Origin: Pomacea canaliculata
Taxonomy: Eukaryota; Mollusca; Gastropoda; Architaenioglossa; Ampullariidae
Assembly (NCBI RefSeq): GCF_003073045.1
Contig: NC_037592.1
Span: 3,337,924 to 3,401,923 of the forward strand
Direction: 5' to 3'
DNA: 64,000 nt
Under the pieces are notes generated by a model that worked only from the letters and a program-made list of their open reading frames with translations, did no database searches and had not been told where the DNA came from. Shown here in pieces: positions 1 through 64,000 of this stretch (position 1 is its first letter; each line of letters begins with the position of its first letter). The position numbers and the translations under genes are program-made.

Positions 1-2919
1 GTATCAAAACGAAAATTCCAGGATTCCACCAAGATTAATTAGAGTTAATTAAAAAATAATAATAAAATAAATAGCACATTTGTATAGCGCCTTTTTCCAG
101 CATCAGCCAGACTCAAGGCACTTTACATATTTACATGCAAGCACATCATATTAATTTATAAATATGATAATTAATACATTGACGCTGCTTGGTACGTAGT
201 GTAGCATCATTCAAAACTGCACTGTGCCTAAACGAATGGGAGGAAACTTCTGGAAGCTTTGAATTGTTCTAGTATTGATTACTTCCCTTCAACAGCTAAA
301 CAACGTCAACCAATCAGAAATTTTGTTATGTTTGAAAGTAGGCAAAGATTCATTTGATCATGTCACGGACCTGTGTATTGGATACAGTCATGATCAAGTG
401 CGATGTTGGAGCCTCATGCAGGTTTCTCAATTCGACAAGGATTTGTACTCATACAACCAAAGATGACAAGAAGTGAGTAAAATTTAAAGACTAATGTATA
501 CTTTAATAAAATATATGTTTGTTTGGCATTGTATGTTTGTATATAATGAGTAAATATTTCTTGTTCATTTCTATGTTTGACCTACTTGCGCTCCTCCATT
601 TTTTACTACCGCCAATTCTAGCCATCTGGACAAATATCGTCTGATTCTAGAAAAGAACACGGTCATGGTTTCCTCTCTCTCTCTCTGGTCAATGTCGCTC
701 GCTTTGGGCCCATGAGCCACTAAAGTGTTAAATAGTTTGAAAAACACGGGAGGCAGGGACTGGTACGTGACATGGTACCAATAAAGCGATACTGATTGTC
801 GTCTTAGTCCCCTTTGTATCTCCCTGCTTCTTGGTGGGAGTGATGCTGTTGGTGGTCTTAGCAATGTAACCAAAAGTAGGAGAGACGTTTCTGCAAGAAG
901 AACAATATAAAACATGTTTAAGTGGTGGGGTGGGGCATGTTTGATGTGGCCAACCAACCCAAAAGAAAGGAAAATATGTATATATAAAGATAAGGACAAC
1001 AAAGACACATAAACGAGCAGAATAAACAAAACAAAATAATGGGCACCCGCGCAGCAACACCACACAGACGCGCAGCCACACGCCGAGTGATACAATAACA
1101 AACAAAGCAACCTCCTTGCTTACCGCCTCGCACAACACGCCGTGACAAGAACACTCACAGACACAACTAAAGAAACTGCCAATCACTTAGTCCAGCGGTT
1201 CTCAACCTGTGGGGCGCGACCCCCTGGGGGGTCGCGACGTGCCTACAAGGGGGTCGCGATGGTGGTCATTTTTTAAAAGTTTCTTATACCGGTATTAGTG
1301 AAATTAGCTTAGATTGTGTAACCGAGTGGTAGGGGCGATCAAACTCCAAATCTCTTCTCCCTATTCAAGTACACTGTCTCGGCATGCAGTGACTTCTCAC
1401 TTCCAAAACTCAAAACACAATCCCCCTCTCAACAATTAAGCCTCCAATCTCCCTCCTCGCCTTTTGCCCTCTCTCTCCCCCAATCTCTCATCGCTGACTC
1501 CCCTCTCCCTCTCCAGTCACACCTCTTTTTTTAAAAAAAAAAAAAATCTAAACTGCACGCATTCAGGAAACGTCCATCATTCATACCCTTTCGCCCTCGC
1601 ACGTGCTCAATCCTAGTACTCTAGGTCCCTGACAGAAGGCCATGACCACACAGTGCGGGGTGGGGGCTTAAGAACGTCCGATGGCTGCTGCTAATGGCAT
1701 ATTTATCGGACATATTTGAGAAGCTGAACGTTGTGAATACTTCTCTGCAAGGGAAGGACACCACCATGTTACAAACAACTGACAAGATGAATGCTTTCGT
1801 CCGAAAAATTTCGTTGTGGACGCAAAAGATACGCCAGGAAAATATTTTTGATATGTTTCCGTGCTTGTGTAAGTGCAAGGCTGACAACTTGAATCTTGAC
1901 AGGGATGGGCAAGCTACTTTTAATTTGTAGCCGGCTAGGCTACAGCTACTTTTTTTCAAAACGTAGCCAGCTACACTACAGCTACAATTTTCCAAAACGT
2001 AGCCAGCTACTTTGGGTTACTTTTAAAATGTAGCCAGCTTCTTTTGGCTACTTTTGGCTACTTTTAAAAGCGTGATGTTTTAAAAAGTTAGCTGTAGTCA
2101 GCTGGCTGTAGCAACATACACAAACATCAAACATACACACAAAACCCTATTACTTGCTAACACAAGAACTGGTTTTTATATACATTGACCTTTATTCTGA
2201 TCTGAGACCACCAAAAACTCCATATTAACAACAAAATGCAAAGGTATAAAACAAACTTTTGACTTAGAGCTGATAATTTTGTGAATACTGTTAAAACAAA
2301 TCTACATGCTTTCAGTCCTCCATGGAATTGAACTTGACCAGAACTTTGGCCTCGAAGTTGCTGTCTGTCCCCCTAGTGCGCAGCTTTGTCATGATAAATC
2401 CTGCCAGACTGAACAATCTCTCAACCGCAGCACTGCTTGGCAAGACGGTGTTGGTGCGCAAATAGAGTTGTTTGATCGTGGGCTATTTGTCCAGTTCATT
2501 GACATTCTGCGACAATCCAGACATCAGGAAGGTAGTTGTCTCAGGGGTGCCGGTAACTTCTTCATAAATGATGAAGTCTGCCTGTTCAGCTGAGCACTTG
2601 CTTGGGGATTGGACTGGCGTGTCCATCAATGCTGCCTCTGCAGTCAAGAGGGATCTGCATTTCTCACGCAGGGTTTGGTCCCCAGTCCACATCAACTTGC
2701 ACCTGAAACAATAATATGCACAATAATTAATGCTTAGTTTAATTTGGTTAAAAAAAAAATTTTCTTATTGTTGTTTTTTAATTAATTTTATAAAATGTAC
2801 TGGTTTTTATGTACTTATTTTGATTTGTAGGCAAGTGTCAAAAGACCAGTGACAGTGAATATTATGTTTTGTTTTTTTAATCAACACCCCTTCCCCCCAC
2901 CTCCCGTCAAAAGTTTATT

Positions 2920-3010
2920 TTTTAATTTATTTACGGATATTTGTATAGCGCTTATTCTCGTGTAATCTGAGCTCTAAGCGCTTCACATTCTTCTCATTCT
3001 CAAAAGAACA
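2920..3010. repeat. TATAGCGC-type dispersed repeat fragment
   Basis: The motif TTTGTATAGCGCTT followed about 30 bases later by CTAAGCGCTTCACA matches the short module seen near positions 80, 13115, 17800 and 19820. It lies in the third intron of the inner hAT transposase, so it joined that element later or was carried with it. The family is unnamed here. Confidence 0.5.
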
Positions 3011-3852
3011 GTGACAGAGAGTAGTTTATAAATGAAGAAAAAATACACTGAAATAACGAAAACTCTCCCTCACCTTGGGTTCGACACAGTTGCAAGCAGG
3101 GTGTCTTGGTCCTTATAGGCATCAGCAAATCTGGTCTCCAACCCATTCAGGACAGCAGTAGCTAGGGGACCACAGATTTCTAGCTTGGACTTCTGTTGCT
3201 CGATGCGGATCTTGAGGGTGTTGAGCTGAGGCAGGAGGTGTCCCAAGCCCACGCACTTCTCGCCCTGCAAGTAGTCGAGGCACATGAAATTTGAGTTCTG
3301 TGACCAAGAACAAAAGATATTAATTGTGGATACATCACCCTACTTAAAATAAAACTAGTAAAACAAACAAAAAAGGAAGAAAAAAAAAATAGTAAAACTT
3401 ACCTCCAACATTTGGTTCGCCGTTTTCCTGCTCATTAACTGCGTTTCCTGACCAGTGAGTCTGGACACGAACTTTGAAAACTTCTCGTTCTCCAGCATGA
3501 AGAAGGACAGGTTGCATTCCAACAGGTAATCAAGGACGGCAGAATTGACGTCTGCTTTGCTGACGGTACTCTTGTCTTCCACTTTGAAGAGCTTCGAGAC
3601 AGAGGGTTGGTCGTCGTCTTCCCTTTTCCGCTTTCGTGACGTTTCCAAGTCTTGAGTCCACTGCCTGGCAAGCAGTGGATGTTTCCTCTAAAATAAACAC
3701 ATGAAAATGAAACAAAATTTTAGAAGTCCATTCACAATCACAGCAAGTTTCTACCAAGCTAATTGTCATATTAAATTACTAGCATTAAATATAAAATCCT
3801 TCAAGCCACCATACTGTTCAAACGTCCTCCATGCTCTTTTCATACAAACAAA

Positions 3853-3877
3853 CCAAAACACACACACACACACACAC
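3853..3877. repeat. (AC)n microsatellite
   Basis: About 12 AC units in the first intron of the inner hAT transposase. Confidence 0.8.
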
Positions 3878-5310
3878 TTTATGACAAAGACTAAATAGAT
3901 AGCACAGAAACGGTATAGACAGCAGTTTGATCAGTCGTCGCCCCTGCGGTAATCACGTTGATGCAACCCCTTACCTTTCCACAATCTTTACAACATGTAC
4001 ACTCCTCTATTCCAAAAGCAGACAAGCAAGAACATGAAGAATGAAGATCGATGAAAATCTCAAGGAACTTACCTGCAAGTGCGTTCTCAAATTAAACGCC
4101 GAGGTCTTGTTCGTTGAGTACTTCGTGCTGCCGCACCCATTCTTGCATTTGAAACTATATCCACATTTTGTTGCTTCACAAAATGTAAAGAATTTCAAGT
4201 AAGGCTCGAAATTGATGGGTACGTCCATCTTCTTTTTTCAAATCGCTCCCGCCACATGGACGACACAGTACTTGCGGTTACTGAGCGTGCGAGACACGTG
4301 GTGTCTGGCTGTCAACACACCGAGCAGTGAGAACAGTGGCTGTCGTCGTCTTGCTGATACGCTGTCGACGAATGGTCGTGAAAGTAGCCAACATGTAGCC
4401 AAGCTACGGCTACTTTCTAAAATGTAGCTACGGCTACAAGCTACTTTTTTTAATTTGTAGCCGGCTAAGCTACAAGCTACAAAATTTGTAGCCAGCTACA
4501 GTAGCTGTAGCTAGGCTACAGCTACTCCCCATCCCTGAATCTTGATCAGGTGAAGAATGTAATTATTGCCCATCTAAACGGACTGCAAGAAAGGTTTCAG
4601 CATTATTTCGCTGAAATTGATGTGACTAAATACGATTGGATTCGTAATCCATTTCTGGCTGATCCTAGCACAAGCGGGTTGTCCACGCAAGAAGAAGAGC
4701 AGCTCATCGACCTTTCGAGTGACCAATCCCTGAAAATGGTCTTCCAAACAACACCAGTGCCAACATTCTGGATTAGCGTCAACGGTGAATATCCTCTCCT
4801 TTCTGAGAAAGCAATGAAAGTTCTGCTGCCATTTTCAACTTTGTATATGTGTGAGCAAGGATTTTCAGCATTGGCAGCACTGAAGACTAAATACAGAAAT
4901 CGTGTGGACGCAGAGGCTGTGCTGCGAATAGTAGTGGGTACGAACATCGCACACAGGTTCGCTTCTCTATGCAACAGCAAGCAGGCTCAACCTTCTCATT
5001 AATCAAAGTCAGTGTCCAATAAAATAATATTTATTAGCACCGCAGAATTTGCTTTAGTAAAATTTCATTAACAGTTATACTTCTTGCAGATACGAACTTT
5101 GTTCTTCCGTTGTTGAATTGCATTGATTTCCTCGACGCGGCGTTCGAGGTTAGCTAAGGCTCCCCCTCCCCCCCCCCCCCGCTCCTCCACCGACCTAGCT
5201 GGCTAAGGGGGGTCGCGGACGTACCGGTGTTCGTCAGGGGGGTCGTCACATGTAAAAGGTTGAGAACCGCTGACTTAGTCCTCCTCACGACCGCAACAAT
5301 AACTGGAATT

Positions 5311-5867
5311 TTTAATAGTCTTTAGTGCTTGTTAAGTATGATTTCAATTGATGCTCACTCTTGGAACCCTACATAAATCTGATTTCAAAAAAATGATCAG
5401 TACGTGCGTTAAATTTTAACACTTAAAAGAAAATGGCTGAAATCTGCCTTAGGATTTGTGGCTATATTGAGGTTTTTGTGCTCATATTGGTGTGGTGTTG
5501 GATTTAAAAGACATCAAAGTTTAACTAAAAAGATTTGATTTGTCAACCATGTCAGAAGAGCGCTGAAAGGCGTCTTGCGATTGATGACTTAGAAACAAAG
5601 AACTGCGTAAGATCCGTGTTTGAAAATTGTAGACAAAATAAATCACTACGAGTGTATAAGTTAATGTCACTTATGCTTGATGGTGACAGCGACACTGTAA
5701 TCCACCCCGAGAGCATTTTCAAGAAAATCATTTCCACAAAACTCATAAACCCAAATGCGTAACTCAGGACGTGCGAAGGTCGAATACCTTGTGCAGATAT
5801 AAAGCGGTGCACACACCTGACCGAATCATCAGACGGCTCAGGTTGACTGCAGCTGAGCTCAGTGAAG
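5311..5867. other. Upstream region of the ARHGEF39-like gene
   Basis: This is unique-looking sequence between the left repeat copy and the start codon at 5868. The last 50 or so bases are probably the 5' untranslated exon and core promoter. A 75-codon open frame at 5535-5762 (+) has no recognisable domain and no clear splice context, so I do not call it a gene. Confidence 0.4.
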
Positions 5868-8800
5868 ATGTCCGGTAAGTTGAAAATACAAACTCTTATA
5901 GCGCTCAAACCAACAACAAGACATGGACCTCATACGAGGGACTTAGGAGTGAACGACAGGACAGACAACAAATAGAAGACAAATACAGAAAACGCATAAA
6001 GTAACCAAGTAACAAGATGAGAAAATGAGAAAATCGTGATTCTGCAAAGGAGGACGGGATGAGAAGTAGCAATAAGGGGGAAAGAGTGTGTGTGTGTGGA
6101 GGGGAAGCGGAGGTTTAGAAAGGACTAGCATTATTGGCTTTTCGGATGTTTTTGGTGGAACTTTTGCATTATATGAGTTTACTAAAGTACATTTTCTTCT
6201 TAATTTTTTCATTGCTGTTAGAATGTTGTTTTCCTTTTTGAAATCTGTTTCATGGTGAATTTTCCTTAGTGAATCTCAAACGTTAACCACAGTTTGGAAC
6301 TCTTGGTGGAGCCATGCGGGCTTGCAGAAGTAGTTAACCCGTTTGGTGACCAGCGGTGTTTGTTGTTGTAGCCGGACTGACTGACCCCTCGTTAACACCC
6401 TACCTTATCTTAGCGCCAAATCACTCCATTCCTCTTTGTTGTTCCAGGGAAGAGGACGGAAGTTGCCAAGGAGAATTTTCCACGAAAAAAAACCCCAAAA
6501 AACTCTAGCTTTCGTTAGTCGGGTGCGTTGTCTAATCTTTTACCTCGCGTTGTGTTCTTTTTTCCTAACCACCACGCACCCGAACTCAGCAGACCTTGGA
6601 TTCCACAAAAGACCCTGCTTTACTTTCTCTCGCACTAAAGTGTCTTTTCTTTGGTACATCAATTCCGGATCTTCTCGTGTATTCTTTTATTCTTTCTTTG
6701 GTGCTGTGTCGATCACCACTAGCACATGGACAACACAATTCTCACTCGCACTAGTGATGCACGTCCACACAACGGAGACTCACGTACGACACACTAGCAC
6801 TCGTCGGTTTAACGGGATGAAACTTCCCAGCAGGACTAAACGTCTCGGTATAGTCTGCGCATGCGCATGAAGAGAAAATTCACTTCGTTATCGCTGCTCT
6901 AACTGCATAGCCATTTTTTTCTTTTCTTTTCTTCGCCGATTTACTATAACATTTTTACTTTTACTATTTTACTTGTTAACTCGGTGAAGAAAAGAATAAA
7001 AAAAAATGGCTATGCAGTGATAACGAAGTGAAGTTTCTCTTCATGCGCATGCGCAGACTATACCGATACGTTTAGTCCTGCTTGGAAGTTTCATCCCGTT
7101 ACAGTCGGCACTAACACGCTCACACAGGTATTTAAGGTTCAAAGACATATATTTATTTACATAATTTACACATACAACTACTGTATCAATCCTAGCCTAC
7201 CTACCTAGCCTGTCAAAACCTAACACCTAACTCCCTGTGGTGGGGAAAGAGACTGAGTTCCACGAGCCGCTATTTCCAGCGGACCAGATGCATCTCGGCA
7301 CTAAGGTACTTCTCGCTAACTCAATCTCCAAACCTTTACTTACTTCTATACCCAGTTTCTGTGCCGACAAAACGGTGCGAGCGCTGCTTTTCACCCGCTA
7401 TTTGTACCGGACAGTTCGGGTACTACGTCACCCGCTGTTGCTGTCCCTCTCGCACAGCGCAGCTCGCGCGACCACGCGTGGAGTGGAAGGGGATGTGGGG
7501 TGGAGGGACTAGGCACTGTCGGCAGTACCCGCTGACCTAAACAAGCGCTCCCGCTACAGTTGTAAATAAGCAGGAGGAAACGTTTTAGTCGGTGAGCGAT
7601 GGCTTCTTCGGGGTCTGCGATGTATAAATTATTTAGAGGAGAGCTGTAGAGGTCGGCGAGAAACTCCGATTCTTCAAAGTTTCTAAAACAACGATAAGTA
7701 ATTATTTTGTGTGTACCTCTAGAAGGTTTAATGCCTCGATCGTTTGCCCCAAGTTAAACTAATGGGAAAGTGGTCGCTGCAGCCATAGGTGGTACACGTA
7801 CTTCGATAATGTTTTGGCTGAGGATGTAGATATGGTCGATTAAACTCATGCACATGTGCGGGAATGGTTGTAGGTGGGATAATAGCATGTGGAAGGGACA
7901 TAAGGTGTTTGGCTGGTGTTTATGGTAGGGGGAAAGGGAGGGGGAGATCTGGGGGTTGCAGTTGATGACACGACACCTGTGTTCATCGTCCTCAAGACCA
8001 AGTAGTGACATTTGATGCTGACCGCCAGCCCACTGCTTCCTCTGTAGTTTCGATGAATGGGACAGGAGTGTGGGGGGTGCCTTGTTGACAGGTGGAACAT
8101 GATACTGGGAGGTGTGTGAATCGGGTTTTGCAGGAGGGAGAGGGGTAGTATAAGAAGGCACTTTTGGTTAGGAGGATACTATAGGGATTAGGGAGGAGAA
8201 GGGACTTGGTCTGTTATTTTGGCATCAGACAAAAGATTTCATCTGAGCTCTTGTCGGGGATTCCCAAGTTTCTGAGTAACACTGGCGAGAGAGGAGCGCA
8301 ATGCAGTTTCCTCACGGAGCATGAAACATCTCCCCACAGTACAAGTGGAACTTGTTATTCTTTGGCTGGATAGACTATCCTCGTGGCTTATGGGATAGAA
8401 GGGGCAAGTTGTTTGTTTGATCTATGAAATCCCTTGGTGTTTGTGGCAGAAGATGTGTCAGCATGACAAGAAGATAGGGCTACAGGTATTCGTTTACCAG
8501 GCTGCAGGTTAAAGGGGGCGTGGAGGGAGGGGAGAGACTGTGGCAGGTCGCACAAGGTCATCCACCAGGGCAGTGATTGTGGGAGACCTGTGGTGCGTGT
8601 TCTCGGAAATGTTACCGAGTAGCGGATGATAATAAATCTTGGGAGCGAGAGGTCATCTTGGGACGGATGGGCTTTCTCTAGCACTATCCTCTGGAAATCT
8701 TTCTTGTTTGGGGTCTTTGTTGTAGCCACAGTTAGTGAGGCCGTGTCATCCTTTGTGTTGGTGTCCGCAAGTGTGTGGACAATGGCACCACGAGGATGTT

Positions 8801-11800
8801 AAATGACAACAGTGCACGTTGTGTAGTAAACGTGGATTTTGTTGACTTTTTGTTCATGCCCTCACGTTTGCCCACTGTCGACTGTCGTATAGTTCCGATA
8901 GAATAAAATCAGTACAGTTCCCAAATGAAGAGTTGGGAAGTAGGGTAAAATTAGTTCATTAATTGTGCTATCATACCTTTTGGCTTGTAAAGCCCGGTGT
9001 TTCGTAGATAAAGAACGAAGCGCCATATTGCTAAGTGTTTGACAGTTTAAAAAGTGTTCTGTATTGGGTGTGAGTGATTCGATCTCTCTATATCTTTGCC
9101 TATACAGAGAATGTTTGTGACACGTGAGACCTACTGCTCTGGCCCATAATTACTTATTTCCAGTGCAGCTGTCGCCACACGATGGTCAATCGGTGAACTT
9201 TTAGGTAAAGGTGGGACTTAGCGCCATCTTGTCCTACCCTTATCCTCCGTGCTTGGTCGGTGAGACATTGATGTGCATCACGTGTGCATGTCACTGACTG
9301 TATTTGTCCGATCACAAAGTTATGCTCATGTACGCGTCACACATGTCTTCACTGTTGGTACACTTATTTCAAGGAAAAATACTTCTATTAGCACTGTTCA
9401 TGGTCGACCGTCAAATGGGGTTTGGCCAGCTGACGCCATCTTAAAGAAATGTTAGCAGGAAACTCAGACAAGGAGGTAGTTGTCTAGGTGAGATGTAGGA
9501 AGAGAGAAGTTCAGAGTAATGGTCAGGGCAGAAGCCAGAAAAGAAGCTAAAACAAGGTTACAGTTTGTATTGGATGCGAGAACGGATGGGTAGCCAGTGC
9601 AGAAAACGAAGAGGCGCGACAAGGCCCCGTTTCCTAATTAAAGCCTCCATAGTAAATGCAAAGGACTGTTGATTAATGTGTTTTATCTTCCACCCCTGCT
9701 TGTTTTCAAACAGGGTTATTTGAAATTTTGGGACAGGTCATGTAAATTTTCCATGTTCATATTTGATTCCAGTCGCATTCCGTGATCTTCTATATACCTG
9801 ATTTTTAAACATATATTTTGCAGAATGTCAGTATAGGTACTAATATCAGTATTCTGGATTTGTACAGAGTTAGAACCAGATTTAGGAGATGGTGTCTCAT
9901 TTGCTGCCAGCCCAGCTGAGACAGAAGTCCAAGAAAACTTAAAGCGAGAACAAAGACGTTGTGAGATCATCAAAGAACTTATTGAAGCAGAGAAGACATA
10001 TCTGAATCATCTGGATATTATTCACAAAGTAGGTTTTATTAATTCAGTCGAGTAATTGGTCACATTTTGTAGATGAAATGTTGACTATCTGTACACATTT
10101 TACTCTTGTTTCTTACTGTTTGTGCATGCTTCCGATTTTATTGACACTTGACTTGCTTTTGAAAGTTACAATCAGTGGATTTTCTCTTGACGGCAACATT
10201 GTCTACCTCTCAACAATCTGCATGATATCTCAAAATAACAAACTGAAAATATAAATGTAAATATATATATTAACTGATATATTGCACTGTCTAATTACGG
10301 AATATTATCTGCATCCAGTAATTAAAGGAGGCAAAAATGCTTTTCTTCATCTTACAAGTAGAACAGAGTGTGGCAGGTGGGCAGGCATTGTTGTCTTAAA
10401 CTCTTTGAAAACTGACATCGTAGAACTGTCAGGTGTTAGACTTATACCTTAAAAAGAAAAATTCTTGTCTTTTAATTTTATATCTCATAGTTATAACCTC
10501 CTTTCTTCTGTGTGCGTGTCTTCATGAGGTAAGAAGGTACTACTATATACCTGCTACAACTTCTGTTTTTAAAGCATCTGTAATGCAACCTGTATGGGTC
10601 AAACTACAAAAATTAGGCAAAAGTTTGTAAAAAGTAACTTCGCCAGCTATCCGCAGAGTAGATATCAATATGTAAAATTTATATAAGCATTAAAAATGTA
10701 ATAGGTTTAAGCATTTTTTAAAACTGACCTCCTCAAAAGCCAATTATTGTTGTTTTCTGAAAAGTCCTCAGGAACGGCACATATTTCACAAGTTATCTGT
10801 TTATCCACTGTTTCAGTTTTTCTACTTCCCCTTGCAGTTCAACTGGATTATTCCAGGAGATACCCATTCACACTTGTTTAGCAATATTGAGGAAATCAAT
10901 AAAGTCAACCGCACCTTGCTGGAAGTGATGGAGCAAAGCACAGTGGGTCAGGCTTTCCGTCACCTGGGCCCATTCCTCAAAGTGTATGCAACATACGTCA
11001 ACAACCACGAGCAGGCTTTAGCTGTGCTACAGGTAGCTGCAATACACCAGAACAGCACTTTCTTAATACATGTAGCTTGATGTGCTGTGCATCTCTGCTG
11101 GTTATAAATACAAGATTCTTTGAAGGCAAATGTAAAACTAAAATGTGGTAGGCGTTTTTTAATAACTTAGGAAAATATTGGTCAAAATGTCTCGTAAATA
11201 CTGTTTCATTGTGTGCAGTTGATTGTTTCAGGAATGGAGACAGAAAAAGCCAGAGTTTGCAGACTTCATTACAAAACAAGAATCCCGACCTGAATTAATG
11301 AAGCTGTCGATAAAGGATTTGCTAATCATGCCTGTGCAACAAATTCCCAGGTGAATATTATCGTGCTACAGAATCCGAGTTTATTGCTCCTGCAAGTATT
11401 ATTCATCGTCCCTTGACTTGTACCGGTTGTTGGGGGCGACACAACAGCTAACAAGGCCTGTCATTCGCGCCTTTCTTGGGTGACAATGAGCAGGACCTGC
11501 ACAGGACGACCAGCTCACTTCTTCACCTACTGTACTTCCTGTTGTCACTGCAGCGTTCACCGCACTCCAAGGTATCTCGAAGGACAGTCTTGGACAAAGT
11601 GTCATGCCGGGTCACATGGCCAAACCTAACCAATTTATGCCATGTGACTGTTGCAAGTAGAGTTCCTTGTGTCCTACAAGCATGGTCATCATTCTTCATA
11701 CGAAATCCTGTTCTCTTTATGAGACTCTGCCCTACCAAGCCATTGCCGCTGTTGTTGTTGCCGTCTTTTGAGAGGGTGGCTCCCAAGTGCTTCGTGCCTT

Positions 11801-14800
11801 TCCCTTTCACGTTGTACTGTATTCAAGTAGGTATCTGCTTTGCCTTCGGTATGACCGAGTCTTTTACCTTGACACAGCTGGTGTCCATTCCATGTGCTTT
11901 TGAACTGTCTTTTAATTAGTTTGCTAGGTCTTGTGGTGCTGTTAGTACCTTGACGGATGCATCCTGTGTGAAAAAAACTTCCATCTGGTTATTTAGCATG
12001 ATTGTGTTCACTGAGCTCATGGTGCGTTTTGGTGAGCCACATTTGTATGTTGAATTTTCATATCACATGCAAAATCACCCGGCTGGTGCTCCGGATCTCA
12101 TAAAACCAATGACTATACGAAATACAGTTGACACTCATAGGACACCAGGAACCTCTACTTGCAACAATCAAGCAACATAAGCGGTATGCTTTGGGTTGTG
12201 TCTTGGAAGGAGACATTGTCGAAGACTGTCCTTCAAAGTACCTTAGAGGAGGATCAATGCTGTGGTGGTCAGAGGAAGAACTGGCTTACGAACATCAAGG
12301 TTGTCTTGTGTAGAACCTGCTCGCTATCACCAGACAGGCATAAGTGGCTGGCCTTAACAGTTGCTATGTCTGTTCATGTGCTCCCCACAATAACAGGCAT
12401 CAGTCAAGGGACAAATGACTGACTGACTAGCCATAAACCCTTTTGTGCCACATTTTGTGAAAAGTATTTTGGTAGATGTCTCACTGATGGTGAAGGTGCC
12501 TCTCTATCAGGATGTGACAGTGTTCTTACCTGGACTAAAGCTAACCTGTTCCTCTGCTTGCGTTTCCTCAGTGAAAGTGTTGAGGGGATTATGGTTTCAT
12601 TTGGTGGCTGATTAGGCTTATCCTTCTGTAATTCTGCAACTGTTTGCTTTCTCTCTCTTTCTTAAAGTATGACTAGTGACTACATCCATTCTTTGTGCTC
12701 TATTCTTTGCATTCCCAAGCTCTTTGGCACAGAGCAGTGACAGCCTTTGTTATTAAATTCCCAAAATGCTTGAGCAGATCAGCTGGAGTATCAACACCAA
12801 GTAACTTTCCTCCCTTCAGCCTGTGTATGTATTACTGGTAGGTCTGCATGTTTGCTGATTCTAGTCTGGTTACATTAAAGGATGTTAGTATCTGTCTTCA
12901 GACTTCAGCCAAAAGTTTTACAGGTCTTTACAATATTCAGACCATTGGTTGAGTACAGCAGGGTTTCTGTTATGAGGTAGCCATTACTGTCTTTAGTGAG
13001 TAAAATCCTGAATCACAATTCATTTCTTTTTACTTGGAAGTTGCTTTGGGTTTGCTTTTCCTATTTTTCTTCAACGCTTTCCTTTCACGTGATTATTATT
13101 AAAATAATAATTAAGTAGATTTATATAGCGCTTTACCCAAGAAAGCAATGTGTTGACAGCGAACCCTGTTAGTGTAGTGTTTGTTTGGTATATAAAGTTG
13201 ATCGTCATAGTATAGGGAGTGGTATAAATGATGACTGCATGTGATCAGATATAAAGATAAGGAAATCAAACATCCAACCTTCTCTACGTTACACCTACTT
13301 ATAGGGCTAGCTGGTGTTTAGTGATATATCCATAGTCGCTAACTCTTAAACACTTAATCCTTCTCATGACCTATACTTCTGCACTAAAGCAACAATATAT
13401 ATATTCATATACGTTTCCTGTATTATTTTATACTTACATGATCTTGTCTTTTAGAAATATTTTCTCACTCTCATTTTTTTAAATACATAGATACAGACTT
13501 CTTCTCGAGGACCTTCTGGAACATACTCACAAAAACCACCCTGACTATCTACAACTGAAAGGTACAATTAAACAGCTGTTTTCTAACTATTAATTTCTTT
13601 TACTTTACAGTTTTGATTATTCATTTTATACCCATGTGAATTTTTTATTATTTATGTCTCTTTAACTGCTGGTATATTTGAAAATGTTATTGAATTCTTA
13701 CATGGAAGTTAACCAGCTACATGATAGAGTCTGTCTTATACTTGCTCTCCCACTGGGTTTTTTATGTAATGCATTTGGAGTATTTATCACATCATATTGT
13801 CCGCTATTCTGTTGACACAGAAACATTGGTTGCATGGCAACTGTAGTTGAGAGCTGGAGCCAACTATAGTCAGAATCATAAATATTTTGAAAATCCTCAG
13901 CCAGCTTGCTTAAACGCCTTTCATGATACCATATTGCTGGATGATACATTTTACTTGTGTATTATTTGTGTATCATTTGCTTTTACTAGTAGAGTGAATT
14001 AAAAGAAGTAAATAAAATCAGACTGCATGAATAAAACTATTTTTGCTTAGAGGCCACAATACAAATGGAAAAAATTGTCAAGCACATGAATGAATCCATG
14101 CGACAGAAAGAGAATTCTCAAAAGATGTTGGCCATACAGAAGTGTTTTGACAGCTCTGCTCCTCAGATACTGCAGCCTGGACGCTTGTTTCTGAAAGAAG
14201 GGCCACTGAAAAAGGTGATTTTTTAAAAATAGGTAAATAAGCATGTGATGACTTGTTCGTCCTCTTCGATCTTTTGCTTAGCAGCTGCTTCTGGTCCTTT
14301 GCCATCAATCAGGCATTTTATCTGCTACTACAAAATTACAGCAACGAATATCCAATAGTTACTTTTTCCTGACATGACATATTTGCTCAAAAAGCCAACA
14401 AGCAATTTCAAACTAGAATGAAACAAGACAAAATTTACCTTACAGAACTAAATACATAATAGCATAATTTTCTCGCGCGCCCGCGAACAAACACACTCGT
14501 GCACACCAAGTTAATTTTTTGCTGCTTACTTTTCCAGCTGCGATTTTATCGTCAACTTTCGATATGTCCATTCATTTGTGTGTTGTACAGCGTCTGTAGC
14601 GACAGTGTGAAACTTATTTTTTAAATGTCCTCTGACATGGAAAGCTCTGTCCCTTGGCCTGACAGGCTGAGGGGATCGGCTGTCCTTAATTTTGTCGATA
14701 AACTTATTATTATTAACATGACTTGTTGACAATTTGTGTTCAGTATTAATTGGGTCCACAATGTTTTGAGTGAGGAAGGAGAAGGATACATTTTGTGCTG

Positions 14801-17485
14801 TTGCCAATGGCTTAGTATATGGCTTTGATCAAACTCAAACACACAAACATTGTTACACTCAAATATGTATATGGCAGCGCGATACACTTTTCACATACAT
14901 TTACACACACGTTGACATTTGTTCAAGTGTATCTAAAGCAGCCTGTAAGGGAAGGAGCAACAAGTCTCTATTATCTAATTCATTTATTAAGTAAATATCT
15001 GTTATGGAATTATATGTTATGACTTTGAGCAGTTTGATTTCTTGCATCTAAACCGACTGCTGTATTTTCAGGTTTCCCGCAAAGGAGGAAATTCCCGCGA
15101 AAGAATGTTTTACCTTTTCAATGACATGTTGTTATATGGAAAGCCTAGACTGCTGGACAGTGGTGGCAACAGATACATCTGTTGTTGTGTCCTTCCAATT
15201 AAACACTGTTGCCTTGACAGTTGTGGAAGTGTGTTCAAGGTAAGATAAGAAAAGGTGTGTTCAGGAGCTATCAAATATTCACATATTGTTTCATTCTGAA
15301 CCCCCCCCCCCAAAGAAAAAATGAATAGTGAACTGCGAAAATTATTGCGAAAGATTATTGTGGGGTTTATAAGGCGTATAAGTGTTGTGCAAATACAAGG
15401 CTTTCTGCAGTGTTCTATATTTGCTCTTCAAGGTACTTTTTGGGGAAAGGAAGGGTGTTGCAACCTTACCCTAACCCTAGTTTCAAGAGAGTATTTCAAG
15501 CGACTTTCTTTTTTCATCAGTTATATGTTACAATATTCCTGTATTTAAACTTGAAAAGCATTGCAGTAAGGTTGACATACTAACATTTACTTATAAATTA
15601 TATATACAAATGCCTCCATGTGCTGGTGTTTTAATTTGTACAGATTACCTGTAAGGAAGAAAGATTGGTGCTATTTTCAGAAGAAATTGGTGTGGCACAG
15701 TCTTGGAGTGATGCCATAGAAATGGCCATCCGGTGGGTGGTGGTAGTATTGATAATATTAATGGTTCATTCCACCAGACAGACATTTATAAAATAATTCA
15801 TTCATATACTGCTACCCTTTATATATACAGCTGCACTTATGTGAGTTATCTTTACAACTGCTACATCTCTACACCGCTGACTTTCCATTTGCCACATTTT
15901 CTCTATACACACCGCTGCCACCACTGTTTTCTGTGCATTTGTTATGTCTAGGCTTGATTATTGTAACACCTTGCTTGCATGCTGCCCTGTATACCTTATT
16001 CATAAAATCTAGAAAGCAAAGAATTCAGCTACATGTCTGGTGCTTAGAGGTAAGAAACAGGACCATGTCACTCCTCTCCTGTGTTTTCAGAACGAGCTAC
16101 CCATCCGTTGTCGCAATAAGTACAAGCTGTTTGTGTTGTGTTTTATTTATTTATTTTTTTTTTTTTTGCAGGCTTCTGCCCTATTTTTCTGAATTTTTCT
16201 TCCCCTTCATCCCAGCCAGACTACTCCGCTCTTTGATGACGGGTACACTCACTATACCTGTCACCAGAACAAACACATATGGTCACCAGATTTTTAGTTT
16301 GTTGCGAAACAGTGAAACTCGCTTCCTTTCCACATCCGCCAGCTACCCACTTTAAACAAGCACTAAATTGTCTGTTCCATAAGCATTACTCTTTACACCA
16401 ATCAACTGTCAATAGTTTTGATTATAGTTTAGTAATTAGTCTTCTCATCTTCCTCTGCAGATAGATGACACTCCCCATCCTTACTGTTTGTTCCCTGATT
16501 CCGCTTTGTGTCTTCTATGTTTGTCTTTTGTTACTTGTCATCATGGTTGTTTTTCCTTCCCTCGTTTATATGCTGTCTATGATTCCAACTTATCTCAAGC
16601 ACTAAGAGCATGCTCCTCCGTGATTTTTTTTAAAGAGCGTTTGGTCACCTTTGAAAAATTAGGGGAAGGGGTTTCGTTTCAATGATTTTTTTCCCTTCAC
16701 TTATATTACTTTTTATTTTATTTACTACTATTTAATATTTTAGAAATATTTTAGATGGAAAACACAAGAAATATTGCTGAAACTATTCATGCTTGTACCA
16801 CTGGCTTACCGTAGCTTGCTTCAGTTCACTAAGGTAAACCTGAAAAGCTAAGTACTTTGAAAACCCTAAAGTAAAGAGAGAATTTTCAGAAATCAGAGCA
16901 ATACTAACTAAAGTGCATTCAAAAATAATTCCGTTCAGAGTACATGGTGATTGAAGAGCACAGAGATCTATGGGTTTTTGTTTATGTTGTTAAAAATTGT
17001 TGTTTTGTAACCCCTTAAGAAACATCAGCTATGAAGAAGGCATTACGTGAATATTTTAAAAGAAAAGATTAACAGTGGAGAAAATAATCATTTCTCAACA
17101 GAAAAGCCAAAAGGGACTTCCTGACATTAAAAAAGACCCAGCAGTCGCAGGATACCTCTACGGGTACGTTTATTACGCACACATCAAAAGAGTTGGGATC
17201 TGGAGGTTTAGTGTTTTTATTTATTTCGTTTTGTACAATTTAAGTTGTGTCTACATATGTGCTAAAGATCTTCCATTACAACTTTTTACAAAGTTTTCAG
17301 TCATCTTGACTTCCTATATTTGTCCCTGTTTGCAAAGTGTACAAAATGTTTACCTTTTGACAACTTTAAATATTACCATCACAATAAGTAATGATATTTT
17401 CTGTTCCTTGCTATTCCTGCCTAATGTTTCTGGGTTTTTTTTAATAATTGCTTTGACTCATTGCATGAAACTAGATGACATCTGA
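5868..17485 (+). CDS. ARHGEF39: DH-PH Rho guanine nucleotide exchange factor, ARHGEF39-like
   Basis: Ten coding exons keep phase: 5868-5874, 9868-10028, 10838-11032, 11232-11350, 13491-13561, 14051-14214, 15072-15239, 15644-15732, 17102-17163 and 17475-17485 (1047 bases, 348 residues). Residues about 33-205 form a Dbl-homology domain (EIIKELIEAEKTYLNHL; the LIMPVQQIPRYRLLLEDLL block is the conserved helix that contacts Rho GTPases). Residues about 226-325 form a PH domain (MFYLFNDMLLYGKPR; SWSDAIEMAI). The product should load GTP onto Rho-family GTPases at the membrane. Length, domain order and the lack of FYVE or SH3 domains fit ARHGEF39 (335 residues in human) better than FGD proteins. The start is the ATG of a 7-base exon followed by GTAAGT; the last two exons are the least certain. 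Confidence 0.85.
6811..7100. repeat. 290-bp foldback (inverted repeat) in intron 1
   Basis: The arm 6811-about 6944 pairs with about 6978-7100 almost throughout; both contain GTCTGCGCATGCGCATGAAG or its complement. The left arm has a small extra segment near 6892. The loop is about 35 bases and AT-rich. It looks like a foldback MITE. Transcribed as part of intron 1 of the ARHGEF39-like gene, it would form a long hairpin. I could not identify a target duplication. Confidence 0.8.
7520..8250 (-). mobile_element. Degraded LINE-type endonuclease relic
   Basis: On the - strand, LIDHIYILSQNIIEV and then, in another frame, GCSDHFPISLTW resemble the end of the endonuclease/exonuclease/phosphatase domain of non-LTR elements. 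A further frame-shifted stretch with FRNFEESEFLADLYSSP resembles the linker that follows this domain. No reverse transcriptase can be read next to it. It lies antisense within intron 1 of the ARHGEF39-like gene. At least two frame changes mark it as old. Confidence 0.4.
11398..11830 (-). mobile_element. LINE 3'-end fragment (reverse transcriptase C-terminus), antisense
   Basis: On the - strand the frame reads TLLATVTWHKLVRFGHVTRH and then DTLSKTVLRDTLECGER, the familiar end of RTE/CR1-like reverse transcriptases in invertebrates. The strand ends with AAGTCAAGGGACGATGAATA, a short 3' tail. It is 5'-truncated and lies in intron 4 of the ARHGEF39-like gene. Confidence 0.6.
12110..12432 (+). mobile_element. 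LINE 3'-end fragment, same family as the preceding one but opposite orientation
   Basis: The frames contain GHQEPLLATIKQHKRYALGC and ETLSKTVLQSTLEEDQCCGG with QRKNWLTNIK, parallel to the antisense copy at 11398-11830. The piece ends CAGTCAAGGGACAAATGACTGACTGACTAG, i.e. the family 3' end with a short TGAC-type tail. There is one frame change and strong 5' truncation. Confidence 0.6.
13085..13145. repeat. TATAGCGC-type dispersed repeat fragment
   Basis: GATTTATATAGCGCTTTACC, preceded by an AT-rich (ATT/AAT) stretch, matches the module at positions about 80, 2950 and 19820. It lies in intron 4 of the ARHGEF39-like gene. Confidence 0.5.
15935..16690 (+). mobile_element. LINE 3' fragment (end of reverse transcriptase), heavily decayed
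   Basis: Shifting frames read SRLDYCNTLLACCPVYLIHK, then QDHVTPLL, then PIRCRNKYKLFVLCF, and later TLTIPVTRTNTYGHQIFS. This is the order found at the end of CR1/L2-like reverse transcriptases in molluscs and other animals. Several indels and a T-rich insertion near 16145 show that it is old. It lies in intron 8 of the ARHGEF39-like gene, in sense orientation. Confidence 0.65.
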
Positions 17486-18975
17486 AAACCATTGGATGCC
17501 GGGTGAGCAAGACGAGAGTGACGACTACTGTTCACCAGACTGCTACTGCTTGCATTTCATTCAAGCTCGTCTCCAAAACATTTACAGAAGTTTGAATAAT
17601 CAGTAATTTAAAACTCAAACATTCAAGTTAGAAGTAGAAGGATAGAAAAACTCCAGTTTAAGCATTAATTAACACTTCAAATCACTGTGGTGACCTCACA
17701 TCAACTTACTTCCATTTGGCAATGATTATTATGCAGATACCCTGCTGAAAATAATTAGTTTGAACATAATTTTCATAGTTATAGTGAACATTTTAATAGC
17801 ATTTTTCCAGTGATTCACTCGGAGCACTTTACAAAAGTGATACTCAGACCAAGATCCATGTAAATGGAATCACTGACAACCATGCACCCATATTCGCATG
17901 TAACAGATATGCTCACTTCTACAACAGACACACCTAGAAGGTAAATACAGACACACGTTATGCCACTCATGGTCAGCAGCAGGAAAGCCTCTGTTCTTAA
18001 AAAATGTGTCTTAAGTTGGGACTTCATGGTGGTAAAAGAATAAAAGTAACAAAGGAGAATGGGTAATCTGTTCTTGGTTAATGGAGCTTGATAGGAGAAA
18101 GACCTTTGTCCATACGTCTTTGTTTAAATGAGTGGGACTCGAAGATGCTAAAAGTATTAATTGTTTTGTCCTAAAGTACGAAATGTTCTTTTATATGAAT
18201 TATGACAGGATGCTATAAACTGATGATTGCACTTGAAAGTTCCCCACATTGAAAAAATCCTAGCCAAATCATATTTTAGCTATCCTTAAAAATGAAAAGG
18301 CCAGTGTACGTAATTACTTAATTTTTTATTTATTAATTATGCTGTTTGTTCTTTATCCATCCACTGAACTTAATTTATAAAATTTTAACATAATAATAAT
18401 GTGCTGGTGGTGTTTTAAATCCTACTTCTATTTTTATTCTTCTATTATTTTCTCACTTCCTTTAATTTTACCTACGTTTTCAAAGCCCAGTTTGTTGCAA
18501 AATAAACCAATAAGACTGCCTCATTTCAGGAAAACATGAAAAGAATGAACACTATTTTAAAGCCAGGCTCTCTGCACATTACAAACACAAAAACAAATGC
18601 AAATATCTGAACAATTACAACTATTCATTTAAGAATATTTAATCCATGTTTATGTATAATGCAGAAACAAGAATGTAGAATATCTAATGAAAAAAATTGA
18701 TATAATTTAAAGGAAAAATAGAAATTGAAAATCTCTATATTGATAAAGTGTCAGCTGGTATAGCTTGCATTTCTACTAACTTTTTTTGCTTGTTGTAGAT
18801 TAAATGTTACTCATCCCACACAAAATTTATTAAAATATATTCCTGTATTGTTGTTACTTCTGTAAACTGTGATTTTATTATAATGTAAAGAATACTTTTG
18901 TGTAAATGTATGCAATGTTACTATTTTTTGTCTTTGATATTGTCTTGATTAAAGTAAACCATTAAAGTACCCTTA
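17486..18975 (+). other. Probable 3' untranslated region of the ARHGEF39-like gene
   Basis: The sequence after the stop is AT-rich with no coding frame. Candidate ATTAAA poly(A) signals occur at about 18948 and 18960. A TATAGCGC-type fragment is present at about 17795-17835. The extent is inferred. Confidence 0.35.
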
Positions 18976-19740
18976 GTTTTGACATTTATCTCTTGTTATT
19001 CTTTATTCATAGTCAAAAAGTCTGGAAATCAAAATTAAAAATTTAGCAATTTTACCTAATTTTATAATCTCCTTTTTACAGCTGTTAATAGCAACGATCA
19101 TCCCACCTTAGGCCAATTTTCTAGTGATGAATCAGAGTTTATGCGTGCATCTTCAGTTCTGTTACCGTCAGGGGTATCAGCCTTCTGCATCCCGTCTACT
19201 CTGGTAGGCGTGACAATCTGTCTATAATGCAGTGTTTTTCTTTTGTCTTTTTTAAAACTTTTTGCCAGGAGTATTTACGAGTATTGTTTGAAAGATATAA
19301 GATGAGTTTCTCCCCACAAAAGCAGAGTAGGACATACTGCAAAAGAATACCTCACAATATACTGTTTGCCTCTACCCTCTACCTCTACTGCCGTGCTATC
19401 GTTTCACTTTTTTTCTAGTTCTAGTCTTTTCAGTTTCTGTCAGCTTTTTCATTCTGTCCTGGGACGATGATTCTTGCATTGTTTTTTCTGACTAAAGTTT
19501 TTGTTTTTCTAACTGATGTCTAAAATCTTTCAGTTGCTTGTGGGTGTATCTTATGAGGGCTTTTCCTGACAATCCCAACTTTTCTCCGTCTTGTTTAAAC
19601 TATCTTATTTATGAGCTCACCTAGAAACTCTACGTTTAAGTTGTGTATGACGCAGTGTGTGCAACAAAACGCAAATTCTAATGAGAACTGTTAACACAGC
19701 TTAAGAGAAATATTTAAAATACAAATACTAAAGCAAAAAA
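18976..19740. other. Intergenic sequence
   Basis: AT-rich sequence between the putative 3' UTR and the right repeat copy. I see no gene or mobile element in it. Confidence 0.4.
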
Positions 19741-22086
19741 GTATCAAAACGAAAATTCCAGGATTCCACCAAGATTAATTAGAGTTAATTAAAAAAAAAT
19801 AATAAAATAAATAGCACATTTGTACAGCGCCTTTTTCCAGCATCAGCCAGACTCAAGGCACTTTACGTATTTGCATGCAAGCACATCATATTAATTTATA
19901 AATATGATAATTCATACATTGACGCTGCTTGGTACGTAGTGTAGCATCATTCAAAACTGCGCTGTACCTAAACGAATGGGAGGAAACTTCTGGAAGCTTT
20001 GAATTGTTCTAGTATGGATTACTTCCCTTCAACAGCTAAACAACGTCAACCAATCAGGTATTTTGTTATGTTTGAAAGTAGGCAAATATTCATTTGCTCA
20101 TGTCACGGACCTGTGTATTGGATACAGTCATGTTCAAGTGCGATGTTGGAGCCTCGTGCAGGTTTCTCAATTCGACAAGGATTTGTACTCATACAACCAA
20201 AGATGACAAGAAGTGAGTAAACTTTAAATACTAATGTATACTTTAATAAAATATATATATTTGTTTGGCATTGTATGTTTGTATATAATGCGTAAATATT
20301 TCTTGTTCATTTCTATGTTTGACCTACTTGCGCTCCTCCATTTTTTACTACCGCCAATTCTAGCCATCTGGACAAATATCGTCTGATTCTAGAAAAGAAC
20401 ACGGTCATGGTTTCCTCTCGCTCTCTGGTCAATGTCGCTCGCTATTGGACCATGAGCCCCTAAAGTGTTAAATAGTTTGAAAAACACGGGAGGCAAGGAC
20501 TGGTCCGTTACATGGTACCAATAAAGTGATACTGATTGTCGTCTTAGTCCCCTTTGTATCTCCCTGCTTCTTGGTGGGAGTGATGCTGTTGGTGGTCTTA
20601 GCAATTTAACCAAAAGTAGGAAAGACGTTTTCTACAATAAGAACAATATAAAACATGTTAAAGGGGGGACATGTTTGATGTGGCCAAGCAACCTAAAAGA
20701 AAGGAAAATATGTGTATAAAAAGGTAATGACAACAAAGACACATAAACGAGCAGAATGAACAAAACAAAATAATGGGCACCCGCGCAGCAATACCGCACA
20801 GACGCGCAGCCACACGCCGAGTGGCTACAATAACAAACAAAGCAACCCCCTTGCTTGCCGCCTCGCACAACACGCCGTGACAAGAACACTCACAAGCCGC
20901 CAAGTTCAAGAGACTTCCAAATCACCCCATGAGAAACAGACTGGCTCAGCCGACGAAGGGAAGGTTGAAAAGGGGAAGTTTCATCCACCAGGCTAGGATC
21001 CTTGAACGAAAACACCGAGACATCTTGGAACACGACCTCAGAGAGATCCCCCTGTGCCGGACAAACCCAGCATGGAATGAAACTGCTTTCCCCCTGATTC
21101 ACTGCAGCATCCCTGGTGTCAGCAAGAAAGACTCCCTAGACGCTGTGAAGAAGTCCTGTACTATGGATTATATCCACAACAACTTCCCACAAGATCAATG
21201 GACTCACGTGTTCACTGACGGGTCAGCCGAACAAGCCGTGAAAAATGGTGGCGCCGGAATTTACATCAGGTACCCAGGAGGAAGAGAAGACTGTCTTTCT
21301 CTCGCAACCGGCCTCTACTCCACCAACTTCAAGGCTGAAGCAGTTGCCATTCAGACCGGTGCCACCCACGTTAAAAACAGTCCAGACACCTCCAACAACG
21401 TCGTCTTCTTACGGACGCACTGTCTGTTCTGCAGCCTACAGACTGCCAGAGACAAGAAACTGAACGACCTGTCCACTGCTCTCTCCTCCTTATGCGGAGA
21501 CTGCACAGTCGTCTTACGGTGGATTCCCTCCCACTGTGGGTTTTTGGCAACGAAGCCGCAGACACTCTTGCCAAGGAAGGATCCAAAAAAGAGCAGCAAG
21601 ACAGGTCCACCACCTACAGCGAAGTCAAATCCATCATCAAGGCCAAACAGCACAACAAGTGGCTGCAGCAGCACCCACGTTTCAACCGAAACGACCCATA
21701 CTACCTGCTTACAAGAGCTGAGCAGGTCATTATTTTCAGGCTGAGGACAGGCCACAACCGTCTCAATCACCACCTTTACACCAAGCTCCGAATCGGCCAG
21801 ACAGACCAGTGCCCGTGCCAGACAGGCAGTCAGACAACAGCACATCTACTGCAAGAATGTCCCATGCACGAAGAACTCAGCACCGCATTGGACTGATGAG
21901 ACGCCAGTATTGAGGAAGCTACACGCAGCCTGGAGGACCTGCGCGCACAGCATCATTTGTGCAGGAGGCAGGCGTGTCCATTTGAGTGATCGACGAAGAA
22001 GAAGAAGAAGAACACTCACAGACACAACTAAAGAAACTGCCAATCACTTAGTCCCTCCTCGCGACCGAAACAATAACTGGAATTTC
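19741..22086. repeat. Right copy of the duplicated repeat, interrupted by a LINE
   Basis: The match to the left copy starts at GTATCAAAAC (19741) and ends at about 22086 (CAATAACTGGAATTT). It is continuous except for the LINE at 20895-22007, and it carries the unoccupied site for the outer hAT of the left copy near 22046-22053. Sequence outside these bounds is unrelated to the left copy's right flank. Confidence 0.8.
20895..22007 (+). mobile_element. 5'-truncated LINE with RNase H domain
   Basis: The insertion is flanked by a 13-bp duplication AAGAACACTCACA (20882-20894 and 22008-22020) and ends in a (GAA)n tail, as expected for target-primed reverse transcription. The reading frames encode an RNase H domain: TDGSAEQA (first Asp), KAEAVAIQ (Glu), LRWIPSHCG and FGNEAADTLAKEG (last His and Asp). 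A CPC-x8-H-x4-C knuckle follows near the end. RNase H-bearing LINEs include the I, Nimb, R1 and LOA clades; an I/Nimb-like element seems likely. Frame changes near 21415 and 21535 make it inactive, and the reverse transcriptase is missing. Confidence 0.85.
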
Positions 22087-23163
22087 TCTGCCGAGACAGA
22101 GGTCTGGCTGAAGACATCCTTTTTTTCCCCCTGAAACCCACTCAAGCCGTTACTTGTTACAGTCAGCCGCCATCGAGATCCTTCTCTCCCCCGATGACGT
22201 GTTTTCTTCCTGTGACGATGTTTCTTTTTTTTTCCTGTGACGATGTTTCTTCTTGTGACGATGTTTTGTTTGGCGACGTCATAGGCGAGACCCCCTCCCT
22301 TTCCGTCTCCCACGTGACCGCTTCGTCAGCCTGTGTAATGGCTGCCATACAAACACTGTCACAGATAACAGATGATGATACATATACAAACACAGCAAAC
22401 AGTGCTAACATCTGAAGCCACCTACACAGATTCTCTCGTAGCCACGATGCACAGCTCCGCCTACCGTCCAGGGCGGCCATCGGCTGACATACCGGCGCCA
22501 GGAATCGTCTTACCGCTCAGTGACACGTGACCCAGGAGACACGTCAAACATTTCAAAATGAAAGACTTAGTTTGGAAGCATATTTAACGAAGATTTTTTT
22601 CCCTCGACAACCATCGGATACCGACATTTACATATGACACTGTCACAAAGGTTCACCTCAGGCATACATTCGAGACTTAAGATTGGTTTCATCATCTTTA
22701 TTTTTGCTATGTTGGACCTGAGACTACGCCAATGGATGAATAAAGGTTTTGTGAGATACAACTGTCAGTATGTTGGTTTTTGCGTGTTTTGTGTTTGAAT
22801 GCGTGGGAAGGGTAACCACGGAAGAAAAAAATAATGGTCGGTCGAGGGTGGGTCATACATTCTATTCACACTACGAAGTTTCAAACATCCACAGCTGCAT
22901 AGTTATAGCTAATCGGTTTTAAAAAAAAATGGAGCGAGAGTAAACGTATAAACTTACATCACAATAAACGTGTCCCTACCAGCATGCTACATTTGTGCGC
23001 CTGTCGGCAGTCCACGTATACCAGGCTCTGAACACGTTGAACCACCTACCCTTGGCATTAAAATATTGTCACTAGGCAGCGCTGCCGCAGACGCGCGTGC
23101 ATTGTCCTATCATGATCGACAGCCACGCACGTTGGTCGCAGCAGCGGGTGTCCGACAAGGTCT

Positions 23164-23190
23164 GGTGCTGCTGCTGCTGCTGCTGCTGCA
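23164..23190. repeat. (CTG)n trinucleotide repeat
   Basis: About eight CTG units within the GC-rich, possibly promoter-proximal stretch. Confidence 0.85.
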
Positions 23191-26100
23191 AGTCGTTACT
23201 CCGCGCACATCGCACGCGCAGCCATCAGCGCTGCACGAACTCTCACCGGTGACTACGACAACAGAAGGTGGGGAGCGACATCGCGCAGGTTAGAAGAACA
23301 AACACAGCTTTCAGTGGAACGTCGCTTGTCCAGTTCACCACTCACCACAGTCCAGGTAAGGATTTCTTTTAAAAATATAAACATAAGAGTAACACTTAGT
23401 GCTCCGTCATACCTTCTAATCACCTCCTGTCTTCCCTGGGGATGAGGAACAAATCAAGTTCGCACACCTGTTTGTCCTTCAAATCGGTGAATGCACGCGC
23501 TAACTTTGACTGTCGTGACAGGTGTACATGTTGCATGTCAGTCAGTAGCTTGTGAGCCTGGAGAGTTCTAGGTAAACCAAGTTCCGACACATGGAAGCTA
23601 GGTGAAAGATAATGTTGGTAATGTAACTAACTCTTCTACCAGTTCACGTTTTTACTTTGCCAACAGCAGGCATCGCAGTTTCACACTATGACCGCCATCT
23701 GTTCATCAGTGAAATATTACTGGGCAGGTCATGCGTGTAAAGGGGATGGAATTCTTTTCATGAGAAGATTGTTTTGGCATAACAAGCTCAATAGCATGTT
23801 TATATTTGTATAATTAAGCCGACACAATGTTTGTGTAGGGTGGGGGTGGGCTAGGGAATTAGGACTTGGTGTTTCAGGGTTAGGGTCAGGGAACATTCTT
23901 GTAAACATGTGTCACGTGCTGAGAAAGACGAACAGCTTGACCAACAAGGAGATTTGTGTCCATGTCTTCGGTGTATTACTAACAAGCGCACACCCGATGT
24001 TTCACTTGTGCCTAATAAATGGCTTGCTATATGAAAAGATATTATTGAAGTCAGTGATGGGGAAAGAGGTGCACGTTTGGGACATGAGAGTGGGAAAAGA
24101 CTACTGAGGCAGCCCTCTCAAACTATTGAGTCAACCTTTACAGACTATTGAGGAAGCCCTCGAAAACAGTAAATTTGTGTCTGGGGAGGAGAAGAGAGAG
24201 AGAGCAAGTTTTTAAATCTTGGCTTCTCGCAAAAAAGATAAAATAAAAGACGATGGCGTGCTATTCCGTCTGAGATCGAATCAGATCCCGTGCAATCCAT
24301 TTCCAGATAAGAGAAAGAAAAAAGATCTTTCAAACTGTTTTGCAAGTCAGACACATGGCAGCTGCCTCTGCACGATTCCTGACGTGAAATCTCGCGAGAC
24401 AGACACAAAACCCTTGGGATACAATCAACCACCTTGAACAGGAGGACGTGATGTCCTGCTCCCTCTGCACCGACAAGTGGGACTGAGCATCCTCAGAGAT
24501 AGACATGTCATCCATCGCGACTTCTGAAACTGTGATTCCCTTCCTCCCCAACCGACTTTAATTAATTCATTAATCAATTCGCAGTATGGAGGATGTTTCA
24601 CGTTGAGTACTAGCCATTCTTGAGCAAATCCTTGCTGTCATCAGCACTTGGCTTGTGTGTATACGCACGAACATTACTTTTGGGTATTATCTATAGGTTA
24701 ATCAGTATACATACATATATTGCTGGGTTTACATCTTATATAATGTGCTCGCATGCCTGTAGTAATAATTGTTATTTACAACAAATACAACAGATATATG
24801 CGTATTCGCCATGTATGGTGTTTAGGACGAAGAATAATTGTCCAATATTTATCAAAATTATTAATATTTATTTGTAGCCGTCTGCATGCCTGCCTGTGTA
24901 CTTATCTGAACGAATAACTGAGTATGGAAATTCTTAGTTCGCATTTAGTCCATAGTTCTGCCTCCTTCTTTCTTTCCTTCCTGATGCTTCGTCAGGATTG
25001 GGCGGAAAGAGGCGGGTGGCAGAGACCGATGTTTCTGCCCCACAACCCTGTTGACGCTGTCGCTACTGGATACGCCGTTTTTAGCGGTTGCCAAGGAAAC
25101 AAATAATGGAGTTGGTGTTCGACATTGAACTTGTCCACTTAGATGCCATGGTGGGAGGAGGGAGGGAGGGGATCAAGCACCTTGATCGCTTGCAGCTGCC
25201 CTCCTAATCTTAACAGAGTTCTTCCTGCTGACCTGAAACGCGATCACAGATCGTCAGGACAAGAGGTTTGAGCGATGCGGGTATGAATCACCCGGATGTA
25301 CCCGCCGAGTGTTTTCGTGATCTGTCTCGCATTTCGAAGACTAAAGCTTCCTTCGGGATGTTTGTCTTTGTTTTCATCATTATTATTATTATTACTATTA
25401 CTACTACTACTGACCTTTGTCCCTTGTTGGGTCGGTGACTGGTAAACCTCTTGTCCGGCCAGATGGTGGGTAAGCTTCCCAGGTGCTCAATAACTAGATA
25501 GTGTTGAGTATAAATAACTAAAAAGTGTTGAGTATAAATAACTAGAGAGAGAGAGACAGAGCACGTGAATTTATGAATGTTTGTGGACAAAAGTTTAATG
25601 CAAACTGTCTGCTGTGTACAGTACAGTAAGTCGATCATTGTGTTTAAGAAGAATATGGACATAACTGATGTGTGTCTGTTTTAAAGCAGGAAAAGCAAAC
25701 AATGGAGTGAAGCGTGTTTGTTTAAAAACAACTTGGTTTGAGATGCAACACAGAGATTTGTGTCACCTTGCTGTTGGCAAAGTCTCGTCTGCTGACACAT
25801 TACATCATCTAAAAAATATACTTGTCATTTTCAACTAGAAAAAAATATTTTTCCGTCAAAAGAAATTGGTTAAGCAGGGGTTGTTTTTTTTTTTCTTGAC
25901 AAATCTGCTTCAGCGTTTTTTCCGAAAATAAAGAAACGAAAAAAAAAAAAAAAAAAAAGAGGAAAATAACCCAGTAAAAGGACAGAAAACCCGATTTTTA
26001 AGAATCCAACATCTTCAGGGCAGCCAAGGAATCCCAACCAAAGAGCTCCCATTGAATTAATTTTTTTATCCGCGCTACTAGTTGGTCCCTGCGTGAGGCA

Positions 26101-26545
26101 CGAGGATGTTTTTGTTACCTGCGCACAACAGGGAACACAGAGAAGAGCCTGGAGTCTGTGAGTGGCACAAGTCTGGGAGGCCACAAGTTGGGCTCAACAC
26201 ACTGCAGGTCGCTTCTCAGGCAGACGAGACAGTTGGTGATGAGCAAACACCACCTACTTTATTCGTCTACCCCACTCCTCATTCATTGTCCATCCCCCCT
26301 CACTCTCCTGAACACTCGTCAGCATGTCTAACATTCTTCATGGATTTTTCTTCTCTTTCCTTCCCGTCCTCCTTCTGTCTCTCTCTTTCTCATCTCTCTC
26401 TCTCACAATCCGAGCGTATCTCTCTGATTTCACTCGATTGTCGGTGCCGCCTGGGACTCGCCTCAAAACTAAGGAACTGGTCTTCATCTAACACAGACTA
26501 GGGGATGGATCATCATTATTTGTCCTTCTCCATCTCTTCGTCCTT

Positions 26546-26546
26546 C

Positions 26547-26590
<44 letters not shown>
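26546..26590. repeat. (CAA)n trinucleotide repeat
   Basis: About 15 CAA units, followed by AAT-rich sequence. Confidence 0.9.
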
Positions 26591-29500
26591 GAATAATAAT
26601 TCCGAAAAGACGTTGGACGAAAACGGCATCTGCATCTGTTAATGCCGTGCATCTGTTCTCTCTTTTCTAAAAAAGGAAATCCTCAGGGCAGACAAAAATG
26701 ACAAGGAGGGAATTGGCGGTGAAATAGCTGTTCATTATACTGCACATGCCCTCCATTAAAGAAAATCTTGTGATGAAACTTGCTCCGGACTCTGCTATCT
26801 ACGCTGCTAGGCGACGCGCGAATCTTTGTGAGCTAATTAAAGCTCCGAGCCCCGTTGCATGAGCTTTCATAAGTCGTTCCACACGCAAAAGTTTTCCATA
26901 AATTTCAACGCTAAACAGGATCTTTTATCTGTGGAGAGGACTAGGCCCACCTCCATGCAACATCGCTTGGTCGTAGAAAGCTTTGCTGGTGGAGACGATG
27001 GGTAAGTTGGGATATTTTAAGAGTGATAAGGAGAAGGATGAGACTTGGTGCTAAAAAGTTAAGGAGCTTTTAAGACAATGGCTATTTGTGGAACACGACT
27101 CTTGTAGATAGCAAGGTCTCTGCTCGTCTCCTAAGCGATGTAGGTTGGCTGTAGTTTGTTGGTGACGAAGCGAAGGCCAAAGGTCACTAGTGGATACTTT
27201 CATCTCCGCGGCTTCTCTGGATCCCGTATACTTCCATCTCCACTGGTCCTTGGCATAGCTTTTCTTCCTCCGTTCTCTCCCTTCCCCTATCTGTATTGCC
27301 CAGTCTAGCAGGACAACGCAAAAAATGAGGTTGTCAGCCACTAGTATTAAAAAAAAGAAAAAGGAAATCTTTACTTGGCAAATCTCGATGTAACAGCACC
27401 ACAGACATTCCCATGTTGGGAATCAGGATATGGATGTTGTCCTCATATACTTAACATGGCGGCAGTGATAATCCAAAACAAGTCAAGTCCTGGCCTTTAG
27501 AGTTTCAGATTCCTCGCTGCATCTCCGCCAGGCTGTAAGGTCTTGGCATCGGTGACATTTTATTGCTGAGGGTAGTAGAATGGAGCGGCACTCAAACCGA
27601 ATGTAAGAAAAGTCGTAAAAGTCTTTTTTTTCTCTCTCCGATCAGTGTTGCTTCCGTAAACTGTAACTGTTCCAGATATAGATACTTCAAAAGTGAAAAA
27701 CATTTATCACACAGAGATACAAGGAGTCATGTCAGGAAAGTTGTGCAAACAAGATTACATGTTTGATTAGTGTGCTGGCATCAAGTGGACCTAAAAGCTT
27801 CTCAGCGGGCAAGAAGGAAGTGAACAAAAGCTGCTTCTCTCTCGTCTTTTCTGTGTCGTGAACGTGTCATCGCCACGACAGACGATCCCACGTCCTTCCT
27901 AATGGCTTTGTCCATCTTCGGTGCCATGTGACAGTCGCCGGTGAAGTCCACGGGTGTCGGGTACTGGTGGCTAACTGGGTAACGATCGCCGCGTCATCAG
28001 CACGACGAGTCTATACTTTTCTCTTCTTATCCTCTTATCTTACCATGGTGCCCCCAGTTGCTGTCTGCACGGTCGATCTCACGATGGCTTGTTCGCTGGC
28101 ATTTTTGCGGTGAAGGTTCGTTACACACGATGTCCATGATCTTGAATACTGTAATGTTCATCATTTCGATAATTATTATCTTTTACTCAGCTCTGTTCTT
28201 TATTTCGGAACACAATGATAGTGATTATTTTAGAATAAAGCGATGTTTATTATTTAGCAGTACAATGATGTTTATAATTTTAGAATAAAATGGGATATAT
28301 TATTTTGGTATACAATGATGTTTATTATTTTAAAATACTAATTATACAATTCTGTTTCTTATTTTGGAACACGCGCTGTTCCTTATTACTGCACGCGCCA
28401 TCTTCAATCTTTAGCACAGACGCGAACACACCTGCAAACACGAGGAATAAACCCAAACACTAGACCTGCAGGCCACCATCATGTTTAGCCGGAAATTAGC
28501 AGACGAAGGTCATGGGTCAGACCACAGGCACTTATTTGTAAGTAGACAAAAAGCTTTACCGTCTCTGGGGTGTGGTGACAAGATCAAAGAGGCGGCAGGC
28601 TGTTGATGTTTTACACCGACAGCGATGAGGCTCCATCACCTCAACAAAGGGCGAGATGCACCTGGGGACTGTCTACCACCAGTAGGGTCAGGGTTTGTTT
28701 ATTTACTTCCATCTAGCCGCTCAAGGTAAGAATCTACAAAAAATAAGAGCTTTTAAATGGCTTGTTCATCATGTTTGGCGGTTAATTCGCTTCTGTCGAG
28801 TTAATGCTGCCTGGCACACTATTTTTTTTTTTAAAAGAATTTTTTCTGTGTTGCAGAAAATGAGTGGGTAGCGAAGCCTGCGGGCTCCTGCAGCAGATTG
28901 GCAGGACTGAGGACTTGTATGGACTCGCAGCACGGAATCACGTCTCCACAACGGTTTTCTTGCTCTCTTTTCGCAGCAAGGGAGAGAACAAGAGGAAATG
29001 CTTTTAATGAGGACAGAGGGGGAGAAACCCAACCTTCGGTTCTCTTCGTCGTCTTAAGTGACTGTTTCCTTTCTGGCTTCCTGGGCCTGCTCTTGTGATG
29101 GAAAACAGCCTGAAGTCACGAGAGGGAATTCACGTGACGGAATCCACGTGATCATACTGACCTTCTGTGGGGTGCGCGTGACAAGGACAGAGGTGTCAAA
29201 GAACCTCCCTGTAACACCAGGCATGAAATGGTGGACCTTCCTGTGGAATCGCAAGCTGACGGGAGATTACATTATCTTTGTTTGATCTCAGATGCCTTTG
29301 ATCCTTGGGATGAGCATCTCTCAGACTTGTGAAGCCCGGATGTCTGATTGATTAAAATGCGGATACAGCTTCGGATTTGAACCCTGACTTATGTTATAAT
29401 GTATGCTCACGAAATACTGCATCAGACAAATTACAAAATATCTCCTCTTAGCAGACGAACAGAGAGACCAGAACTTCCATCAAAATTATTCTAAAATTTT

Positions 29501-29675
29501 TTAGAGTTATTTATTATTGGATGGAGATTTTTTTTAATCGTTCTCCATCTTTTTCAAGTTGAGGAAAAAAATTGTATTTGTTCATAGGTAGGTTGATTAA
29601 CAGAAAACTTGATTGGACATGAGATTTATTGAAATATCGCAAGCAGGTGTCATTTGAACATCCACAAATTAGGTC

Positions 29676-30965
29676 ATGAATTTGGGGCTGAAAGATGTGA
29701 ACAGCACGGGGCTGGGAGGCGGCATGGAGACCCTGCACGTGCTCACAGACCAGGTGGGCGAAGGAGGAAAGACGGTCCACCCCATCCCTCTGATCTCGGT
29801 GGACCTCAGCCTTCAGATCGTGTGGTTCACCGTGCTGGTCAGCATCTGCTCCATCTTTGGCACTGTCGGCAACATCCTTGTTCTGCTCGTCTACGTGCAG
29901 CGCAACGACAGGCGCACCGCCAACACCTTCATCCGGGTGCTGGCCGTCATCGACCTCGTCGTCTGCGCCATCATCATGCCATACACCATCGTCTACGAGC
30001 TGCACCTGGTGACCTCCGACCTTCTCTGCCGCGCGGTCGAGCTCCTGCGTCACGTGGCCATCACGGCGTCCAACCTGACGATCGTCGCCGTCGCCGTAGA
30101 ACGCTACGTGGCCGTGTGCGTCATACGTCACCGTCTGACGGTCCAGAACGTCAACCACGGCATGATCGTCGTGGTGGTTGGCTCCGTCGTCATCTCCCTC
30201 CCTTCCATCGCCGTATTCGCCGTCGTCAGTGAGGAGGAGGTCAAGGGGTTGCCGTGCTCGCTACCTCATCAGTTCTCGCCCAACTACACCTTCTGCCACT
30301 TCACTCTCACCATCGCGGGCCCAGTCCTCAGCCGCAGCTACCAGGCCGGTCTCATGCTCATCTTCTTTCTCTCCTTCGTCCTCATCCTCTTCTTCTACGC
30401 GCTGGTCTACGTGTCGCTATGGAGACGCTGCAGACGGCGAGCACGGAACTGCGCGAAGGTCGACTCCGACGTCTCTGAGATGGAGAAGAAAGAAAGTTCC
30501 GTGTCATTTCCGGAAGGAATTCAGGACCAGAAAGAACTATTTCTGCAAGACTTGCAGGGCCTGCTGGAGAATGTCAACCAGGGGACAAAATGTTTGATGC
30601 CAGAGCGCGCCACCCGGGAGTCGACCGACCAACCGTTCACATCCTCACCTGCTGGGGCACCGTTCGGCATCTCCGTTGCCAGTGGCAACCGCAGGCAGAG
30701 CCAGTTGTACACGCGAACTGCCCGGATGTTGTTTCTGTGTAGCATCGTCTTTCTGGTCACGTGGCTGCCTTTCTGGGTGGACATATTTGGCTTCACTCAC
30801 AACCTGTGTCTCAGGTACTTGTTTTTCGTGGGCAACGCCTCCAACCCACTGATATACGGACTGGCCAAACTCTCACTTCAGACATTCGTTGATGAAAGTT
30901 TTATCGAAGTACAAACCTCTGTGGTGCATGACATTCAGAAATGGAGTCAAGTGACATCATGTTGA
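29676..30965 (+). CDS. Orphan class A (rhodopsin-like) G protein-coupled receptor
   Basis: A single 429-residue frame with seven hydrophobic helices. Class A landmarks: G65-N66 in helix 1, Asp93 in helix 2, Cys118 at the top of helix 3, E142-R143-Y144 at its cytoplasmic end, W363-L-P in helix 6 and N390-P-L-I-Y394 in helix 7. Asn9 and Asn203 are glycosylation sequons; Cys194 or Cys207 could bond to Cys118. Intracellular loop 3 is long (about 250-345). The helix 3 position where aminergic receptors carry Asp (3.32) is Arg125, so a biogenic amine receptor is unlikely. A peptide-type receptor is plausible; the ligand is unknown. An in-frame TAG two codons upstream supports this start, with Met17 as an alternative. 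Confidence 0.92.
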   Translation: MNLGLKDVNSTGLGGGMETLHVLTDQVGEGGKTVHPIPLISVDLSLQIVWFTVLVSICSIFGTVGNILVLLVYVQRNDRRTANTFIRVLAVIDLVVCAIIMPYTIVYELHLVTSDLLCRAVELLRHVAITASNLTIVAVAVERYVAVCVIRHRLTVQNVNHGMIVVVVGSVVISLPSIAVFAVVSEEEVKGLPCSLPHQFSPNYTFCHFTLTIAGPVLSRSYQAGLMLIFFLSFVLILFFYALVYVSLWRRCRRRARNCAKVDSDVSEMEKKESSVSFPEGIQDQKELFLQDLQGLLENVNQGTKCLMPERATRESTDQPFTSSPAGAPFGISVASGNRRQSQLYTRTARMLFLCSIVFLVTWLPFWVDIFGFTHNLCLRYLFFVGNASNPLIYGLAKLSLQTFVDESFIEVQTSVVHDIQKWSQVTSC

Positions 30966-33900
30966 TGTGTAAACTATTCTATAGTTTTGTTGTCTGTGGA
31001 CAAGTGGACAACAAACAAAATTCCTTCATCGCAGCAGTCGGTGAAGAACTGTATGATGAGCTTTTGAGTTGTTAAAAAAGAGAAGATAATGACGATGAAA
31101 AGTGTTTGATAAACATTTACATTCTTGGTGACAATACTATAAACCGCAGAAACCACACACACAAACAGCCACACACTCTTTCTCACTTGTATACTTTCCC
31201 ATACACTCATTCTCTCTCACTCTCTCTCTCTCACTCAGTCACAAGTCTGTTTGACATTTAATGTATTTTATGTTTTTAATAATACTTTCTCTCGTTCTGT
31301 GCAAGACATGTTCTTCTACTTCTTTATTGTCTGCGCTTCATGTTTGTGTTTTTGTCTGCAGGATGTGTTTGCTCTGCTGATCATTATCTTTTTGTCTGTG
31401 TGTTTGCGTGCGCGCTTGGAATTATGTTTCTGTCGACATGCTGGTATAGATTTAATTGTTCTTGTCATTGTATTGCATTTTCCCTCTGTTCTCCTTACAT
31501 CATGATTGTCCTTCTATCCGTTCATATGCCTTGATGCTTTCATGCTGACTTTTCTGTTCACTAATCCTGTCTTTCTTCCTAACGGTCACGTCGTCCGGAA
31601 TGGCGTCATCAACGATTTTTGTCTCAACAGTCAATAAAAAGATTCTCTGTTAACGATGATGTTTTTATTCATCATTGCTGCGACAACATATTTCTCTTCC
31701 AAAGTGTGAGTGGATGTTTCTAGTATGTATTTGCATTTGATCATTAACCAACTAGTCATTAACCAATTAACCAGTAATGTATGTTTGTCTTTAAACGAAC
31801 GCATTCGCCAACAAGTAAACTGCGTTTGCTACCAAATGTAGCCTCAATTCAAATTTTGAAAGCAAGTAACATTCAACATGGTCAATAGTTTCTCTGTTAA
31901 ATCAAAGAATGAATTTTTAAATTTTCGTATTTTCTGTGAGACAACATCAAAACGACGATAAGAAACGATGTCAAGAACTCTATCTATCATATATTTATTC
32001 AATCTCTTTACTCTTCGATTTTTTACAAAACACACCAAACTATATTCAACAAACAGTGAACAGAACCTGTTTACCTTTCAGACCACCGAATGTAAATTCT
32101 AAATGTAAATTCTTCCAATTTTCATCGAAGAGACCATTTCATGTGTTTGCAGTGGCCATTGAAGAAAATTATAGATTTGATAGCAAGACCAATCAAAGTA
32201 ATTTAGAAGAAAGACATAAAAACCTAAAAGAAATATTTTGTGAAAGTATGTTAATACTTGCTTTGCTCGTTGCCCATGGCAACGCTGCCTGCAGTCTGCA
32301 CGGACACGGAGCAGGCAGGCGGGGGTCGAGTTGACCTGGACTTACAAAGCCCTCGTCTGTTGTATTCCCAGAAGCTTAGAGAGCTGTTGTCCATTACTAG
32401 GGAGGGTGGCATGGTGTGTGAAATCTCTCCTTCTCTCTTTTCCTGTTTTACATTTCTCTACCTCACGTTTCTCATCGTATTGACATTCTACACTTCCGAC
32501 ATTTTGCTAACTTTAATAAAATCGAATATTTTATCACTCCCATCCGGTTCTGATTATGAAAAAAACCCAACTTTTTTTGATCAAATTTTTTGGCTTGCAG
32601 AATATCGACAATAACCGCTGACCGTGAACTAAAATGACATTCTATTCAACTCACTTCGCGTCCTCTCACCAAAGAAGAAGCCTCGAGTCCCGACGGCGTT
32701 CATTTCTTAATTGTCCATCCTCTCAAACAAAATATAGATCGAATTATGGAATTTTCTTTTTTCAGTGTTCCCCTTCATTTCTTCGGCCAATCCTCTAACC
32801 ACTTTAATACCTCAACACCCCGACAGCCCGACACCCCTGTCCTGTGACTGAATCAGACAAATAGCAAGCGGTGTTGATTTTTCCAGCATTTCGACGAGCA
32901 CGTGCACTGGGGTCGATGATAACCACTTTGTCAATATGGAAAATTGTTTCCCTCGTGGCGCTCGCATGCCATCGTGTTGTGAGATTAGCCACAAGCCAGT
33001 GGACTCCCTTTGCACGAAAAATGGAAAGAAAACAACAGTCGCACTATTGACTATTGCATCTGCTCCACACAAACACAGAGAGAACTCAATGTAGACGAGA
33101 GACACGAATCAAAACATCTATAATGTCGCTGACCGTCAGTGTGGACACTGTGATAGTGGTAGAGACAGAATTAGTTGATACAGAAAATATTATTCTGGAT
33201 GATGATGTTGGGGAATCATTCTTTTATAAGTATTGCAACTGAAGCTGACAAACTTGCTTGAAGTCTTTGATGAACTAGAGTCCTCCCTTGATGAGTGGGA
33301 AGACATTTTAAAAAATTGTCTTGTATATTCTTATGTACTCTTGTAGATTATACATGTACCCTTGTATATTCTATATACTTTTGTATATATTTTGTATACT
33401 CTCATATATTCCTTATACTCATGTTTATTCTGTATTGGACTCCCTGCATGACATAGCGGCTCCACACAAGACAGAAGGAAGCCCAGGGTTTACGAGGAAA
33501 TTCAGACTACAGTCAGTCCCGGGGACAGAAAAATACACAGAAAAAGACGTTGCTATGGAAACAAGATTTGCAATAAAAGAAATCAAGGCAGAAGTAAAAT
33601 GAACAATAAAAATCCACAGGCATCTAGGAGGTAGACAGGAGCAATCTGCAGACAGTCTGAGTCCCTAACATTTAAAGGTCCTTTAAGAGTCGATCGAAGA
33701 TTTTCTCTCATTCGTTCAATTGTTATTTTGTTGCTCTTTCTATTTTTTGTTTTTTTTCTCTTTTCTCTGTCTCTGTCTCTCTCTCTTTTTTTGTCTCTCT
33801 CTCTGTCTCTCTCTCTCTTTTCTCTGCATGTATGTGTGTGAGAGAGAAAGGAGGGAGACCCTGACCCTGCCCTAAACTACACAATATCGACATAAAATGT

Positions 33901-34522
33901 TCTCTCTGCCATTTTAGAGTGGATATAATACTGCAATTCGTTATAAGTGCTTAAAATATCAATAAATTCTCAATGCTCAAAATATTATGTATATTGTTCT
34001 GTGATTAAAATTATACTTTGTGTTTAAAATAATACATTCTGAATAGTTATAGTAATGCGGTCTGTTCTGAGTGGTTATACAGCAGTCCTTGCCATTTCCA
34101 GTTCTGCTGATTGTTGACCGCAGATAAACAATCCGAAAACAGCGAATAATTTAGTGGCAAGATGAAAGTGGTCTCGTGCATTTTCTACCATGCATTTTCT
34201 GTTTCGTGTGTGATTGCACGTGTCTGTTAGTCTTGACTAGAATCAGCATGCCGAGAGAAGCTGTGAAAGACAAACAAACAAGTTCAGCAAAGTTAAACAA
34301 AACAAACTCCACAATGCCAGTGGCCTTAGGGAAATGTTCAAAGCATTTGTTTCAGATGTTGGACTGTAGGACGGAAAGATCAGGTTTACAATTAATTTTA
34401 TTAAACTGTTTGTTTGTTTGACTAAAAAAGAAAGCACATCTGAGGCCGTAGTTAGGAAGCGAGGATGTTGTTGCCCCTGGGCGACATGGGACAGTCAAGG
34501 ACAAGCATCTTGTTTTTTCTGA

Positions 34523-34640
34523 AGTTATAAAGCGGTATCTGGACAGGCAGATGTTGTTCCCCCGTCCTACCCAGCAGAAAGCCATAGTTATAAAGCGGTA
34601 TCTGGAGAGGCAGATGTTGTTCCTCCCACACAGTATAAAA
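34523..34640. repeat. Two-copy imperfect direct repeat, 63-bp period
   Basis: AGTTATAAAGCGGTATCTGG begins at 34523 and again at 34586; both copies continue with AGGCAGATGTTGTTCC. A third partial copy of the end lies near 34462. Confidence 0.7.
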
Positions 34641-36089
34641 ACATGGCAAAGTGTCGGGCTTTGTAGTCCCAATGTTACCCCGGGGACACGACTTACTCTC
34701 GGTTCGTAACTACGGTCCCCGCGGGTGTCGGGTGTTGCTGTGTGAGGATGCCAGCGGAACGAGAGCCAGCAGACAGAAGACAATTGCAGACTGTTGCTTC
34801 TTCTCTGTTCACGTCTGACAGACTTTCAGATGAGTATCCTTTACCACAGAATTTTCTGGAAATGTCGGTGAGCTAATTGCTTAGTCCTCGAACATTACAA
34901 CCTATCAAAGTTCCTTCTTGAATCGACCTTGAATGCGAAATGGAAACCGAAATAAACATCAATCACCAATGTCCTGTAAGCAGGGCATTGACAAGATTAC
35001 AAGCTGATGCTGAGTAATTTTGGAAACTAGAATTATGGTTTTGCGCTTCTTATAATCTTGCTAAGAAACCTACTTTTTTCGGGTGTTTTAAAAATTCTGC
35101 ATCAAAGAAGGATGATTAAGTTTTAAAAATTTAATTAATTTATTTTAGAAAAAAGCGTCCAGAAGACATTTTATTTTTACATCAATGACTTCTATTTAAA
35201 ACATCCCTGTAAAGCATTAGAAATTAATTTACTCCAGAAGAAGAAATTATTCATCGCTCATCAGTCCACCCGAGTGGCGACACCAACATCACCTTCACGC
35301 CGTTCAACCAAATATCGAATTCATCTTTACTGTAGACATGACTCTGGATAAACAAGACTTGATTGTATGAGACAAAAGGCCATCAAAGCAGATTATTTCC
35401 TTCCTTTCTCTCAATGGACCCCAGGGGATAAGTTCTGTCGACATCTGTTGTCGATTCTGATTTTATTTTACCTACCTTTTTGTTTGCGAAAAACAAATCT
35501 TTCCCTAATACATTCTCTACCTTTTATTTATATGTTTCTTATTTACTTCATGCTTCTAAAACATTAATCCTTTCCTGGCAGCTGCCTGTGTCAGCGTTGC
35601 CTTGTGACGTCCTCGGGTAGGTGACCAATGGCAGCGCGGACGCCGGGGTCAGGGTTACCTGGACAATGTGTGACGCACGTAGAGGAGCAAACAGACAGAG
35701 AGTACAGCTGAGAAAACACAGAGAGACGCCAGAGATAAGGAATCTGTTAATTCCTCGCAAAACTGACAAAAATCGTCACTTCCGCTGGCAGGCTCTTACG
35801 AACCTGCAGACAGACGAGACCAAGTCAATACTCAAAGCCACGGAAAGGGGATCGGGGGAGAGGAGGAAGAGAAGGAGGGAAGACCAGTCTCTTGGCTGAA
35901 ATCTCTTTGTAATCAAAACCTTTTTTTTTTTTTCGTCTGTGGGTTTTGTGAAAATCAATGCGCTCTTAGGAAAGCGATCTGAGGTCGACAAATGTTTACA
36001 TCCACGCTGGGACAAGGAGACATGCAGGCTTCTCGTCTTCCGGTAGAGAGGTGACATCACACGAGGTGGGGAAGGAGAATGGATCAATG

Positions 36090-36205
36090 CTTAAAAACCA
36101 AGCAATGGTAATAGCAACCGCAGACTGGGCTTCATACCTTAAAAAAGCAAACAGAGGTAATGGCAACGACCAACTGGGTTTCATACCTTAAAAAGCAAGC
36201 GGTGT
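36090..36205. repeat. Degenerate tandem repeat, about 50-55-bp period
   Basis: Three degraded units start CTTAAAAA and contain a GGTAATRGCAAC core followed by ACTGGGYTTCATAC. Confidence 0.55.
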
Positions 36206-38933
36206 CCATGGCGACATAAATGACAATGGCAGTCAGACAATTCCTCAGGCCTTAAAAATCAAGAAGTGCGTTTGACAAACTCAGAAGATGGCAGAAACTT
36301 AAAAACAAAACCACAAGTAATAATTATAGCGAGGTCAGATGAGCTCAGACTTTGAACAACTTGGCGTCAACTTTGTGGACTTGCAGAAATGTATGCTGGG
36401 AAGAGCGGGAGTTAGAAATAATCACAACATCAGAAAAACATTTTATGTTCATGTAACAAAAGTAAACAGAAAAGCAATAGTCACCTTAAAAAACAGTCAT
36501 AGCAATACAGTTAAAACAGTAAGTCCAGTACAATGAAGAAAGAATTCCCCGTCCGAAGAAAGGATTCGAACCCAGCGCTTCTGAAAGCATTCTGTTCGCT
36601 TATGACAGCCGACAAGGAAAAGAGAAATGAAACTGAAACAAGCCGGGTAGCTCTACAACCACTTCATATTTTGTGAAAGGAAAATATCAGACAAACAACC
36701 ACTGGACTGGGGAAGTAGAAGGGGAGGGGAGTGTATTCCCCACCATAGCTTGCGGTGACGAGGACCAAGCAACTCCATTTGTTCTGTGGAGGGGAATCTT
36801 GTCATCTCTCACATCCTCCGGTTTCCTTCCGTCTGTTTAGTGATGCTGAAGGGCTGCACTCATTTAGCCCTTGTGTTGGAAAATAGTTTATCTGGCCTAA
36901 CAACACTTGTACCTCCAGTTGTACTCATTCTCCTACACTCTGACACACTCCATCATCGACAAGAAAATGCAGGTGATGGAGCGATGCGCGTGCCGGAGAG
37001 CACGAGGCCGGTTGTGTACGTGCGTGCGACATGTGTGTTAGTCTCCATCTATGTCCTCGTTGCAATCTTTTTTCTCTGTATCATCGAGAATAGCAGGCCT
37101 GCAGGCAAGAGGAGCAGGTCTGGCAGATGATTTTCTTCCCCCGAGTTGGAAGATAAATGATTATAGAGCCTTAGCATTGGCATCATTCATCAAGCCTCCT
37201 CAATCAGCTCCAACGGCTTCGAGGGTTCTTGGTTTGAAAGCAAAGAGGTCTGTCCTCGATGGAAAGTAAAATTTAAACAGCTTGGAAAAAATAGAAAACT
37301 AGGTTTATGCAAGAATAGTTTTATTCGGGTTGAATTGGTAAAAATAATTCTGGGAAATAATATAAAAATCTATTCCTTTTACTCGCTAGATTGCTTGTAC
37401 GTCCACCTGCTTCCCTGGAGCAGCATTTATTCTCTCTCCTTCTTCCTCTATCTCTCTTTTCTTTCTTTCTTTATTTTTTTTTCTTGCATTCTACCTTTCT
37501 TTCCTTCTCTCTATCTTCCTCTTTGTCTGTGTATGATTATTTTTTTAAGGATTTATCGTCGTCCAAAGTCCATGATTAGTCAAATCCACAGTCTGCTACC
37601 TCGTGTTAATCGAGTTTAACTCACTGTCATTAGTTTCCTTTCATGATTGGTCTCAGTTAATTAATTATAAAAATGTTAACTGCTCCTAACTGAACTTCTG
37701 TCGATAAGTGCAGTGACATTTTCACGCTTCCCCACAAACTGTCATTATGAGGCCTAACCGGGGTACCCAGTCGATTTCTCCCACGAACCCTTCAACGATG
37801 ACTTTGTAGACGACTTTGACCCTCCACTTCATCTGAGTCACGGTCATTCCGTTGAGCGATGGACATGCGTGACGTCACTCTAGACAAGGGCAGATAAAGG
37901 TGGCGCCAGCTACCCGCTACTCCCTCGCTCCCCCTCCCTTACCCGCTCTCTCATGCGTACCCTCTCACCCTCTCGCATTCTGACCTGCGCAGTAGATGTA
38001 TTTACCATTGGCTCTGCACAGCAGGATTTTTTTTTTAAATTTCATTTGGAACATGACCCGGAACAAGAAATAGGAACCAGACCAAAACACACACAAACAA
38101 TAATAAGAGTGGTGTGTATGTGTAAATAAAACGAGGCTAGACAGGACGGGACAGGGAATGGTGGTCTCCAAGTCTGCCTCACAGATTTTGATTGCGCATG
38201 TCTGGACTAGAGTGGTACAGTGATCCCATCTTTATGACGAGCTGTGTGGTGTAAACTGTCATTGTGGTTGTCTCATGGAGTACTTTGAGGTATAAACTAT
38301 GGCCATCTTTGTCTCATGGAGTGCTGTCTTCTCTCTCTCTGATCTCGATGCCTGTTTACTCTTCATCCTCTTCTTTCCTCCTGCCTCTCTGTGCTCACGT
38401 GTGTGCGTGCGATGTATTTAATACAAAATATTCTTGGCTGCTACAGTCGATACACAGGATAAAAGTATTGTGTGTGTCGGTGTGTTTGTGTGCGCGTCTA
38501 CGTGTAGTTATACTCGCGTGCTCACGTGTGTGTAATACAGAGAAAGAGAGAAAGAAATACTGTGTGCGCATGTTCGTCTGTCAGTGATGTCACGTCCCTC
38601 CTGTGTGTGGAGGATCTCACTTTCACTTTCTTGTTCTTCATTACAAACAAGCGTCCGGCTCTCTGTTCTCTCTTCTCTCCCTTGATGTCGCTCTCCAGCG
38701 CCGGGAGGCGGGCTGTGACATGTGATAGGATGATAGGAGCTACAGACTCACGGCCACCTAGCGGTCCTTATCTTCTCGCTCGATGGAAGTTATCCCGCCT
38801 TATCCTACAATTGTTTCTGGTGGTGGGTTTATTTAACCGTCTGCACAGCGATGTTGCTTTGAAACACGAGTTACCGGAAGCTGAGGTCACTGAAGGTCTG
38901 TTCGCTGGTCAAAATGTGGAAATGATGTGAGTA

Positions 38934-39212
38934 CAGGGCCGTGCTTAGGGGCAGGCGGACGAGGCATCTGCCTAGGGCCCCGCGCTTCAAGGGGCCCCGC
39001 GCTTTTGATTGTAACCTATTGACGAACGTTACAAATAAATTAATCGTAGGCTTATGTTGTAATGTGTATGCCGCGTGCTGTCAATGATAAAAGACGAGAT
39101 ATCCCTGAGGAAAAAAGTGACTTTAGATCCCAACTAAAACCGTGTGATCGTGGCGTGAGGGCCCCGCACATGCCCTTTGCCTCGGGCCCCGCGGGGGCTA
39201 AGAACGGGCCTG
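38934..39212. mobile_element. 279-bp hAT-type MITE
   Basis: It starts CAGGGCCGTGCTTAGG and ends CTAAGAACGGGCCTG, which are imperfect inverted repeats. It is flanked by the 8-bp duplication TGTGAGTA (38926-38933 and 39213-39220). It has no coding capacity; GC-rich subterminal GGGCCCCGCG blocks occur at both ends. Confidence 0.9.
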
Positions 39213-39220
39213 TGTGAGTA

Positions 39221-40234
39221 TATATATACTTTGAAGGCATAAGAGGAGATAACTCGTTCAAAATGTTCTCAAGTGATGGTTACCCCCCGTGCGTCTGAAC
39301 ATAAGTGTGTTTTGCTTTCTGTCTTCTCGTGCAGTGTGTCAACGTGTCGTCTGTAGACCTCACACCTCCAGTTCATTTTGGTCCCGTTAAGTCGCTCATC
39401 CACTCTCACTGTCGCAGGCATATCAACAACACATACCACTGCAGAAGATTCTAGCTCATTTATTCCATGACATTAATAACGACAGTAATGAATGTCCATG
39501 TGTGATGGCTACAAAGGTACGATGACTAATGATTCATTGTAAAGAACAGAATGGATATCTTCATTTGTCATCTTTCGTTCGAGGAAACTATTCAGGCAAC
39601 AGTGTTTTACAAAGTCAAGAAGGCAACCCTCCTCCCCCTCACACCCACACCCACCTCCATTCAGTCACTGGGTAACTCTCTCAACTCATGTACCCGCATT
39701 ATATATAAGCGCAGGATGATTGCCCGCAGACTCCCTACCCGGACAACCACTTCCATTACGGGGACCTACTCGGTTTATTCTACCCCTGACAATTAGAAAA
39801 CCGTCAAATAAAGAATAAAGTTCTTATTTCTGACAAATCTTAAACACGTTTTAGTATATGTTTCCGGTTTTGACAAACATGGGACATTGAAAGACAGTTC
39901 AATAGGATTTGATTTATGTGACAAGTATGTCAGAAAAACTGACTGACGACTTGAATACCACTGTCACTTGACACTAACACAGTTTAAACAGCGTGAGATA
40001 GAAATGTAATAAACGGAGAAAGTTCTTTCTTTATTTTTAAATCAATATTAACAATTTAGTAGCCATATAACATATAAAAGTATTGAAACAAGATAAATAA
40101 ACTTTCTCTCTCTCTTTCGTGGAATAATACTGTAATAACAATTTTAGGGATAATAATAACAACAATAATAATAATTGTCATTATCATCAAAGAGCGAGTA
40201 CATACGCTACAAAAATCTTTACTCCTCACGAAAG
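39221..40234. other. Intergenic sequence between the hAT MITE and the IgSF cluster
   Basis: No gene is visible. There are AT-rich stretches and a short (AAT)-rich microsatellite near 40150-40175. On the - strand, gene A's 3' untranslated region should lie in the right-hand part. Confidence 0.35.
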
Positions 40235-41803
40235 TCAACGAGACCCACAGGTGGGGCACATTCTCACCTGCGTCCCCTTCCACATTTGCCTGGTCACGTG
40301 AATAACCTTGATTGCCTGTCGCTGAGGATGGCGCGGGGAAGCGCTCCCAGATATAGGGTTGAGGTTAGGGGCCCTGACCTGACTATCCACAACTTCAATG
40401 ACCCGGCTACCTCCGGACCTAACAGAATCATCAACCGCTTCGCAGTCCAGTTCCGGTTGACAAACAGGTCTGGCACTTTCTCTGTGACCTGCCTTGTCAC
40501 CAGGGCCAAGCGTGACACCCGATGACACCACAGAGCTAGACTCTTTGTCGAGGTCTGTCACCGCTGTCGTTCTGTGGCTTGAGGTCAAAGGCTGCTCTGA
40601 TGACGTCGCAGGGGCGGCCCTCAGCGGGTCACCTGACGTCACAGAGCCAGGCGAGTGGTCAGCAGTCCTTCCAGACTTCAGCTGCACGTCCTGAGACATC
40701 TCACTGACTGGTGCGACATCTTGCTCATCGCCCACATCTACGACTTCTATTGTCTTCTCACAGTTGTTCTCTACCAGAAGCGAGTCCATTTCTTCAGATT
40801 CTCTGTTGTTCTCGTGCTTGGGTTTTCATGTCGCTTCTTACAAAACCGTTTGATGTAGACAAGCAAACAGGTCAATGAAATCCCCATAAAAAGACCCAAG
40901 AATGTAAATATGACACGTTGCTCCGTCAAAGAATGGGTCGTCTCCTGTAACAATGGAGAAGATGTATTAGTGTCAGGTCCCTTCTCGTGAGGCTGACTTC
41001 TATTGGCACTGTCAGCACTTGTCCCTCTTTCCTTTTCTTCGGGATTCAGGTTTACCTGAACCGTGATGAAGACCTTGTCCTCACCTGTGATATACACAAC
41101 ACTACCACACCGTGTGGGGACTTTGATGCATGCATCCAAACTTAAGATGTGTTCATTCTTTGCGGCGTAGTAAATGTGAGAAAAGTTCAGTGCTGCTATA
41201 TCCGGATGATCTGATGAACAGGTTTCTCTATCACCTGCTACAAACTTCTCTGAGATGTTAACGCTTCCATAGACAAGTGTAGGATTCTGTAAAGCTGGTA
41301 AATTCCAGGTGCCATGGACCCGAAGAACAGGGGTAAAATTTACAGAGAAACCGTCGACACTTTCGTTCTTTTTGATCGTCGATGGCCCGCCAACATAGAA
41401 AGATTGAGATTCTTTTCTTTTCTCATCTCTGAGTCTGTAGGATGTGGTACACGTGTACAGTCCATGTGAGTTCTCGGTCAAAGGGAAGGTCAATATTAAA
41501 AAGGAACTGGAAGCATTCCGTTCAAAAAGTTGTCCTGAAGCATTGTAAGAGGTCGGGAACATACCCAAAGGAAAGATCTTTGTAATGTTCCTGGCGTGAG
41601 ACACTAACGAGACTGTGGGAGAAGTTGTTTCTCCTCGAGAACGAAATTTCAAGTTGATAAAGTTCATTCCATTGAAGAGAGGTTGGCACTTTACAGGTCA
41701 AGTTCATGAGTTGTGTTTCCATCATGCTCATCGGAACAGGTGAATGCTGGGGGATTGTCATACTTGCAACGTATGCTGCAAGAAAAATAACTGCTGGGTT
41801 CAT
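40235..41803 (-). pseudogene. IgSF-like type I membrane receptor, paralogue A (two frame breaks)
   Basis: The start at 41803 gives a signal peptide (MNPAVIFLAAYVASM). An Ig-like domain follows (Cys37; SHGLYTC), then a second cysteine-bearing module, a transmembrane helix (FTFLGLFMGISLTCLLVYI) and a Ser/Thr/acidic tail read to 40235. Paralogues B and C align throughout. The frame changes at about 41547, where one extra T in a CTCTTAC context breaks the conserved VPxLxNASGQ block, and returns near 40835, just inside the membrane. The first and last frames are in register. This may be a young pseudogene or two sequencing indels. A TTTCAG acceptor at 41865 implies an intron in the 5' UTR. No named family is recognised. 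Confidence 0.72.
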
Positions 41804-44699
41804 GGTTTCGAACTAGTGTCTCCTGCCTCCAAAGTCCTCAAAATGTTCTCCAGCAACAACGGAACTGAAACAAAGACCAAATGCAGGTTAGTAGATTGTA
41901 ATGAGTATAATATCAAAATGTTTATGGGGTTGAAAAACTATTTTGTGAAAGTCGTTCGAGTGATTAAACAATAATCAGAAGCGGGAAAAAATTCCCATAC
42001 AGGAAAAATGAATCTGAAGAGTGTAATAAAGTGAATCTGAAAAGTAAATATTCCAACATTCCTGAATGTGCCATTTTCACTGGCACCTGACCAAATACAG
42101 ATCCTAGTTACACCACATGCACTCTAGTGAACCTGGTAGGAAATCTTGTGATGTCCCAACTATATGGGTGTCACGGAGTATAACATCTGTTTCTGTCTTG
42201 GAAAGTTCTAGCAAGTCTATAAGTCTGCAAGTTCTGTAGAGACTACTTGTGTCACAGAGTTGTCTGAGTTTCCTGGGCTTCCACAGTCTTCCCTAGTGTG
42301 TATCATGTCTGTGAAACAGAATGCTGGGACTAAATATGAGGAATTATGGGTATTCCCGGTGCCCACTACTGACAGAAGCGAGTATTCCTCCACCTGTAAC
42401 GACCTTTCTATGACGTCACAGCTATGGCTGCCATTCAGATTTGTGTGCTCGGAAATAAAATTGAAGAAAGGTAAATAGCTCATCTGTTCTGTCAGTAGCG
42501 TAGTTCTTATAACTAAATAGGCTTGTGTATGTATTAAAAGTCGAACAATTAAAACAAATAAACAAATAAGTTGTGTGTGTGTATTCTTTGGTTGGCAAGA
42601 TGCTGTAAAGTTGCTGATAAGAGGTGATGCCACATGGGAAGTAACTGCATTTTTCTTTTCGATAGCAACGAGCGCTTATGTCCCTTGACACGACACTACC
42701 GCTCACCCATCACCTCCATCCCTCACCACCCTTCCCCCCAAAAAAAAAAAAATCTACTTTAATAAGTGAACACTTGTCTATAAATAATCTTCGATGTTTC
42801 TTGTCTGTCTGTGTGTGTATACAAATATTTATATTTTGCACATAAAAATATATTTAAAGTGACATAGTTATAAAAAATGTTCAATAAAATGTACTCAAAT
42901 ATATATAAAAATACTCACCCTACCCTGATGAAATTCCCACGAAGACACGTGCAGTATATTTCTTGTAATAAACTTATTTACTTGTGTACAAGCCCCGAGC
43001 CCGAGGCTATACTTGACATTCACCCAAGAAGTAATGTAAAGACCTCACTCGGGCATGTAGCTGTGTGCATCCTAGGTGGGCACTTGACAGTCACACACCA
43101 GATATCTCGCCAAGTGCTGTGTGGACTGAAAGGTAAAACGACGGGTATTTTATATACACACGTAACCTGATTCAGTTCGGCATTTCCCGCTCTCGTTGTC
43201 ACTGTCGTCAGTTGTCGGGTACAAGGCCAACGTCATTCGTCGTCAAGACGACGAGAACTCAAGTTTACATGCGTAATGAAACGACGACTCGTGTATCTTA
43301 AACTTCCACAAACTTTCTCAAAACCAAGATAGGTAAAAGATCATCAAAAGGAAAATAAAGAAATAGATGTTTACAGTTTCCTTTAACCCACTCAGCCGAA
43401 ACCACGACTCGCGTAAAGTGTGTGTTTTATTATCATTATTATTTCAGGCATTTAATGAATATGAGGTTCTACTTCCTTTAGCACAAATTAAAATATCAGT
43501 TACACTAGTGTATTTATGTACAAATTAATTTCCGTTAATTCCGTTTTATCAATCTATTGTCGCTGGGTAAGTGAACTAGTTTCCGCGTGGTTTTCATGTC
43601 GAAAACAACATTTGCCGAGACTTTCACTACCAATAAATAACATCAACCAGAAACAGGGACACGCTCGACTGGTAGCAGACTAGCTGGGACTTTGGGAGAA
43701 TTCAGAACATTCAGTCCCCAACCGCTAGATAAACAGATAAACGCCTACGTGCAACTGAAAATTAACGTCAGGAATTTATCTTCTAAAAATAGACACTCAA
43801 GGTCTGACGGTGTGGCTTTGAAAGACTTTGTTTTTAATGGGAGAGGAGTGTCACATAGCCTCTCAATCGTTTCCTCTACCGGGTCTACCCCAACTTAGTC
43901 GGGTACAAAATCAACAGCTGCGTGGACTTTGTGAATGAAACAACTCTAATTACTTTCTTTAGGGAGGGTGTGTGTATGTGTGAGAGAGAGAGAGTGTGAG
44001 CACGGGTACGTGTGTGCGTTTGAGTGCGTGTGTGGGGTGGGGTGGCTGACTCCCTGCCGAGATAACCCGATAGGAAGACTAGGCTTTGCTGTCATTATAC
44101 TAGGGATTGCGTGGTTACGTTTATTCCTCGTTATTACCATCAACATCTTCCCGTGGTGAAGACCTAAGAGCGAAAGAAGAATCAACAGAGTGATGGTTGT
44201 CAGCACTACCAGCGCGTGGACCCAGTGGACTGTTGTACTAACCCTCGTGAAAAGTATTTATTTCTGTTTCAACATGCAGCGCGAATGTACCCGATTTAGC
44301 GATTCACAAATAATATTTGTGAGTGAACAGAGATGTCTATATGTGTGATCTTCTGAGTCGGACAATAAAAGCTTCCTGCGCTGGGTAAGGATTTAAGTAC
44401 ACTTTGTGTTTTTACTTCAGTGCAAAATAATAAGTCAGAAAGTTATATGAATGTCATCATTTTGTTCTAGTTAATTTCCTGTAGTTAAACTTTTAATTCA
44501 GTTAAGTAAGCCCAACTGGGAGTGTTTATTTTATTGGTGACGGTACAAACATTATTAGTAATTGTTTTTAGGCGTTTTTCACGATTTTCTCATAAACTGA
44601 AAATTATTTTGTAGGTCAGTGTAATGTCTGTGGTTAGCAGTCGAGTCCAAGTTGTCACACTGACCTCCACACCGTCACCAGCAAACACTTTCTAGTTGT

Positions 44700-44802
44700 A
44701 GACAGCCAACAGGCAGCAGGCAGGAGCAGGAGGCAGCAGGCAGGAGGCAGGAGCAGGAGCAGCAGGCAGCAGGCAGCAGGCAGGAGGAAGGAGGCAGAAG
44801 CC
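44700..44802. repeat. CAGGCAG/CAGGAG minisatellite
   Basis: Irregular tandem array of CAGGCAG, CAGGAG and CAGGAGG units, purine-rich on this strand. Confidence 0.8.
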
Positions 44803-46027
44803 CAAACAACGCAGGGGAGGAAGCAGGTCCGACGCAGGAGGTGAGGTAGTCTGTTAACAGGGTCTCCAAAGGTTAGAAGCGCCCTCGTAGCTAAACCCCG
44901 GGAGGCAAAACGGGAAAATGAGGTCTGAACAAGGTCGCCATCACTGAAGTACAGCAGTGTTCTAAAGTAGTTTATCGCGAGGAGACGGAAGCTGTCACAG
45001 ACACAATGGCAGGGCAGACTTCATGATGAAAACACCCGACACATACCCACGGACCCAGTGTCAACACATACAGCATACCCCACCGGGGGTCGTATAAAAG
45101 CTGCTCGACTTCTCTCCTTGTCTGTTACTTGTAAAGACATTCTTTTCTTCCTTCCTTATAACTCATTCAACCCTCATTTCTAACTGAGCAAGAATAAACC
45201 AAGTATAATGATCACACTAAACTATTTACATAAAAAGAAATACGTACATTCACCGTAATTTATCAACAGATTTGAGCTTTATTGATACTGTTAAAAATCG
45301 TATAATAATTATCAAAAGTACAACATGTAAAAAATAATTTACCTCGATTAGGTAGCAAGGCTCCATTCGGAGTCCGCGGCGTAACAGTCGTTTGCGTTCG
45401 ATGATCGGAGCTCCGAATGTACGACTATACCACAACTCGCACTCTCATGGGTGAACGTAGTAGTTACTTTCTCTAGCACATTCCTTAACCCTTATATTCT
45501 CATGCACACTGCATGTGTGCCCTTGTGTAGAGAACAGAATATCACAGATGGATCCATGACACTGCTCCATAGTCATAGCTTGCAGAGTCTATCTCGAGGA
45601 CTAAGCTTTTTGATGTTTTGACAGTGGTCTTGAGGGGCCTGCAGCTGAGTGCGATGACCTCTGCAGTCCCATAAAAAATGCTTAATACTTCAAAAGCTTG
45701 GCATTTTTATTTAAACTCCAAGGAATAAATTATCACAAGAGCACCACAATTCCATAATGTTTTTGCATAACAATTAAAAATTTATTCACAAAATCCACAT
45801 ACATGCATATATACATACGTCCGAAGGATAGACAGATAAATGCACAAATAAACGAAGAGTTAAAAAAATGGGGCTAGCACGAGTTTTGACAACTGAGTTT
45901 TCTATTCTACTAGAAAAATAATATCTAGTTTCGTCAGGACAACATTTTAAGTTCACTTATGGAGAATAGGAACGAGATATATATATAACTTGCATCCTTA
46001 TCTATCAATCAGACTTACTGACACAAC

Positions 46028-46403
46028 CAGGCCCGCCGAGAGCCAGCACGGGCCCCGGGACAGACAACTACCACCACCTAGGAATTGTAATTGTAAATTA
46101 TTCTCTAATTATACAATTCGATTGTCATTATCGACATTGTCTTCAATAATGTAATATAGACTGCAAACATTAGGACAAGTGCACGAGGATTTACACTACT
46201 ACATGAACACTGACATTAAAGGATCAAACTTGTAGTTCCCCGCTCTATAGAAAACATCCCCAGAGTGAGGAATGTTAAGGAAACCTTTCTTTAGAAGAAG
46301 AGGAAAAGAAGAAAAAATAAATCCACCAAGACCAGGGCCCCCTTCACACCCGAGGGCCCGGTACACCAGAACCCCCCTGTCCCTCCCCCTCTTGTCAGGC
46401 CTG
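46028..46403. mobile_element. 376-bp hAT-type MITE
   Basis: It starts CAGGCCCGCCGAGAG and ends CTCTTGTCAGGCCTG. It is flanked by the 8-bp duplication GACACAAC (46020-46027 and 46404-46411). It is non-coding. The ends resemble, but are not identical to, those of the element at 38934. Confidence 0.88.
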
Positions 46404-47850
46404 GACACAACACAATTTTCCTATGTTCAGTGGAATATGGTTTACAAACCTATGAACACTATTCTGAGGAGTTTTGGTGTCAGTTTGAAGTGGATTGTAA
46501 ATATATTTTGTGTGGACTTTTGTGTCTAAAGCGTAGCATGTGGTAAACAGTCCTGTCCACCTTCACACCAGCCAGCAAGCTACAGTGTTCCTTCCATTCA
46601 GTTTAACAATCACAACTTGGTCTGTAAATAAACTTCACTTTCAGGTGTTGCTTTTTTTTCTTCTTCTTCCCATATGTGTTGATTATACGGGTAGTTTTTC
46701 CTGAAATACTGTAAACAAAACTGGCTGTGCGCCACCATATTATCTAAAATAAAAACGGTCAACACTTTAAAAAAAAGGCGTTTTTTATTTAAAGAAATAG
46801 ATCACAGGAAGCGTACCTTAATTTAATTTCTCTAGGTTTCTAAGTGTCAAATAAAAAATATTGACTGCTCTGAAAACCAGTTTTTGAAGCAGCGCCTGCA
46901 TACGTTACATACACACATCCAGGTGGGTGCACAGACAGGCAAACAGATATACAGAGGACACGAAAAGACCAGAGTATTACCAGATACTATTTTGCTATCA
47001 CGAGAAAAGTAACTTCATCTACTAATAACAAATATCGACATTTAAGTAAATAATTTTGGCTAAGAAAAATGCACAGCCAAAGTGACAGCAGCAGAAACAT
47101 TTGATTATCTTCTCTTAACGTCGATAAATTTTGTAACTTTACCTGTTTTCAGGTTTTTGCTTACAACAGGGCAGAGATTTAAACTCCCATCTTTCTCTCT
47201 TTTCTTGTCACAATACTTTTGTAATAACCAATTAAATATATTTGAAAACAACAGTTTATATATATATTCATGTGTCATAAATATATTTAATTGTATGCGC
47301 ACCTACTGACGCACAGAAAAATAGATGCATAGACAAATATGTATATAATATATATACATCATATATTGTATGAACTTATTTTAAGATAATGTAATAAACA
47401 AAAAATATTGTTTCAAATATAGTTTAGTTCCATGTCACTCGTGTAAAACATTTTAGACAACTGCCAATGCGCACATTTGATCGTGTAACTTAACCCTGTG
47501 GTTGAGTACAGTTTGGTATAATCTGTTGGTTCCATAGTGTGTCCTGGGGTATGACAGCTCTTTTTTATTCTCGACCATTCTCGACCTATTTCATAAAATC
47601 CTTCCTGTCACCTTGTTACAGAATGAATGTGCTCAAAACCAATTTCAACAGACATGCCTGCCACCACTCGTCTACCTGCCCTCGCCGACGACTTATTCAA
47701 GTTATTTGATGTTCGTGTCTTATATCTTGAGATCGAGATTCAAAGATTGGTTTCCTTCTTGGCCACAGAGCCTACGTCCCTGTTGAATACGCCTATATCA
47801 TTAAAATTCTCGCTTGCTTGTTCTGAATGACTATTTCTGTCATTACCCCT

Positions 47851-48576
47851 CATAGGAAAGAAGCTCAACGCGCTCTTGACCACGTGGTCGTCTACGATCC
47901 CTGGACTCTCCTTCAACATTAGTCATTTCCAAATGCTGAGACTGTCCCCAGATGTTATTGTTAGATGTTAACGGGTCGCTAGTTTGTCCCTGACCACTAG
48001 ACACCGTCTGACCACTACCTTGAGCTTGAGCATTGGACAGCGACTGGTTACTAGACTGTCCCTGACCACTAACATTGTCTGATCACTAGGTTGTGTTTGG
48101 CCATTAGTCGCCATCTGACCAGTAGCTTGAGCTTGGCCATTAGTCGCCATCTGACCAGTAGGTTGTGCTTGGCCATTAGTCGCCATCTGACCAGTAGCTT
48201 GAGCTTGGCCATTAGTCGCCATCTGACCAGTAGGTTGTGCTTGGACATTAGTCGCCATCTGACCACTAGGTTGTGCTTGGCCATTAGTCGCCATCTGACC
48301 AGTAGGTTGTGCTTGGACATTAGTCGCCATCTGACCAGTAGGTTGTGCTTGGCCGTTAGACACCGACTGGTTGCTAGATTGTCCCTGATCACCAAACATA
48401 GCACTGATCACTAGATTGCTCCTGACCATTAGATACCATCTGACCACTAGACTGTCCTTGACCATTAGATACCACCTGATTACTAGACTGTCCCAGACGA
48501 TTCGACATCACCGGGCCATCAGAAGTACGTCCATACTGTCTGAATCCTGCTGAATGGGAACACGTGAATAATGTGG
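47851..48576 (-). pseudogene. Decayed membrane helix-to-tail region of paralogue B with 36-bp repeat array
   Basis: Downstream of the B ectodomain the - strand still encodes a Gln-rich tail made of about 7.5 units of NGQAQPTGQMAT (48360 down to about 48085). This is flanked by related GQGQSSNQ and SNGQ units and ends in ERVELLSYEG at about 47851. The units fall in different frames on each side of the core array, so at least two frame changes are present. The 36-bp period leaves other frames open, including long antisense frames that should not be taken as genes. It corresponds to the repetitive cytoplasmic tail of paralogue C. Confidence 0.65.
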
Positions 48577-48696
48577 ACGTCTCTTACTTACCTTATGAAA
48601 CATAAACTCAAACGACAGTAATAGCAAACACAGATTGAAAGTAATAACGAGACAAAAATTAAAGGAATAAGTAGATGTAAGGGATAACTGTTACAT

Positions 48697-49605
48697 TCAG
48701 GACATGCCGAAACTGCCATTGTGTGTGGTAGTATTTTCTTTGATGTTACTCTCAGTACCGATCACTTTCTTTGATGGATCAGTGTTAGAATTTAAGAAGA
48801 CTAAGGCTTCAACAAGTTTAAGGTCTTTTTCGATTTCCACATTAGCTGTATATTTAACACTGCGGCAACTAGAGCCATTGATGATGCACACATCCATCTT
48901 AATTATGTGTTCCTTCTTATTACTGTCATAAAAGTAAGACAAATTATGAGCCAGTACATCAGGATGAACATCACAAGGCTTCCCTTCTTGTATGCAAATT
49001 ATCCAGCAAGGCTTGGAATCTTTCGTTGCAGAATTCTGTAATATGTCTTCTTTAAGCTCAAGTTTTTGCAAAGGTAGATGGGGTAGATACCAAGTCCACT
49101 GCTCTCTAAAAGCAGGAGTAAAGTACCCCGAGAATCCGATAGAGATTATATTTTCCTTGATTGTTGATGGCTCTCCAATAAAAATGTCTAGGGATTCTGT
49201 TTCCTTTTTATTCCCAGTAATGTATTTGAACGTGATCATGCATATATACTGTCCATGTGTGTCGTCATCCAAAACAAAGCTAGCATTTAAAAATGAACTG
49301 GAAGCATCATGTTCAATAACTTGTCCTGTAGCATTGAACAGGGTGGGGACGTCTCCCAAAACAAGTTCTGGAAAATATTGGTCACGTGCCTTATTGACCA
49401 GACTGCGGAGATACCCGCTTTCTGTTCGTCGGAAAATTTCAAGACTAAGAATGTTTTTCTCTCGATACCCGAGTGGGACGTTGCAGGTCAGCGTTGTATA
49501 TTGCACAAGAGGCTTTGTCACGTGTCTCGGCTGCTCTGAATGTTGACCAGACGCCATGATAGCTCCACACGTCACTAATAACACAAGTTCAGGAAGTGAT
49601 GTCAT
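48697..49605 (-). CDS. IgSF-like receptor ectodomain, paralogue B
   Basis: A 302-residue frame with a signal peptide (about 1-20), then an Ig-like domain with Cys41 and Cys122 (THGQYIC, preceded by ASSSFLNASF) and a second module with several Cys (about 205-265). It aligns with A (GEPSTIKEN versus GGPSTIKKN; the TWYLP/TWNLP block) and with C. The frame stops at FGMS. After a TGA and a nearby TAA the same frame continues into a membrane helix (YSFNFCLVITFNLCLLLLSF). So B may now be secreted, or it may be a pseudogene. The TTTTTTTTCAG acceptor at about 49723 places a 5' UTR intron 117 bases upstream, as in A and C. Confidence 0.75.
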   Translation of the reverse strand: MTSLPELVLLVTCGAIMASGQHSEQPRHVTKPLVQYTTLTCNVPLGYREKNILSLEIFRRTESGYLRSLVNKARDQYFPELVLGDVPTLFNATGQVIEHDASSSFLNASFVLDDDTHGQYICMITFKYITGNKKETESLDIFIGEPSTIKENIISIGFSGYFTPAFREQWTWYLPHLPLQKLELKEDILQNSATKDSKPCWIICIQEGKPCDVHPDVLAHNLSYFYDSNKKEHIIKMDVCIINGSSCRSVKYTANVEIEKDLKLVEALVFLNSNTDPSKKVIGTESNIKENTTTHNGSFGMS

Positions 49606-51422
49606 GGCTCTGACGCAGTTTTCACTTTTACGTTTGTTCGGATTCCTCGAGTGTGAAGTTCAAAGGTCGAGCATCTTTTGACCACGCTGCTTAAATATGT
49701 AAACAAGACAGCAACAGTCGGTCTGAAAAAAAACCACACATAAAAGCAAATGTAAAATAATTCAGCAGGTGGCAACAGATTAAATATTTGGATTTCTTTT
49801 TCTGCTTGTATGTACCTAGCGGCTGTGCAGATATAATGACATATAGCAATGTTAAGAAGGGTTAAAGTATGCAGAGTTCGTCCCCCTGAGGTTATAGTTC
49901 ATCTTCAACGTTTGTCTGAGGAAGGCACTTTCTCTTTTATTATGAACATTGTGGCGCGCCACATGAACGAGCGAGATATTTTGCAAATAAAAACTGCCAC
50001 ACATCAAACTTCAGTGAAAACGAAATTTTGGTAGAAAAAAAACGAAAGTTGAAAATCTTCCTTCTCTCCCTTTACTGCTGGCCTTGTGGTTATAATGACT
50101 AGCAAGGAGTTATAAACACACATAAGTAAATAATTAATAAGTAAGGGTAATCAAAGTGGTGTCAGGATGCCTCTTTTATTATTCCTAGCGTTTGACAAAC
50201 TTCAGTGGCCAACAGCTGTAAATGTTTTTGTTTACAGCGGATAAGTACTGTTGTAGTCCCTTACCCGGCTCTACTTATGCCGAAAAGAACACAAAATCAA
50301 CAGGCAAACCCTTGTTGTAAAGAAAGAAATACATTTTTCTATTATACATGTAAGGCATATTTATAAGCAGCATAAGAACATAAACAGATCGGTTAATACC
50401 GGTATACATTTAGATTAGAGGCGAGCCGACACACACACTCACCGGAAGAGAATTCTCCCTCCATGTGTGTGGGGGTCAAAGGTAAATGTAAAGGTACACG
50501 TGTCTTTTAATGCTTTTTAGAAACTGAAAAAATCTGCGATCGCGGCTGTCGAAAGGGGTTTGGAAAAAAAATGAATGTCAGTTTTAAACATTTCTGCCAA
50601 TATATAGCAGGTGTGTCTGCCGTCCTCACTCACCTGAGTGCAGGTGTAAATGTCAAGGTTTTAGTGAACCGCGAAAACCACCTTGCTCATTTAGCTTCAA
50701 GACTTTGTTTTATAATTAACACAATTAAATCAATCGTGACACGATGTCTTGTGTACTTACTTGGCTTTAGAAAATTACTCCCGGGGCCTCTTGGCGCTGA
50801 CAAAAATATTTCGGGGTCTAGCTGGAATCGCAGTAAATCGAAGACCATCAAGCCGGCTTCCTTCCCGACAACCGCTGCACACGATCCTTAATAACAATTA
50901 AAAAATAGGACAAACCGGAGCTTGCGGGAATTCCTGCGTAGTCAAACGGAAATACCTGAAGTTAGAGATAAAATAAGGTCACGGAGGTTGTATTTTCTTT
51001 ATCAATGGGGAGCTTTAGGCTTCATTGACAAAGCAGACGACACGGGAAAAAAGTTTTGATGCAAGCACACAACTATAGGAGGGGGAGGGAGGGGAGGGTT
51101 ACTGCAGTGGTTATCTCTCTTTGTCCCATAAACATGTTTTTACCATCCCCGTTACCAGGTACCGCGAAAAGAAAAGACAACAATCGCATAGTTTGTTGGT
51201 CTCTTTGTTAATTTATAGGCAAATATTCAAGAAATCTTACAATAGGTGCACACACTGCTTGTGATACTCCTCACAATTCTCTTCCCCACCCCGTGAAAAG
51301 CACTCACATAAATCAGATGTAGAAGCCTTTATTTAGTGCTATACCTTACAGACATCAAAGAACTGAGCTTCCAGGAGGGTCTATCTGAAGGTAGCTTACA
51401 AGGACTATATATTCTTAAACTA

Positions 51423-51987
51423 GAGTCAAATCTCCCTACTATGCCACCTACCGGGACCGAGCAAAAGTGGCATAGTAGCGAGAGTGGCATAATACGGAGG
51501 GTTCGTAAAAACGGCTTTATTTGCTCAAGTTACCCGTCAGTCCAAAGCTCTCAAGAATCGTCGGCTTCGCTAGCTGTCTCCTCTCATTCTCCCCCTCACC
51601 TCTTCATCCTCCACCCCTCCCAACCACATCCGCACACCTGCATCCTGTCGCTAGTCGACCCCCTCCTGCTCTCCCTCTGTCACGTGACTGTCACCCGGCC
51701 AGCGACCACCCCCCTCCCCACATCGCCAGCCTCCACCCTCCCTGTGTGCGTGCTATGTTCCATCCACCTAACTGCAATGTCCCACACTACCATACAGTAT
51801 AATAATCGAGCACTGCGCGGAATTTCACAACTTGTGCCTTAACAGTCACACAAAAAGTGGCATAGTAGCGAGAGTAGGTGGCATAGTAAATTTTTTTTTA
51901 CATTGAATTTATAGTCGGGACCGAGCAAAAAAGCATAATACCGAGAGTGGCAGAGTAGCGGGGTGGCATAGTAGGGAGATTTGACTG
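51423..51987. mobile_element. 565-bp pogo/Tigger-type MITE
   Basis: The ends are inverted repeats of CAGTCAAATCTCCCTACTAT (the first base has changed on the left), with TA on both sides (51421-51422 and 51988-51989), as in pogo/Tigger elements. Subterminal copies of GTGGCATAGTAGCGAGAG occur at both ends. The middle (about 51510-51840) is C/T-rich and unlike the ends. No transposase. Confidence 0.85.
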
Positions 51988-52620
51988 TATTCTCATAAAT
52001 CAGCCTTTCCCACTTCGCCAGCTACATGCACCAAACACACAGCTCAGATTTTGTTGTTGCTTTAAAAATATTTTATTTTCTTCCTTTAACTCAATAAAAC
52101 TAAAGCGTGAATTAAGCACGTGTAGAATTATTTTTATTTAATGAACTGTGTGGATATAATGATACCTTTCATTCGCAGAATTACAAAGGTATTTTTTTTT
52201 CTCTTTTTTTTTTTTTTTTGTAAGAGGTCTTTTTGGGGAAAATCTGATTTTATTTTTTTGTGAAGATGACTGGGCAGTTGTTTCACAAACCAAACTCGGC
52301 AACCCATCTGTTTTGCTGCACTTGCTTCTCGCTCAGTGTTTGTATTCTTGATTGTTTGCAAGCTGTTCATTTACTGCTCTTTCTGTCTTGGTGTTCCAAA
52401 GTTTGTGAACTGCCTAATTTATTCTGTTGTTTTGACATTTAAATATTAAAACTATTGTTAATGTTGATATCTCTACATGTTACAAAAGTATATTAGCTCT
52501 CGTGTTTTAATTCTTCAAGTTCAGAGCCTCCAGGCCTTGTCATTCTCCACACTACTGACAGATTAGTGACTAGTCAAAGTTCCTGATGAGACTTCTATCC
52601 ATTGTATCGGTTAGAGAAAA

Positions 52621-52695
52621 GCCTGCTGATGAAGAAGTAAGTAAAAGTACCAGAGCCCCCCAAATTGCCTGCTGGTGAAGATGAATTCTGACGCA
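52621..52695 (-). repeat. Orphan units of the gene C tail minisatellite
   Basis: On the - strand one unit encodes QNSSSPAGNLGGSG, nearly the consensus of the gene C tail; a second, more degraded unit follows. They lie about 740 bases beyond the gene C stop. Confidence 0.6.
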
Positions 52696-53436
52696 TTGAA
52701 GAATTTACTTTCGTCTACTCAAAATAAGATATGAATTCGAGACTGATATCAGTAGATGTTTGTTTTATTTACCAAACATTAGACAAGGTAAGGCGTTTAG
52801 TTTTAACGACTTAAACATGTTTACAAATAAATTTACAGATCTTTTTGATTACATCTCGTCCTCCCCAAAGCATAACAATCCATAACTGAATGTACAAAAT
52901 GTTATCTAAACTCTGTGAAACATATTTCCCCAAAACAATTTATTAAAAACAGTCACAGTATATTTTTGTAAACAGCTCGTGACAGAACCAAACTGCATTT
53001 ATTTTATATGCATAGTCAGCTTTTATATCAAGTCAAAACATGAATAAATAAATACACATCACTTTTATCTACGCGTTTAGCGTGAAAATTTTTTATATTA
53101 AACAATATCAAATTTGTAAACAGTTGTGATGAGCAGTTGCTATAAAGCACAAAGATGCATGAAGTTGAACATATGTAACAGCTATCAAAACAAATGTAAT
53201 TACAAGCACGATGATCGCATAGTCAATGCAATTCAGCTATGAACGGTTTTAAACAATATTGAAACATTCTTGCAGTTTCGTACTCTCTGTCAACACCTGT
53301 AAATAAGAACAGTTGAAGAAAATGTGTACATCGCTGGACATGTGGAAAATGTGACAGATGAGAGACTATTTGGTAGATTTCTATTTCTATGCTCGGAGTA
53401 CAGACTTTTTCACACCTACGGGAGATAACAGCATCG

Positions 53437-55518
53437 TTATTTACGAACTGCATTTATATCAACATCGCCTGATGCCGGTTGCTCACTAACCTGTAGGATA
53501 TCTTCCTGAACTAATGTTAACCCAAGATCAGTCTGATGTGCACCAGAACCTATCTGATCACCTGCTGGTGAAAACGAATTCTGTTGTACCTCAGAACCAA
53601 TCTGACCCCTTGTTGGTGAAGAATTCTGTTCGTCCCCTGAACCAATCTGACCACCTGCTGGTGAAGACGAATTCTGTTGGACCCCAGATCCAGTCTGACC
53701 ACCTGTTGGTGAAGAGTTCTGTTGTGCACCAGAACCTCTCTGATCCCCTTCTGGGGAAGACAAATTCTGTTGGACCCCAGAACCAATCTGACCACCTGCT
53801 GGTGAAGACGAATTCTGTTGGACCCCTGAACCAATCTGACCCCCTGCTGGTGAAGAATTCTGTTGGACCCCAGAACCAATCTGACCCCCTGCTGGTGAAG
53901 ACGAATTCTGTTGGACACCAGATCCAGTCTGACCACCTGCTGGTGAAGACGAATTCTGTTGGACCCCAGGACCAATCTGACCATCTGTTGGTGAAGAGTT
54001 CTGTTGTGCACCAGAACCTCTCTGATCACCTGCTGGTGAAGACGAATTCTGTTGGACCCCAGAACCAATCTGACCCCCTGCTGGTGAAGACGAATTCTGT
54101 TGGACCCCAGATCCAGTCTGACCACCTGCTGGTGAGAACGAATTCTGTTGGACCCCAGGACCAATCTGACCATCTGTTGGTGAAGAGTTCTGTTGTGCAC
54201 CAGAACCTCTCTGACCACCTGCTGGTGAAGACGAATTCTGTTGGACCTCAGGACCAATCTGACCATCTGTTGGTGAAGAGTTCTGTTGTGCACCAGAACC
54301 TCTCTGACCACCTGCTGGTGAAGACGAATTCTGTTGGACCTCAGGACCAATCTGACCACCTGTTGGTGAAGAGTTCTGTTGTGCGCCAGAACCTCGCTGA
54401 TCTCTTCCTGTTGAAGAACTATTGTGCTGATCCCCTACTGATAAAGAATCTTCCTGTTGACCCTGTAGTGAAGAACGCCTTTGTTCACTAAGTAGTGAAG
54501 TTTGTACACCAGACTGACCGTGCTCATCATCATTTGATTCCTGATTAATATTGATTGGGCTCCTCTCGTCCCCGTTCCTATTGTTCATGATATAGTCACG
54601 ACGATTTCGACGACATTGCCGACAAAATATATTTTTTCTAAAAACAAATAATATAACTAAAAATAATATAACTAAAAATAATACTACTATTACTACTGAC
54701 ATCGTTATTTTAAATACAGTACAATCACAGTCTTGAAAAGAAGGTTCGATAGAATTCGTGGGCAGGGTACACGGCTCTCGTGAAAATGACCTCAGGGTGT
54801 ACTCTATGTTAATTACATAGTTCGTGTACTGGGAGGGCTCATCCTCAAAAATGATAAAATCTAAAGTCACGACATCAGAAAAAGACAGATTAGAGTCCGC
54901 CACGACTGGAAATGTAAAGCAATGAGGCTTATCCTTTTCCAGTTTGCAGATGACTAGTTCCTGTCTACAGATTGTATTGTTTTGCATGTAACGACTAATA
55001 GTGACTGTGGACTTTCGTTCCATTTCCCGAAGTCGCCATTCTGCCTTCATCTTGTTTGCTGGCCTGACGTTTGCCCTGAAACCCCTCGACTCCGGGTTTA
55101 CCGAAAGCCCGTCAATTTGTAGGTGAGTCCACTGTTCCTTTGTGCCTTTTCCCTCCGATGGCTCGTATGAGGTAACGCATGAATAATTTCCGTAAAGGTC
55201 TTCGGTTAAAAAAAAGGATGCCATTAAAAAGGATGAGGCTGCATCAGACTCATTAATTTTTCTCTCATAGCGAAACAGGGGAGGAACACCTTCGACTGAA
55301 ATGTTATGATACTCTTCGCGAGGCACATCGAGCAAAAGGCGACGAGAGTGAGATTTAGTGATGTAAAAAAGCTTAAGTGAGAAGAGTTTTGTCAGGCCAA
55401 GATAAGGCGGGGGCTTACAAGTAAAATTTACATAATGAGTGGATGTTGTACTTATATTACTCGTTGCCAACACGCTAGGAAACGTTGCTAGGACAGCGAT
55501 GATGGTCAAGAGTGTCAT
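53437..55518 (-). CDS. IgSF-like type I membrane receptor with repeat tail, paralogue C (intact)
   Basis: 693 residues from the ATG at 55518. Signal peptide 1-18 (MTLLTIIAVLATFPSVLA). Ig-like domain about 25-135 with Cys34 and Cys114 (DLYGNYSC). Second module about 140-262 with paired Cys. Transmembrane helix about 268-293, then a basic stop-transfer stretch with CRQCRRNRR. The cytoplasmic tail holds about 19 units of 15-16 residues (QNSSSPAGGQIGSGVQ type) and ends GDVDINAVRK. An upstream in-frame ATG at 55608 is less likely: a strong TTTCTTTCAG acceptor at 55566 lies between, leaving a 47-base 5' UTR piece. No Tyr-based ITIM or ITAM and no known signalling domain is seen. A surface recognition role is inferred; the family is unrecognised. 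Confidence 0.85.
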   Translation of the reverse strand: MTLLTIIAVLATFPSVLATSNISTTSTHYVNFTCKPPPYLGLTKLFSLKLFYITKSHSRRLLLDVPREEYHNISVEGVPPLFRYERKINESDAASSFLMASFFLTEDLYGNYSCVTSYEPSEGKGTKEQWTHLQIDGLSVNPESRGFRANVRPANKMKAEWRLREMERKSTVTISRYMQNNTICRQELVICKLEKDKPHCFTFPVVADSNLSFSDVVTLDFIIFEDEPSQYTNYVINIEYTLRSFSREPCTLPTNSIEPSFQDCDCTVFKITMSVVIVVLFLVILFLVILFVFRKNIFCRQCRRNRRDYIMNNRNGDERSPININQESNDDEHGQSGVQTSLLSEQRRSSLQGQQEDSLSVGDQHNSSSTGRDQRGSGAQQNSSPTGGQIGPEVQQNSSSPAGGQRGSGAQQNSSPTDGQIGPEVQQNSSSPAGGQRGSGAQQNSSPTDGQIGPGVQQNSFSPAGGQTGSGVQQNSSSPAGGQIGSGVQQNSSSPAGDQRGSGAQQNSSPTDGQIGPGVQQNSSSPAGGQTGSGVQQNSSSPAGGQIGSGVQQNSSPAGGQIGSGVQQNSSSPAGGQIGSGVQQNLSSPEGDQRGSGAQQNSSPTGGQTGSGVQQNSSSPAGGQIGSGDEQNSSPTRGQIGSEVQQNSFSPAGDQIGSGAHQTDLGLTLVQEDILQVSEQPASGDVDINAVRK
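53530..54415 (-). repeat. 45/48-bp coding minisatellite in the tail of gene C
   Basis: About 19 tandem units of 45 or 48 bases, differing by one Ser codon. Units alternate between two classes (SSPTDGQIGP and SSSPAGGQRGSG), and a block of four units appears twice, so a higher-order repeat is present. All units are multiples of three. Two other frames, one of them antisense, also stay open for over 260 codons by repeat structure alone. Confidence 0.92.
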
Positions 55519-58500
55519 TGTCCTGCACCTCCTACTCTGAGGCCAGCGAAGGATGGATGAAATGTCTGAAAGAAACAAGAATGCACAGAACATCAAACAT
55601 TTCATCATAGTTTAATACCGCAAGAGATTTGTTTTGACCTGTATAGCATTTTAAATGGACTTTTTTCTTCTGTTCTGTCGTTGTAAACTTTGCCAGGAAA
55701 ATGTCACGTGACAAGCAACAGTTTTTATTCATACGACCACCCATCCACCCACACATACGTCAGCATACTTCAGCATATAAGTATTAACAAAGCTAATTAC
55801 ATTAGGAACATATCACCTATATCTAATTACATTATTAAAAGATCTAATACTTTTTAGCTAATGATATTAACATATCTAATGTCTTAACACATATCTTAAT
55901 GTCTTTGGCCGGGGAGACCCATGTGCAGCTTTGGGTGGTGGATTGTATTGGCTATGATGAGACGATGGCTCTTTACAAACACTTGGGTGTATGTCAGTAG
56001 TGATAAAAGGCAAATGTTCCTCCTGTTTCTGCTCCCCTAGCAGCACAGAAAGCCTAAAAGACAAGAGTCCCAAAACTTTTCCCAAGATAGCCTTCAAAAT
56101 TTCTGTTCTACCTCTTAATTGTGTTCTCCTTGTTTTCCAGTGGTCATTAGAGCTTAGGCCTGGACAAGGATTATGTTGTGAGACCTTGCAAGATGCGGAT
56201 GAATATGAATCTGCTTGAAAAGGAGGTGGAGCTGATGTCGGCTGCCACAACTTCCTTGCGCAGAAAGTGGTCTGACCCTCAGTGCCAGAGATTGTGAACT
56301 TTATCCTCCTTGTTTTCACCATCAGGTTTTTATCAACTTAAAGGTGGGCTTAGTCCTATTAATTCTCAAATTAAGGAGGTTTTGAGAGATTTTCTAAATA
56401 ACATGTGATTAAAGCCTAATCCCTGCACTGACAGGATATTTTGCCCAGAACCACAACAGCCTTAGCATAACTTCTAGACAGAGTTTGTAATGTAATCTAA
56501 AAGAAAGTGTGAAACTATCACCACAGAAGAAATTCTCCAGTTATATAATACAAAGTATGTACTTGTCATTGCATCAAACTGAACATTGATTTGTTGGTGG
56601 CAGTTCAGTTTAGGGGAAACATTTCCATCCCAAAAGCCTCTCTGTTCACACCCCTCACAGCCATGAATAACCAGAATAAGACTTGCTTTACAAAAACACG
56701 AACAGATGCATTGCAAATAAATTGCAGTTTAATTTGTACAATCTGAGAGCAGATAAAACATGGCAATTTAATTTGTATTATCTGACAGCTACCTTCGAGC
56801 AAAGTCTTAACATCTTCTGGCTTTTTCTCCCTACAATACAAACTGTCTGATAACATTAACATGATCTCTTTCTAAAGGACTACATATTGTCCCAAGAATA
56901 GGCCAAACTGTTTACAATTTGAGTGAAAAAGTGGCAGATCATCAGTGTTCACTTTTAGTCTGTGCTGCTACGGTAGTAAATATTTTTTAACACTTTCCTT
57001 AGGAGAGTATGTGCTTTAGAAATTTTGCATTTAATTTATTATTATTATTATTATTTTCGTTGCTAAAAAAGCACACCATCATCAAGACTAAACTGAATAT
57101 GTGGGCTTAATGCTGCATTTTCTCATAAAAACATGAATCTAACTGCAAGCCAGAGCTAAAACATGACACATAACCGAGTAAAGTCATATGTGCATATAAT
57201 TTTACATATTAATGCGACTCTGAACCACTGCAAGGAAGAGAACTCGCATAAATTTTCTTGTGGAGGAGTAGCTTCCCTTGAACTGACCGGTCGGTGAGAG
57301 AGACGTGTACATTGTACATTGTACAAGCTATAGTGACCTTCCCAGTAGTCATGACTACCGTCCTTCAATACTACAGACCTCACGATCGAAGACCGCGTTG
57401 TGTTTGGAAAGTTGATGACATCACCAAAAAAAAGTGAGAAATTATCATCAACCGGTATTTTTCTAACCCTGACTTCACTTGAATTACTTATCTTTAGGTA
57501 AATAAAACATGTAAACTGTAAATTTTTATTTGAAAAACTTACAAGTGTGTCGATCTCCCACTCACGGCGTGTACCTGGATCATTTAAAACCCGGCACTGT
57601 AAAGGTGTGAAAACCGAAAGGTGTGCCTGTTGTCACCACACAGGTGTCGGTGTTTGGCTTCCATACCTCGTGTACATCTGTGACCGGTTGTACACCCGAG
57701 GTAAATAATCCGTGTCGCACAATGGTTGGCGTACTTTCTGCGGCTGCAAGGAATTACTGTGGTCAGTGGATTGCCTGTAAATCCAACTTTATTTTGCGAG
57801 AATCTTTAAGCTACCAGGGCGGTGGCCACACCTGTCGTGAGGTGAATTTCCCGCTGAACTACCTAACACCACAGTCGAAGTCTTGCACGCTGGGAAAATC
57901 GGAAATGAATACAATGAATGGATTATTCAGTGGCGTAGGAATCTGAGGCAGCCACCCTCAAAAAAAAAAAAAATCTGAGAGGGTAAGAATACCGCACCTC
58001 CACCTCGCTGGGATTCTTCACAAAGTATAAAAAATAATAGAGGAACTGAGAGAGAGAGAAAGGACAATATGTACGAGGGTAAGAGAATAAGCATTTTTTT
58101 AAACATCTAGCCTTGATCTGAAGAATGGAAAAAACATTTCTACAAAATAAAGACATTAATCAAAGAATATATGGGATTTTGGCATACTGACTTGCAAACC
58201 TTCAATGTGATTAATATTATAAAGTTTCTCTCATTTCTTGTCATTGCGATGACTGGGTGGGTCATTTTTAATGAGGTTTTTTTTTTTTTTGTTAAATATT
58301 GCTTTGTCGTTTAACACTGAAGGTATATATTGTGATGTTACCATATGTACACGTGTGTGTGTGCGTGCACTCTCGCACCTCTTTTGTGTGTGTGTGTGTG
58401 TGTAATATGCGAGTGCGAATGTCGTTCGCTGTTTTCAGAAAGCGAATATCTGCAGGCCTGGTTACCATCGGTGGAATTACTAACTCACTTTACTGGAGAA

Positions 58501-58907
58501 CAAATCAAGAAGTCTACTATAAAGGACTCAGTCAATAACTGTTGTTAATTTAAAAATCAACGCTTGGCACCTTTTGATGTTAATATTAAAAATTTAACTT
58601 TAAAAAATCAAATATTCAAAACTAGAAATATAAAAAGCATATTATTTACACAAATGCAGGATTTTTAAAATACAGAAGATACTGCCCATACATTTTCCCC
58701 ATGCAATGGGACTTTCAGACACTTCAAAAGTTTGATGCTTTGACCCTTTGTCCAGTTAAGAACAAGCTTAACCAGCGTCTTTCTTTAGTTGTTTAGTTTT
58801 TAGGGAAAAGAACCCGCCATTCATCAATCATAACTTGTTCGTGGATGCAGGTTGGAAAGGAAGAAGGAGGGGATTAGGAAAAAAACAAGTATACAGCTCC
58901 CCTGTCC

Positions 58908-59096
58908 ATGTATCATGGTTCAACAAACACAAACATGTATCATGGTTCAACCAACACAAACATGTATCATGGTTCAACAAACACAAACATGTATCATGGT
59001 TCAACAAACACAAACATGTATCATGGTTCAACAAACACAAACATGTATCATGGTTCAACAAACACAAACATGTATCATGGTTCAACAAACATAAAC
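58908..59096. repeat. 27-bp minisatellite, seven near-perfect copies
   Basis: The unit ATGTATCATGGTTCAACAAA plus CACAAAC repeats seven times with only single-base changes. The period is a multiple of three, so MYHGSTNTN-like frames stay open on both strands, but no gene context is visible. Confidence 0.95.
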
Positions 59097-60494
59097 AACG
59101 CCCACTGTACTCCAGCAGCTCCAACAAGCACTCTACCTTCTACTACGTAGTAGTCTTTCATCAGATAGCCTCGAAACATTTGGGGAAGCGCCATCTGGCA
59201 GCATAAACATAAACACACCCTTAGGTCAATATGGTGTCTGTGAGGGTGCTTCCAGGAAAGGGATCCTGCTTTAGTTTGTTCGTAATAACACCGGAACAAA
59301 GAACCCAGAGCGCTGGAAATATAGTTCACTCGGGAAATTTTGTTTTATTTGAATATTTGATTATTTGTTTAGTCAGTCTTTTAGACGATTACCCCAGAAT
59401 ATGTCACACAGACTACGGTGTGGAGCGGAGAGGTCGTCCCGTAGCGAGTCACGTTCTCAGTGACGTCACAACGTAGAAGAGGACGGCGCGAGGCTGAGGT
59501 CAACGGAGTATAGTTCACAGTTATTTGAAGACGCACATGGCATCTGTGCCACGTGATGTACACCGATATAAACATCTCAGGCTGGGTTTTTCTCCCTGGT
59601 TTGTTTATTTGTCTGCTTTTCTCGAGCCGGCGACTTGATGACGCCACGACAAAGCTCCAGATGCTCGTTCACTCGTGTTGCGATCCGTTGACCTGGCGTG
59701 AGGACACGTGACGACCCCGCAGAGTTAATCGCCTTGGATGTTAAAGATCTAGTAGGGCGAAATTTATGTCTAATGACTGAATGAAGCTCACAGCAAGGTA
59801 CACTTATCCAACGTTTGATTGAATGCTACTCCCACCTTAAGAAACACTATAAACATTCCCATTCACAGCAAGGGGTCAGACTCATGGTTCACATTTCCAC
59901 AGATAACACCTAATTAACTAATGATAACAACTCTTCCATTGGCTGTAACAGAACCAACTATGTATCTCGAGAACGGATGAAGGATATTCATGCAGATTCT
60001 AAGAAATGGAACCTCTCACTGAGCTTTATTCAAACATGAAGGGAAACAATTTGCACCCCACGTGTCCTTTAAGCTCAGACCTTTGTTTTACTGTTTTGTT
60101 TACTTTGCTGACAGGCTTAGTGACGTCACGTAGCATATCCTGTCTGCTCATTGACCTGCCGTTGGGACAGTATGTGACACCGTGAGTCGTTCAGATGAAT
60201 TTTTGTGTTTTATTACGAACTTAACGTCAATTACCGATGTTGACATTTGCCCTCGATACCAACTGCTGACGCACGTCCTCGCAGATGATTGGCTGTGGCA
60301 TGATGTATGATGAGCTTAGTCCACCCGCGCGTGGAGACGCTGGCTGATGGCTGGCGGGTGTAAGCAAGATTCAAGGATCTCTAATGGCCCTCGGTGAATA
60401 TCAGGGCGGTAAATATCAGAACAGCCTTCTTCCTCCTTCACTTTCTCGCACACCCCCATCACTCCTTCCTCTCCCCTACACACACCCCTCATCA

Positions 60495-60572
60495 CCCGGG
60501 AGACGCAGCAGTTACAGCGCTTGTCTTCAAGACAGAGCCGAGTATGTGGAGTTCAAATCTCGTCTTGGGCGC
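60495..60572 (+). repeat. tRNA-like sequence, probably a SINE head
   Basis: A box-A-like GCAGCAGTTACAGCG, a self-complementary TGTCTTCAAGACA and a box-B-like GAGTTCAAATCTC follow each other at tRNA-like spacing. The arms do not pair well enough for a functional tRNA, so a tRNA-derived SINE fragment is more likely. Confidence 0.35.
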
Positions 60573-63500
60573 GCCATTCTTTCACCGTCCTGACCGACTG
60601 CTTTTTCTCGCAATATACTTAAACACCAATTTAAATATTTCTATCTTTATTTTTGTGTATGTGATTGGGGTTGGGGGTTGTCAAAATATTACCTTCCAGA
60701 TCTGCTGTACCCCTGTTGTTGACAACGAGTCCTTGCCCTCTTCCCTCTAGAGTACAGTAGTAGTCTCCCCTTACTCGCACTTCTTCCCTAAATTATCACG
60801 TTTTGCTGAAAACCTTTCTTCATCCACGAGTCCGTCCAGTGGACGTTTCCGTTGCTTTGACTTTCGGTGCCAGTTCCAGTTGGAACAATACCGCCAGATG
60901 TTTCCTACTTCCTGCAGGGTCAAGTGTCAGGGGGGAGGCGTTAGTAGAGGCGGCATGTACTAGCCACGCACGTACTTACACACTGTGCCACACGCCCACC
61001 TGCACCTCCAGGCTACACACGACCTTGCACACCCTCATTAACCCTCAAATTTTGTGGAGACCAGCAGGGGGGATCGAGAGAGCGGGAGGGAGAGAGAGAG
61101 GGCGGGTTTGAGATCAGCAGGTCCTGTTGTTTATGAGCGATTTGTGTGCAGCCATGTTGCTCATCACCTGCAAGCAAGAGCCAGGCGGCCTGCGTGAAGC
61201 ATCACGGTATTGATAAACAAAACATGTTATTGACTTTGTCGTGATACCAGCTGACATGTCTCGCGCTGTCAGAGCCACATGACAGACATCGCACGTGCGG
61301 TTCCAGACTCTGTCACGAGATGATGTTGTTTACCAGAGACAAACAAATCAGCTTTATTGTTCGGTCCCCGCCCATTCCCACAGTAGCCGAGACTGTCGTG
61401 GGCTGTCAGGGGGGTAAACACTGATGGTGTCTGTGGGTGGCGACTGTGGTCGTCAACGCAAACATCCCAACGATGAGCGGAAGAGAGCAGCGATGACGAT
61501 GATAATGGCAGAAGTGGCTTGAAAGACAACGTGTCATTCTCATCGTGATGTGAAGACGATACAAGTTGATCATACTCATCATCTTTCTATTACATCTTCT
61601 TCTTCTATGTGTTCAACAAGAAGCAATAAACTTGTTTACATTCAACTGATTCAAGTGGAATGCATCCACACGGCACTCTGTGTATCTAGAAATGCGAGTG
61701 GCCCACTGGCCTCAGAACTATTTCAAGAATCCCACACAGGACTACAGTGAGGGGCAAAGACGAGAGTAGGACCCCGCCTGGCAGGGTATCGTCTGACGGG
61801 TGGAGCTGGGAGGGTTAGCGAAAGTTCTAGGCTGGTACTACTGTGCACCCGTTGTGCGGAGGTCAAAGGATTTTCTTTATGGGCGCTGAGGATCGTAAAT
61901 GACACCCTCCATACCTACCCTTCGACACGCTTGAAAGGGTTTTTGTTTATCAACAGGATCTCCTGCACAACCCTCCTTACTGCCACATTCATCGTCCTCT
62001 GTCATCATCATCGTCAGAATAATTATCATCATCAGCGGCAACAGATGTACTACTAACTTTGATATATAAGAATTAATAAAAAATGAATAAAAAGTGTGTG
62101 CACGTGCGTGTGTCCCTGTGTCTGTGTGTCGCGCACTTTTGTTGTTGTCAACTGATCGGCGACCGAGGCCCAGGGTGTGTCAGGGTGTGGTCACCAGGCT
62201 TCCTGTACTTAAAGACCTACCAGAGTAAAATATTTTACTGTTGCTAAATGATAAAGTTCGGCCCCTTCGGTGACATTTATTCTCTATTCACGAACAAACT
62301 TTCTCCATTCCTGAGATGCACGTCTTCAAACATTCACATTCTTACTTCCACAGAGCCAACTGACGATAACAGAATAAAATAATTTATTCATAAGCTGCAC
62401 TTGAATGTTTAATAAAGAGCCACAGCTACTGATCACCTGATCAGTTTGTTTCTATTTTGTAACAAGAAGAGCAGAACTGATAGCCACGTTCTCACCTGTA
62501 CATGACAGAAGTCACATTCGTGTTTGAGCATGACTATAAACAACATACTCTCAGGATAAACATCAGCCTTGATTACACACGTGATCAGACATGATGCCAG
62601 GCATTGGATCTCTCCCAGCATATTCACCTCAGACAATATATGCACACAAGACAGAAGGTTTACCCGGGGTACATGCACGTGCAGCACGTCTGACGAAAGG
62701 TTTACATGTCGTGCATGTGAAACAAAGAAGGAAGGTTTATATTTAAGTGCGAATGCACCTCAGACGGAAGGAATTAATTTTTTGCTCAGGAATACTCAGA
62801 ATTAGTACTCAAGCGAGTCTTTAACGGACACGTGACTTCCGGACATGGTTTAATACATTGCTGTCAAAAGGCCAGACATACTGCATGTGTATCAACAGAC
62901 TTTGAGAGAACCGATGGCTGGCGGGCCCACGATAATCTGTATATTCCATTGTTTGATATACAGACACACACAGAGGGCCTGTCCTTATCTTTATTCCTAA
63001 TGAGGACAGAGAAAGCCCAAGAAGAAGAAAACAACGAAGGCGATGGTGATGACCTGTTTTTGTTTCTAGTACAACAGTGAAACCCTTAGACCGCGAACTT
63101 GTGTGACTGGACTACTGGCAGACGAATCCCCCCCCCCCCAGTTAAAGACTAAAACGAGGCTGGTGTGTAGAAAGCTTCCGGTTTAGTCACAGTCATTGTT
63201 TAGGCTGGCCGAGACTGACAGACTAAATCCACCTATACACGTGCATGCGTGGACACCCGTTGCCAAGCTGCATGGCGCACAGGCCGCTCTTGACTAAGAC
63301 AGACTTAGTTTAGCTGAGTGTGCAGCTAGCGAATTCAGTGAAGTTCAGTGCGTCCGTCCCCAGCGGCGATGGTGTTGCTGCAAGTGTCCTACAACTGGGT
63401 TTTGCCAAGCGGCAGTGAACCGACACTCGCAGTTTCCAGAGGCTCACGCCGCCATGCTCAAGTCCAGTCACGTGGCTTGTCCTCACGCGCACGCCCTGAC

Positions 63501-63816
63501 TTTTGCTCCACTAGGTCATGGCGTGACAGAGGCAGATCTCTCCACACGGCGAATTATTGTCCGAATAAGCCGTGTGGATTTTTTCCCCCCGGTCTTACTT
63601 TACAGATAAAGACTTCTACAGGCACGATTTATCACCGACAATTGGCAAGCAGGATTTTCTGGGGTTTTTTAGACTAGCGGACAATTAATTGCAGTTCAGA
63701 AAGAGAGAAGTGATTGACAACATCCGGATTTGAAAACTAACGGCTATCGCTGATTGTCTGAGCCCTGGGAGTGGAGCTGAGAGGCACAGGGGTCGAGCCT
63801 TGACACTGCAAAACAA

Positions 63817-63850
63817 ATGTCTGTCGACCCACCGCTGGACGGTCCTGCAG
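63817..63850 (+). CDS. Possible first coding exon of a gene extending past the window
   Basis: ATG TCT GTC GAC begins a 34-base frame (MSVDPPLDGPA) that ends in CTGCAG followed by the strong donor GTAAGA. The next exon would lie beyond position 64000, so neither the gene nor its function can be named. Confidence 0.25.
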
Positions 63851-64000
63851 GTAAGAGATGAGCTGTCATTGTGGGAGGGGCTGACAGGTACTTTAATGAG
63901 CTGACAAATGTCTGGTTTAGAGAGTTTGGTCAGGAGAATGAAAGCACTGCACCAACGCAAGTGTGTATGTGTGTGTGTGCATTCCATGTTCATTTATTTT

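Follow-up and report, generated by a model that had tools for sequence, protein, structure and literature searches.

Organization of the locus

The locus is composed of three genes, A, B, and C, which lie on the minus strand inside ~15 kb of a Pomacea canaliculata chromosome. Their features are listed in Table 1, with positions counted from the first base of the window, i.e., the whole stretch of 64,000 nucleotides that was analysed.

Table 1. Features of genes A, B, and C, with coordinates in the window and the basis of each assignment.
Feature	Coordinates	Strand	Basis
Gene A piece 1: start, signal peptide, first half of domain 1	41555..41803	-	reading frames, BLASTP
Gene A piece 2 (shifted frame): second part of domain 1, then domain 2 and helix (~40849-40917)	40771..41577	-	BLASTP, reading frames, hydropathy
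Gene A piece 3 (first frame again): non-repetitive tail	40235..40825	-	reading frames
Acceptor-like AG, 62 bases before A ATG	41865..41866	-	scan for pyrimidine-rich stretch + AG
Gene B ectodomain frame, 302 codons + stop, ends before helix	48697..49605	-	reading frames
Gene B helix, juxtamembrane part, and repeat tail: remains in several frames	47838..48696	-	reading frames, repeats, hydropathy
Acceptor-like AG, 118 bases before B ATG	49723..49724	-	scan for pyrimidine-rich stretch + AG
Gene C: unbroken coding exon for 693 aa, then stop	53437..55518	-	open frame
C signal peptide, ~residues 1-18	55465..55518	-	hydrophobic start; cut site by eye
C domain 1, V-type Ig-like, ~residues 25-137, Cys34 + Cys114	55108..55446	-	profile matches
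C domain 2, unknown fold, ~residues 140-262	54733..55101	-	homology between copies; matches none
C membrane helix, ~residues 273-293	54640..54702	-	hydropathy; ends by eye
C tail: repeat array with 18 complete 15- or 16-aa units	53557..54399	-	repeat analysis
Orphan piece of C tail repeat, past C stop	52668..52690	-	repeat-probe search
Acceptor-like AG, 48 bases before C ATG	55566..55567	-	scan for pyrimidine-rich stretch + AG

Gene C is the only copy of the three with the complete layout in one open frame, and the best reading is that it is the working copy. The first 262 residues contain seven N-glycosylation sequons. The helix has ~272 residues before it and ~400 after it, with the ectodomain making up ~39% of the protein, and the juxtamembrane stretch is basic. 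The tail is a long Ser/Gly/Gln-rich repeat. Only a single Tyr follows residue 290 (context RRDYIMNN), and no ITIM or ITAM is found in the C tail. The repeat units have a pN/pS of 0.43 in frame versus 1.40 and 0.60 in shifted frames (18 of 19 sites used, the last being incomplete; shifted controls made from 16-aa units only).

Gene B retains its ectodomain frame. Beyond 48697, stops or changes of frame separate it from the helix-like stretch, the juxtamembrane part, and the tail. The helix region is hydrophobic in two of the three frames, leaving the frame of the helix ambiguous. Judged by its frames, B is perhaps a secreted ectodomain, if it is expressed. Gene A is read in the frame order 1, 0, 1, with switches between ~41577 and 41555 and near 40825, and this copy, or this allele of it, is probably broken. 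Its tail (piece 3) has no Pfam match.

The first-pass annotation described three paralogues with a shared layout, an intron directly before the start codon, and entirely different tails. The genes are indeed homologous and on one strand, but only C holds all parts in one open frame. An acceptor-like AG precedes the ATG in each gene, and the intron itself is putative; the same scan gives second candidates 211 bases before the ATG of A and 19 bases before that of C. The description of the tails was too strong, as those of B and C are both tandem repeats and A and B have in common a juxtamembrane ..MD(S/V)LL.. stretch, recognized by eye.

Homology and age of the copies

By sequence comparison, A, B, and C are true paralogues and clearly homologous. 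In single BLASTP comparisons, B is 33% identical to A (71/214, E 9e-34), or 30% over the N-terminus (25/83, E 4e-10), and 26% identical to C (67/253, E 2e-19). With B as the query, the whole genome returns A at E 3.2e-27 and C at E 1.1e-12. The ASSSFL-type and G.Y.C blocks are present across the copies. Common descent and low identity, both proposed from the first reading, are borne out by these results.

Further copies are not seen. Whole-genome queries with C, B, A, and domain 1 of B return A, B, and C only, where three to six first-look candidates were scored per query and distant copies could escape. A profile scan of the window plus 100 kb on each side gives nothing above threshold (best other match, E 0.69). 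Used as probes, the tail repeats match the A/B/C locus only (11/11 and 7/7). With the genome queries returning these three genes only and the flank scan adding none, an expanded locus is not seen.

Synonymous divergence between the copies is 0.65-0.87 (pS), at or near saturation. The copies are therefore old, and there is no sign of a recent expansion. The A-B pN/pS is 0.62 versus a codon-shuffled mean of 0.73, with 5 of 200 controls as low, and the C-B value is 0.62 versus 0.72. With so small a difference from the controls, neither ratio speaks for or against present selection. Saturated or nearly saturated synonymous sites, together with a pN/pS of 0.62 near the shuffled mean, do not bear out the earlier view of the copies as fast-diverging. 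In one 25-codon stretch of A and B, the pS is 0.29 versus 0.71 in the remaining 173 codons. Gene conversion there is only a suggestion because the stretch was chosen after BLAST pointed to it. Overall, the observations of the first reading are partly confirmed.

That an Ig-like gene lacking introns might have come from a virus was also considered and is not supported. Scans of viral contigs, sensitive to close relatives only, found no relative, with five pattern stretches for B, none of which was confirmed, and none for C.

Domain assignment

The membrane-distal domain is most likely an Ig domain of the V-type, as judged from profile comparisons. Against a profile of three V-set exons from chromosome 7 of the same genome (three of the five places at 8.93-9.52 Mb), the domain 1 profile gives an hhalign probability of 87.5% (E 3.6e-6) over 103 columns at 17% identity. 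The reversed control gives 0.04%. These three exons pass the Pfam V-set cut-off, and they rank 1-3 by the domain 1 profile when pooled with 6310 ORFs. All four PDB sequences matched by the profile at E<=10 are IgSF chains, and the reversed profile matches none. Reversed gene pieces have no match in Pfam. Similarity to an I-set profile (six of the eight genomic I-set loci) is weak, at 2.3%. The proposal of an Ig-like domain gains support from the V-set alignment and the PDB matches.

Other results count against this assignment. No protein or piece of A, B, or C reaches a Pfam Ig cut-off, the best line being "ig" for a piece of A (E 0.067, below the cut-off). This is a limit of sensitivity, not an excluding feature. 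Pfam V-set finds 28 places in the whole genome, the A/B/C locus not among them, which fits the earlier label of an unrecognised family. The locus is likewise not recovered with a V-set exon as the genome query, and phmmer with domain 1 of B alone finds no PDB chain. A reciprocal HMM search ranks the B frame first with a weak E of 0.51. By eye, the strand-C tryptophan usual in Ig domains is missing. The absent tryptophan and the missed Pfam cut-off would suit a non-Ig, cysteine-bridged beta domain that is Ig-like by chance. Set against the hhalign match, the IgSF chains in PDB, the ranking in the ORF pool, and the reversed controls, this is very unlikely.

No relative of domain 2 came up in Pfam or PDB at the sensitivity used, and its structure would therefore be of interest. 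An Ig fold for it was rejected, with 0.2% against I-set, 0.1% against V-set, 1.4% against domain 1, and no PDB match. Its cysteines are common to the copies only in part.

Interpretation

We favor a small family of type I (single-pass) cell-surface glycoproteins with a V-type Ig domain, an old product of tandem duplication in which C is whole, B perhaps secreted, and A probably broken (probability about 0.6). The anatomy read from the sequence is a signal-like hydrophobic start, a V-type Ig domain with sequons, domain 2, one helix, and a basic juxtamembrane stretch. C would be placed on the plasma membrane, where its V-type domain may bind a protein or glycan, be it on a pathogen, a particle, or another cell. 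The tail, of low complexity, could work as a spacer or scaffold for multivalent assembly and not by tyrosine phosphorylation. From B, the surviving ectodomain frame would yield a secreted product, were it expressed. A more specific version is quite unlikely: a set of receptors, perhaps confined to these snails and each encoded by one coding exon, that join a V-type Ig domain related to a large clustered V-set family, a domain 2 of unknown fold, and a multivalent Gln/Ser/Gly repeat tail, with C bound to the membrane and B its unanchored soluble partner or decoy.

The two frame changes of A, the stops and several frame changes of B, and the orphan repeat piece beyond C would all fit a dying family in which A and B are pseudogenes, C is the last copy, and the cluster has no notable present role. 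We regard this as a real possibility that falls short of the favored reading, as C is intact and both the 302-codon ectodomain frame of B and the long pieces of A are still open. The frame changes could also be assembly errors or belong to one broken haplotype, with all three genes whole in most snails. The assembly is described as PacBio-based and from one heterozygous snail (PMC6129957), the B tail is repetitive, and the open frames of A are long on either side of each switch. This is nevertheless unlikely, since the assembly is also described as polished with Illumina reads (PMC6129957) and C is free of errors despite its longer repeat tail.

As to the role of a V-type glycoprotein family, an immune or allorecognition function is conceivable by analogy, with a V-type domain that senses non-self tissue, parasites, or microbes and with selection driving turnover of the locus. 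The V-type Ig domain itself and the tandem copies with broken members are in keeping with it. The IgSF domains of snail FREPs are described as V-type (PMC7588048), and clusters of single-pass proteins are described as affecting schistosome resistance in Biomphalaria. Three detected copies in place of an expanded array, and synonymous sites at or near saturation with no sign of recent expansion, argue against it, and we consider it doubtful. Slightly less likely again are gamete, developmental, or neural adhesion proteins with a self ligand. The surface anatomy does not separate immune from adhesion roles, and a piece of A matches Sp38, a model of a sperm zona-binding Ig protein, at E 0.099, well below the Pfam cut-off. 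The interpretation in the first-pass annotation is partly supported.

P. canaliculata is described as an invasive pest (PMC6129957) and as a host of Angiostrongylus cantonensis (PMC6187997). If C were a haemocyte or barrier-cell receptor, it would count as a molluscan recognition protein not characterised before.

Comparison with known systems

Several molluscan and cnidarian systems resemble the family in part. Among the gastropod proteins of this kind (Biomphalaria), CREPs and VIgLs carry a lectin domain. FREPs are described as secreted proteins with an N-terminal V-type IgSF domain and a fibrinogen domain, and two of them are single-exon (PMC7588048). Compared by description only, the N-terminal V-type IgSF domain of FREPs has a likely counterpart in domain 1 of A/B/C. 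The scanned pieces of A, B, and C have no Pfam match to a fibrinogen or lectin domain, and in the 19 kb beside the chromosome-7 fibrinogen exons neither an Ig motif nor a match to the profile turned up, a result that speaks neither for nor against a relation to FREPs.

The Guadeloupe Resistance Complex (GRC) of Biomphalaria is described as a cluster of single-pass proteins with >50 residues on either side of the helix; most are said to carry fibronectin III domains, and the genes are ~10 kb and more (PMC4361660). Compared by description only with GRC/PTC2, C likewise has one helix with >50 residues on each side. A GRC-type ectodomain would be more than half of the protein, and that of C is ~39%. 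The analogy drawn in the first reading holds for the general single-pass layout as described, not for the share of the ectodomain.

The Alr proteins of Hydractinia have a membrane layout similar to that of the A/B/C family. They are described as proteins with V-set and I-set Ig domains that are encoded in an allorecognition complex, in a family of 41 genes (PMC11999971). Compared by description only, this is 41 genes in another phylum versus three copies in the snail. The oyster CgIgIT2 is described as having five Ig domains outside and a membrane helix (PMC11999971). It and other Ig receptors with ITIM or ITAM share the outer Ig and the helix with C, whereas the C tail has one Tyr and neither motif.

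A further comparison lies in the same genome. The alignment of domain 1 with the chromosome-7 V-set exons runs from the first Cys past the second Cys; 400 bases were read behind one of these exons. That cluster has many more matches, including 19 of the 20 obtained with the V-set exon query. On present evidence, A/B/C is an IgSF family of small size and a fairly ordinary kind; a diversified Ig locus would more obviously be sought in the chromosome-7 V-set cluster.

Three copies and their age

Genes A, B and C are three related minus-strand genes, of which only C has a fully intact frame (table). B aligns with A at 33% identity (E 9e-34; 30% and E 4e-10 against the A N-terminus) and with C at 26% (E 2e-19). 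The first-pass annotation, which had described minus-strand paralogues here, is correct in its main point and goes too far in the particulars. The window spans C3:3337924-3401923, and the genome searched has 24 contigs totalling 440,159,624 bases; for Pomacea canaliculata, the published assembly is given as 440.1 Mb in 14 chromosomes (PMC6129957). With each of the three genes in turn as query, genome searches returned no further copy at E<=1; 4 to 6 first-look candidates were scored per query, a depth at which distant copies could escape. A profile scan of the window plus 100 kb on either side added none. With up to two mismatches allowed genome-wide, all 11 matches of the C-tail repeat unit and all seven of the B-tail unit fall at this locus. 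A, B and C are a small new family. About 750 bases past the C stop lies an orphan stretch of the C repeat, which may be left over from a once longer tail or from a further copy.

Because synonymous differences between copies (pS 0.65-0.87) are at or near saturation, the copies are old, and their low identity is unremarkable. The low identity noted earlier stands; these differences do not show fast divergence. The proportion of non-synonymous differences (pN) is lower than pS, but codon-shuffled controls aligned alike yield a nearly equal ratio. In the A-B comparison, pS is 0.29 over 25 codons of domain 1, the membrane-distal Ig-like domain, and 0.71 over the remaining 173; this 25-codon stretch, selected after the fact, could reflect gene conversion.

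Coordinates of the genes and neighbouring features
Feature	Position	Strand	Detail
Gene C	ATG 55518, stop 53437	-	open reading frame, 693 aa, fully open
Gene B	ATG 49605, frame up to 48697	-	open reading frame
Gene A	ATG 41803	-	read in three pieces
Orphan C-tail repeat	52668-52690	-	
TATATAAAA	43148-43156	-	by eye
Donor-like GGTGAGT	near 42916	-	by eye
hAT transposase remnant	4511-4999	+	dimerisation region, E 3.6e-5
RhoGEF domain, part	10694-11077	+	within a frame, E 8.4e-11
Retroelement-like RNase H	20881-21741	+	E 6.1e-5, slightly short of Pfam cut-off
Rhodopsin-type GPCR	29673-30962	+	single frame, 7tm_1 E 5.6e-29
NKHKHVSWF tandem repeat	58772-59203	+	open frame
V-set Ig exon cluster	C7:8934583-9523395		tandem
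Fibrinogen-domain exon clusters	C7:20.3-29.1 Mb, C14:1.27-1.34 Mb		among the matches listed; some with internal stops

Gene structure and intactness

An acceptor-like site precedes the ATG by 62 (A), 118 (B) and 48 (C) bases; A and C each have one more candidate site. The intron 5' of the start codon proposed earlier is plausible from these signals. The sequence TATATAAAA lies ~1.35 kb upstream of the gene A ATG, with the donor-like site between the two; together they may be the promoter and first exon of A.

The C protein has a hydrophobic N-terminus, Cys34 and Cys114 in domain 1, and, in domain 2, the second ectodomain part, cysteines 184, 191, 200 and 250, which are only partly shared by A and B. 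Seven sequons lie within the first 262 residues. A membrane helix (~273-293) is followed by a basic cysteine-containing stretch and a tail of ~400 residues, in which a repeat unit of 15 or 16 aa occurs 18 times in full. The tail is rich in Ser (19%), Gly (19%) and Gln (17%) past residue 310, and a single tyrosine occurs past residue 290. Openness of the repeat tail is weak evidence of coding, since the repeat period is divisible by three and a further two frames are likewise open across most of the tail. Read in frame, the repeats have a pN/pS of 0.43; shifting the frame gives 1.40 and 0.60 (controls on 16-aa units only), which is modest evidence that the C reading frame matters.

The single-exon layout reported for all three copies holds for C. 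Gene A is in three pieces, each long and open: frame 1, frame 0 from ~41577, and frame 1 again from ~40825. The B ectodomain is open for 302 codons and is then closed by two stops just upstream of the membrane region; the helix-like part, juxtamembrane part and repeat tail each follow in different frames. Because the assembly derives from one heterozygous snail, with PacBio reads polished with Illumina (PMC6129957), the breaks may be broken alleles or residual indels. B may persist as a secreted ectodomain, as its 906 ectodomain bases are undisturbed and several disruptions are confined to the following ~860 bases; repeats, however, accumulate indels easily.

Identity of the ectodomain

No Pfam Ig model exceeds its cut-off for any A, B or C protein or piece. 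The sub-cut-off lines for a piece of A are all Ig-type (ig 0.067, Sp38 0.099, V-set_CD47 0.14). Against PDB at E<=10, the domain 1 profile matches four sequences, all IgSF: FcRL5 (0.0071, a sum over a number of weak segments), the light chain of an antibody (0.078) and NEGR1 twice (7.9 and 9.5). The reversed profile matches none, nor does B domain 1 alone in phmmer.

Pfam V-set finds 28 places in the genome, 13 on chromosome 7, and the A/B/C locus is absent among them. The V-set reference consisted of three of the five places at C7:8.93-9.52 Mb, all three above the Pfam cut-off. In this tandem cluster, 19 of 20 matches of one exon fall within 590 kb (two overlap). They are 33-83% identical to the query exon, self excluded; seven of the 19 contain a stop, and no fibrinogen or C-type lectin domain occurs there among the matches listed.

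The family HMM, run against the three reference exons and 6310 ORFs, ranks the exons 1-3 (E 4.8e-4, 7.2e-3 and 0.037; best other ORF 0.89). Profile-profile comparison of domain 1 with these exons gives 87.5% (E 3.6e-6, 103 columns, 17% identity). The value falls to 0.04% with the profile reversed and is 2.3% when domain 1 is compared with six I-set domains of the same genome; as a yardstick, the V-set and I-set profiles score 27.8% with each other. The opposite direction is weak: among the ORFs of the window and its flanks, the V-set HMM ranks the B frame highest, but its E-value is 0.51, and a genome search with a V-set exon does not recover the locus at E<=1. On balance, domain 1 is probably a V-type Ig domain, and the IgSF relation proposed at first pass gains support from these profiles. 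Domain 2 matches no PDB chain, only chance-level Pfam lines, and neither the I-set nor the V-set profile.

Candidate function

From its predicted features, the C product is best read as a membrane glycoprotein of type I that carries a V-type Ig domain. This domain would bind a ligand, and the tail would act in a scaffold-like manner.

An immune role for the family is a candidate by analogy. Against it, just three copies were found, and there is no sign of recent expansion. Among the titles and abstract openings listed from the Pomacea and mollusc Ig literature, drawn from few subscription journals, none describes the locus. A P. canaliculata population study reports balancing selection on immune genes (PMC11417965), in text passages that do not mention the locus. 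In favor of an immune role, the IgSF domains of snail FREPs are termed V-type (PMC7588048), and schistosome resistance in Biomphalaria is linked to clusters of single-pass proteins (PMC7494358, PMC11426442, PMC4361660).
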